Source: Paraescarpia echinospica
Lineage: Eukaryota; Annelida; Polychaeta; Sabellida; Siboglinidae
NCBI GenBank assembly: GCA_020002185.1
Contig: CM034538.1
Span: 66,053,389 to 66,117,388, forward strand
Direction of reading: 5' to 3'
DNA length: 64,000 nt
A model generated the notes under the pieces. That model was not told the DNA's origin. It saw nothing but the letters and a program-made list of their open reading frames with translations, and made no database searches. This document shows, one piece after another, positions 1 to 64,000 of the stretch; the stretch's first letter is position 1; every line of letters starts with the position of its first letter. The translations under genes were made by a program, and so were the position numbers.

Positions 1-2700
1 CTTGGACAGTCTGCATAGTAGATAGGTAGCTATAGCACAAAGCTGAATTGTAACCCCAGTCTCCAGAACACCCTGAAATGTAGTTGTTCACAACAGATGA
101 AATTGGTGGCAAACATGTCTACACATGAACGCAGTAACACCAGTGTTAGGGAGGCACATGAAACTGAGATAAACCATTAATGCGTCATGCACTATATATA
201 ACTAGAACTCAGTGAATGATTCCATAACAGGCCCTGACATGTTCTGACCATAAGAAGGCAGACAGCAAGACACTAGCCTTCCACCAGACAGCACTTCAAA
301 GGGGTCTTTCACGTGCACACAACCACAGTAGGTCTATAATTTTGACAAGAATCACACAAGAAAACAGTTTGGAAAGACGAAACGATTAATTTATTCCAAT
401 CACATGCATATATCTCTAATTTATATCAAGAATAATACAGACAATTAACCCAAATTGACGGGTTATCTTTAAACAAATTTCAGATTTATTTATGTGAATT
501 CTATTTACACAGATCTCACATAAAATTGAAGGACAGCGAATTTGGCTGTGAATCATGGTTTAGTTTACAATGCACAGTGATGGTCAGTGTCCGGGCAATG
601 GGCAAATGAACCACTGCTAAATGCAAGGCTTGCCTGCTTATACATTCAGTACTTGTAGATGGTAACCGAACATAACACCCTCTGGACAAAACCACCTCAA
701 TTCATGTATATATATGTAGATCTACATATAATTTATATTTGTAGATACACAGTAACTGAACATTTAACCTGATCAAACAAAACCTCCTCCAGATATAACT
801 ACTGAGTAGCCCTTCTGAAAAAAACTCACTCAATTCTAATTTAACTTGGTAATTCTTGTTTTAGCCCTATTTATTTGGTCTACACCCATTTTCAGTCCGG
901 CATGAAACCACCTGGGAGAGGCTGTATTGTATTTAGCAGAAACAATATCTAAAAATATTTTTTTTTAAGTCAAACCAGTATTATTATTATTATTGGTTAA
1001 TGAAGCACTGTTATGGAGCACTTCAGGCACTGCTACTAATTGCAATTGATGGTCAAACCCTGATCAAAGCCAGAAACCGATTAAGTTAGAAGTCTACCCT
1101 TTTGCTATGTACACCAACAACAGGGATCATTAAATCATGTTAGTACCACCAGGGCTAGAAACTTTTGTTTGAGGCAGGTGAGCTGCACCTCAACAACTTC
1201 ACAAGTGTGCATTTCATCGCCAACTGATTAAGTACTATTTTAAAACAACTGTTATTTTATAACTAACAAATTATACAGATCTATCGTGGATATCAGTGGT
1301 GTTTCTAGACTAAGGTACTCTTGACAAAGCCAGGATAAGGATGTGCCTTTAGTGTGAGGGTAATTGACAGCATCCTGGTAACAGCTGACTGCCTGGTGGG
1401 CCCCAGGGGTGAGACTTAACTATGCCTGATATGACTATCAAGATCATTATCAAGCAATGCAACAAAAGATGAAGCCATCTGAATACAGAGATAAATATTT
1501 AGGTCAATGAACAGTTGCACTGGGGGCAATGTAAGGAAAGTAATGACATTCCATAGTTCTTAATGATAATTATCTTGACCATGGTGTATACATATTACTG
1601 TATATTTAGAAGCCATTTCTTATGGTCTGTGTGCAGAATCAGTGACTAACTAGTCATTGTTCCAGACTAGTGACTAATGATGAACATTATAGATACACAG
1701 AATGGGGAATGTTGGTCCTAGCTGGATTACTGATCATGCCAGACAATAGACAAATTAGGTCAAAAACAATACTTGATCAAACTGCATGTCCCATATATTT
1801 GATGTACACTACCAGGCACCTTATATTAATGGCAACATTTACAGTGCGGATCAAAACATGGATTTCAAGGTTGTTTACTTTAAGCGGAGTCAAAATAAAA
1901 TGTAACAGGGAATCACATACATTGAGAAGGCATTGCACGAGGCATTTTTTGGGATTACACATGGGTGAAATAGCATTTGACAGAAGCTACAAACTTACTA
2001 TGTACATAATAATAATTTCATAATGTAGGATTGATCACACTAGACTTTCTTCCAGACAAAAACTGCCTCCATATGGTACAGCTACCTTGCTAGCGCTGTA
2101 AGATGTCCTCAGCTGTCCCCCCACCTGTCTGCCTTAATCCAGGCCTAGTTAATCACCTGACCACACCCTCAAGACTGTCACACTGCTTATCACCAAACAA
2201 CTGTTGACTTGCACTGGCCATCAAACACAAATAAATAAATCACTGTCATCTGTTGTCAACAGATGCTGTCACCAAAGGTTTATCGTCCATGTTCATTCCA
2301 TTTGCTAGTGTGCATGAAGGACAAGGCCTCAACTTTGTTGGTGACCATTTACCTCAAAACCCTGGCTACTGACAGTTATGCCTCAGAAATTAAACAATTA
2401 CTCATATAGATGTATCTAGAGCAGACATGTCCACCAATCCTTTGGATGGGCTGAGTTCGTTTGGATGGGTGGACATTTTAGGTGCAAGAAAACTGGTACA
2501 ATATTGACTTTGACTGTTATGTCCAATAAATACTGTGCATATCTACCAAGATATTTTTGACGGGTAAAAATGTGATCCTGTCTGACTGTTCATGTCTTAT
2601 GATGGTACCCCCTAAATCTGTGTACAAGTCAAGGCCAGCCTTTTCCTTAAGTCTGACAAGATTGAGGCATGACAAGCATCAGTCATTGTGACCGACTTAC
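1..2700. other. Left flank, inferred intron 3 of the second HOOK-domain gene
   Basis: AT-rich sequence downstream of exon 3 of the paralogue. I looked for a counterpart of exon 4 (LQQL-like HOOK helix with a phase-0 acceptor) and found none. A short TA-rich stretch occurs near 702-745. No transposon or RNA gene was recognised. Confidence 0.5.
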
Positions 2701-2806
2701 CTGATAGTATGTTCTGATGTTCTGTAGCAGGGTGTTCCAGTTGTGCATGCGCTCCTTCAAGTCCTCAGGGTCAGCTACCACACCTTCTGTAATAGCTTTT
2801 GCATCA
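2701..2806 (-). CDS. Second HOOK-domain gene, exon 3
   Basis: 106 nt, acceptor TGTATTGCAG, donor GTAAGT, ends in phase 0. Encodes an acidic stretch (VVADPEDLKE) then RMHNWNTLLQNIRTYYQ, the conserved HOOK helix. Confidence 0.87.
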
Positions 2807-5800
2807 CTGCAATACAGCAAACAAATAAACTTGGAATGTATAAAGACAAATGATATGTCTTAACATAAAACATCTGATAATTATTCTACAAAACAAATAT
2901 TTACCTATAGTCATACAAGTAACTCCTAAAGTTAATTCTGATATCCAAGGTAACATACAATAAATACATCGCCCATTACCACACGTTGCACCATGGTTTT
3001 GCAATACTGCAGGTACACATTTGCAGATCTAATTAAATTTAATATTTCAAAATCTATAAGTTTTTTATGTTGTTAGCTCACACAAGAAAATTCCAATAGT
3101 TGTAATTACCCATGGTGTACCACTTTTCATGTACACAATTAGTTATCTGAACAGCTGTATTATATATATATATATATATATCTATATAATCATAATAATC
3201 ATGTGTCATGTTTTTTTTAGAATGGTGCTTGTCATATCAGTAGCTGGCGTACATATGTTGGTCATTGTAATAAGCATGAAGCTTTACAGCAGTAGCTATC
3301 ATGTTACAACTAGATGAATCAATGTATTGCATGCATGAGGTAATGCATTCTTAATTAATGAAAGAATTAGACTGACTGTGATTCTATGATTCAGTTGTGA
3401 CCTGACAAGTTTGCTTGTTTGAGTCAATGTAGATACAGGTCTGATATAATCTTACTGCAGCGTTTCATCACACATGACAGTAGCTCAGGGAAGAACTAGA
3501 CAAAGACCATTGGGAACATGGTGCATTATTAACACAAACAATGCTTCTAGAACTGCTGTGCCACTGGTTATTTAGCAGCCATTTCATATTATGTACATGT
3601 TAACATTTATAAAGGTAGGCACCATGGATGGCATAATGACAGTGATATTATATAATCTGAATAAAAAAGACAAAATAAAATTTACTAATTTTTTAATCTG
3701 TTTTCTTTCAAATACATTATTATCACTATGTAATTTATTATATGCTGCAATTTCATTAAAAAAATGCCATGCATTGGTTACACAAACCTACAGACTAACA
3801 CAAATATAACTACGTTGATGGAAATATCTTAATTTAAGTAGTGATAAATATTGAGGAAAAAATGCCACAAAGATTATATTTTAAAACACAATTAACAAAA
3901 CCACTGCAGCAATAATTTAAGTGGCTACTTTCAAGAATGTGTGCAAAACTGGACAACCAGACACTTAACATGAACAATCAACTGTAAACTGTGCTGTCCT
4001 CAAAAATAATTTAAACAGAATTCAGTAGACAATGTCAACACAGCCTCAGTTATGTGATACCACCAATACGTCCTGTCCACAATTTACATGACAAGGGTGC
4101 ATGTCTGCACTGTCAGACAGTTGGCTGTGTCTAATTTCAGTGGTACTAACAGGACTTCATGATTTCAGTGCATCCAAATATGTATTGTGACAGTGTATAG
4201 TACCAACAAAATGACTGTGTAGTGTGTACTGCTGTGCTCAGCAACTGAAGTTACTGACAGTGTATGGAGTCGGTTGTGTCTGTTGACTATGTTCATTGTG
4301 ACGCCACCATGCATAATTCACTGTCAATGATGTGACTGTACATAAATGATTGTAGCATCTGTCGTTACATGTATGGATTAAATTCATAACTGTACATCCA
4401 CATAAAATGGTATAAAAGAACATGATGCCAAGTGCTGACGCACAATATCCGTACATTACACTGTCACCTTGATTACAATGTCAACATGGTTGTGCATAAT
4501 GTATCTAGGTGTGTCCGTAGTGCTCACTGTCAAGTATCAACACTCAATTCAATAGATGTTTCACAGCACTGTCAAGTGTTAGCACTCGATTTCAAAGGAA
4601 AAAACACACATGTACATTTAAAGTAAATTTTTTAAATGTAAAAGTAAATATATATACCATATTTGTTCTATTTTAGCATACATGCCCTAATTAGTGTACA
4701 CCCCCTTTTTAACAGCAACCGATGCTGTGACAGTGATCTCAATGCCACCCTTGACTGTTGAATCCATCATTGTGTTTTAATTTCTACCAATATCACACTA
4801 GATTCAAAGCTTGGTGGTGAAACAACATCGAAAGGTCCACCTGAATTATCAGATTTTTAGTGTTCTGGTATCCTGTTGCTCATATGTGAAATGCATAAAT
4901 TGCTTGCCAGTCATGTCTACTGAGATGGCTGTACCCAGGAACCACAGGAACCAAAGAAAATGGGTGCACACCCCTGTACGCTTATTGGAACACAAAACTG
5001 TATATATTTCCATGTCTCAAATATTTGCTAAACGTACTGTACGCTTAATAGAACGAACACGGTATATAGATATAAACTTTGGCCAACATATACACAAGTG
5101 AGAACACAGACCCTCAACTACTCACATTTGTCTCATGATGCAGTTATTGAGGACGAGCCCATCAACAAAGTCTTTGTATCCCAGTGACTCTGCACTGAAT
5201 GTCTGCACCTGCAAAACAGCGGCACAAACCAAGTTTTAAACAGTATGTCATCAAATGTGAAAGTCAGTCTTAGACACAGCTGTCTGACAATCTTGAGGTA
5301 ACACACAAGTTTAGAAACCCCAATCCAACATTGCCGGGTATCACACACACATGAAACACCCAAGAGAAGAGAAAAAGGTCAGAAACACCTGGCGGCGAGA
5401 CCTCGAAGACGGCACGACACAGAAACCAGTGGTGAACCTTTGTTGGTGGCGTACATGCTTCTTGTGGGCAATCAGTTCTTTATAAGTAAAAGTCTGGCAA
5501 GTCAGACAAAACATTTTTATATGTTCAGTTTTACATTTTATATCAGGCAAGCAAATAATTAACACAAATTCTACGTTTTACACATTAAAATATATGAAAG
5601 TCTGTACGTTCACCTTCACATCTTAAATTATAGGATGAGTAAAATGTGGTTTTATAAAATATGTTGACCGCATTTTATGAGAAGATAGTCTGAGATGGGC
5701 AGTAAAAGAGTGGGGAGAGAGTGAGAAAGAGGGCACAGAAAACAGAAGAGGGTAGAATGAGAGGCAGAAGATCAACATTAAGATGGCAAGACAATCTGCC

Positions 5801-6170
5801 ACTTTAGAGAGAAATATAAAAGAGCCACAGATGAGCAGGTAAGTGCAGGAATGAACAGTGCTCAGAGTACTGGTATATGACGATAAGATTTGTCGGGGTG
5901 GAACAAACCAAGTTATGTCACCCCCCATGCAAGGTATCAAGGCCAATAAAGTATACACAGACATACTCAAACATATTCATATTGGATGGCCTGTCAGTGT
6001 GACTCATTGACTTTGTTTACACGAGAAACGCTAGCATTTTATGTCATTATGTTAATTTATCATTCATAACAATACTACAAATACAATCTACACTGACAAA
6101 AAAATTCCTAACTTACCCACAATACGAGGGGAGTCTCCATAAAGCCAACCCCTCCTAGGCTGGCAGCCAT
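2701..6170 (-). CDS. Second CCDC88/HOOK-domain gene, 5' part only (exons 1-3)
   Basis: CDS join 6117-6170, 5126-5208, 2701-2806: 243 nt, 81 codons, then runs off the left edge. The product begins MAASLGGVGFMETPLVLW, continues VQTF...DGLVLNNCIMRQ, and reaches RMHNWNTLLQNIRTYYQ. These are the first three helical blocks of a HOOK domain. Intron phases (0, 2, 0) equal those of the first three exons of the upstream gene, and the length differs by one residue, so the two are tandem paralogues in the same orientation. TPLVLWVQTF and RMHNW favour CCDC88 over HOOK1-3, but without the coiled coil this is a family-level call. Nothing that looks like exon 4 was found in 1-2700. Confidence 0.86.
2807..5125. 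other. Intron 2 of the second HOOK-domain gene
   Basis: AT-rich intron. It holds a TA dinucleotide run at about 3161-3183. No exon-like or transposon-derived coding sequence was seen. Confidence 0.6.
5126..5208 (-). CDS. Second HOOK-domain gene, exon 2
   Basis: 83 nt, acceptor GTTTTGCAG, donor GTGAGT, ends in phase 2 after AT. Encodes VQTFSAESLGYKDFVDGLV then LNNCIMRQ. Confidence 0.87.
5209..6116. other. Intron 1 of the second HOOK-domain gene
   Basis: Short intron with no recognised features. Open frames here are not supported by any motif. Confidence 0.6.
6117..6170 (-). CDS. Second HOOK-domain gene, exon 1
   Basis: Codons 1-18 from ATG at 6168-6170, donor GTAAGT, phase 0. METPLVLW parallels MDSPLVTW in exon 1 of the upstream paralogue, which fixes frame and start. 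Confidence 0.86.
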
Positions 6171-7020
6171 TTTACCGTTGCAAACCGTATCCAAGTTCAA
6201 ACGCGACGTCAATTGTGAAATCGTAAATCCGCGCTATTTTAACTGTCACAACGCGGCCACTCCATTTGTCATTCGTGAAGCACTGATGCACCGCAGTCAC
6301 ACCTGGACTGGAGTAGAGGCGTACAAACGCCAACGGTCGACTAGAAACGCCGCTTCTACGGAGTAAACTACGGGTCTATGCACTGCTGTGAAATGTTCCC
6401 ATACTGTGTACACATGCTCCTACAACAGGAGGTTCGTGCGACGGCCCGTCGCCTGTGTGCACTGGACGACATTGTCACAGTCGTGCCCAAACAAGTAGCC
6501 GCACAGACGACAAATGGAATGATTCATCAAGCCAATCTTTGGCTTTGTAAACACCGACGCGCCAAACGGCCTGCAAACGTTCACGATTCTTGCTTAAATA
6601 CAGCCACGTTATCCAGTTTCGAAGCGGTGCTTCCGACTATACACGAATGCCCCAGGTAAAATACGAGACGGTTTCGTTGCACGTAATTAATAAATCCATT
6701 CAAACGCGGGGCGCTACTTCCCACTACACATGTGTTGTTTTACCTGACACTAGCAGCGACACCACCTGTAAACAAAGTGAAGTATTTCATCGCTCGGAAA
6801 TGTAGTCCCGTGGGAATGACTGCAACTTTGCAAAGTTTGTACGAGTTTCGTTTTTACACCAGAACAAACATAGCAGTGCATATATGGCGCTTAAAACCGT
6901 CAATGGTAAGTTATGGAATAATGCAATGAATGGTAAAATGCAAGAAAACAAATACCAGCGCACCTGAGTGCGGACGAATATAATTATGTATTCGCCAATG
7001 GCGCCATCTGCTGGCAAACA
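6171..7020 (-). promoter_or_regulatory. Probable promoter/5' UTR region of the second HOOK-domain gene
   Basis: The 850 bp upstream of the start codon are clearly richer in GC and CpG than the surrounding AT-rich DNA (for example 6200-6350 and 6430-6570), which suits a 5' regulatory region. A 12-bp string matching the CTCF core (CCAGCAGATGGC on the minus strand) lies at 7003-7014. No TATA box or initiator can be assigned. Confidence 0.4.
7003..7014 (-). promoter_or_regulatory. CTCF-like core motif
   Basis: The minus strand reads CCAGCAGATGGC, which fits the CTCF core consensus CCASYAGRKGGC at every position. It lies between the two paralogues, 0.8 kb upstream of the second one. The match is short enough to be chance. 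Confidence 0.3.
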
Positions 7021-7280
7021 AAGACATTTTATAATTTTGGACTTCTACATTTTTTGTTGTGATCGATCAATTCTCAACATAATGTAATGACTAAAATATT
7101 GCATAAGACTTATTTACTATCTAAACATAAAACAAGCCGGAACATTATAATTTAATATGTTCAAACATAAAGGTGCATGGTAACATTTATTTTATGGAAA
7201 CCTAGTAAATATAAAAATTTAAATAATGGAAAAATAACACTTTCACCTCAATTTCGACGATATTTAATTTTTTTACTTAC

Positions 7281-7443
7281 ACGCAACCAGGGGGATCCAG
7301 AGAGGGTAGTTTGGGAGGGGACACGAATTAGATAAATTGTATTCGGTAGGTGGCGGGCGTGTATATAATCGATGAGTTTTGTCCCGCGATGCTTTTGAGT
7401 GCATTGCGTCGAGTTACTGCCCCCCTGGATCCGCCTATGAGCG
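7281..7443. repeat. Probable small transposon remnant with inverted GGATCCAG ends
   Basis: The left end carries GGGGGATCCAGAG and the right end, read in reverse, GGCGGATCCAGGG, about 130 bp apart. The same end motif (GGGGCGGATCCAG) recurs at about 12203-12221 and, in a variant, at about 49357-49376. The family was not identified. Confidence 0.35.
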
Positions 7444-7542
7444 GTGCTGTTGTTTTAATACAAGTTGGCCAAAATGTTCGCTTATTATTTATCTGAATAT
7501 TTAACGATAAACTTAATAAACTCCAAGGCAAACATTAGGCAA

Positions 7543-7697
7543 GCACGAACACACGCACACGTACTCATACACGCGCGCGCACACACGCACGCGCATATGG
7601 GCACGCACCGCATATGCGCACGCACACACACCGAGCGCGCACAGACATACACAGACACACACAGACAGACACACAAACACACAGACACACACACACA
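7543..7697. repeat. (AC)n/(GC)n microsatellite
   Basis: Alternating purine-pyrimidine tract of CA, GCGC and CAGA steps that abuts the inverted gag fragment. Such sequence can adopt Z-DNA. Confidence 0.85.
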
Positions 7698-7812
7698 GGC
7701 AGCGGTGCATCACGTGACTAGTTGGGGATTATCAAGACAGAGGCAGACGATGGTGCCGTCTGACCGAGTGCTTCCGATGCGGCAGACACCACTCTAATGC
7801 TAAATGCAACTT
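7698..7812 (+). repeat. Inverted copy of the gypsy gag zinc-knuckle region
   Basis: About 115 bp closely match, with a few substitutions and indels, the minus-strand segment 10341-10463 of the nearby gypsy relic, but in opposite orientation. The copy covers the linker (RQ-QTMVPSDR) and first half of the zinc knuckle. It therefore forms a widely spaced inverted repeat of about 2.5 kb with the parent region. Loss of 2 bp relative to the parent breaks its frame. Confidence 0.85.
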
Positions 7813-7874
7813 GATCATGTGATAACCCAAACAATGACAATTTCGCTACTTCTGTTGATGTTATTCTGATGTTC

Positions 7875-8981
7875 TTATACGATCATCACGTGGTTCGCTA
7901 CGTCATCGACACTAATAAAACGATCCAGGGGGCCTAGGGGCACGTGCCTCCCCCCAAACTCCATTCCTCCTCTCACGTTTCTGAATATTACTCTCTGGTA
8001 GACGTCGATCTTGCGAAGGCGTGAATGAGCTCCGTCATACTGTTGTTTCTGCTTTAATTGCCGATCTTGCACTTTTGCTTCGAGAATCGGTTTTGACATC
8101 GCAAGTCTGGTGCGTGGCGCTCGGTTCAGGAACAACTCCGACGGCGTTTTATCCGTAAGTGAATGCGGTGTGTTTCAGTACTGGAACAGTATGTCCGACA
8201 TACGTTGCTGCAATGGTAGTTGGCTGTTCGATTTTGCAAGCATCTTCTCGAACGTCTGGACATTCCTCTCCGCGAGGCCGTTCGTTGCCGTGTGATAAGT
8301 TGGACACAGTATATGCTCGACGCCATTCAACCTCAAGAAACGACCAAATTCCTCGCAAGCGAACTGTGGTCGGTTGTCAGATACCACCTCGCGTGTTAAC
8401 CCAAATGCTGCGAACATTCTTCTCAGTTGCACTATCGTCTTGCTTGCATGCAATAGTGCGAAACATTGAGACCACTTCCAGCCACTTTGAATGACTATCC
8501 ACCACGACAAGGAAGTTCTATACGTCTTTTTCTGAAAAAAATCCACATGGATACGTTCTCATGGTCCCGTAACCCACGGTTATGGGACCAGTGGTGCTAC
8601 CTTCGGCATGCTCGCTACCTGGCTGCATTCCAGACAGTTTCGGACACAGTCCTCGGTATCCCCATCAAAGCCAGGCCACCAGACGAAGCTTCTAGCGATC
8701 GACTTCATTCTGACCATGCCCGGATGCATCATATGCAGTTCTCGTAGTATATGTTTTCTGAACACTGCTGGAATGACTACTCTCCTCCCCCAGAGAAGAC
8801 AGCCATCCTCCAACGACAGTTCATATTTTCTGCATCGATATGCATTCACCGACTCATCGGTTGAGTTTGGCCAGCCTCGCAGTGTGAATTCATAGACCTT
8901 GGTCAACGTAGGATCCTTTCTAGTAGCCCCTGCAATAATTTTAGCCGTTACTAGAAGTGAATGCTGCCTCACATTCCTCAT
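7875..8981 (-). pseudogene. gypsy integrase, frameshifted
   Basis: 8580-8981 carries the N-terminal HHCC zinc-binding module (HPGMVRMKSIARSFVWWPG ... CVRNCLECSQ). 8175-8546 carries the core after its first Asp (VVSDNRPQFACEEFGRFL, then TNGLAERNVQTF with the catalytic Glu). 7875-8135 carries the C-terminal part (KQKQQYDGAHSR ... YQRVIFRNV). At least two frame changes separate them. The first catalytic Asp region is damaged (IVIQSGWKWSQCF). Confidence 0.85.
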
Positions 8982-9867
8982 CCCAGGACCACTTGACCCC
9001 TGCCTGAAGACGTTTGAAGAGAAGCTGCAGCATCGAGGACAAGTTGGCCATGAACTTCGCGTAATATTGGACTAGACCAAGGAAACTCAATGCCCTCAGC
9101 ACTCACGATGTGGCCCAAGTACTGCACCTTCGACTTCAGAAACCTGCACTTAGCTTTGTTCAACTTCACCCTGTTTTGGTCTAGTCATGTTTTTAGATTA
9201 TCGGCATCATTTTCACCCACAACGAGAATATCATCTATGATGCAGATCACAATTTCAATGCCACTAAAGATGTTGTCCATGGTCGCATGACAAATGGACG
9301 GTGACGTCTTCACGCCATATGCTAGCCTGCGCATTCTGTACAGTCCCATGTGGATGTTGATTGTCAGCAGAGGAATCGACTCCTCGCACACTTCCATATG
9401 ATTGAAGGCCCCACTCAAATCAAGAACCGAAAACATCTTAGGCGTCTTGTTTGTCTGAACAAATCCTGCGTTGTAGGAAGCGGATAATTGTCATCTTCGA
9501 TTGCTGCGTTCAACAACTTGAACTCGCCACAAATCCGCACCGACATCTTGCCGTTTTTCATTTTCGGAACATTGACTGTGGGGCTTACCCATTCACTAGA
9601 CTCAACACGATGGAGAACGCCAATTGAGTCAAGACGCTCGAGTTCACTCTCCACGACTTCTCGCATGGAATAAGGCACCGGACGCGCCTTCTGGAAAACT
9701 GGCCTTTGATCTGGTTTCACTTTAAGAGCTGCTGTGAAGTCCTTAATCCCCTCACGTGACTCGTTGAACAAATTCCCGTAATCAATCAACAACTGGTCTA
9801 CCTCTGAAGCGATTTGGGGATTGACACTGAAAATTGCACTCCAGTCAAGTGGTATCTGCTTAACCAA
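8978..9867 (-). pseudogene. gypsy reverse transcriptase, frameshifted; RNase H absent
   Basis: Successive frames carry RPVPYSMREVVESELERL, SEWVSPTVNVPK, FSVLDLSGAFNHMEV (motif A, catalytic Asp), CIIDDILVVG (motif C; IIDD where YIDD or FIDD is usual) and KCRFLKSKVQYLGHIVS. One frameshift lies near 9420 and another near 9060. The RNase H domain that normally follows has been deleted. Confidence 0.88.
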
Positions 9868-10268
9868 TCCCGCCCCATCAATGCTGGTCGTGACCCTTTT
9901 GTCACAAACACCTGCAACGAGTGCTTATTACCACGATATCTGACAGGCACACACACTTTACCTGCCAATGGAATTAGTTCTCCGGTGTATGACCTTAGCT
10001 TCAGACCGGTTTGTTCTAGTGGAAAGCTACGCGAGACCTTTTTGTACACATTCTCCGGTACAATAGACACCGCCGCCCCAGTATCTACAAGCATTGACAC
10101 ATTGTGTCCATTTAACACCATGTCCACATGTATGCCTCTCTTAACCTCGCTAGCTGTGTACACTCCATGTAGACCTAGGTCAATTTGACTGCCATAAACA
10201 TCAGTGGCCTCATCAACATCGTCATCATCATCAACATGAGAAACCTCTCTGCCTGCACTGATCTCCAT
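9798..10268 (-). pseudogene. gypsy aspartic protease
   Basis: The retropepsin active-site motif LVDTGAAVSIVP is intact, preceded by an acidic spacer. A typical downstream segment follows (LKLRSYTGELIPLAGKV, then ALMGRDWLSRY). The C-terminal end connects to RT with a frame overlap at 9798-9867. Confidence 0.88.
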
Positions 10269-10274
10269 TCGGCC

Positions 10275-10457
10275 TTAATGGCCTTTTGACTTGCACAGTT
10301 TTGCTACTTGATCTTTTCTAACACACAAGTAACATTTTTTATCAATGAATTTGCATTTAGCAGCAGAGTGGTGTCTGCCGCATCGGAAGCACTCTCGGTC
10401 GGCCGGCACCATCGTCTGCTTCTGTCTTGATGACCCCTGACCAGTCACGTGATGCAC
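10275..10457 (-). pseudogene. gypsy gag zinc knuckle
   Basis: Contains CFRCGRHHSAAKC followed by CYLCVRKDQVAKLC. The first is a complete CCHC-type finger; the second lacks the usual His. Such pairs end gag in K02A2.6-like gypsy elements and bind genomic RNA. Confidence 0.85.
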
Positions 10458-10807
10458 CGCTGCCGTCGCTGATGGAGTATCTTCGTGCTTTCATTAAACT
10501 CCGCTGAGCTCTTCACGGTTATTTCCTCGGCGATCGCCGTCTGATAAGCCTCACTGAAGGTTAGCAAATTGTCTATGAGCATTAACTTCGCTTGTACCGC
10601 CGTCAAGTTCAGGCCCTTTACGAACATGTCTCTCAGAGCCTCATCACGTGTGTACTCACATTCACCGCATAACTCACGCAACGCCAGCGCAAACTGCGCC
10701 ACTGACTCTGAAGGCCTACTCAGTATGTTCATTAAAGGAAATAAAAATAAGGCATTAGCTAAAATCCTTTTCCATGTGTACACAAAGTTTAACATTGTAT
10801 GTAACAT
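10445..10807 (-). pseudogene. gypsy gag, central part
   Basis: Reads SRPSESVAQFALALRELCGE and EALRDMFVKGL, matching the retrotransposon gag signature 'ESV..F...LR.L...C......LRD..V.G'. It leads directly into the zinc-knuckle segment. The N-terminal portion is displaced beyond the TIR element. Confidence 0.8.
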
Positions 10808-10928
10808 TTGACAACATTAAACAAATACAGAAAAATACATTTGTAGCATAAATTCGATTTTAAGCCCGTCTGCGAAGCGATTCCCGCGGAAAATAAAATT
10901 TTAATGAGCTAGGCGATCACGTGGTATC

Positions 10929-11407
10929 GTGACGTCACTTATGACACACACTCGCATCAGGCCGACCCTTTCCATGCATTCAGAGCATGTTTGCAAGGAT
11001 AGCTTTTGGGTCGATTCATATATCGATATTCTAGTGATATTATGATATTATACACGTTACTTTATGTAGCTGGATACAATATATGTTTGCTATGTATGTT
11101 TATTGGTGTAGATTATCTCCCGTTGGTTGCATTCGATATAATTATTCTGAAAACGAGCTCAAGTTCGGCGAAACCTAGTCGAATTGTAGGCCCATTCGCA
11201 TTCGTTGTTTTGAATAAAATTCGATTCATGTGGAACCGTAAGATAACTGGTTGTTCCTCTATGATGACTAGTGTTTGTATTACGTCGGAATATTGCACAA
11301 TAACTCATTCTGACGCTCGTTTCGACCCAAAAGCTATACTTGTAAACATGCTCTGAATGTATGGAAAGGGTCGGCCTGATGCGAGTTTGAGTCATAAGTG
11401 ACGTCAC
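10929..11407. mobile_element. Non-autonomous inverted-repeat element inserted in gypsy gag
   Basis: 479 bp bounded by imperfect terminal inverted repeats of about 86 bp (10929-11014 and 11322-11407), both starting GTGACGTCACTTATGAC. The interior of about 300 bp has no coding capacity. No clear target duplication (at most ATC), so the superfamily is unassigned. Confidence 0.8.
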
Positions 11408-11559
11408 ATCTCGGCATCCCGAAAAGCGCGCCAAAAATATGCATATTCGAAAATGTCCGGATGTACACCATAAAATGTGGAATTTCTAATTCATTGAATT
11501 TTTTTGATTTTTTTGGCTTGGTGGACGTGGAAATAGATAGCAGGATATAATATAACATG

Positions 11560-11839
11560 AATTCGAGCAATATATGTTTTTATTCCCTTTAATTTGTTTC
11601 TCAGGCCTATGATTGTTAGTTGCTGTTTGTAAACCGTGGTCGCCGCACGAATTACCGCATCGTAGTCCTCATTTGCCGATCGATATCTCCGGCTTCAGTT
11701 GCGTTTTTAACTTCGCGTAGCATTCAGCGCCAACGTTTGACAGTTTTTTTACATCTGCGGATACGCCGTTACTGATCACGAATACCTCGAACCGTTCAAC
11801 GTAGTTTTACTGCTCGAAGCGGGCGCTCATCCACGACAT
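11560..11839 (-). pseudogene. gypsy gag, N-terminal part (broken)
   Basis: From ATG at 11837-11839 the frame reads MSWMSARFEQ and hits a stop. After a frame change it reads NYVERFEVFVISNGV, the YVER-type start of gypsy gag, then KLKTQLKPE. A further shift gives ANEDYDAVIRAATTVYKQ. It fades out before the inserted inverted-repeat element. Confidence 0.65.
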
Positions 11840-11865
11840 CCTTAAGTTCGTTTCCTCGTCGCCAC

Positions 11866-12377
11866 TGTTGTGTATTGTGGAGTTTGCTTAAGGAGACATG
11901 TTACGATTAGTAATCAACTACAAATGAGGTTGGCGGTATCCCAGAGTTCCTCTGCCTCTGTATTGCAGAAACGGTACAAAACACGGACGGACACTTACAG
12001 CTAGTGACGTCTAATGGGTACCCGTTACATAAATATACAACAGTTATAATAATTAAGCTGAAGTTACGGCGACGCAGCGGCGAAACATTTTCACCAGCAC
12101 CCCCCCCCCTCCTGTCTTCCGATATTGCCAGTCCAGCGAGACACCATTTAGTTCGGCCGGTAGTGGATGTTTTGTGCCTCACCCTAAGGCTAAGCTCGAA
12201 TCCTGGATCCGCCCCTGACCGCTCGTTTAGCGCCGATTCTTTTAACGCTAACATTTGATCAAATCGTGAGTCGTTATAGGCCATGGCGTTCACATCCAGT
12301 GCAGCAGAACTTGTCACCGACTACAATGTTCCCTAAGAACATGTATCGACAAACATGCGCCAGAGCGACGCACTGCC
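11866..12377. other. Repeat-derived DNA next to the gypsy 5' end
   Basis: Lies where a 5' LTR of the gypsy relic should be, but no partner LTR exists to confirm it. Includes a C-run at about 12102-12111 and a transposon-end motif (CTGGATCCGCCCCTG) at 12205-12219. No gene recognised. Confidence 0.4.
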
Positions 12378-12715
12378 ATGTATACGTGCAGCCGATCGTT
12401 GATATCATTCACAACCAAGACATGAAACATCACCACTATGCGGACGATCTACAACTGTTCTGTCACTTCGACCTGGATGCATCTTCTCTGCCGACCGCCG
12501 TGCGTCGGATCGAGCGATGTATTGATGACGTGTAGGAATGGTGACTTGGAACTATATGCGCATGAATGACACCAAAACAGAAATTGTTCCTCTAGTTGTC
12601 ACCAAATCGGCATCTGCTCTCGTAAGTGGACTGCGTGTACGCGTTGGAACATCTGAAATCAGTGCAACTGGACGTGTTAGAAATCTCGGCGTCCGCCTTG
12701 ATTGACACCTACTGT
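12378..12715 (+). pseudogene. LINE reverse transcriptase fragment
   Basis: Reads MYVQPIVDIIHNQDMKHHHY then ADDLQLF, the catalytic YADD block of non-LTR retrotransposons, then RRIERCIDDV followed by a stop. After a frame change it ends SATGRVRNLGVRLD and a stop, the conserved LINE RT thumb motif. Only this C-terminal part of RT remains. Confidence 0.8.
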
Positions 12716-13474
12716 ATATGATTATGTAATTGTTTAGTGTTTGAGAAATGTCAACATATGTACAATCAGGTATGTATGTACGTATGTATGTATCATGCAA
12801 CTGCAGCGTGGCAGAATGCTTCCCAAATAAGTCGAGATGGCATTCGGTTGAACAGTTCTGCGAGGTAGTCTATATATATATAAGAACTTACTTTTTGTAT
12901 GTACGTACGTATTAAGGTGTTTTAGAATGTTATCAACCTTTGGTATACGGTGTATGGTCTATTTTCTCCAAAAACTAAACTGTGCGGTTCGATCAGTGGC
13001 TATAGGCAGTTAAAACGCCGAAGTCAGTCGAGACGACTGGAGTTTGAATCAACCTACTACCGTTTGAAGACTCCCACAGTTTTGTTCCCCGTACATTGCC
13101 TGTTTCTTTCTGAACAGACAATCATTTATTGAGTCGTGGTTGGACCATTTTTTCTCGCACACGCATGCAACCACCGCACAGTGTACACATCTCACTCTGG
13201 GGCATTATCGCACTGTGTTAAAGCTGATAAGTCCATACCATGTTACCCATATGTCGATTTTTTTACTTTCCCTGTATAATTATACACGAAACAATGCCCC
13301 TCTCAAATCGACAAATATCGTCACACTAACAAAGAGTGATGACCAAACGAATCGCTCATTTGGGAAGGTTTCCAACCTTTATCATTATAACAAGGATAGA
13401 TCGTAGACAGTTTGCATTTGACAACGTTCCTTTCATGAAGGTTATGGAAGGACAGGATGGTGCAACACAGTTCA
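12716..13474. other. Intergenic DNA without recognised genes
   Basis: AT-rich, with short GTAT-type simple repeats near 12771-12790 and 12897-12910 and a TA run at about 12872-12882. No coding or mobile-element signature seen. Confidence 0.5.
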
Positions 13475-13534
13475 AATAATAAAGCCTCAGGCAGAGATGC
13501 GATTCCTGCAGATCTTATGAAGTATGGTCTTGCT
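13475..13534 (+). pseudogene. Short LINE (RTE-like) RT fragment
   Basis: Twenty codons read NNKASGRDAIPADLMKYGLA, the 'N.KA.G.D.IPAE..K.G' block at the start of many LINE reverse transcriptase domains. The surrounding frame is not preserved. Confidence 0.6.
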
Positions 13535-15024
13535 ACGAGTAACGCGAAAAAAGCCTAAAACTACGATTCCATATATACGGAAACGCAAGCGGAATGGGCA
13601 ATACCTGCTTGAGTCACAAATAATGTAGCCGGTAATTTAAGTGGATCGCCAGTAGAATCAATGATAATATATGCACATCATAACACCTGCGAATGAAAAT
13701 TAGTTATAATATTCTTACAAAATCAGAAGTAGCATAGTCCAGCTAGATATTTGATCTAGCTAACACAGTAGGATTAATTTGAATTTATGATGAAGATGGT
13801 TTAGATTTCCAATAATGTCGTGGTAATCCAGTGACGTCTTGTTTCTTTCGGCTCGGAGAGTTCCGTCAGTTCTTTGGTCAAGTGCTGTGCCTGTATCGAG
13901 AGTAGTAAACTAGGTGGACAAAATACAACGTGGAAGCGCGGACAACCCCATACTGGTTACAGATGCATGACATCAGCCTCTCCTTGTTGGGGAAGGGGGG
14001 GGGCTTGATACATCAAGAAACAGGTGAACGACAACAACTGTCACTTAAATATAACTGTATTTCAAAATGTGTACACTGTAATAGAAAGTCTGATGCTGAA
14101 GTAAATGCAAAAGAACTGAGGCACATGAAAATTTATTTTTATATGAAGCTGAGATCATACTGCAAAATGTATCTTAAAATTCAGAAGCACACCCTCACAC
14201 CATTCGCGCGATTGCCACTCGCACGCACGCACTCAATAAAATAATCATGTTTCATCGCCTCCACATCTAGCACAATGCATTGGAAACAATACACTTAGGA
14301 AGCAAGATGCAAAGAAAACCCCCAACCAGCCGCTTTGCGATAGCCTAATTCACGAGTACCTTTGCGTTATCTTCACTGCGAAACCAGTGTATAGATCACT
14401 CGATGTTTTGAAACCAATTTTTATTGTAAGCACCTTTTACTGGCTACGCAGAATTATATCTAGATAGTTAGGGAGACTAGCTTTTGAGACATTGTCTTTG
14501 AATCAATGATAAACAACACAGTAATAATTGTCAGCAGAACTGATCGTAGGCCATGTTATCTTACACGCCGTGAATGCCATCTACCGAAATAGGAAACACT
14601 AAAAGCCAGAAATACCAGTCATGGTATAAACTGCTACTTAGAAAACAAAAGATTGATGCCCCAACAAATACCACGAGAAATGTAGTAGAAATATTTTCTT
14701 TCGTTCCGAAAAATACAATTATTAATGGCACTACTCACAAAGAAATAATTAATAATAATAAAGAAACATTCTGTAAAAATGCATTGCCCAGATTACCACG
14801 AATTAAGTTTTACTTGATGTTCTACTTAGCAGTAATTCATAAAACTATGTCCTCTGTCTTTTTTTCAAGTTGATCTTTCTCGCTATGTAATATCTAAACA
14901 ACAAAGCATCTTTCTTTCACATACGTACAGCATTTAACTTGTCACCGTAAGAAATCATGGTTGTTAATCAGTGTTCTCAGACCAGATATACAAAGAAGCA
15001 CATTTGTGTGACCACAATTCCGAC
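13535..15024. other. 3' flank of the CCDC88-like gene
   Basis: AT-rich sequence downstream of the TAG. A minus-strand AATAAA at 14420-14425, about 600 nt past the stop, is a candidate poly(A) signal. Nothing else supports the exact 3' end. No other gene seen. Confidence 0.45.
14420..14425 (-). terminator. Candidate poly(A) signal of the CCDC88-like gene
   Basis: AATAAA on the minus strand about 600 nt beyond the stop codon. Hexamers are common in AT-rich DNA, so this is tentative. Confidence 0.3.
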
Positions 15025-16820
15025 CTAAGTATTCGAGAGATACTGGTACTCCCGTTTGTCATACGGATTGAGTCCGTTAAGCGTAAACTGCAGCGTCTCA
15101 CAGATCTTCCTCAGTTTGTTGTTCTCCTGTTCCAGCCTCAAGCTCTTCTCTTCCAACATCTTCATCCGGTCGTCGGAGAACTTCGCCGTATTCGTCCTCC
15201 GTCGCAGCTCCAAGATCTCCGTCGTCAACTCCTGGTTCTTGTCCTGCAGTTCGACGATCATGTCGACAAACATCTTCCATTTCTCGTTCGTTTTTGGCGT
15301 CGACCCGACCGACTGACGTTCACCGGAAGTAGGTCGAACCACGTGGATGCTCGTCAAGCTGTGTCCTTCGTCGTGGCATTCCGAAGTCGACGTGTCTGGA
15401 GAGTTTGTGCAGCCCGAGTCTTTGTCGGAACTGGAGTGTCTGTGCCCGAACGCTGCCAGTGAGCGCGATGATCGCTCAAACTCTGCCCGTGTGCTGTGTC
15501 GGTGTAGACGTTCAGCAAATTGCTGCTTCGGGACGCTTCTCCCGACCTGCATGGCAGACCGACTCAAGTTACCGGAGGAGTGTAGGCGAGACTTGTGTGG
15601 GGAGACGTCGGATGACGGCGGCACGCACCATTTGTCCCGAGATGTGTTCTGAGAGCTGCCTTTGTCGGGCATACTGCGACGAAGTTTGTCGCCGCGCCGG
15701 AAGAACGAGAAACCAAGCAGTGTTTTGCTGCGCCCAAGTGTTGCAGACGAGCGGTGTTTGTCGTTTCGATTAAACGTCGTGTCTGTTTCGCTTGATGTGG
15801 AACGTCTCGGTGTGACGGGTTCACAGCTTTCTGACTCGGATACCATGGGGAAGTCAAGAACTGAAGCTGATCGCTGGGAACCGTTACAACTGTTATGTCT
15901 ACCGCCATTTCTTGTGCTGTGATCACGTGATCTATCATGGAGATCCGACGTGGCAGAAGCTGAGGATGTATGTTGTGGTAGGGTAGAACTGCGGCGCTTC
16001 GGCGACGACATACTTGCCATGGGGTTAACCCAACTGTTACGCAAAGCTTCACCGTCGTGTATTCTGTAATAACTAGAACAGTTGGACACAGATCTGCTGA
16101 CGTGAGCTGCAGAACTCTTGGCAGCTGGTTCGTGTTCTTGCAATGATGCTCTCTGTAGCTTATTTGTTTCCCGTGAAACCCTCATAGCTACATCCACAAT
16201 GTTCTCACCAGTGCTGCTCATGCTGCTGCTGCTACCGTGGCGGGGGTTTGTCGCACCTTCCCGTGGGCGGAGAACCGCTGACGTCGTCTGCAGCGCTTCA
16301 ACCTCTTGCTCCAGGTGTTTGATGTGTTGCTGCGACGCTTGCTGTATTGACTCAATCTTCAGCTTCAGCTGTTCTTTCTCTGCAGTGACGCTGGTGGTTA
16401 GCTTCTCCGCACGCAGAGAGTTCTCCTTCTCGTTAGCGTGCTTCTGTTCCAGGGCCAGTATCTGTCTCTTCTGTGTCTCTGTCTGCTGCAGTATCGATGC
16501 CATCTGTTGCTGCTGCTTGGCGATCTCATGTCTTCTCAACAACCTGCTCTCTTTCTTTATCGTCTCAATGCGCTTCTCAAAGTCGTCTGACAACTGCTGC
16601 TGAAGTTTCTTTCGTTGTTCGTTTGTCTCCTTCTGTAGCTCAATTGTCTTCGTCCGCAGTTCCTTTCCCAATTCCGACTTCAACTTCTCCAGTTCTTGTT
16701 TTGCTTCTGCCAGCCTCTGCAGTGTAGTGTCTAGTTCAACTCCAAGAGATTCGTTTTCCATTTCCAATTTTGTGATTTCAGATACCATTGTCCCATTCAG
16801 CTCCTCTGAAATGGGAAGAC
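15025..16820 (-). CDS. CCDC88: CCDC88-like gene, exon 13 (terminal)
   Basis: 1796 nt, acceptor GTTTCAG, stop TAG at 15025-15027. Encodes residues 431-1028. It has coiled coil to about 611 (KLEMENESL, Gln-rich KQQQQ), then a long tail rich in Ser, Arg and His, including GFSFFRRGDKLRRSMPDKG, and a terminal coiled coil (WKMFVDMIVELQDKNQEL ... LRLEQENNKLRK) ending EYQYLSNT. Vertebrate CCDC88 proteins carry a far longer coiled coil at this point; here one large exon replaces it. Confidence 0.92.
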
Positions 16821-19800
16821 CTGAAACAGGACAACAGACGTTTGGGCAGTGCTATAAGTCATTATGAATACAAATGCATAAAGGAACTAAAACAACCAAT
16901 GATCGTATAATTCCTTATTGACAATAGTCATTAATATTGTGCTCTACAAATTTTATCCATGACAGAAACTGATATATATATTCGAGTAAATAATGTAATT
17001 TGTACTTGTCATACATAATAACACATTTTAAAAACATATGTAGCTATTCATAGCAAAATGCTAGCAATTTATATATATTGATTTCAGTAAATTTATTTAG
17101 TTTTTTTACAAGAACAAGTGTAATATCTATACCAAATAATGTGAGTGCACATGCACCACACGCGCTTCTGTGTGTGCACTGCCTGTTCTAGTGCTATTCA
17201 TTCTGTATATAATGATTTCTTACTACTGTTACCTGTATTGCCAACTAAGTGAGTCTGACTGCCACTTAGTAGATCTGAGGACGAGTAACTGAGTAGTTTT
17301 CGCACTGTGCTGCGACTGCCGAAGCCTTCCTTCAGTCGGCTGCGTTCAAACTCAAGCTGCGAGTTCTCCTCAATTAGTTCCTGGGCCTTCTTCTCCATTG
17401 TCTGCTTCTCCTGCAACAACAAATCACGGTTGACTGCCCGTGTCCTCCCAAGTCATGGTTGATTGCACACATCCTCTTTCTATGTGCATTTGCTTCCTTC
17501 GACCAGTTGGCGATGTATTTCCAAAAACACAACAATAGCTATTTAGAGTTATTTACGGGCATGATTTTGATATGGCTTTTCTGAATGGCGAAAAGTTCTT
17601 GTGTATCCCTGCCTTGAGATGGCTGACTTGAAATATCACATTGCACCAGAACGGTGAGGTTCAGTCACTTACACAGTTGACCTCATCGAGTGAGGTCTGA
17701 GTGTGAGTGAGGTCAGCTATGAGTGAGTCGACTCGTTTCTGACTCATCTTCAGCTGGTCGGCCATCTTGAGTCTCGCCTCACTCAACACATCGTTGTCTG
17801 CGCGCAACTCCTGCAACACGAGTAGTCGTAGAGCAGTGTCATGTGACATGTGAAAGTGAGAGTTTAAGTGTGGTTTTAACCACTGGTGCCAACTGTGAAT
17901 GTTTACCCAACTGTGAACGTTTACCCAACTGTGAACGTTTACCCAACTGTGAACGTTTACCCGATTGTGAACGTTTATTTCACAGTTTATCTGTAGGTCT
18001 TATGGTTTACATGAAAGTGTTATGGCTCGACTATAACTCATATCTTACTGGTATGTCTTCTAATGTACTGAAATTGTTATGGTTTACCCATAGGTCTTAT
18101 GGTTTACCTGTATGAGTTATGTTTACCTGTAAGTACAGTTTACCAATAAGTCTTATAATTAACTCATAAATCTTATGATTTACCTGTATGACTTATGTTT
18201 ACTTGTATGTCTTATGATTTACCTGTATGACTTATGTTTACCTGTATGACTTATGTTTACCTGTATGATTTATGTTTATCTGCATGACTTATGCTTACCT
18301 GTGACTTATGTTTATCTGTATGTCTTATGTTTACCTGTATGGTTTATGTTTACCTGTTTGACTTATGCTTACCTGTATGGCTTATGTTTACCTGTTTGAC
18401 TTATATGTTTACCTGTATGTCTTATGTTTATCTGTATGTCTTATGTTTACCTGTTTGACTTATGCTTACCTGTATGTCTTATGTTTACCTGTTTGACTTA
18501 TGTTTACCTGTATGTCTTATGTTTAACTGTTTGACTTATGTTTACCTGTATGTCTTATGTTTATCTGTATGTCTTATGTTTATGTTTATCTGTATGTCTT
18601 ATGTTTACCTGTTTGACTTATGTTTACCTGTATGTCTTATGTTTACCTGTTTGACTTATGTTTACCTGTATGTCTTATGTTTACCTGTTTGACTTATGTT
18701 TACCTGTATGTCTTATGTTTACCTGTTTGACTGATGTTTACCTGTATGTGTTATGTTTACCTGTATGACTTATGTTTACCTGTATGTCTTATGTTTACAA
18801 ATTATGTCTTATGTTTATCTGTATGTCTTATGTTTACCTGTTTGACTTATGTTTACCTGTATGTCTTATGTTTACCTGTTTGACTTATGTTTACCTGTAT
18901 GGCTTATGTTTACCTGTATGTCTTATGTTTACCTGTACATCTTAGGTTTATCTGTTTGACTTATGCTTACCTGTGACTTATGTTTACCTGTATGTCTTAT
19001 GTTTATCTGTGTCTTATGTTTACCTGTTTGACTTATGTTTACCTGTATGTCTTATGTTTACCTGTTTGACTTACGTTTACCAGTGACTTATGTTTACCTG
19101 TATGTCTTATGTTTATCTGTTTGACTTATGTTTACCTGTATGTCTTATGTTTACCTGTTTGACTTATGTTTATCTGTATGTCTTATGTTTACCTGTTTGA
19201 CTTATGCTTACCTGTGACTTATGTTTACCTGTATGTCTTATGTTTACCTGTATGGCTTATGTTTACCTGTTTGACTTATGTTTACCTGTATGTCTTATGT
19301 TTATCTGTTTGACTTATGCTTACCTGTGACTTATGTTTACCTGTATATCTTACGTTTACCTGTATGTCTTATGTTTACCTGTTTGACTTATGTTTACCTG
19401 TATGGCTTATGTTTACCTGTTTGACTTATGTTTACCTGTATGTCTTATGTTTATCTGTATGTCTTATGTTTACCTGTTTGACTTATGTTTACCTGTATGT
19501 CTTATGTTTACCTGTTTGACTTATGTTTACCTGTATGTCTTATGTTTACCTGTTTGACTTATGTTTACCTGTATGTCTTATGTTTACCTGTTTGACTTAG
19601 GTTTACCTGTATGTCTTATGTTTACCTGTTTGTCTGATGTTTACCTGTATGTCTTATGTTTACCTGTATGTCTTATGTTTACCTGTTTTACTTATGTTTA
19701 CCTGTATGTCTTATGTTTACCTGTTTGTCTGATGTTTACCTGTATGTCTTATGTTTACCTGTTTGACTTATGTTTACCTGTATGGCTTATGTTTATCTGT

Positions 19801-22800
19801 ATGTCTTATGTTTACCTGTATGTCTTATGTTTATCTGTATGTCTTATGTTTACCTGTATGTCTTATGTTTACCTGTTTGACTTATGTTTACCTGTATGTC
19901 TTATGTTTACCTGTTTGACTTATGTTTACCTGCATGTCTTATGTTTACCTGTTTGACTTATGTTTACCTGTATGTCTTATGTTTACCTGTTTGACTTACG
20001 TTTACCTGTATGTCTTATGTTTACCTGTATGTCTTATGTTTACCTGTTTGACTTATGTTTACCTGCATGTCTTATGTTTACCTGTTTGACTTATGTTTAC
20101 CTGTATGTCTTATGTTTACCTGTTTGACTTACGTTTACCTGTATGTCTTATGTTTACCTGTATGTCTTATGTTTACCTGTTTGACTTATGTTTACCTGCA
20201 TGTCTTATGTTTACCTGTTTGACTTATGTTTACCTGTATGTCTTATGTTTACCTGTTTGACTTACGTTTACCTGTATGTCTTACGTTTACCTGTATATCT
20301 TACGTTTACCTGTATGTCTTAAGTTTACCTGTTTGACTTATGTTTACCTGTATGGCTTATGTTTACCTGTTTGACTTATGTTTACCTGTTTGACTTATGT
20401 TTACCTGTATGTCTTATGTTTACCTGTTTGACTTATGTTTACCTGTATGTCTTATGTTTACCTGTTTGACTGATGTTTACCTGTATGTCTTATGTTTACC
20501 TGTATGTCTTATGTTTACCTGTATGTCTTATGTTTACCTGTATGTCTTGTGTTTACCTGTATGTCTTGTGTTTACCTGTATGTCTTATGTTTGACTGATG
20601 TTTACCTGTATGTCTTATGTTTACCTGTATGTCTTATGTTTACCTGTATGTCTTATGTTTACCTGTATGTCTTGTGTTTACCTGTATGTCTTGTGTTTAC
20701 CTGTATGTCTTATGTTTACCTGTTTGACTTATGTTTATCTGTATGTCTTATGTTTACCTGTTTGACTGATGTTTACTTGTATGTCTTATGTTTACCTGTA
20801 TGTCTTATGTTTACCTGTATGTCTTATGTTTACCTGTATGTCTTGTGTTTACCTGTATGTCTTGTGTTTACCTGTATGTCTTATGTTTACCTGTATGTCT
20901 TGTGTTTAAAGTATGTCTTGTGTTTACCTGTATGTCTTATGTTTACCTGTTTGACTTATGTTTATCTGTATGTCTTATGTTTACCTGTATGTCTTATGGT
21001 TTATCTTGAGTTTTATATATTTTGTTCAATTTGATGTAGGACACATACATTCCTTACGGTTTGGGGTGTTTTGGCGAAGATATTTTGTACTATGGGGTCT
21101 AAGCTGAGTTTCTCAAATGATATGGAAATAACCATTCTTCAGTTCAAAATACATTGGAAAATTATTTATTGAAAATATCTTATCTATGCAAAGTCAGCTG
21201 CAAGAAAACCTTTAAAAACAGTAGACATAGATATCCAGATGGCCCCTGCTAATGTGGGCTTATTTGCGATCTAAGGGATTCCTGATACTAGTCTTACTAG
21301 TGAGAACCAATCAGGGTTGGCACATTTGTCATGACCTACTGTAAGATGTTACACAAAAAGTGCAACTGTAATAAATGTGTAATAAATTGTGTAGCAGTAG
21401 TCATGTCTTCTCATGCAAGTTCAACAGATTTATCCAAACATTATTTCTGATTCTATAGCTTTCACAGATTTACCGATGTCATATAATTTTCTACCAACAA
21501 TTGAAATTGTAACTAGAACTTAAAATCACACGTTTAGCAAACAAAAACAGAAGTTATGGCTGATAAATTAACTGCTCAGTTACCAACTATTGCATGGACA
21601 GAAAAAACACCAATTAATATGTTCTGGCTAAAGCTACCTCTAGACCAAAGAGTTTATATGACGTATATGGATGGTTACAATGGTACTATATAATACCAGC
21701 TACAATGTTACTAAATAATGCCAAGCTGCAAGTCAGCATGCACTCCCTTGCTGGCCACTGTTGGTGCAATCAGCCATAGACACACACACAATTTCAGTCT
21801 CATATATACAAAACTAATGGAGATGTGCCTGGTCATAAAGAATGATCGAGATCTACACTCTATTTTATAATAGATGTTGAATGTAATATTAGCACAAATA
21901 CTTTCACTTACCTCAACTCGACCCTTGTAGAACCCCAGATGACTCAGCTTCTCTTTGTACTTGCCAATCTCTCTCTCACACCACCCCACCTTGGCTGCCT
22001 ACAACCACACAACACTGTCACAATCTCTCTCTCACACCACCCCACCTCGGCTGCCTACAACCACACTACATTGTCACAATCTCTCTCACACCACCCCACA
22101 CCCCACCTTGGCTGCCTACAACCACACTACACTGTCATAATCTCTCTCACCCCACCCCACCTTGGCTGCCTACAACCACACTACAACACTGTCACAATCT
22201 CTCTCACACCACCCCACCTTGGCTGCCTACAACCACACTACACTGTCACAATCTCTCTCACACCACCCCACCTTGGCTGCCTACAACCGCACTACATTGT
22301 CACAATCTCTCTCTCACACCACCCCACCTTGGCTGCCTACAACCGCACTACATTGTCACAATCTCTCTCTCACACCACCCCACCTTGGCTGCCTACAACC
22401 ACACTACACTGTCACAATCTCTCTCACACCACCCCACCTTGGCTGCCTACAACCACATTACACTGTCACAATCTCTCTCACACCACCCCACATTGGCTGC
22501 CTACAACCACACTACACTGTCACAGTCTCTCTCATACCATCCCATCTTGGCTGCCTACAACCTCACAACACTGTCACAATCTCTCTCATGCCACCCCACA
22601 TTGGCTGCCTACAACCACACAACACAGTCACAATCTCTCTCACACCACCCCACCTTGGCAGCCTGCATTCACACTACACTGTCACAATCTCTCTCTCACA
22701 CCACCTCATCTTGGCAGCCTACAACCACACAACACTGTCACAATCTCTCTCATGCCACCCCACATTAGCAGCCTACAGCCACACTACATTGTCACAATCT

Positions 22801-25800
22801 CTCTCTCCCTCATACCACCCCACATTGGCAGCCTACAACCACACTACATTGTCACAATCTCTCTCCCTCATACCACCCCACATTGGCAGCCTACAGCCAC
22901 ACTACATTGTCACAATCTCTCTCCCTCACACCAACCCACATTGGCAGCCTACAACCACACTGCATTGTCACAATCTCTCTCCCTCATACCACCCCACATT
23001 GGCAGCCTACAGCCACACTACATTGTCACAATCTCTCTCTCACACCACCCCACATTGGCAGCCTACAGCCACACTACATTGTCACAATCTCTCTCCCTCA
23101 TACCACCCCACATTGGCAGCCTACAACCACACTACATTGTCACAATCTCTCTCCCTCATACCACCCCACATTGGCAGCCTACAACCACACTACATTGTCA
23201 CAATCTCTCTCCCTCATACCACCCCACATTGGCAGCCTACAGCCACACTACATTGTCACAATCTCTCTCTCTCACACCACCCCACATTAGCAGCCTACAG
23301 CCACACTACATTGTCACAATCTCTCTCTCCCTCATACCACCCCACATTGGCAGCCTACAACCACACTACATTGTCACAATCTCTCTCCCTCATACCACCC
23401 CACATTGGCAGCCTACAGCCACACTACATTGTCACAATCTCTCTCCCTCATACCACCCCACATTGGCAGCCTACAACCACACTACATTGCCACAATTCCT
23501 CTCCCTCATACCACCCCACATTGGCAGCCTACAGCCACACTACATTGTCACAATCTCTCTCTCTCACACCACCCCACATTGGCAGCCTACAGCCACACTA
23601 CATTGTCACAATCTCTCTCTCTCATACCACCCCACATTGGCAGCCTACAGCCACACTACATTGTCACAATCTCTCTCTCATACCACCCCACATTGGCAGC
23701 CTACAGTCATACTACATTGTCACAATCTCTCTCTCATACCACCCCACATTGGCAGCCTACAACCACACTACATTGTCACAATCTCTCTCTCTCACACCAC
23801 CCCACATTGGCAGCCTACAGCCACACTACATTGTCACAATCTCTCTCTCTCATACCACCCCACATTGGCAGCCTACAGCCACACTACATTGTCACAATCT
23901 CTCTCTCATACCACCCCACATTGGCAGCCTACAGTCACACTACATTGTCACAATCTCTCTCTCATACCACCCCACATTGGCAGCCTACAACCACACTACA
24001 TTGTCACACTCTNNNNNNNNNNNNNNNNNNNNNNNNNNNNNNNNNNNNNNNNNNNNNNNNNNNNNNNNNNNNNNNNNNNNNNNNNNNNNNNNNNNNNNNN
24101 NNNNNNNNNNNNNNNNNNNNNNNNNNNNNNNNNNNNNNNNNNNNNNNNNNNNNNNNNNNNNNNNNNNNNNNNNNNNNNNNNNNNNNNNNNNNNNNNNNNN
24201 NNNNNNNNNNNNNNNNNNNNNNNNNNNNNNNNNNNNNNNNNNNNNNNNNNNNNNNNNNNNNNNNNNNNNNNNNNNNNNNNNNNNNNNNNNNNNNNNNNNN
24301 NNNNNNNNNNNNNNNNNNNNNNNNNNNNNNNNNNNNNNNNNNNNNNNNNNNNNNNNNNNNNNNNNNNNNNNNNNNNNNNNNNNNNNNNNNNNNNNNNNNN
24401 NNNNNNNNNNNNNNNNNNNNNNNNNNNNNNNNNNNNNNNNNNNNNNNNNNNNNNNNNNNNNNNNNNNNNNNNNNNNNNNNNNNNNNNNNNNNNNNNNNNN
24501 NNNNNNNNNNNNNNNNNNNNNNNNNNNNNNNNNNNNNNNNNNNNNNNNNNNNNNNNNNNNNNNNNNNNNNNNNNNNNNNNNNNNNNNNNNNNNNNNNNNN
24601 NNNNNNNNNNNNNNNNNNNNNNNNNNNNNNNNNNNNNNNNNNNNNNNNNNNNNNNNNNNNNNNNNNNNNNNNNNNNNNNNNNNNNNNNNNNNNNNNNNNN
24701 NNNNNNNNNNNNNNNNNNNNNNNNNNNNNNNNNNNNNNNNNNNNNNNNNNNNNNNNNNNNNNNNNNNNNNNNNNNNNNNNNNNNNNNNNNNNNNNNNNNN
24801 NNNNNNNNNNNNNNNNNNNNNNNNNNNNNNNNNNNNNNNNNNNNNNNNNNNNNNNNNNNNNNNNNNNNNNNNNNNNNNNNNNNNNNNNNNNNNNNNNNNN
24901 NNNNNNNNNNNNNNNNNNNNNNNNNNNNNNNNNNNNNNNNNNNNNNNNNNNNNNNNNNNNNNNNNNNNNNNNNNNNNNNNNNNNNNNNNNNNNNNNNNNN
25001 NNNNNNNNNNNNCCACCCCGCCTTGGCAGCCTACAACCTCACAGTACTGTCACAATCTCTCATATACCACCCCGCATTGGCAGCCTACAACCACACAATA
25101 CTGTCACAATCTCTCTCACACCATTCCACCCTGGCTGCCTACAACCACACTACATTGTCACAATCTCTCTCTCACACCACCTCATCTTGGCAGCCTACAA
25201 CCACACAACACTGTCACAATCTCTCTCATGCCACCCCACATTGGCAGCCTACAACCACACAACACTGTCACAATCTCTCTCACACCACCCATCTTGGCAG
25301 CCTACAACCTCACAGTACTTTCACAATCTCTCATATACCACCCCGCATTGGCAGCCTACAACCACACAATACTGTCACAATCTCTCTCACACCATTCCAC
25401 CCTGGCTGCCTACAACCACACTACATTGTCACAATCTCTCTCTCACACCACCCCACATTGGCAGCCTACAACTACACTACATTGTCACAATCTCTCTCCC
25501 TCTCCCTCTCCCTCTCCCTCTCCCTCTCCCTCTCCCTCTCCCTCTCCCTCTCTCTCTCTCCCTCTCTCTCATACCAACCCACCTTGGCAGCCTACAACCA
25601 CACAACACTGTCACAATCTCTCTCACACCACCCCACCTTGGCACCCTACAACCACACAACAGTGTCACAATCTCTCTCACACCACCCCACCTTGGCTGCC
25701 TACAACCACACAACATTGTCACAATCTCTCTCACACCACCCCACCTTGGCTGCCTACAACCACACAACGCTGTCACAATCTCTCTCTCACACCACCTCAC

Positions 25801-28800
25801 CTTGGCTGCCTACAACCTCACAACACTGTCACAATCTCTCTCATACCACCCCACCTTGGCTGCCTACAACCACACAACATTGTCACAATCTCTCTCATAC
25901 CACCCCACCTTGGCACCCTACAACCACACAACACTGTCACAATCTCTCTCACACCACCCCACCTTGGCACCCTACAACCACACAACACTGTCACAATCTC
26001 TCTCACACCACCCCACCTTGGCTGCCTACAACCACACAACATTGTCACAATCTCTCTCACACCACCCCACCTTGGCTGCCTACAACCACACAACATTGTC
26101 ACAATCTCTCTCACACCACCCCACCTTGGCAGCCGACAACCACACAACACTGTCACAATCTCTCTCTCATACCATCCCGCTTTGGCAGCCTACAACCTCA
26201 CAACACTGTCACAATCTCTCTCTCATACCATCCCACCTTGGCAGCCTACAACCACACAACACTGTCACAATCTCTCTCTCATACCATCCCGCTTTGGCAG
26301 CCTACAACCTCACAACACTGTCACAATCTCTCTCTCATACCATCCCGCTTTGGCAGCCTACAACCTCACAACACTGTCACAATCTCTCTCTCATACCATC
26401 CCGCTTCTACAACAACTGTCACAATCTCTCTCTCATACCATCCCGCTTTGGCAGCCTACAACCTCACAACACTGTCACAATCTCTCTCTCATACCATCCC
26501 GCTTTGGCAGCCTACAACCTCACAACACTGTCACAATCTCTCTCTCATACCATCCCGCTTTGGCAGCCTACAACCTCACAACACTGTCACAATCTCTCTC
26601 TCATACCATCCCGCTTTGGCAGCCTACAACCTCACAACAGTGTCACAATCTCTCTCTCATACCATCCCGCTTTGGCAGCCTACAACCTCACAACACTGTC
26701 ACAATCTCTCTCTCATACCATCCCGCTTTGGCAGCCTACAACCTCACAACACTGTCACAATCTCTCTCTCATACCATCCCGCTTTGGCAGCCTACAACCT
26801 CACAACACTGTCACAATCTCTCTCTCATACCATCCCGCCTTGGCTGCCTACAACCACACAACACTGTCACAATCTCTCTCATACCATCCCGCATTGGCAG
26901 CCTACAACCTCATAACACTGTCACAATCTCTCTCTCATACCATCCCGCTTAGGCAGCCTACAACCTCACAACACACCTTGGCAGCATACAACCACACAAC
27001 AGTCACAATGTGGCATGGCTCCATCCAGCAACATCCATCCATCTATAATATCTTCCATCCTTTGTATGTTAAATAGCTTCAACTGTTAGTTCAACACCAT
27101 TTTTTCTAAACTGTACTTTAAATAAGATTGATATATAATGTAATTAACTATATGCTACATATTAAGCAATTACCCATGACCTGATACTGATAACTTCACA
27201 AGCACTAAAGATTATGCAAATTACTCAGAGTAAATAACAATTTGAAAAAACCAAGAAACAATTCTGCATATCACGACGCCATCTTTAATCTGTGTCATAG
27301 TCAAGCAACTGACTACAAAGACCTGGTAAACAAATAGAATAACTCAATCTAATATACTTGACACACTAAAATGTCAAATAGAAATGCTGTCTAACCTTTT
27401 CTCTAACCGCATCCAACTCATCTCTGTAATTGCGTGCAGCCTTGGCGTCCTTACTCAGCATCAAGTTCTGCAATACAACAACAACATGAGCTCACCTATG
27501 TATTGAAGAGAGTGTGAGAGATTTAACATCAAGTGGAACTGACTCTTGGTGGGAGTAATATTATAATAATTGTGTTTTTAATTCAGACAATAAAATCAGT
27601 GTCCTTATAAAAAATAAAAAATACAGTAAATAAATAAATAGTCAAACCTTGCTTTATGTCCCACATTATTTCCATACTAGGCTAGAGCTGCCGATTGCCA
27701 ACTGCACCATATGCGAAATAGTTTGTTATTTGGCGAAAATAAAATTGAACTCTTTGCCAAATTGGTGAAACATTACTGTGGTCACTATTATTGACATTAT
27801 CAGCAGTATATCACTGGATTATTCACTGCCCGCCTCCCTTGGAGTTGTTTTAAACAACAGCTCATCACGCCGACCCAAATAATAGATCACTAATCCCTCC
27901 ATTTACCCAAGTCCACAGACAATGGTATGGGTTATTAGGGCGTATCACGATACATGGCGAGATTCCATGCGAGTGGAGCCGACTGGCGACATGCACAATC
28001 ATTGCCCACTGATTCTAATATTGCGGAAGCCAGGAAACAGTTGTTGACGTTTAGTTTATCGGTTTATTGTTCCTTTGTTAAATGTGTTATGGCGTTGTCA
28101 CTTCAGTTTTATATGAATTATACATCAGGGGAATTGCAGCAGCCAATGGCAGTCATATACTGAAATTTGTTATTGATCCCAACTTTTTTTTGTTTAAATG
28201 AAATAGATACTAATATTTATTTAATGTAACAAGAACCAGTACTTATTAAAATATTAAATATAATATATGGATTACATAACGTGATTAACAATTATATAAG
28301 AAATGGGAGTTAAAACGAGATGCATCGGTTTATCGCTTGTCATAAAACCGCAAATTTTTAAATGTTATAAGTTGTTATTTCAAAACAGTTCGGTAACCAT
28401 TTATATTTGAAAAGTTGCCTAAATGCATATAATCACCAAAAAGTATGCATTAGTTCAATAACATGTCATACTGGATGAAAGAATGCATAGTTGTCAATTG
28501 TTAACAAGGTCGCCAATAAGTTCGATCTAATTCATGTATGTTTGATGTGTCATCATCAGAACACATTATAAATGGAAAGACACATGTTAAAAACCTCTTT
28601 TACAATTTAGAGCCTGAATCACCCAGGCCAGGACTTTCAGTCTAGTATTTCAGTACATAACTAATCTGGGGAATTAATTTACTTAAGTAATCAGTTACTG
28701 AAAAATCAAATCATGTTTTCAAGTAGGTTATATGTTTATGCTATGTTTTAATCACTGCAGGGCAACAAGAGTAGGTGACTACATGTTTAGGCATAGATTG

Positions 28801-31800
28801 TTTTGAATTATTTGGCATGTTATTTTCTCTATATTTCAAGTATTGTTATTAGTTTATTATAGCAGTGTCAGTTTTACAGATGATGTTTGACTTTTAATAA
28901 TTGAAAAATCTGCCGATAATTTATTGTGTGTTTGTTAAATTAACAGTGGGTGTTCAACTTTCTTTTTTATAATTAAACAATGTTTAAACTATATTGGGTG
29001 TTTGTCAGCTTGACAGGTGTTTGGCTTTCTTTTATATATTAACAATATTATAAAGTTTGATTTGATTAAATTGGGTGTTTCGTTTTCTTGTGAGCATCCT
29101 ACCCGTGAATAATATAATGTTCTATATATATATATCGTGTTTTGCCTAAGTGTCTGCTAAAAAAATGGCTGAAGAAAATTTCATTTGATTAAAGAAAAGT
29201 GTGACTTGTAGCCAAATTGGCTAAACAAATATTACGCCCAGTGCTAGTCTAGCCATATATAGTAAAGTATGGGAAATTAGTCCTGCTAATACGGTCACCT
29301 TGCTATTTAGTCACTTTCGCCCTACGGTTTCGCCCTACGGTTAATAGTGAGATTCCACTGTACAGGACAATTTGAGACAGCTATACTACTATTGCTATAC
29401 TAACCTGTAACCTAAATGGCACAAGTTTTCCACACCAAATTGTTGAATTAATAAATGGTCTATCGAATATGCAAAACTACCTCTGCTTTGATGCTGCTGA
29501 GACTGGCTTTTGTGTCCTTGAGAACGTTCTTCAAGTCCAGCACCATTCTGTCACGTTCTTGTCTACAACAGTAGATTTAACAACATCTAAAGAATGAAGT
29601 TTATTTGATTCACACAAAATATAATTCTTCCTTTTGGTTTGAGACATCAATTTTAATTTGTATACGTAATAACCATACATATATATGACACACACATCAC
29701 ACCACATGCATGCCCTCATACACACACATCACACCACATGCATGCCCTCATACACACACATCACACCACATGCATGCCCTCATACACACACATCACACCA
29801 CATGCATGCCCTCATACACACACATCACACCACATGCATGCCCTCATACACACACATCACACCACATGCAAGCTCTCATACACACACATCACACCACATG
29901 CATGCCCTCATACACACACATCACACCACATGCATGCCCTCATACACACACATCACATCACATGCAAGCCCTCATACACACACATCACACCACATGCATG
30001 CCCTCATGCACACACATCACACCACATGCATGCTCTCACACACACACACATCACACCACATGCATGCCCTCATACACACACATCACACCACATGCATGCC
30101 CTCATACACACACACATCACACAACATGCATGCCTTCATACACACACATCACACCACATGCATGCCCTCATACACACACACATCACACAACATGCATGCC
30201 CTCATACACACACATCACACCACATGCATGCCCTCATACACACACATCACACCACATGCATGCCCTCATACACACACATCACACCACATGCATGCCCTCA
30301 TACACACACATCACACCACATGCAAGCTCTCATACACACACATCACACCACATGCATGCCCTCATACACACACATCACACCACATGCAAGCTCTCATACA
30401 CACACATCACACCACATGCATGCCCTCATACACACACATCACACCACATGCATGCCCTCATACACACACATCACACCACATGCAAGCTCTCATACACACA
30501 CATCACACCACATGCATGCCCTCATACACACACATCACACCACATGCATGCCCTCATACACACACAGTCATACCACATGCATGCCCTCATACACACACAG
30601 TCATACCACATGCTTGGCCTCATACACACACAGTATGTATGTTCATCAATATGAGTGAAGAGGTTCATCAGACTGGATATGGATGATTCAAATGAGTTAT
30701 ATTTTTACTTATCTCACAGACGGTTTACCTTTTTGTTCCGTGACGTCACGGGAAAAATGGTAAGAGAGCCCCAACATTTAATAATAGCCGCTGAAGGATA
30801 AGATAACAGATCTAAGAAAGACACTGGAGGATGACAAGTTGAGGGAGAAGGCTGATCTCTGGGAGAACTGGGAAGAGATGTGAACAAGCCTCATAAAGGG
30901 AACTGTGAGGAAGGATATGTATAAATGTCAACCAATCACATTATGACTTAATAAATATCATACAAAGACAATCTTCACAAAACAGTGGCGCCACATGGTG
31001 GACTACTGACCTATCCACTGTGTGGCGCCACTGTAAAGCTGTTGTGTTTGTAGTAACAGAATACTATTAAAATCAAACCCTGCAATTGAAGTTTCCTATA
31101 ATCTTTCTCAAGCTAATACAAATTATCGGTAATGATTTGCATAGTACACAACTTCAAGTACAGCCGTATTTAGCAAACCAACATGAATTTCAACTTGAAC
31201 AATTATCAGGATCTTCTTATGAGAGTATTGACACAGTAATATCTGATCTCGGTTTGTAAATGATTACATCTTCTTGAAGCACTTTGATGTTGAATACTGT
31301 CGAAATGTCATTTGATAAGATACAACAATCTTGAACCAATAAACCATCAATCACTGTCAATATATATTAAGCTATATAACTCACACAATGTGTTATCTTT
31401 GACAAGTCCAGTATGGGGTAAATTACAGTTACAATACTTCACAGTGGTGTACAGTGGAGACAGGCAAATGTTGCGCATGTCCAGCGAGATCTACCTCATA
31501 TGAGATCATCCTCAACCTTGCGTCCAGGACGATAATAGGTTATTTGAATACAATGTCTGCTCTCGTATTGACCATGTGACAAATAGTAGCTGTTTATGCA
31601 CACGAGATAGATAGCTTTTCACGAAAACGATTACCGTCAATTGATCGTTGTAATACTTCTGTCAAACATTTTTTCTAACAATTTGATGCCATAAAATGGA
31701 TTAAATAAGTCTTGTAAGCAAGAACTTAATCATGTTTCTGTTAAGACAGTATTGATGTATTTGACCACATCCAACATAAATCTACCCATTTAGGCCCAAA

Positions 31801-34800
31801 TCAATCGGACTTAAATTTTGTTTTTAATGATATATCCCCATACATGTCTCCTTTGTGAAATCTCTAAATCTTCACAAATGTCCAAACTGAGTGTGTGTTT
31901 GTATGTATGTGAGTGAATGACTGAGTGCGTCTGTGCGTGTGTGCGTGTTTATGTGTATACACATAATAATAATACAGGTTCTTTTACCATGCGATCTCTA
32001 ACTAATAGTTAATCAATATGCTCACACTATAGAAACACTATAAAACAATTAAAATAATATATAAATTAGTTATAAATTAAATAATTTACAAGATAAATAA
32101 AAAATAGATTAATAAATTAACAAGTCACTAAAATGTTCTATAAATAAATTTTGCTATTGTCCACCATAAGTTCGTTTAAATAAATATGTCTTCAGGTGAC
32201 GTTTAAATAAAACACAGACGGACCATCTCGTAGAGTCAGTGGCAGTTCATTCCATTTGGCAGAACCAGTTGACCATACTGATGCAGTCACTAAGTCTCTG
32301 GACACCGCACTCCAAGTCACCAGGTATGTGGGGACAGTAGGATGTGTATATCTGAAGATCATCTGCAAATTGATGATATTCCACAGAGTGCCTCGTTAGT
32401 ATGTCCTGCATTGGTGCTGTGTACACAGTGAACAACAACTGACCTAACTGCAAGCCTTGTGGAACACGTATCTCACAGGGCGTTCTTCAGATGAATCCAC
32501 CCCAATCCGGAGATGCTGGGTACGATCCAACATGTACGAACCGAACCATTCAAGTTCTGCACCAGATATTCCCAGGTGGCTATGCATAGTCTCTAGTAGG
32601 ATAGCGGCAGTAATTGGTGATATCGTGCTGCACTCTCATGAAAGCCGTTTCAGTGTTGTGTCGGGGTTTTGTATGCCAATTGTAGCTCCTCATGAAGGCC
32701 ATTGTCACTTAGATGTTGAATAAGTCATTTGGCAGTTACCTTTTCCAAGACACGAATTGCAAACTTGAAACTGGATGGTAATTTTTCAGCGTGTTTCGAT
32801 CCAAGGTCGGTTTTTTTCAACAGCGGCGTTATGACAGCCTTCTTGAGTTCTCGCGGAACAGTGCCCGACTCGAAAGACATATTGATAAGATGAGTCAGTA
32901 TTTGAATATGAGCAGGAAGAGTACTCTTTAGTAGCGATGTAGGTAGAGGGTCCAAGCATGATGACTTGGGTTTAGCATCCTGGATAACATTCTGTACTTC
33001 ACACATACTTGCAGCATACATTTCAGTCATAGGATGTTCAACTACTCGCTGTTTCGCAGTTTCAACGTTGCTCATGTTTGTTTCCGAGGCATCAATTTCA
33101 TTCAACATTTTTGCAATGTTTCCTTCAAAAAAGTTCAGAAACTGGCAACATAATTTCTCCTTTGAATCAGTGTCAGGCAGTTTGGAAGATTTCACATTGA
33201 GCAGGCTGTTCACGGCTTCGAAGGCTGTACTCTGATCGGCATCTTGGAGTAGATTCTGGTAATATTGAATTTTCGCTTGCCGGATCCTCGCGCTGACAGC
33301 ATTACGATGATTCACGTATATTCGTCTGTGTATGTCTAATCCCAAAGCACACCAAATGTTCTAATTTTCGCATTGCATGTAGTACCTCGCAGTACCAAGG
33401 TGGAGTTCTTCTCTTGCGTGGCCGCCGTAGCATTACCTGAGCAATTTCATCCAAAGCCGAATTAACAGCACACGTATATATATATATATATATCAAGAAT
33501 GGGATCCAGATCTGTGGATGATGTATTAAAGCCAGATAAGTTGGAATTGATTTCACTGGTCAGTGTTTCACAATCAACATGTCGAAGGTCTCTTCTGGGT
33601 TGTAGTTTAGCCTGGGGGTATTTCTTCTGGGTTGTAGTTTAGTCTGGGGGTATTTCATGTGGGCTGTGTGCTTGATAGAGAATGTTACTGATTTGTGGTC
33701 AGATATTTCGCTGCTGATCACAGACACTTTGCTGATGATAGGGTCGGTTGCCCGTGAGATGACAAGATCCAAAGTGTGACCAGCCTTGTGAGTTGAACAA
33801 TCAACATATTGATGTAGATCATGTATCTTTAGTAAATCCACCCCTGGTGCTGAACAAATGTCAACATGCAGACTGAAATCTCCCGTGATGACGACTCTCC
33901 CAACAGAAGAAGCCAGGTTAGCAGTCAAGTCATCGAATTCGTCCAAGAACACTGGTATAGGTAACGATGGTGGACGGTATATTGCAAGCACTGTCAGATG
34001 CTTACATCGCACTGTTAAATGCTCGAATGAAGAGTATTCCAGTATTTGTCTGTATAAACGGCAGTTCGGTTTTGTGCACCACCTCTCTTTTCTTTTCTTC
34101 CAACTCTGAAAAATAGCCTGGAAGACACATGTTGATGACTGTAGCAGTGTCTTCTTCGTTTAACCAAGCCTCTGTCACAGGGCTGCCTACCTCACAAAAA
34201 CAATTTTGTAATGAACCCCCCCCCCACATCGCATCCCGCCCCGCTCCCCAGTCCACAAGGTTGCCAATGAAACCTTTCTCTGAAGTAGACAGAGTGACAA
34301 ACCCAGCCTGTTCACTGTGCCTTGAAAGTTACTAATTTAATCATCAAAAGTAGATACTTTGTTTCAACATAATTATTGTGTTGCTACACTGTAACTCCTG
34401 TCTGCAGTTAAGGTGGTTGGTTAGCACTTCAAAGGGATGCTTGTTTAACAACATCCAATAAGTTACATTGTGTTAATTTTTTTTACAGCTGTCAAAGTCC
34501 ATGCATGGCCAGACATGCCCAAGTGATTACATCTGTAAAGCACCACCGTGGGAAAAACTGCACCAGTGAATAGCCAATAATCATCCAAAGAGCTTCTAAA
34601 TTTACAACACACAGAAGGAAACATTAGAATTATTATTAACAGTCAATGACAAAGTTAAATTGTTGTATTTGAATAAAAACCTTTGAATAAAAATATGATA
34701 ATTTTATAGCAATTACAACAATTATAATACTCATTTTATATTCTTTTACAACATTTTATAATTATATTCATAACTTTCAGAAACCATAACTATTTATTGT

Positions 34801-37800
34801 AATTTAATGGTTCTATCTAATGTCATCTTACTATTTCTTTCATTATATAATTCTACACCTGTAAATTTAATTAATATCTAGACGCGCATTAATGACTGAT
34901 ATTTTTGCTGCTGTAATTTCTGTTGAATGACAGATGCAGACATAATAATATGCCAATGAGCCACATGCCAGGCAGTCATCAGCAGGCTGCTGGCAGTCAA
35001 AGTTGTAACATTGTACACAGGCACAGCATTGGATGACATCACCGTACTGACTTTGTAGAACTTGTAGTGGACTAAATATTTGTTGATAAATTGTAACAAA
35101 TGAATGATGACAGTTTCTTCAGGGCATCTCGAGCAGCATTATTTATAGATTTAGCAACTCTTTAATGTGTATCACTTTCTGTAGTGGGATATTTGTATTC
35201 CCGTAATACGGCAGCAGTTTCCGTAATGCTGTAATCTGAGGTGAATTTCCGTAACGATTACAGAAAATCCGTAACGGTAGGCAGCCTTGCTGTAAATATG
35301 GTGACCTCAGCCACCGTGTCAATGATGTGTGTGTGTATATACGACACCCAAGGGAGGCAAGGGAGGCAAGTGAAAGGCTTAGAAACAACTGCCGGTGAGA
35401 CACAGAAACAGAGAGAAGGAAGATTAAACGAGCTAGAAAAGATGGAAAAAACAAAGAGGAAGCAGTGAACGCCCCTTGTTGACGAACTATATACTCTTAG
35501 CAAAAAGGCCTACATAAATTAGAAAGAAAATAAGTTCATGCACTTGGACAATGTCCATCAAGGCCAGTGTGCACTACAAATACATCTGAGATGATGCTTC
35601 CAGTAGCCTGACACTTACAGTTCCTCATGGAGTCCGTGCAGTCTCGTCTTGCACTGAGCGAGTTCCTTCTGTAGGTGGTGGGTCTCTAGGGAGGACGGGG
35701 GACTCAATGGTCCCCTCTTCTCCCCCAACTCACACAGGTAGTAGTCTCGCTCCTGGGAGAGCAGGGACACCATCTGGGAACATACAACACTGTCAGTAGA
35801 AGTAATCCTCCTCGCCATCTTACCAATGTCTACATCATAAGACAGAATGCATGCTTCTGTCTGTCTGCATGTCTGAATATATATATCTCTGTGGGACTGA
35901 AACGTTGTAAGCTTTAACCAGACGATTGCAAATGGCGTCTTTTCTTGCTGGGTAACACTGGAGTAACTCTACTAGTGTGTCACTAGTCAACAGAAATATT
36001 GTTACTAATAGTCTGTTGTTTATACTAGAAAAAAATGTCCCTACTTTGAATGGTGAAACACAGAGTTTCCCGGAGTATTTCATGAATGAGCTTTTTTTAT
36101 GATGTAAAATGTGTAAAGCATCCCAACTGACCCGCATTCCTCATATAACCTCTTACCAATGTGTCTAACAACAGAAACGTGACCCATCACAACGGTTTAG
36201 ATCATAAGGTGCGGTGGTGTCATCTGTGTAAGTAATTGCTGCTTTTTTAACAAGGTTAATTTAGTAAAAAAAACTATTGATAAAGTCCACCATTTTGAAA
36301 ATACAAATCATGCAGCCACCCAGATTGCAACATGTGATGTTTTGTGGCCTATCAAGGTGATATCTTAGTTGTTGTTGTTGTCCTGTCTGCCCATGAGTTG
36401 ACATACCTGAGCGTAGCTGTCACGTTCCTGGATGACACCGTTGAGAATGTTGTAGAAGTTCTTGAACTGTTCGTCTGAATCGAGTCGGTAGTCGACTGAT
36501 ATGGCATGCTGTGGGAGATTGGTGATCTGAATAAACAAATCAGTGTAGAGAGACCATTGAGAGACAATCTTTAATAAGATTGCTATATTGGTTTGTTCGT
36601 CAACGATTATTCTTGATTTCACAATTAATTATGACAAACATCACGTAGACTCGTAGAGTAATAATTTACCTTGTCAAACAATCTTAAACAATCTTTAAAA
36701 GTATCAGTGAAATGACTAACCTATTCAACATCTGATCACTATCCCCCACACTATTTATATTACATTGTTCTCGTACTGATATACATACATTTTATGTACA
36801 CCTAAACATTGTATATAATTACACACATTAAGAACAATGGCTTAAATTAAGCTAAGTACAACTTAAATGACAATTATATTCCCATGTGTTAAATTATAGT
36901 CTACCACTGCTCTATGAAAACAACCACTAAACATGCACATCCTGCCACCATTATATCAATGCATACAATATGCAGCAGGTATATGTGTGCGTCTGTTTGA
37001 TGAATGCTTCAATGAAGTCAGACTACTGGCAAAGAAAACAGCTAATGCATTTGAGCAGCTACATGAAAAGAACCCATTACAACTGGTAAGGCAAATGTCA
37101 AAGCTGTGACTCAAGGTAATTAGAATCTACGTGTTGTAAGTGGTCTGTTTAGTCTAGTTGCCTCTCTAAAATGACATCAAACATGTGTGTGCTATTGTGT
37201 TATAATGAGTAGTGTAATGTTTGATGTCAAGTGTATGTACATGAAATATGATAGATCCCAGCTGAAACCAGTTACCCGGTACCTTTTGTTAGTGCACATT
37301 TTGTAGTGAGAATGTCTGGGTCTTGTTTACAACAAAATGTCAATTTGAAAAAAAAACCTAAATATTTATCTAATATATAGGATTTCTTAAGTTACATTAA
37401 AAGTAGTCTAATTAAGTTATGTGAAAAATAAATATGAAAGTTCTGCAGCATAAATTATGCATTACATATTTTATAAGGTACTTTTAATTAATTGTGTTAG
37501 TTGAGTTTGATCTCATTAGGATAATTTATATAAAAAAGATTTATAATTATGTTTTATGTGTTCCACAATATATGGTCATAAAAGAATCATTTACATCACA
37601 CACAACACACCCATTTGATGTGTTCCACAATGTATGACCACATAAGGATCTTTGATATCACATGACCCACGTGTTTAATGTGTTCCACAATGTATGACCA
37701 TATAAGGATCTTTGATATCACATGACCCACCTGTTTGATGTGTTCCACAATATATGACCACATAAGGATCTTTGACATCACATCACCCATCTGTTTGATG

Positions 37801-40800
37801 TGTTCCACAATATATGACCACATAAGGATCTTTGACATCACATGACCCACCTGTTTGATGTGTTCCACAATGCATGACCACATAAAGATCTTTGATATCA
37901 CATAACCCACCTGTTTGATGTGTTCCACAATGTATGACCATATAAGGATCTTTTATATCACATGACCCACCTATTTGATGTGTTCCACAATGTATGACCA
38001 TATAAGGAGCTTTGATATCACATGACCCACCTGTTTGATGTGTTCCACAATGTATGACCATATAAGGATCTTTTATATCACATGACCCACCTGTTTGATG
38101 TGTTCCACAATGTATGACCACATAAGGATCTTTGATATCACATGACTCACCTGTTTGATGTGTTCCACAATATATGACCACATAAGGATCTTTGATATCA
38201 CATGACCCACCTGTTTGATGTGTTCCACAATATATGACCATATAAGGATCTTTGATACACATGACCCACCTGTTTGATGTGTTCCACAATGTATGACCAT
38301 GTAAGGATCTTTGATATCACATCACCCACCTGTTTGATGTGTTCCACAATGTATGACCATAAAAGGATCTTTGATATCACACGACCCACCTATTTGATGT
38401 GTTCCACAATGTATGACCATATAAGGATCTTTGATATTACAAGACCCACCTGTTTTATGTGTTCCACAATGTATGACCATATAAGGATCTTTTATATCAC
38501 ATGACCCACCTGTTTGATGTGTTCCACAATGGCTTCCTGAACGTGAATGTCGAGTTTAGTGATGATGTCGATGTAGTATTCTTTGCGTGGACACTGCACC
38601 GCACAGCCCAGTAACTGAAGCAACACATGGCTGAGTGCTGCCAGTCCACTCTCTGGCAACATCAAACATACCTTTATTATTATTGTCTCAGAACTAAATT
38701 AATAAAATTATATTATCATCTGAACATATTTCTTTTTAACTGCATTTATCATCCTTAGTTCCCAGGCCAGCATCATCCATACCTTCATTACATTAATCTG
38801 CAGCTCTTTTTCCTGAATGTTCACTAGTGATGGCTGCAAGACAAGATCAAAATATTCAGAAAGAAAACTACTTTCTTGTGAGGTTATTTATAATGACTAA
38901 TGACACTAGCCTCTGTAAACAACACCCTTACTCAGGGGGACCAGATTACCCTCTGTAGACAACACCCCTGATCAGGGCCACCAGACTACCATCTGTAGAC
39001 AACACCCTTGATCAGGGCCACCAGACTACCCTCTGTAGACAACACCCTTGATCAAGGCCACCAGACTAACCTCTGTAAAGAACACCCTTACCCAGGGCCA
39101 CTGCACTAGCCTCTGTAAACAACACCCTTACTCAGGGCCACTGCACTAGCCTCTATAAACAACACCCTTACTCAGGGGCACCAGATTATCCTATGTAGAC
39201 TACACCCTTGATCAGGGCCACCAGACTACCCTCTGTAAACAACACCCTTATTCGGGACCACTGCACTAGCCTCGGTAAACAACACCCTTGATCAGGGCCA
39301 CCAGACTACCCTCTGTAAACAACACCTTTGATCATGGCTACCAGCCTACCCTCTGTAAACAACACCCTTGATCAGAGCCACCATATCACACTCTGTAAAG
39401 AACACCCTTGATCAGGGCCACCATATCAGCCTCTGTAAACAACACCCTTGATCAGGGCCACCATATCACCCTCTGTAAACAACACCCTTGATCAGGGCCA
39501 CCATATTACCCTCTGTAAACAACACCCTTGATTAAGGCCACCATATCACCCTCTGTAAACAACACCCTTGATCAGGGCCACCACATCACCCTCTGTAAAC
39601 AACACCCTTGATCAGGGCCACCATATCCCCATCTGTAAAGAACACCCTTGATCAGGGCCACCAGAATACCCTCTGAAAAGAACACCCTTGATCAGGGCCA
39701 CCAGAATACCCTCTGAAAAGAACACCCTTGATCAGGGCCACCAGACTACCCTCTGTAAAGAACAACCTTGATCAGGGCCACCATGTCACCCTCTGTAAAC
39801 AACAGCCTTGCGCAGGGCCACCATATCACCCTCTGTAAACAACACCCTTGATCTGGGATACCATATCACCATCTGTAAACAACACCCTTGATCAGGGCCA
39901 ATATAATACCATTCTGTAAACAACACCCTTGATCAGGGCCACCACATCACCCTCTGTAAAGAACACCCTTGATCAGGGCCACCATATCACCATCTGTAAA
40001 GAACACCCTTGATCAGGGCCACCAGAATACCCTCTGAAAAGAACACCCTTGATCAGGGCCACCAGAATACCCTCTGAAAAGAACACCCTTGATCAGGGCC
40101 ACCAGACTACCCTCTGTAAAGAACAACCTTGATCAGGGCCACCATGTCACCCTCTGTAAACAACAGCCTTGCGCAGGGCCACCATATCACCCTCTGTAAA
40201 CAACACCCTTGCTCAGGGCCACCATATCACTCTCTGTAAAGAACACCCTTGATCAGGGCCACCATGTCACCGTCTGTAAACAACAGCCTTGTGCAGGGCC
40301 ACCATATCACCCTCTGTAAAGAACACCCTTGCTCAGGGCCACCATATCACTCTCTGTAAAGAACACCCTTGATCAGGGCCACCATATCACCCTTTGTAAA
40401 CAACACCCTTGCTCAGGCATGAGGGCCACCAAAATGTCCTTGTAAATAATAACCTTGCTCAGGGCCTAACCTTGTAAAATGATCATCATAATATTAACCG
40501 AGTAGTAATTCTCTAGTAAGTCAGTCGTATTAGTTAACTTTGTAACTGATGGAGAGATGCTTGGTAGAGTACCGGCCATGGAAGAATTAGAGCCAGAGGA
40601 TCAATACTAATAGGGCAATGGTGGGGACAGAATTCTCATAAAGATGTACTTGATTGACCACTCAATTGCCCCAGTGTGACTATCCCTGATATTATGACAT
40701 TAAGTGGCCAGTACGTCCACTACGATGACCAGTAGATTAATACTTGTGTAGACATTATTGGACAAGAATGAGATAGTGCCAGTAATGTAATAATTACTAG

Positions 40801-43800
40801 TTTAATCTGGGTGGACAGTAAGAAGATAAAGATGACCAGGATATGGCAGTCACTGTTGGATGTGTGACATTGTTAAACAAGGATGAACGAGTACCAATAA
40901 CAGCTTTTTCTAACGGTGGATATTACAAGTCAAAAAACAAGAATTGTGAAATGGGTCAACAACAGTAATGTTACCATGGTATCCAAGATTTATGTCTCTG
41001 TGACTTATAAATAATGGCAGTAAACAATGGGAGAGGGAATAGAATTTTTCAGGATGTATATGTTTGTTTGTATTCGTTAATCATGTCATGGCAGTTAGAA
41101 TGTTGTATGAAGCACTTGGCATGTGAAACAGCACAACATGGGCTACTATAGACTGAAACACACACAACCAGACTAAAACAATAAATAACATTACCCAGGC
41201 CATTAGACTACCTTATAAACAATAACCTTACTCGGGGCTACCATACAACCTTATATAAACAACAACCTTGCTCAAGGCTACCAGACAACCTTATATAAAC
41301 AACAACCTTGCTCAGAGCCACCAGACAACCTTATATAAACAACAACCTTGCTCAGGGTCACCAGACAACCTTATATAAAGTACACCTTTGCTCAGGGTCA
41401 CCAGACAACCTTAGATAAACAACAACCTTACTCAGGGCCACCAGACCTTATATAAACAATAACCTTGCTCAGAGCCACCAGACCACCTTATATAAACAAC
41501 AACCTTGCTCAGGGTTACCACACAACCTTATATAAACAACAACCTTGCTTAGGCCTACCAGACAACTTATATATACATATATATAAACTTACTCAGGGCC
41601 ACCAGACAAACTTATATAAACAACAATCTTACTCAGGGTCACCAGACATCCTTATGTAAACAATAACCTTGCTCAGGATCACTAGACTACTTTATGTAAA
41701 CCATAACCTTACTCGGGGTCACTAAACTACCTTATATAAACAACCTTGCTCATGGCTACCAGACAACCTTATATATAAACAACAACCTTGCGCAGGGTCA
41801 CCAGACAAACTTATATAAACAACAATCTTACTCAGGGTCACCAGACTACATTATATAAACAACAACCTTACTCAGGATCACTAGACTATATAAACAACAA
41901 CATTGCATAGGGCCACCAGACTAAAGCTGTATCTTAGATAAACAAAAACCTTGCTCAGGGCCACTAGACAACCTTATATAAACAACCCTGATCAGGGCTA
42001 CCAGACAACTTATGTAAACAACAACAACTTTGTTCAGGGCTACCAGACAACTTATGTAAACAACAACTTTGCTCAGGGTCACCAAAATATCTGTGTACAC
42101 AGCAACTTTGCTCTGAGTCACTAGCAGACCATCTAATACTTAAAGCAATGTGAGTCTGTCTGTTGTTACCCAAGCATGGCCGTGTCTTCAGGCCAATCCA
42201 GACAAAACTTTGTGCTGTGACCCCAAATGTAATATAGCAACTTTGATCAATAGCACCATTTATTCTGTGTAAAGAGACAAGTCTTCCTTGGCTCCAGATA
42301 CACTGTACTGAGAAAAAACTGTTAGACAAACCAATGAAAACGTTCATTTAAAAGTGACTGTAAGAACATGGCGCAAAGTGTGAAGGTGTGCTCATATTGT
42401 AGACACCTGGTGCATTAGTCATAGCATTGTAAGATCACAACACTTGATATTTTGTTCAACAGATTCTTGTAGTAACATTAAGCAACTGAGGAACAATTAA
42501 ACACACAATTCCACAGTTATCCTGATGCCACCTACTGAGTGGATCATGTATTAATGCACACTGACACTACTGTAGACACCACAACTGGGTAGGTAGCATG
42601 GTGGAAAATGTCCCAGAAACCATGTCATGTTAACTGAATTATGTTGGTATTGGCCGGGATTTTAGAAACCATCTTGGATCACTGAACATTGCAAGTGGGT
42701 GAATGGTGGCTTGAACCAGGACGAAACACTTTATCTTTAAGTTTCTTTGGATTCTGTGACCTCAGCTCACCAATTATTTGCTGCCGATATATTGTCTCAT
42801 TCACTGCCAATATTGAATATTCACATATATTAGTAATTAACAATATGTATGAACAATGAGATTGCAAGTATGTGCAGATAATTTTACAGATAAGTGGCTG
42901 AAATTAATTAACATGCTGAAAATTAGCAACACTGCTGTATAATTTACAAATAAGGCCACACCTATCAGATAATAAAAATAATGTTACGCCATATGGCATA
43001 TAAATAATTTAACACAGTGATATACTGTACATATAATAAAAGTCCATTCAAAATGGAGTGTGAAAAACAATGCTGTTCTGGAGTTTATGTAAAAAAAGAA
43101 GAAGAGAATCTGCGTATCCGCCCCTTATGTCAAACTGGTGTGAAGTTGATGAATGCATTGCTTCACCGCACACCAGGATCAAACTGAACACCTCTGTGTC
43201 ACTGACTGAATTATGCATGGGTGGAGGGTGTACATAACGTAATTTAATCAGTATGTGTTTTGTGAAGAAAAGTTAATAATATGAAATCCAAATAACCTAT
43301 TTCCATTGTTTTCTTAATTTAGGAAGTAACGCATTTAATTATTAATCTGTGCACATGCAAACATGCATCAGATGCATGCACGCGTTTGTGTGGTGTGTGT
43401 ATGTGCGTGCATGCGTGTATGTGTGATGTTGAAAGATTCCTACGTATACTATAGTAATACTACTGAACTTACACCCAGAGCAAACTTTACCCAACTGGAC
43501 CTCCTTACCCAAACTTCAACTGCACTTGATGAAATCATACAAAAACAAGTCAGACGCTTATATAATGTCTTCCATCTTTCAGCCTTTTTATCATTATCAA
43601 CATTTTAGTTCCACTGAATAATCAGCTTCCAGTGACAAGGGAGAATTGTGCTGAACAAACGTGGCATTCTGTCTGAGACAATGCCCAGGTGCACAGGAAC
43701 ACTAACAGTGAATTGTCAACTATACAGGCCACAGAAAGTCTGAAGGTGATGAGTTGTGTCTACATAGAAACCGGTTATTCCGTGACACTTTGCCCAAGTA

Positions 43801-46800
43801 GCCCACCAGGGGGGATGTACAGTAACCAGCTTACCGAGTTCACGGACATGGTTCACACTGCGATCCTGACGCTGACAAAGAATGCATGACACAAATGGTA
43901 CATGACTATATATAAACATGACAATAAAGGGCGCAGTGACTCACCAAGTCTGGGGGTGTAATTAACCCCGCTCGTAACTCAACGACCTAGCTTCCACCCT
44001 CTTCATTCATTTCTATGTCTTCTATACAAAATAATCACTGACATTTTATTACCATGTACCATGTACTATATGCCATGTTACTGTCCCATCGACTATACCC
44101 ACATCGCATCAACCCCATTGTCCCAGGGTATAACCCTTTCTGTCCTTGGGGTGACCATGCTAACTCAACCGGCACCAATTATAGCAGGACCACAGTAGCA
44201 GTTTCTCGCCTGCTTATGAGGCTTCAACTTGAAGCAAATCATTAATATTGTGGTACCAGGTATTGTACGCCTGATCAGATAAGAACTCTACTAACAATGC
44301 GGGTGACTGATATAGTAATTCCTCACACGATCCATTCAAAACTACTACAGTTGATTGCCATCTATGTCGCAATCAATTTTTGCAGGTAGAAACAAATAAC
44401 AAAACACAACCAAACTAGAATATGCTACTGCAGAAATCTATTTATTCAAATACAGAAGGCATTAACTGATTAACAGTTCCCTTCAGCAGGGGTAGAACTA
44501 CCCACTAGTCCGCTAGTCCGTACACTAGTAAAGATTACGGTGGACTAGTAAATCCGCCTACCAACTAGTCCGGCTGTCTAGTAAAAATCAGCATGTTGCA
44601 TGATGCCACCATCCGTACCATTGACAAACTAATTCTTTACGTAATGAGGCGACAGTGAAACAGTGCTTTTGATTGGCTGTTGTGTGACATCGAATTCTGA
44701 AATGACAGTTTTGTTTGGTTTAGCGTATCTGGTAGAGGGGTAGGGCTAATGAGTGCAATTGGTGGTCATTTTCAAATGCACGGTTTTCGAATACGGTTTA
44801 TATCTACATTGCTTTATTAGTCTACGTTTATGCACGATGTATCATTACTTGACTGGGGTTGCAAAACCAGCAGAAAAACGCAAGCTGGAAAAACACTGCA
44901 ACTGCCCACCGAGCCATTCAAGTGCTGAAAACGGCCACCATGGACCGTCTGACGCATTTGTTGCAATTTAAATTTGTGTTGTTTTGATATTTTCAGGACT
45001 AGTAAACCTTTTGGCGGACTAGTAAACTTTTGTCTTTACTAGTCCTGCTGTCCAGTAAAATAAATGCTGAAGTTCTACCCCTGCTTCAGTGTTACTGCCA
45101 CGACTACAACATTTTGGATGTTACTCACGAACATTTAAACCTACGAATATGTAACATTTTGGAGCTTCTGCATAGCACTGACACTGAGTATATTTCTGAA
45201 TTTAAATGTGTTCTGAACAAAGAATAATGCAGCATGTTTTTACATTTGCAATCCAAGGCCAACCAGTGAGCTTATTGCAGGAGTGATCATTCTTCAACAA
45301 AGGTGACAAACAATTGACATATATATACAACAGTTGCAACCCCCTGCGTCACTGCATGTCCTGGCATTGCAACTTCTCAACATGTCAACACATTGAAAGA
45401 TACGCCCCTTCTGTCAGCTTTTCTTTCACCGATAACCAAGTTCTTCTCTTGTTGCTCTGTTTCTCCAGCCATTAAGAAAGCATAACAATTTCCCTCAAAG
45501 ATCTGTATTTCTCTCATTCTCTCGGTTCCTGTCCAAAATGACTCTCAGAAATAAATAAAGTGAAACTTACTCTTAAAGAAGATTCCTAAGCCTGTCATAT
45601 AATGTACAATTTATGAACCAGGAATAAAGTTACCAACAATCACGATCATATTTCTACAATATAATCACACATCACAAGCTAAAAAAGTAAGTTCTTATAT
45701 AGGCATGCTCCCAGTCGTAGGACTGCTCAAAGCGACTGGCAGACCTGTTCACTGGAATGGTGAACCCTATCTCATTAACACAAGCACCATTAAGACAAGC
45801 ATCTCCCCAAAAAGACCTGTGCTTCTTTCATTGTCTTGATTTCTGTCCCAAATAACTCTAAGAAAAAAAAAATGAAACTTACTCTTAGAAGATTCCTGAG
45901 CCTGTCTTACGATAAAAAATTTATTAAACATCATCTTGCTCTGTGGAGTATTCAGCCATGCTGCAGTTATTACAGACTGCATTCACACGTATCCACCTCT
46001 CTCTACATGTCAAGTACTCATCTTTACAGCTGACTCAACTGAAACAAAGTGGAATGAAACAAAATTGCCCAAACTTCAAAACATGAGCAAGTAGATCAAA
46101 CAACTGTATCCTCTTGACCAAGACTAGTGTTCCAACCACTACGCTGCCGCACCCAATACCTCTCTTACTCTCTTATTATGTCTGATCTGGACTAAAGCGA
46201 AATAGAGCTTACCTTTATGTGGCTCCTTCACAATGCTGATGATGTCTGGACGCCGCATCACCAATAGTTGCTGGAGAGACTCCTACAAAAGACACAGGGT
46301 GTATGGGAACCACAGATGTCACTTGGAGTAATGTATATTCTATTTCTAATTGCCGCGTGGAGAACACACCAAATGTTAAGGGGTGTTTGTAAAATGCATA
46401 TGTTGTTCATCTTTAGAAACTGAAAACACATTTTTTCCCCTGCAGCACACGGCTGTGGCACTGAGTGAGAAAACTGCAGATGCCGAGTCCATGTATCCCA
46501 GTTTGCTTTTGGGTGTAACAGCAATCAAATGGACATAGACAATCATATGGGTTGCTGTAAACAGTTACAGAATCATAGGGGTCTATTTGTTGGTCTTATG
46601 GATTGCTATGTACATTTTCAGAATCAATCGGATCTATCTGTGGATCTTATGGGTTGCTGGGAACAGTTACAGACGTCCCTCTCTCAAAGCTGGCTGTCGT
46701 GTATTTGCCCCACATGTCAGACCAGGGGCTGCTACATATAAAAAAAATACTGCATCACCACAATAAACACACCATACAGTGACAGTTACTATAGCAACGT

Positions 46801-49800
46801 CACCAATCACAGAACACTTCACACCTTCATTGTTGGACAGTGTCGCTCTCAAGGTGTGCAAGAGAGCATGAGATGAAGATCCATTACACCTGCTTACTAA
46901 CAACAGGGGCAGAAGTTAAAGTTGACAGCTTATACATAAATATAACATATAATGGACGCGAGTACCCCTCTAGTTGGTCTACATTTTGTGTATAGCACAA
47001 AGGGAATGGTATATAAAGTTCATATTGGGTACAGACATTTCCCCACCCTATGATCTACTTGTCGATTATTACTTAAATTATAAAAGGGAGAAAAATCAAC
47101 ATATTTTATGTTAGTGGGGGAAACATCAGTCCATTTTATGTTAATGAGGGAAACATCCAGGGGGAATTCTACAGCCACCTAAGTTGGTTTATTCCTGTAT
47201 GCAAGGTTACCCTGGTCAATTGTCTAGTGTACATAATAAAGGGGTGAGACACTAAGGATCTGACTTTGATCAGTGCCGTTCCACGAAACGTACCATGACA
47301 GTTTTTTAGAAGTAAAATTAATAAATAAATTAATTAATTAAAATGTCCATATCATTAAAAAACAATTACTAAAATTTCAATAGAAGATTTACTAAAACTA
47401 ATAAATATGTAAATCAATAATTGTCAAATTTAGTCAAAGTGAATAAAACCAATAGACCAAGAAGGAGCTTTAGAGCAGGGGATACAGAGGTAGACCAACT
47501 GGGACTGAGATAACAGCTGGTCCATTTTGTGGACACCCGTCCAACTCTGTCATCTTTCCTTTTTGTCTACCTTGACTAGCCGACAACTGCACAATTTCCA
47601 ACATTGTAGCATCCATTAATATCTCATTATTCAGTCCAATTAGTGTGCATTAGCCGAGATGCAGATCTAACGAAGTCACTGCAGCCGTTGTTAGACATTC
47701 TTTGCGATATTGTGTCAACATGGTGAGCTACAGCAAACATCAGCTAGGGTCATATGTTGCGAAAGTCATATTAATAACATAAAACTGCTTTTTTGCATGC
47801 CTAACAACCTGCATTAAGTGTAGGCCTATTGTGCTAAGTCGGTGCAAAATTGATCGGTGTTTTGAAGTAGCAGCAGAATTTGTAGAAGTATAATGTCTCA
47901 GTGACTCCAAATTGCACAACTCGCTGCTATGAGTCAGACCTCTGTTTGTTCTCATGTTTCTCCTTCCTACACTTAATACATGGCATTAGCAGGCTGGTCT
48001 TTGTGGGTATAAATCACATAGTGGTTATGCACTTTGTGGTTACCAGGGTCCCACTTATCTAGACAACCCTCCCAAGGCTCGGGCAATCACCCTCTACATT
48101 GACACTGAGGCTGGTTACTTCCAGGGTGCATGCCAGTTCTTTCAATTTCCAAACGGGGACATGAATTTGTGGTACACACAGTCCAGATTTTTACCACCAG
48201 GTTTTACACTATAGATTTTTTCCATGTGAAAATTAGAATAGCTTTTTTAAATTATTGTTTGCATTTGATCCCACTTTAAAGCTGCTTACTGTTCAGCTGG
48301 TCAGACATCCCGTTCACTCATGTCCATATAGTGTGTGAAAAGTAAATCCATAGATGGTTTATTGCAAAAACTAATTGCCAGATTGACATGTTTTCTTAAT
48401 TTCAAGAACTGAATTTGCTGGTCATGTGGTGTTTGCAATAACTAGTAAAATCAACAATATAATTAAAAAAACACACCTCTATAACCATCTAGTGCATTCA
48501 CATGGATATTTAAATTTCAAGAGTCACTTAAAATAAAGCCTGGTCCAACATTAAATGTGATAGTTTGTCAAACGATCTCCTACAAACTACATAAAATATT
48601 ATGCAAACGAGCAAGTATGTTATGGGCATTGGCTGATACTATACGTTGGTTTGAATTTTCACAAAATAAATTTAAATGAGATGAGCAAAGATAAACTTAG
48701 GAGGACGGGTGTATATGGCTTTTGGCCTCTTCTCCCGTATTCTTGCTGCTGTTCCCCTTTGCGAGCCTGCCATGTTTACCGCGCCATCGAATGTTTGTCC
48801 CCTGCATTGGCCCAGTGGTATATTCCAGTCATTCTCGATTTTTTTGATAATCGTTTCAGCTAAGGCTTCACCTGTTGTAGACGGACAGGCCACAAACTCT
48901 ACAAACTCTTCCCTGATCTCATCACTTGCATTGCAGAAACGCAGTACTAATGTCATTTCCTCATGATTGAATGATTCGCTCTATCGACAGCTTCGTCAGC
49001 TGATATAGAGTAAAATCATGTCTGACGACTTCCTCCAGGATACCATCACGAATGAAGTCACCTTTCGCTTGCGTTGCATTTTGCTCCCCCACTGATCTTC
49101 ATAGTTCAGTTCATAAGTGAGCGCCACTTATGTAGACATTTCAATGGACACGGGTAGGCCTATGCAATGTTATTTGCGCATTGATTTGTACCAAGTTTTT
49201 CAGAATAATAAATAGTGACGTCTTACAGCTACACTATTTATTATTCCATGAGTGAAATCCTTGGTAACACCACATACGACTTTTTAATAATTTTTTCATG
49301 TTCTCGCAAGGGGTGTCCGGGACCCCCCTTCAGAGAGTGGGGGTCCAAGGACACCTGGGACACCCCTGGATCCACCACTATTTTCTATATATAATAAAAA
49401 CAATCAGATGTTATGCTAGTCAAAATCTCATGGTAGGCCCTGGAAGGCTTCATTACTTGACATCCATAAGTTTACACACCTTCTTAAGTGACCTATTTTT
49501 AAACCTCACCTTCATAACACAGTATGTAATTATTGTATACAGTAAATAGGCTCTGCACTAGAACATTCATAAGACATCATGACTGTAGTTGGGGGTTACC
49601 TTTAAGACATCAAGACTGTAGTTGGGAGTTACCTTTAAGACGTCATGACTGTAGTTGGGGTTACCTTTAAGACATCATGACTGAAGTTGGGAGCTACCTT
49701 TAAGACGTCATGATTCTGTGATCAGCATTGATCACAGCACAAAATATCATGTCATATCTGCCAAGTCCATGCAACATGGATTCCGAGTTACACTGCTGAC

Positions 49801-52800
49801 AAAGATGATGGCGGAAAGATGGTGTCACGGAGCTGCCCAACAATGCAGCATCTCCGCTGAAAGCTGCCGACAAAGCTTTTTTCCCCAATGTGCATACTGC
49901 ATTGAAGCTGTTGTGAACCAGCTGTGAATGTGAACGCAGCATCAGTGCCCTAGGGAGACTGAAAACGTTCTTGCGGAGCACGATGCTTGAGGACCGCATG
50001 AAGGGCTTGGCCTTGCTTCACATACACTACGAAAGTATAATAGACGAAGACGCCATAATTGACCAGTTTGCTCAAAAGCAACCACGGCAGATTAATGCAG
50101 ATTGATAAGCCGCCAAGTGATTGATCATTTCTATCAGGTCACAGTGTAGTGTTACTGTACAACTTACGTACATGCCTAGTAGCAAAGTGAAGCTAGATAC
50201 AATAGCAGTTGGATCTGCAGTGGAAAAATCATGCTACACTGTACTCAAAATAATAATGTCTATTCCAAAATCTTGACTGAGCAAACGTTTCAATGAACCA
50301 CTGTTTTATTAATATCCAATATAGGGAAATTACGATCATGTTAAAATAAATTATCATAATTTTACCCATTTAGAATTTTTTTAAATAGCTGTTGACAATT
50401 TTCAAAAGACAGCACATGGGTGAGGCATCTACAAGATATTTGAACCACATTTGTTTTTAATAAACAGATTCACAGTCAATATAAAATTATATTGAAAACT
50501 GTATTTAATTAAAAAACACATTTGAGTGTTCAATGTGTTAGAATGTAATTACAGTTAACGCTACTATGTTATACGACGCTGGGAGTTGTAGGAATGTTTA
50601 GTTACACTTACAAGTGGGTGGATGACTCTCACGTCAGCGGCATATTTATAATGCCTTAGTGAGAGTCTCCCGACAGAAATGTCTTCTTTTTGACATTGTC
50701 GTTACGTGCTTTGTATTTGCTTATTTACTAGCTGTCGAATAAAGATGTTCCAGTACCAGGTATATAATATTACACGATTTTTATGATATAATAATTAGAC
50801 TGTTTGCCTTTATAAATGTACACCTGTATATAAGTTATCAACATTTATAAGTTGTCAACATTTATTACTAATTCTAGTTCTTCTTAATTATTCATATTTC
50901 AATGGTGACGTTTAGTTCTTTTTACATTGGCAGTTCTTTTTTACGCTGACATCTACACCATAGATTTTAAGACAGACAGACTACGTTTTCTACGAAGGAT
51001 CTGCATTAAAAACCAACCACAATATTTTAAGTACCTACTTTCTGCGTCTTACCTCTATAGATATAAGACCAGCATTTACTGTTTGGAATTCTGCCAGGCT
51101 TTTTGAGTGGTGTTCTTCATGAATATTGACAACCACGCTTGTACTTGAGGTTAAAGGCTCAGTCATAACAAAAAAACACCAGTGAATTCAACTTGGTGAA
51201 AGAACACCTTAATGTCTGGAGGGAGACATCAACTAAGCACACCTAGACAGCCAGTGCAACAGCTCTTTACTGGCAAAGTGCAGCGCCTCACGTGTCAACA
51301 CAAAAGCTTCTCTCTTGCTTGTTATGCAAACACTTAGACAATATCCCAAGGCTAAATTGTGTACGCTGAAGGGGAAATGGTAATATTTTCCTCAGATGTG
51401 CTATCATTAAGAGCTCAACAAATGACCTGAATGAATGAAAAAAAGACATAGATTCATTGGGAAAAGTGGTTATATAATTGAACGCTGAATGAAAGCAATT
51501 TCAGAGTTTGTAAGTCACAGCAAAAGATAAATATGGTGCACCTTTTATTCTGTGTTTATCTGATTTATACGCTGAGAACACTGCAGAGATTGTACATAAA
51601 AACAGACGGCAGATGGATTAGGATTATAATTCACTGGCTTACCAAGTAAGAATCAAAAATTTATACACAAATGCATAACCCGCCATTCTGAGACATCAGT
51701 TAATCCTGTTTTTTAAACATACTCATACTGCTAGCATCTGATAAGCTGAAGGAACCGTGCCACAATGTACATTATGTCATATAATTTTGGAAACTTGACA
51801 CAAAGATAATGTTGCAATATGGTCCCACTCCAAATGGCTGCCCTTTGGACATGCTTTTGTTTTCACTGACGTGATTCATATCTAGTAGAATCTGCAATTG
51901 ACACTGCCAGGCATACAGTGCATACGGCCATGGAAATAGTAATACATTTATGTAGAACACTTCCACACCTGGTTTTGATCAGCATGGAATATATGCATAC
52001 ATATTATACTTTGTGCCTGGCACTGATCTGTAAACTGGGCGGGTCTGGGCGATTTCTCCTGCTAACTGCGACAACGTCAAAGAGCACTTGAAGGCACTTG
52101 CAGACGTTGCACTTAGCCCCGCCTTTCTCTGTTACAGCTGCCGTTTACTATTCCAATGTTTTATGTACGATTTGAATGTCTCATGGAAAGTAATAAATAA
52201 ATACTTTGAGCAGGCTTATAAAATGTACCTTGGCTTTCAACGTACTTATTTTTTATTATAACCATTATTAAGTAAGGAACAGATGATACAATTTTAAGAC
52301 ATTTCCTTTCTAAAATGACAGAACTATACAAGCAGGAGGGGAGGGATTTTCTAGCACAAAATTATCAGTATAATATAATTTTGAAACTTTGAAAGGATCT
52401 TTGAAAGTTGAAATAAAGGATTAAAACACCTAGCACTACCAGGGTCCTATCCCGTGATGTCTAAAATGCAATCTTGTGTCTTTGGCTTGCTGCGGTCACA
52501 AATCAATTCTACATGAACACTTCTGAGGACACTTCTGTTCCAGTGATTTGTCAATATTTGAAATAAAATTGAAATATATACTAGCCACAAAAAGAACCTG
52601 TGCATGATACAAATATCATTATATTGTTAAAAACATTGGTTTAAACTGTCCACACAAGTGTTGTGTAAGTGTAACATGTATTGGTTTAAACTGTCCACAC
52701 AAGTGTTGTGTAAGTGTAACATGTATTGGTTTAAACTGTCCACACAAGTGTTGTGTAAGTGTAACATGTATTGGTTTAAACTGTCCACACAAGTGTTGTG

Positions 52801-55149
52801 TAAGTGTAACATGTATTGGTTTAAACTGTCCACACAAGTGTTGTGTAAGTGTAACATGTATTGGTTTAAACTGTCCACACAAGTGTTGTGTAAGTGTAAC
52901 ATGTATTGGTTTAAACTGTCCACACAAGTGTTGTGTAAGTGTAACATGTATTGGTTTAAACTGTCCACACAAGTGTTGTGTAAGTGTAACATGTATTGGT
53001 TTAAACTGTCCACACAAGTGTTGTGTAAGTGTAACATGTATTGGTTTAAACTGTCCACACAAGTGTTGTGTAAGTGTAACATGTATTGGTTTAAACTGTC
53101 CACACAAGTGTTGTGTAAGTGTAACATGTATTGGTTTAAACTGTCCACACAAGTGTTGTGTAAGTGTAACATGTATTGGTTTAAACTGTCCACACAAGTG
53201 TTGTGTAAGTGTAACATGTATTGGTTTAAACTGTCCACACAAGTGTTGTGTAAGTGTAACATGTATTGGTTTAAACTGTCCACACAAGTGTTGTGTAAGT
53301 GTAACATGTATTGGTTTAAACTGTCCACACAAGTGTTGTGTAAGTGAAACATGTATTGGTTTAAACTGTCCACACAAGTGTTGTGTAAGTGTAACATGTA
53401 TTGGTTTAAACTGTCCACACAAGTGTTGTGTAAGTGTAACATGTATTGGTTTAAACTGTCCACACAAGTGTTGTGTAAGTGTAACATGTATTGGTTTAAA
53501 CTGTCCACACAAGTGTTGTGTAAGTGTAACATGTTTGTCATTATTTTCATTTGACAATAACATGATGGCTTTAATGTTTATGCCTAGTCTTTAGGGTCAA
53601 AGTTTCAGTGGCAGACTTGAACGTCACAAGATTAATAACGAGTATGTCCTCCTTCTGCGTTGATCACTGCAGTGCATCGGCGCCTCGTTGATGAAATAAG
53701 GTGGGGATGGAACCTTTGTGGAATGTCACACTTGTGCATTGTGTGCTTTTCCAGTTGGGTGTACCAGCAGCTCTCCAAACGTCTGCCTTATGTAGCCATG
53801 CCTGTTACGTGAGACCCTACAGGAGCATTTTCTTTGTTTTCAAGTGTTGCCTGACCTTGCATTATGTTATGGTATAGTTTTTGCTGCAACAAATCTACAT
53901 AAAAATGAAGTACCTCAAAGTAAGTTTTGATATGTGTGAGAAGGAATGTCCAGTTCTGTAGCCGGGCATTGCTGTCCTTGACCAATCGGTTCACACAACC
54001 ACTTAGTTCCGCCTCTCGTTGGTCACTGCAACACAAGCACCAATTGGTCAGTATAATCCTGGACACACCTTCATGCTATCCCTCCACGTACCACGGTACA
54101 GATGGTTGGTCTGATGTACAGCTAGAGAGACTGATGTCAAGTGACTTGGCAGAGTGTGGGTCTAAAGAAAGAAAGGGGGTTAGGGTTAGGTACAGAAATT
54201 CGCAGACGATACAAAAATGTTCAGAACAGTTAAATCGGATGCAGATAAACATATTTTACAAGATGATCTAGCCAAATTGGTCAAAATAGTCTGAAAAATG
54301 GCAAATGTTATTAATTTTTGGGAAGTGTAAATACATGCACGTAGAACATGGAAAGGTGGATAAAGAGTACATCAGGTAGGATACTATAATGTTCAAAAAT
54401 TAAATTGACAGCTATCTGATGAGGGCGTAGGACGTAGATGGAAAATTGTTGGACTGTCGATAAGCCCAAGTCTTCCTTGTCTGCCTGCCATCTGGAGCTT
54501 GTGGCTTTGGACGGCAATCTTATTAAATCTTGTTAAAAGCTGAAGGTATTTGGAGAAGTTTACTTTCAGTGCCCTCCCCCTGAAGGGGAGAGCACTGAAA
54601 GTATGTGACTCAATACAATGTCAGTACATGAGTAATATCCTTGAGACCAATTCCCCATTTTATGGGCACTGAAATACACCCACCCGCGGTGCAACAAACC
54701 TAATGAATGATCACCATAAGGGTTTTGATCTTTTTAAACTCTTTGCCAAAGTGGATTCTCTGGAGGAGAGTGGCTCAACACTCGACTCTCTGACACAGGT
54801 AGGAGAAACACCTTCACCAAAAGCATATAAAATAGGTAAGTAAATAACTCCGAGTAACTGAATCACATCGTCAGTTGGTAGATGAGAGGCCAATTGACCA
54901 AGAAGGCAATTGAAGGAAGTGAGTGGACCTCGGCACCTGGGGGGAGTTGCACTTTAAATTAACATGTACAGAGCATTTAGGGTATCAAATCATACTTGTT
55001 GGGTAATTAAGGGTTGTTGACATCCCCAAAAGGCTAAAATGCAGTAAATTACAATAACATGTGGAAACAGCTAGGTAGGTGTACATAACTGCACACAAAA
55101 TAAAGGCTAATTTGCTTTTATGTGGAACGATGCAAATATATATACACAC

Positions 55150-55186
<37 letters not shown>

Positions 55187-57376
55187 CATACATATACTAG
55201 ATACTGTGCTATATAAGAACTTACCTTTACCTTATATATATATATATATTTTATAAATTATATCTTGAAAAAGCTACAATTTGGCTTAACCATTTCAGTA
55301 CGACAGGCCGGATTTCCGACCGCACCGTCTGTGACGCTTCAGTACGACAGGCCGGTTATTTGGCATTGACAATGTCTGCTATTAAAATCATTTTTACTCA
55401 TAATTATCCACTACATGGAGCCACTTGTTGTGTATGGTTGTCAAGGCGAATAAATGAGCTATTCAGCAGTAGTCATTGTTTATAGCTCAATAAAAGTTTA
55501 CGGAGATTTTCGCGGTTTTTAATGATGGATTATCAAAATCTGTGGTGGCCACAATGGCAGACGGCATTACTCCAACTAGCGATTTACCACTATATGTTTT
55601 GGACAGATTATTTGATAGTTTTAGTGAAGAATCTTTGTCGGATGTCGATGATCGACACAATAACGATGTCGGCGAACTTAGTATACAACTGTGTTCAGCA
55701 ACTGCAAAAACACTGAAATCTTGGTGGCCATCTTGGATTGCTGGTTACCATGTCGAATGTAAAATGATATGGCTCATTTTACTTGCTGATTATCATACTT
55801 TCCGAAAATATGTAACATTCCTATTCATAAATGCATTTTTGTTGCTCAAATCTTGACTTGAAGTGAGGTAGTCCATTGTCTTGCATATTCACTGGGAATG
55901 CAGTATTCAGTGGTCACAGCTGGTCAGGGCTGTAGTACTGAAATGGTTTACTTGTGGAATTTGACTTGCAGCTTACACAACTGGCAGGGACCTTGTTAAA
56001 AACTCATTCAAATGTGTGTTTTCTGCCATGTAATACATGATTCTGTCACAGCCAGTGTACCGAAAGTCTATTCCGATGGATTGCATACTTTGATTATTTG
56101 GTAATTTAATACAAAATCCTGAGGCAAAAAGAACAAATTAATTGTGAAAGATATACCATAAGTTTGTTTAACTGCTGTAATGCACATTTTGAACTGGCAA
56201 TGACGCGACTATAAATTACTCTGATTAAATTTGTCATGCGCTGAAACAATGACCAGTCTGTGCCGCGTGTTGGCATTTGAAATTATGCAAATGTCATAAT
56301 CTAACATTCTTGATGAACTTGCCAATACAGATCAACTCGGCCACAATATGCATTGAACTCGGCCACAATACACATTTAACTCGGCCAATACGGATCAACT
56401 CATTACAATATAGTTTGAACTCGGCCATGAAATGGGTTGAACTCAGCCAATATGGATTCTGAGTTTTCTGACTATGTGCCATGCAACTATATAGGCAGCA
56501 AAGCAACAAAAGCCTTTGATGTCATATTCGATCAATAACCAACCCAGTCAATTAATAAAGTTAAGTAAGTGCATGATTCAATACTTGTATGTAACTAAAT
56601 AGATGCATATAGTTTCAAATAACTTTCACACAGAAATAGGACAATCTGTTGAAATAAGGTTCTTTCATTCCCAACCGTCAGCCAGGGTGGTAATTACTGG
56701 CAGGAAGTTAGCTAAATTGATTGCCTTGAACGTGGGAATGCAGTGATCACGCAAACTTCACACAGAATTTTTCAGGTAAACTATTATTGCCAATAGATGT
56801 GTTCACAATATGAATGTTTTGATTACAATTTGAACATTTACTACACATGTATTTATAAAAGGAAGCTTAGCTAACTCACAAGATGTTAATTAAGTGAAAT
56901 AGTTATGAAATATATTTTGCACATGACTCATAAAATTACTAAATGCTCAAGCACACAATAGCACTTGTTGGCCATGTCTGAGTGCAAAGTGTAATTTAGA
57001 GGGAATAATAATACAACTTACACTTACAGTGCAACTTATCTCCACTGCTAGGCTCATGTTTCAAGACAGTTGGTATATTATAAATGATATATAACCTGGT
57101 TAGTTACACCAATTCATCATACCATGGTTGATTTATATCCCTATCATACCTAGTCAAGTAACCTGATGGTCATTTACAACTAATTCACAGACAGTATTAA
57201 CTCAAATTTCCTGTACAATGAAGATCAGCATACATCATCCGATGTCTAGATCTAGTTGTTGTAAATACCCCAAAACTGCTAGGCAGCTACACACACGACC
57301 AAACAACTAGCTAACTAGGGCTGATGAGATGATTCATTATCATATATATATATATATATTATATATATATTATATT

Positions 57377-57408
<32 letters not shown>

Positions 57409-60400
57409 CGTACCTGTCTAGTCCAAACTCAGAGTCTGGTCCAAATATTGTTTACTTCGGTGATAAAATGGCTATTTTAGGGCCTATAGTGCTAAATAAG
57501 TTATGACAATGTGACATCATTCCATATTTATTTATAATACAGCACAACCTTTTGGGTGGCAAGAAATATACTTTGTGCACAGCTGAGTGAAACATCCACA
57601 CATCCATACAACAGGTGCGATTGGGATTAATCAGGTAGACACATTGATTACAAGCACGATAGCAGTCATCCTGAGCATATTTATGTTGCATGGGTCCCAG
57701 ATACAATGCAAGCTGTCAAATTTGGGTCAATTCCATAAAATTGACAATATTTTTAAGCCACATATGTGTGGCAGATACAGAGTTCTGAGCTTTACATAAG
57801 AAGAAGAAAAGAAAAAAGTCCAATTTGTATGCACCTGTTCAGGCAGTTTGTATGGTAACCTTTGTCTGGTCACAATCACAGACAATGTACAAATAATGTA
57901 CACATGGCTAAACCATTAATGTGATGATGCTCCTTGTCATAATTACATATGTACAAAAGTATCCATAACTGATTACAATAATCTTCTACTTAGTAATCAT
58001 ATTCGTCACCGTACTCATACATTTTAATAGTACTCATTGTCTAATACATTAGTGAATCTGCTCCATAACACACAGAAACAACTGCGTGTATTCAGACACC
58101 TACAAATAATTGAATTCTCAGTTGTCCAAAAACATACAGAATACATAAAAAGAATTATATTTTACGTCTGAAAACATACAGATGTTACAGGGTGTATATA
58201 TTCAGACACAAACAATAATTCTACAAGTCCCAAAACATACAGTACAGAAAAACAAATATTTTTTATAGATTTTTAGGGTGTTCAGAACGTACAGTGCCCA
58301 AGTACACAGTGTCCGAATATATATGTATATATATATAATATAGTCAGTGTGGTAGCATGAATGACGGAGCTCTACACTATGAAATGATGTATACCACATG
58401 TTGCCATGACAGGACAAGACAGGGAGATGGTTGAGGCCAATACTTACATCTGAAGCATGACATCATTGAGGTAGACGCCATCACAGAGGTCTTGGAAATC
58501 AACGGCATCAATGCTCTCATTGAATGTGCGTACCTACAACAAGAATACCGGTATTAATTATTATTATATACACTTATAATGCATCCTGTTTCCAATGTAG
58601 TGAGCCAAGGCAGTGCTGTGTCAGGTTAAATATGAGTTCAAATTGTTCACTTCACTTGGTCGTGGTATAGAATGATTAAACACCTGCTCAACTGTTCTAA
58701 GAAATAACTGCTAAGTTACAAGTGAAATTAAACTTAAAATAAAGATAAAATGTGCAGACAGACTATTGGTTGTCTTTAAAAATATCAACAGCTTCAATTG
58801 GAAGTAGTCTCTGAAGACTTTTGAAAAAATTACTTTTCAAATGTAATTACTATATATTGATTTCCTCTTTACTGCCCCTGATGCATCTTGGTAAATACAT
58901 CCAACATGAATGTTTATTCTTAGACTGTCACGGTCCATTAATTAATTGAATGTGTAGTATTTATGCCAGATCAAAGCTACTTCAATGGGGCCTGTCCACA
59001 TAACATATGGATCCATGCAGTTTATCATCTCAGCCACTGAAACTACAAAGAAACCTGTCCACAAATTAGACAGCTTCTATTGTTTAGTGTAATATGATCC
59101 CCACAATAGTCACATGATCTTCTTTGAGTTTAGACAGTTGAAATGCCCTTTTTACGGTTTGCTTGTCAGCCGAGTGATCTCTGTACTCTTAGAAGGAGCA
59201 AAAAGAACCTATCTTATCTAAGACATATCTACAAAGTATCTGTTTCAGAATTTAGAATTTTAAAACTAATTTTCGATTTGGGAATGTTCTCCCTATGCAC
59301 CCTGTACACAGAATCATAGATGCAGCAAACAGAATCTACCTTATCTAAATCTGAAACACATCTAGATAGATAAGAGTAGATATATTTTTGAATCAAGATC
59401 CTTTTTTAAAACAAATCTTCTATTTGCAATTCTGCATTGACCTAGAAGGGCTCTGGGACCACCGTGCGCACAAACACATGTATGTTATCATAGTTGTCCT
59501 GCGATATGACTTGTCCTGATCTGGTAAGATAATAGATTATAAGTAGCGTATGTGAGAAAACTTGTTTGTTTTATCAGCCGTACAATGAGAGCCAGGTTCC
59601 CAAAGGAACCGTTCAAGTAAAAACTAAAAAAAATTATGTAATGTAATCTGAGATATAGATATTGAAAAGGATTATGTTTATACTGAGACAATGAAGACAG
59701 GGCACCACAACAATAGTATAGATGGAGAGTGATAAGACAGACCCGGGTGTTTGGGTGCAAACACCCTACTTGCTGAGCTAAAAGAATTCCACTCGAATAT
59801 AGACCATTTTGTGATTTTTGTGAGCGTCAATGCAGGATGCAGTCGGGGGGGGGGGCTATTTTGGCCTCAGGGGCTGATGTTGGAGATCTAGAGGAGGGTA
59901 TAGCAGGAGCATTTTGTGAGCCTCTAGGGGGCACAGGTGGAAGGTTTGGGTGCCTCAAGGGGCGGACAGTCAGGTTTTTGTGAGCATCGAGGGGGTGCAA
60001 TCAGAGGTCGCAGTAGGGGAGGCAGTGAGAGGTTTTTGTGAGCATCGAGGGGGTGCAATCAGAGGTCGCAGTAGGGGAGGCAGTGAGAGGTTTTTTTGAG
60101 CTTGTCGTCACAGGTTGAAAAATGCACCCTCCCAAAATCAACCATGCTACAGGCCTGTAAGACAACCTGGCAAACAACAAAAAAGAGGGGCAACAACTGA
60201 GGTGGACCACGTGGAAAGAAGCCTAATAGGTATTTGTAGTCAGACTAATGGTGGAAGATACACTGCAGCCTTATCAGTTCAAAGAGTACAGTAAGGTATG
60301 TATGGCAAGCTGACCAAGAATGCTGCCCCAAGAACATTCCCATGGTCCAACTTGTGGCGGAAATGTACACAAAAAATATCCATTCTGCATTATTTGTCTG

Positions 60401-63400
60401 AAATAAAGGTCAGAACTCGACATTAATGCTTGTCCGCCTGTCCGGGACAAGTAATTACCAATATCGGACAAGTACATTGTCCAATGGGATAAGTTGATTG
60501 AGTCACAGTATTAACAGGGCTTGAAGTTGTTACTACCTTGGTGCATTTGCGGGTATAATCTTATGCCTACGACTAGATAAATTGGTTTAGTTGCAGTGTG
60601 CAATTTATAACTTTGTCCATTAATTATTGTCCTGCCCTGTGGGTGACTGACATTTGGGTCCTTGTGTTGATATATTAATGGGCATTAGCCATCAAACAAA
60701 TTGTGCATGATGCTACTTTAACCCCTTGCTATGCCCCTGCTTAAGGTCTACTGCTGGGAAAATATTGATAAATTGTAGCAAATGAATGACTTTGCCTAAA
60801 GGCAGTCCACCCTTATATCACATGGTGACTTGGGCAACCAGTTACAGAAAGGGGCAATTCTTAACTAACTAGCTAGTGTTTTATTTGTTTAAAGTTTAAA
60901 CTGTGAAATAATGTGTGCCTATGCAAAATTCTACATAAAGCATGTCAGTGTATAGAAAGAGGAGAGTGTTCCCTATGTGAATACTGTATGGACATACATA
61001 CATTCAAAATAAATGTGTATAATTTCATAAAATTGCTTAAACAATTGTTATGGTTGTAAATATCAACAAAATTACCAGGCAGCATGCATGGCTAGGTCCA
61101 ACTACATAACTGTATTTGGAATTTATTACAAACAATATTTTGTATTATTAGCAGAGATGATAATTCAGAACGTTGTATGTAGTGTTGATATAAAATTGTG
61201 TTCAGTAAAATGCATGACACGTTTAGCTTTGCATTTTAATTAGTTACAAGGAGGCAGTCTGTTCCTAGTTTATTAATTAATATAATGTTTTTAAGACTAC
61301 ACTAACTATGTTGAAGGTATACTGCCCGCCAGGTTGTGTTCGATAAGCCTATAACAACGTTCATCATTGACAATACCACTGGTGTTTTATCTTTAAAGCA
61401 ATTTTTTGGTGGGACAAGTAAATTTCTGTTGGGACAAGTAAACATGAATTAGTACTTGTCCTACCAGAGTTAATGTCAAGCCCTGAAGGTACTTAGTTAT
61501 GTTATCAATACAGCATGCATAGAGAGCTGCCAAATATTTACTCTTTGAAGGATGATGTTTGTTGAGTGCTTCTAATCTCAGTACTCCTGTACTCAAATGT
61601 CACCATAAGCAATAAAGAAATTACTGTTTATTGAGTTTGGTCTGCTTTTCAAATTGTCATTATGTATTATACTTTGCTCTGCACAAATGATTTATCATTA
61701 TTAATTATTGTTATATAGTTATAACAAGCAATAATTAACATAAATAAACCACAATATTATCTAGAAGTGAGTTTATATATTTTATATATTTATTTTAAAG
61801 TTCTGATTATTATTTTAAGAAATTTGAACACAACTAAGAATAACTGGGTTAGAATATATAGGTACCATCTCTCCTTGTCTAATTGTCTATAATATAATAT
61901 AGCATAATAAAAAAGACGCGCTAGATCCCACTGATTGGAGCAGCGTATACGCCTACATGTACTTCTATTTATGATTTATTCCACACTACTAACAATACGT
62001 TCTTTTTCAACAGAAGTCTTCTGACGTAATTTCCACTGTCAGCTAGACAACACCTAAATGACTAGTGCACGTCATAAAGAGAACAAATGTGTGTGCTGGC
62101 TCATCCCCTACCACGGGGTAGTCACTGTTATTCATTGTTGCAGGAACTAAATTAATATTGGTTCAGCTGAGCAGGAGAGCTCTTCAATCACCATTCACTC
62201 CACTGTCGGATCATGACATAAAAAAAACGGGGCGGGGGGTTCTGTTGAATATTTTCATGGCAATGTTCAAAATTCAAAAACCTCAATTTGAGGCTCAACC
62301 AAAATCCCACCTTGAGGCTCTACAAAAAGGTTGATTTGCATTCCTCCTTGACTTAAGGCTTGCCAAAAAATCCCACCTTCAGATTAATTTAACACGTAGG
62401 GCCTAACTTGAATTTGGATAAATTTACTGGGGTGGGGCAAAACCATATGTCTACCCCCGGCGAAATTATGGGGGCAGCTGCATGCCCCTTTGCTCCACCC
62501 CCTGTTCCCACACCTATATATGCCCCTAGTTCTACTACTGATGGCACTAATAGGCCTACTTAATTAATTATTACTACTAGTTATAGTAGGCTGATTACCA
62601 CAAGGCGATTTAAGTAGGTGGCAACATTGCAACATGGCATTTCATTTGGCTTTGAAGTTGAACAGCGTAACAGTCAGACCTGGGGCGGAAGTACTCGGTA
62701 CTCGTGTACTCGAGTACATTTTTGAAGTACTCGTACTCATAAAATTTATTGGTCATGTACTCGTACTCATTGTACTCAGATTTTACGAGTACATTACGAG
62801 TACATCTGAGTACTTTCTCAATATATACTGGGAACAATTAATTTATTTTCAGTTATAAAATCAAACTTTCCTGAAATATTGAAATGCTCAACTATTTTTT
62901 TAAATACTTTGTTATTTCACATAGAATGCCACCTTGCCATCCCTACACATAGTACATCCTCATTCTCTGATAGCCATGAGTCCATGACTATGATACCCTA
63001 ACATGGCAACAGGCAGCATCTTTCCCCAGTCAGAAACACCCTGTTAAGCAAACAATAATTGTAGGCTATCAGTTCAGGCCATAAAACAGTTTAATCAATC
63101 CACCAGGATGTCCATAAAGAGCCAACTACTAGTAGCAGTTAACCCACCTGTTAGACAGGGAATGCATTTAATATAGTCTGGAGACCATGCCACTTGGCAC
63201 TGGCCAACGGTGCTAACTGCTAAGAACAAGAACTGCCAGTCTTCCTCTGTAGAAGTAAGGTGGCTCAAGTCACCCTACACTAATATAATCCGGTGCCAAC
63301 TTAGTTTGACACCAGTGAAGCCCTGTTGCATGATAGTCTAGGTCAGAGAGAACAAGCACTGAGGGAGCAGAGATAAGAGAAATGCTAAACAAAGACATGT

Positions 63401-63901
63401 AGCCAGTGGGATGCCAGGTAACAAATCCTCCTGTTGATTGCTTTGTTTTAGATGCTTAACCTGGAGACAACCAGCAAAGTTCAAATGATTGGCTGGGGGT
63501 ATCCACTGGTCAGTCTCTTTTACCCACTCATTTGTGATCATTAAAGACAGATATCAACTGGCATATATCATGACAGTGATACCACATGCCTACATTGCAG
63601 AGAGATCCACTAAATTGTCGATTTTACGATACGTTATTATTTAATATTTATATTTACAAAATGTACTTGTACTCGTGAGAATGTACTCGTACTCAGCTTT
63701 TAGCAATGTACTCGTACTCGTCCATCGTCAAAGTACTCGTACTCATAAAAATGTACTCGGCCCCAGGTCTGGTAACAGTGGTTATTATAACGTTATAATG
63801 CACATAAACAGTACAGATATATAAACTTCACAAGGCCAGGGTTTTCAACTTACCCATGTCACGAGAGGACTGTCCATAAATTCCTCGACTGTCGCCATCA
63901 T
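15025..63901 (-). CDS. CCDC88: CCDC88 (Girdin/Daple)-like HOOK-domain coiled-coil protein, 13 coding exons, complete
   Basis: CDS = 63854-63901, 58448-58533, 53914-54025, 46213-46282, 38510-38652, 36407-36526, 35619-35773, 29481-29562, 27396-27467, 21912-21998, 17673-17810, 17233-17410, 15025-16820 (all minus). The sum is 3087 nt, 1028 codons plus TAG, with reading phase kept at all 12 junctions and GT..AG throughout. Residues 1-170 form a HOOK domain (SPLVTWV, LQQLL, LLGCAVQC). Q144 and I151 align with the Hook3 residues Q147 and I154 reported to bind dynein light intermediate chain. About 215-611 is coiled coil, with segments typical of CCDC88 (YRDELDAVREK, YKEKLSHLGFYKGRVE, KLEMENESL). About 615-940 is Ser/Arg-rich and disordered; 945-1014 is a second coiled coil. 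Vertebrate members are about 1480-2030 aa, so the central coiled coil here is much shorter. I saw no clear G-alpha-binding motif. The family links dynein, actin and polarity signalling; that role here is inferred from homology. Confidence 0.93.
17233..17410 (-). CDS. CCDC88: CCDC88-like gene, exon 12
   Basis: 178 nt, acceptor TTGTTGCAG, donor GTAACA, ends in phase 1. Encodes EKQTMEKKAQELIEENSQLE, then a Ser-rich stretch (LLSYSSSDLLSGSQ) that interrupts the coiled coil. Confidence 0.9.
17673..17810 (-). CDS. CCDC88: CCDC88-like gene, exon 11
   Basis: 138 nt, acceptor GTGTTGCAG, donor GTAAGT, phase 0. Encodes ELRADNDVLSEARLKMADQL and 26 more residues ending LDEVNC. It matches 'ELKEDNQVLLETKTMLEDQL' of the vertebrate proteins. 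Confidence 0.92.
17890..17976. repeat. 18-bp tandem repeat, about 5 copies
   Basis: Unit ACTGTGAACGTTTACCCA at the exon-proximal edge of intron 10. It shares GTTTACC with the neighbouring 19-bp array and may be an outlying part of it. Confidence 0.9.
18060..21005. repeat. 19-bp minisatellite, roughly 150 copies, intron 10
   Basis: Alternating units of TGTTTACCTGTATGTCTTA and TGTTTACCTGTTTGACTTA type. On the gene's sense (minus) strand every unit reads ACAGGTAAACA, a 5' splice-site look-alike (CAG/GTAAAC). Long open frames across it are repeat artefacts. Confidence 0.95.
21006..21911. other. Unique part of intron 10
   Basis: About 900 bp of AT-rich sequence between the 19-bp array and exon 10. 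No feature other than the exon donor was recognised. Confidence 0.5.
21912..21998 (-). CDS. CCDC88: CCDC88-like gene, exon 10
   Basis: 87 nt, acceptor TGTGGTTGTAG, donor GTAAGT, phase 0. Encodes AAKVGWCEREIGKY then KEKLSHLGFYKGRVE, aligning without gaps to the Girdin segment 'AVRVDKLESEVSRYKERLHDIEFYKARVE'. The first 34 nt of the exon and its acceptor are repeated about 70 times in the upstream intron. Confidence 0.92.
24013..25012. other. Assembly gap (1000 N)
   Basis: Exactly 1000 Ns inside the 54-bp array. A round number normally marks a gap of unknown size, so the array may be longer or shorter than drawn. Confidence 0.99.
25493..25570. repeat. (CCCTCT)n microsatellite inside the 54-bp array
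   Basis: About 8 CCCTCT units followed by CT repeats. It expands the CTCTCTC segment present in each 54-bp unit. Confidence 0.95.
27396..27467 (-). CDS. CCDC88: CCDC88-like gene, exon 9
   Basis: 72 nt, acceptor GTATTGCAG, donor GTTAGA (non-optimal), phase 0. Encodes NLMLSKDAKAARNYRDEL then DAVREK, nearly identical in pattern to the Girdin segment 'NLLSDARSARMYRDELDALREK'. That match fixes the exon end despite the weak donor. Confidence 0.9.
27468..29480. other. Intron 8
   Basis: AT-rich with no recognised transposon or gene. A 13-bp duplication (TTTCGCCCTACGG twice) lies at about 29326-29341. Confidence 0.5.
29481..29562 (-). CDS. CCDC88: CCDC88-like gene, exon 8
   Basis: 82 nt, acceptor CTGTTGTAG, donor GTAGTT, ends in phase 0. 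Encodes LQERDRMVLDLKNVLKDTKA then SLSSIKAE, heptad-like coiled coil. Its boundary phases fit exons 7 and 9 exactly. Confidence 0.88.
29690..30640. repeat. 32-bp minisatellite, about 29 copies, intron 7
   Basis: Unit starts CATACACACACATCACACCA and ends CATGCATGCCCT. Variants with CATGCAAGCTCT recur at intervals, suggesting higher-order structure. The period is not divisible by three, so all three plus frames are open but meaningless. The array begins about 125 bp upstream of the exon 8 acceptor. Confidence 0.96.
30788..30883 (+). other. Short plus-strand open frame with charged helical composition, unidentified
   Basis: Starts after a TAG and reads PLKDKITDLRKTLEDDKLRE then KADLWENWEEM and TGA. 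The Lys/Glu/Leu pattern resembles a coiled coil. It is antisense to the CCDC88-like gene, has no clear splice sites, and could be a retroposed gene fragment or chance. Confidence 0.25.
30982..31034. repeat. Short inverted repeat (hairpin)
   Basis: Perfect 14-bp arms ACAGTGGCGCCACA (30982-30995) and TGTGGCGCCACTGT (31021-31034) around 25 nt. Pairing can extend inward with mismatches. GC-rich in an AT-rich intron. Confidence 0.9.
32247..34256 (-). mobile_element. CR1/L2-like LINE relic, intron 7
   Basis: Read on the minus strand: endonuclease start (VTEAWLNEED), endonuclease core (LAIYRPPS, VVITGDFSLHVD, AGHTLDLV and a C-terminal SDHKSV), a linker, pre-RT (AVITPLLKKTDLGS), then the RT catalytic block (LGQLLFTVYTAPM, QFADDLQIY). 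Multiple frame changes occur. Between about 32460 and 32720 RT motif A is missing or unrecognisable while flanking pieces (SHLGISGAELEWF) remain, so the copy is inactive. It has the same orientation as the host gene. Confidence 0.85.
33475..33492. repeat. TA microsatellite inside the LINE relic
   Basis: Run of TA dinucleotides that interrupts the LINE frame. Confidence 0.9.
34257..35618. other. Unique part of intron 7
   Basis: AT-rich stretch between the LINE relic and exon 7. Apart from a purine-rich patch near 35340-35460 nothing was recognised. Confidence 0.5.
35619..35773 (-). CDS. CCDC88: CCDC88-like gene, exon 7
   Basis: 155 nt, acceptor TTCCCAG, donor GTAAGT, ends in phase 2. Encodes MVSLLSQERDYYLCEL, a short Pro/Ser linker (GPLSPPSS), then HHLQKELAQCKTRLHGLHEE, the start of the coiled coil. 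The arrangement parallels 'ELSEERD ... Ser-rich linker ... ELADAK' of Girdin. Confidence 0.9.
36407..36526 (-). CDS. CCDC88: CCDC88-like gene, exon 6
   Basis: 120 nt, acceptor TTTATTCAG, donor GTATGT, phase 0 at both ends. Encodes codons 154-193 (ITNLPQHAISVDYRL ... NGVIQERDSYAQ), the end of the HOOK domain and the linker into the coiled coil. Confidence 0.9.
36527..37560. other. Remainder of intron 5
   Basis: AT-rich sequence between exon 6 and the 60-bp array. No feature recognised. Confidence 0.5.
37561..38530. repeat. 60-bp minisatellite, about 16 copies, made of the exon 5/intron 5 junction
   Basis: On the minus strand each unit has 21 nt equal to the end of exon 5 (ATTGTGGAACACATCAAACA plus G; IVEHIKQ), then the donor GTGGGTCATG and 29 more intron bases. 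The genuine exon 5 boundary at 38510 is the array's terminal unit. Most units stay open in the exon frame (20 codons), but the unit next to the exon has an in-frame TAA at 38492-38494. Units differ by a few substitutions; one has a 1-bp deletion near 38256. Confidence 0.96.
38510..38652 (-). CDS. CCDC88: CCDC88-like gene, exon 5
   Basis: 143 nt, acceptor GTTGCCAG, donor GTGGGT, ends in phase 0. Contains LLQLLGCAVQCPRKEYY and the helix VQEAIVEHIKQ. Q144 and I151 in this helix match the two Hook3 residues implicated in dynein light intermediate chain binding. The last 21 nt of this exon and its donor are the source, or a member, of the adjoining 60-bp tandem array. Confidence 0.93.
38905..40435. 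repeat. 40-bp minisatellite block 1, about 38 copies, intron 4
   Basis: Unit approximates CTCTGTAAACAACACCCTTG then ATCAGGGCCACCA and a variable 7-bp end. A larger segment (about 39630-39840) is nearly repeated at 39990-40200, showing higher-order duplication. On the sense strand each unit contains GTTGTTTACAGAG, an acceptor-like string. Confidence 0.95.
41195..42122. repeat. 40-bp minisatellite block 2, about 22 copies, intron 4
   Basis: Related to block 1 (shared AACAACAACCTTGCTCAGGG and CACCAGAC), with TTATATAAAC replacing CTCTGTAAAC. It is more diverged and is separated from block 1 by about 750 bp of unique sequence. It looks like an older part of the same satellite. Confidence 0.92.
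42123..44486. other. Unique part of intron 4
   Basis: No clear gene. 43379-43427 is a GT-rich simple repeat. The stretch 43700-43890 is less AT-rich, with an open frame lacking recognisable motifs; I do not call it. Confidence 0.45.
44487..45083. mobile_element. Non-autonomous TIR transposon (hAT-like ends), 597 bp, intron 4
   Basis: Perfect 13-bp terminal inverted repeats CAGGGGTAGAACT. The adjoining CTTCAG on both sides (44481-44486, 45084-45089) is a possible 6-bp target duplication. Both subterminal regions carry many copies of ACTAGTCC/GGACTAGTAAA in mixed orientation. The interior has a short lysine-rich frame (KPAEKRKLEKH) but no transposase. Confidence 0.85.
46213..46282 (-). CDS. 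CCDC88: CCDC88-like gene, exon 4
   Basis: 70 nt, acceptor TTTTGTAG, donor GTAAGC, ends in phase 1. Encodes ESLQQLLVMRRPDIISIVK plus four residues, matching the HOOK-domain 'ETLQQL...LP.V..I.K' block. Confidence 0.9.
46539..46675. repeat. Degenerate tandem repeat of about 66 bp, 2-3 copies, intron 3
   Basis: Successive copies share GGGTTGCTGTAAACAGTTAC-like and CTTATGG(A/G)TTGCT strings. Confidence 0.7.
46676..48671. other. Unique part of intron 3
   Basis: AT-rich sequence without recognised coding or mobile-element signals. Confidence 0.45.
48672..49090 (-). pseudogene. hAT-family (ZMYM1-like) transposase fragment
   Basis: Main frame 48672-48956 reads MTLVLRFCNASDEIREEFVE, then GEALAETIIKKI, then CRGQTFDGAVNMAGSQRGTA, the RGQ.YDGA.NM.G block of hAT transposases of the ZMYM1/P52rIPK type. 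Upstream in other frames are KGDFIRDGILEEVV and YSISADEA. Frame breaks and missing ends make it a relic. Confidence 0.8.
49570..49714. repeat. Tandem repeat of about 35 bp, 4 copies, intron 3
   Basis: Unit approximates ACATCATGACTGTAGTTGGG then GGTTACCTTTAAG. Confidence 0.9.
49926..50105 (+). pseudogene. hAT transposase C-terminal dimerisation domain fragment
   Basis: Reads ECERSISALGRLKTFLRSTM, LEDRMKGLALLHIHYE and DEDAIIDQFAQKQPRQINAD, then TGA. This is the conserved hATC end ('ERSFS.LRRLKT.LRSTM...R..GLALLHIH...'). It is on the opposite strand to the transposase fragment 0.9 kb away, so the two do not come from one intact insertion unless inverted. Confidence 0.85.
50106..52634. other. 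Unique part of intron 3
   Basis: AT-rich. A TATTTATAA box at about 50643-50651 and AATAAA at 50738-50743 form a promoter/poly(A)-like pair that could be a solo LTR (see findings). Otherwise nothing recognised. Confidence 0.4.
52635..53535. repeat. 45-bp minisatellite, 20 near-identical copies, intron 3
   Basis: Unit: TTGGTTTAAACTGTCCACAC, AAGTGTTGTGTAAGTGTAAC, ATGTA. All copies match except for one T-to-A change near 53347. Because 45 is divisible by three, both strands show long open frames (15-residue periods), which I regard as artefacts. Confidence 0.98.
53914..54025 (-). CDS. CCDC88: CCDC88-like gene, exon 3
   Basis: 112 nt, acceptor TGTTGCAG, donor GTACTT (a weaker donor), ends in phase 0. 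Encodes codons 45-82, ending RLQNWTFLLTHIKTYFE, which matches the family's 'R.HN...L...IK.YYQ' helix. The exon-to-exon join gives YFE/ESLQQ, as expected for the family. Confidence 0.9.
55139..55250. repeat. TA/TATACA microsatellites, intron 2
   Basis: Two TA-rich simple repeat tracts (about 55139-55196 and 55231-55250). Confidence 0.9.
55286..55950 (+). mobile_element. piggyBac-like deletion derivative, intron 2
   Basis: TTAA (55286-55289), then terminal repeats CCATTTCAGTAC at both ends (12 bp exact, inverted) and a right flank TTTA, a one-base variant of TTAA. The left end has two CAGTACGACAGGCCGG copies. A plus frame from about 55557 reads MADGITPTSDLPLYVLDRLF then SEESLSDVDD, like the acidic N-terminus of piggyBac transposases; the catalytic part is absent. 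Confidence 0.7.
56335..56460. repeat. Degenerate tandem repeat of about 25 bp (AACTCGGCCA core), intron 2
   Basis: Five or six copies of AACTCGGCCA/AACTCAGCCA with ACAATA-type spacers. Confidence 0.75.
56461..57338. other. Unique part of intron 2
   Basis: AT-rich; nothing recognised. The rest of intron 2 to exon 2 (57411-58447) is likewise plain, apart from loosely repeated AAACATACAG strings at 58130-58245. Confidence 0.45.
57339..57410. repeat. TA microsatellite, intron 2
   Basis: Continuous TA dinucleotides with few interruptions. Confidence 0.95.
58448..58533 (-). CDS. CCDC88: CCDC88-like gene, exon 2
   Basis: 86 nt, acceptor TTGTTGTAG, donor GTAAGT, ends in phase 2 after an AT. Encodes VRTF...DLCDGVYLNDVMLQ, the second helix block of the HOOK domain, aligning with the 'VKTF...LVDGVFLNQVMLQ' segment of vertebrate Girdin. 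It has the same phase as exon 2 of the downstream paralogue at 5126-5208. Confidence 0.92.
58534..59815. other. Exon-proximal part of intron 1
   Basis: AT-rich; no coding or mobile-element signal recognised. Confidence 0.45.
59973..60088. repeat. 58-bp tandem repeat, 2 full copies, G-rich, intron 1
   Basis: Unit starts GGTTTTTGTGAGCATCGAGG. Looser relatives (TTTTGTGAGCGTC, TTTTGTGAGCCTC) occur from 59816 on, so an older, decayed array is likely. A run of ten Gs lies at about 59845-59854. Confidence 0.9.
60411..61485. mobile_element. Non-autonomous TIR transposon with GGACAAGTA subterminal repeats, intron 1
   Basis: Left end CAGAACTCGACATTAA and reverse-read right end CAGGGCTTGACATTAA match at 13 of 16 positions. 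AAGGT adjoins both ends (60406-60410, 61486-61490), a possible 5-bp target duplication. Both ends carry GGACAAGTA or its reverse complement several times. No transposase frame. Confidence 0.75.
61486..62674. other. Unique part of intron 1 between two transposons
   Basis: AT-rich to about 62220. 62230-62520 has decayed repeats (TTGAGGCT, ATCCCACCTT) and GC-rich patches of unidentified repeat origin. Confidence 0.4.
62675..63771. mobile_element. hAT-type non-autonomous transposon, 1097 bp, intron 1
   Basis: Perfect 8-bp target duplication GTAACAGT (62667-62674 and 63772-63779) flanks perfect inverted ends CAGACCTGGGGC / GCCCCAGGTCTG, apart from the next base. The 8-bp duplication and CAG start define the hAT superfamily. 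Both subterminal regions hold many GTACTCG/CGAGTAC copies in both orientations. No transposase frame inside. Confidence 0.92.
63854..63901 (-). CDS. CCDC88: CCDC88-like gene, coding exon 1 (codons 1-16)
   Basis: Encodes MMATVEEFMDSPLVTW and is followed by the donor GTAAGT; it ends in phase 0. The SPLVTW motif opens the HOOK domain in CCDC88 proteins. Two ATGs are adjacent (63899-63901 and 63896-63898); the upstream one is used here by convention. Only 99 bp of upstream sequence remain in the window, so promoter and any 5' noncoding exons are not visible. Confidence 0.88.
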
Positions 63902-64000
63902 CTGCACTAGGCAACACGCTAATCATAAAATCCTAGTCCTACTCGCGGTCCAGTTAGTAGAACTTTACTGAACTGTGCGTTTATGTTGGGTCCATTCTTT
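63902..64000 (-). promoter_or_regulatory. Upstream edge of the CCDC88-like gene
   Basis: Only 99 bp upstream of the start codon are present. They could be 5' UTR or promoter; no specific element can be assigned. Confidence 0.3.

Follow-up and report, generated by a model that had tools for sequence, protein, structure and literature searches.

Tandem, minisatellite-like copies of an intron–exon boundary, termed mirages, are known from lancelets, where they lie at acceptors or donors (PMC3087553); those described concern the globin genes BflGb6 and BflGb9 as well as Adh3, TnC and PGBD5 (PMC3087553, PMC3902484). In lancelets, AG or GT signals persist in many units, the copies within a cluster evolve in concert, and splicing is reported to be correct (PMC3087553). 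We describe arrays of this kind in a girdin/CCDC88-like gene of the annelid Paraescarpia echinospica, within a window of 64,000 nucleotides. Like the lancelet mirages, they retain the splice signal in most units: AG is intact in 69 of the 71 acceptor-like sites of intron 9, counting the real one at 21998, and GT in 15 of the 16 donor copies of intron 5. Concerted evolution is likewise apparent, with a mean identity of 0.914 between adjacent intron 9 units compared to 0.853 over all pairs (69 units). The host and the scale differ. BflGb6 carries 3 or 6 units of 150–160 bp and Adh3 has units of 10–72 bp (PMC3087553), whereas a single annelid intron here holds about 70 copies of a mostly 54–60-bp unit, acceptor and donor arrays coexist in one gene, and such arrays also occur at 5 of 106 exons sampled from two other families. 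Mirages outside lancelets were not found in the open-licence literature searched.

Other systems are similar in part. TERT VNTR6-1 is also an intronic minisatellite with tens of copies and a G-rich sense strand, proposed to act as a splicing switch with decay of the products, but it lies ~3.5 kb upstream of exon 7, while the unit described here contains the splice site and the exon start (PMC11830802). In tandem-repeat genes such as UBC, dual-specific splice sites are repeated unit by unit, and splice sites are repeated in this way here too; those of UBC type rest on an AGGT motif (PMC10809524), whereas intron 9 units read TAG/GC or TAG/GG. The intron 5 copies do carry AG/GT, in 13 of 16. Internal tandem repeats that activate cryptic splice sites in human paralogues also show minisatellite growth altering exon–intron structure, although those repeats are exon-internal and able to form new introns, and here an existing junction has been multiplied (PMC2812944). 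Among annelids, intron 1 of an earthworm metallothionein gene holds large minisatellites, and duplicated fourth exons are absent from its transcript; its monomers average ~180 bp, and splice-junction copies are not described in the accessible part of that report (PMC12783039).

The gene and its two junction arrays

Joining of 13 exons, with GT-AG boundaries throughout, yields one continuous 1028-aa frame (Table 1). The best named full-cover homologue comes from the annelid Paralvinella palmiformis (43%), and a partial protein searched against Pfam gave a single weak, unrelated match below the cut-off. The exon 9/10 junction is covered by 125 of 130 homologues, many of which are isoforms or close relatives and not independent; the five left out (P0001–P0005) match the last exon only. 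All 125 cross the junction without a gap, which argues that the exon 10 start at 21998 is correct. The first-pass annotation had placed the end of exon 9 at 27396 and the start of exon 10 at 21998, and both positions are borne out by the continuous frame and by these alignments.

Table 1 Features of the girdin/CCDC88-like gene, in window coordinates.
Feature	Position	Strand	Details
Whole girdin/CCDC88-like gene	15025..63901	-	Joined exons; tblastn with P0011 and P0006-P0010; homologues carry Pfam PF19047
Exon 5 (HOOK domain)	38510..38652	-	Reads IVEHIKQ at its donor; tblastn with P0011 and joined exons
Donor array, intron 5	37550..38531	-	Units of ~60 bp with the 22 nt that end exon 5, followed by the donor GTGGGT; 16 copies, the real one among them
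Exon 9 (NLMLSKDAKAARNYRDELDAVREK)	27396..27467	-	Supplies the donor that faces the array acceptors; exon end 27396
Acceptor array, exon-distal block	25013..26985	-	TRF 35.6 copies to 26974, score 2149; last degenerate site 26985
Assembly gap inside acceptor array	24013..25012	.	Exactly 1000 N
Acceptor array, exon-proximal block	21965..24012	-	TRF 36 copies, score 2881; its final unit forms the true boundary of intron 9 with exon 10
Exon 10 (AAKVGWCEREIGKYKEKLSHLGFYKGRVE)	21912..21998	-	Opening 34 nt form the exonic portion of the array unit; P0131 and P0132 have a counterpart

Intron 9 had been described as built from about 70 tandem copies of its own 3′ splice junction and the beginning of exon 10, the real boundary being the last unit. 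Location of the acceptor sites in the sequence confirms this architecture, an array built from the gene's own acceptor and exon start: 70 decoys are visible besides the real site, counted as units on either side of the 1000-N gap and not as the true array length. AG is replaced at 26985 (AT) and 26133 (CG). The unit length first given, 54–56 bp, is too narrow, because the acceptor spacings of 54 (23 cases) and 56 (24) are accompanied by 58 (14), 60 (2) and 53, 57 and 61 (one each), with further values of 28, 98 and 126 and those involving the assembly gap and the exon itself. About 34 nt of the unit do correspond to the 5′ end of exon 10; they had been called equal to it, but are near-identical and not always equal. 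The unit most like the exon start lies at 22392 (98.3% identity over a 60-nt stretch). Genome-wide, a 34-nt pattern of the unit, with 2 mismatches allowed, matches this locus only, at least 18 times in forward and 0 times in reverse orientation, these counts being lower bounds.

Copies accompany 2 of the 24 junctions in this gene, the intron 9 acceptor and the exon 5 donor. The 1000-N gap could suggest that assembly inflated or even invented the intron 9 array. Against such an artefact, the units comprise many variants and subfamilies in local order, and comparable arrays occur at other genes on other contigs, and we consider it very unlikely.

Decoy acceptors and splice-site choice

An in-frame stop follows 69 of the 70 decoys, and the remaining one reads into the 1000-N gap. 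Mis-splicing to an upstream acceptor is thus predicted to cause early termination, as had been proposed, and the more specific proposal that 54-bp units reach a stop before the next unit also holds, 23 decoys stopping after exactly 17 codons. The real acceptor has 8 pyrimidines in 17, the lowest count among the 12 acceptors of the gene (9–13 in the others), and at least 8 are present in 22 of the 71 sites. Since the real acceptor is no stronger than the decoys, position must do the work. Splicing most likely still selects the exon-proximal acceptor at 21998, because pairing of this site with the exon 10 donor (GAG/GTAAGT) gives the shortest exon, which at 87 nt is of normal size. Occasional use of a decoy would add array sequence and a stop, so such transcripts should be degraded; judged from the sequence, decoy use is probably minor and ends in decay.

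The same stops could serve a copy-number-tuned switch, in which decoys divert transcripts to termination and decay, array length sets the diverted share, and output varies between individuals. A human precedent exists in TERT intron 6, where VNTR6-1 has a 38-bp unit and a G-rich sense strand (PMC11830802), and the sense strand of intron 9 is likewise rich in G and contains 29 loose quadruplex motifs of the two-G type and 6 of the three-G type. G4Hunter scores are modest, however (readable bases average 0.65, and 4.9% of the windows of 25 nt score 1.2 or higher when N is taken as zero). Moreover, exon 10 lacks an immediately adjacent array in two relatives, and similar arrays occur at unrelated myosin and kinesin exons, a distribution that general minisatellite turnover fits better than a gene-specific device. 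We therefore regard the switch as unlikely.

Retention of AG in nearly all sites might also reflect a selected decoy field, or splice-site reservoir, whose many copies buffer the mutational loss of any one acceptor. The AG columns, kept in 68 and 69 of 69 units, are conserved no better than many other columns, which are kept in 66–69 of 69, and splicing to an upstream copy after such a loss would leave the frame broken. Such a reservoir is highly improbable.

Relatives and the residues at the start of exon 10

Exon 10 is present without a directly adjacent array in two relatives, P0131 and P0132, which are known from short predicted proteins alone and could have an array further upstream; on this basis the intron 9 array is probably derived. 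In these proteins exon 10 is preceded by 16 and 38 codons unlike the repeat unit. The last codons before it (DSVVCLQ) match the in-frame intron part of the unit (DSVVWL followed by a stop), as expected of a single-copy founder.

At the start of exon 10, GWC replaces a near-invariant D, K/R, L triplet; the corresponding homologue columns hold D or E in 124 of 125, K or R in 124 of 125, and L or I in all 125. Overwriting of D-K/R-L by homogenisation of the array, as this alignment suggested, was considered and rejected, as both relatives free of an adjacent array already read AAKVGWYEREIGK, and GW is for the same reason older than the array. Within the triplet, the only innovation here is a Tyr-to-Cys change (TAT to TGT), and the column concerned contains A in 39, G in 29 and T in 1 of the 69 units.

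The unusual triplet could instead point to a hidden exon: the first ~27 nt of exon 10 would go unused, and D-K/R-L-E would be supplied by a micro-exon located within the unread 1000-N gap. This arrangement would be incompatible with a cDNA reading REK-AAKVGWCEREIGK. P0131 and P0132, however, encode AAKVGWYEREIGKYKEKL in one uninterrupted frame, so GW belongs to the exon of this lineage, and no canonical-like tetrapeptide is encoded in those parts of the intron 9 sense strand that can be read. We give the hidden exon hardly any weight.

Junction arrays at other genes and the origin of the copies

Junction arrays are not confined to this gene or its contig. Five more were found among 106 sampled myosin and kinesin exons, which are profile matches (70 of 76 for myosin and 36 of 128 for kinesin, mostly from the top of each list) with ends set by the HMM match, not by annotation. 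By batch, the first 30 myosin loci gave 0, the next 40 myosin loci 4, 20 kinesin loci 1, and the last 16 loci 0 that stood. Flanks of 1.5 kb or 600 bp were used, so that copy numbers at these loci may be lower bounds; L115 was tested on one side only. Candidates not counted were L101 (a 13-bp array within the intron, with a likelier donor further upstream), L105 (copies without a GT donor), L087 (a single 13-nt match beyond the exon edge), L099 (overlapping matches beyond the exon edge), L112 (a single short match) and the borderline L096 (one imperfect second copy).

A crude random-founding model predicts 1.19 arrays over 211 edges compared to the 5 observed (P about 0.007), with some sampled loci overlapping and the edges and arrays therefore not independent. 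For the girdin/CCDC88-like gene, picked because it had one array, 0.16 are expected and 2 observed (P about 0.012). This excess may mean that minisatellites start preferentially at junctions or that arrays of this sort are retained. A control points in the opposite direction: three or more copies lay further out for 19 of 139 random windows of 75 nt taken from the flanks, a higher rate than that of the exon edges (5 of 211), although the latter exceed the crude founding model.

The best explanation, to which we assign a probability of roughly 0.8, is that intron 9 represents a mirage: a minisatellite that originated at a splice junction and is tolerated since the exon-proximal site is used. 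The founding unit would by chance have spanned the junction, with ~22 nt of intron end and 34 nt of exon 10. In this lineage, its tandem duplication may then have been followed by growth and homogenisation through unequal exchange or slippage. The array would be a tolerated by-product of a minisatellite-rich genome, and the same source could have supplied the intron 5 donor copies and the arrays elsewhere. A far-reaching extension, which we consider unlikely, is that splice-junction minisatellites pervade this annelid genome (about one sampled exon in twenty) as self-renewing decoy fields, whose fast-changing length sets the loss to mis-splicing and decay for each gene and individual.

With dozens of near-identical acceptors and 16 donors in two introns of one conserved gene, the locus constitutes a natural experiment in splice-site choice, in which little but position marks the right site. 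Recurrence of this structure at several further genes suggests that junction minisatellites also arise in a phylum distant from lancelets, and genomes with abundant minisatellites may commonly contain them. Such arrays could plausibly give rise to new introns, as has been proposed in a model for the lancelet globins (PMC3087553), and to length-variable expression.

Exon 10 and its tandem acceptors

The gene lies on the minus strand, where 13 exons (63901 to 15025), placed from homology and splice signals rather than cDNA, join at GT-AG introns into a single 1028-aa frame with one terminal stop. Judged by sequence, its product is a girdin/CCDC88-like protein: segments of related proteins, which carry the HOOK N-terminal domain (PF19047), map onto it exon by exon (tblastn). 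Among named relatives that cover the full length, the best match, at 43%, comes from the annelid Paralvinella palmiformis. Fragments at 6149-6114 and 2766-2653 on the minus strand resemble the start of this family and possibly belong to a tandem paralogue leaving the window at its low end.

The exon 9/10 junction aligns without gaps in all 125 homologues covering it (5 of the 130 in the set match the last exon only and were dropped), placing the start of exon 10 at 21998. Upstream, the first-pass annotation had described intron 9 as tandem copies of this acceptor, and both the array and its anatomy hold: 70 visible decoys accompany the real site in two blocks flanking a 1000-N gap. In a typical unit, ~34 nt resembling the exon 10 start come after ~22 nt from the end of the intron, which read TGACAGTGTTGTGTGGTTGTAG in the real copy. 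The AG is intact at 69 of the 71 sites and TGAC, which we take to be a plausible branch-site core, is present at 68. The AG columns are conserved no better than many others of the unit, so nothing indicates that the decoys themselves are under selection. An extra AG falls within the last 15 nt before 50 of the 71 sites and is absent at 21998, a mild hint, not proof, of upkeep of the true site. The real acceptor has 8 pyrimidines in 17 positions, the lowest of the gene's 12 acceptors (9-13 in the remaining 11).

Two short predicted proteins of relatives, P0131 and P0132 (the latter from a 1415-bp contig), read through exon 10 with AAKVGWYEREIGKYKEKL and the identical final residues FYKGRVE; the valine codon after these is what a GT donor would give. 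Before exon 10 they have 16 and 38 in-frame codons unlike the unit, ending in DSVVCLQ, against DSVVWL* at the matching place in the window; the intron part of the unit is thus the old intron end. From these sequences the array is probably derived in this lineage, although the relatives may have one further upstream. We rejected overwriting of conserved exon 10 residues by the array; GW is common to relatives without an adjacent array.

A donor array in intron 5

When all 24 splice junctions were compared with the window, two had copies: the acceptor of exon 10, with 73 matches, and the donor of exon 5, with 17, each count including the junction itself; the other 22 had none there. The intron 5 unit joins the donor GTGGGT to the final 22 nt of exon 5, which encode IVEHIKQ, a stretch with similar counterparts in homologues. 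Extending the exon to any of the 15 downstream copies would include a stop, since an in-frame TAA already stands in the first repeat. The decoy at 38151, CAG/GTGAGT, is nearer the usual donor consensus than the real GTGGGT.

The large minisatellites of five other intron stretches copy none of the 24 exon edges. Two 40-bp arrays among the gene's other intronic minisatellites look mutually related, and the short repeats lie away from the exons found. Open stretches at 7878-10816 and 32250-34159 (minus strand) resemble remnants of an LTR element and of a LINE-type reverse transcriptase.

Repeat arrays in the gene and at surveyed myosin and kinesin exons (copies include the real site)
Feature	Position	Unit	Copies	Intact GT or AG
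Intron 5 donor array (minus-strand gene)	37550-38531	~60 bp	16	GT in 15
Large intronic minisatellites	18077-21003; 29688-30632; 38910-40417; 41214-42084; 52635-53534			
Short repeats	46542-46673; 59972-60101	51 and 58 bp	2-3	
L070, donor array			28	GT in 28
L071, donor array			47	GT in 36
L064, donor array			17	GT in 16
L055, acceptor array			17	AG in 14
L084, kinesin exon donor array	C9:4482162-4483613	66 bp	9	all GT

Junction arrays at other genes

Copies were also sought in the flanks (1.5 kb; 600 bp for kinesin) of 70 myosin and 36 kinesin exons from this genome, a small sample of two families with some overlapping loci. Five junction arrays stood up. The test recovered exons 10 and 5 as positive controls and found no copies at exons 8, 9, 11 and 12 of the girdin/CCDC88-like gene. 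Under a crude model with randomly placed founding sites, 1.19 such arrays would be expected across the 211 edges; relative to this figure junction arrays show no depletion and may be enriched. By contrast, at least 3 copies were present for 19 of 139 random flank windows, a higher rate than at exon edges. L070 and L071 are adjacent myosin exons (C2:77777953-77782487), and the L070 unit includes the telomere-like CCCTAACCCTAA. The L084 units keep frame, such that splicing from a later donor would add repeats of 22 aa to the protein; a stop occurs in one visible unit.

Origin, splicing and meaning

The intron 9 array most likely arose when a stretch of 54-60 bp spanning the splice junction was duplicated in tandem, with turnover of units afterwards. 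Turnover is suggested by the likeness of neighbouring units (mean identity 0.914 versus 0.853 for all pairs); the unit at 22392, the best match to the real junction, lies 394 bp from it. Joining exon 9 to a decoy retains the array down to exon 10. An in-frame stop is reached from 69 of the 70 decoys (two without AG included), the remaining one running into the gap; 56 stops come after 12 to 17 codons and the latest after 123. For 23 decoys the earlier expectation of such stops in 54-bp units is borne out. Transcripts from decoy use would presumably be degraded. By exon definition, the spliceosome probably takes the acceptor copy that completes the 87-nt exon with its GTAAGT donor.

The first-pass annotation had proposed tolerated noise or a copy-number-tunable switch. 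The nearest precedent for a switch in the literature consulted is TERT VNTR6-1 (PMC11830802); on our analysis this reading is not favoured. Mirages, minisatellite-like tandem copies of intron-exon boundaries, are known in lancelets, where they affect acceptors as well as donors and splicing is reported to be normal (PMC3087553, PMC3902484). No report outside lancelets was found in the open-licence literature searched, which does not itself show absence. Earthworm metallothionein offers an annelid case of intronic minisatellites, for which, unlike here, junction copies are not described in the available text (PMC12783039). The mirages here occur in an annelid, have more copies than those of lancelet globins, and affect acceptor and donor alike within a single gene as well as several other genes. 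The intron 9 array is of a kind already known, and its interest lies in its scale, its phylum and its testability.
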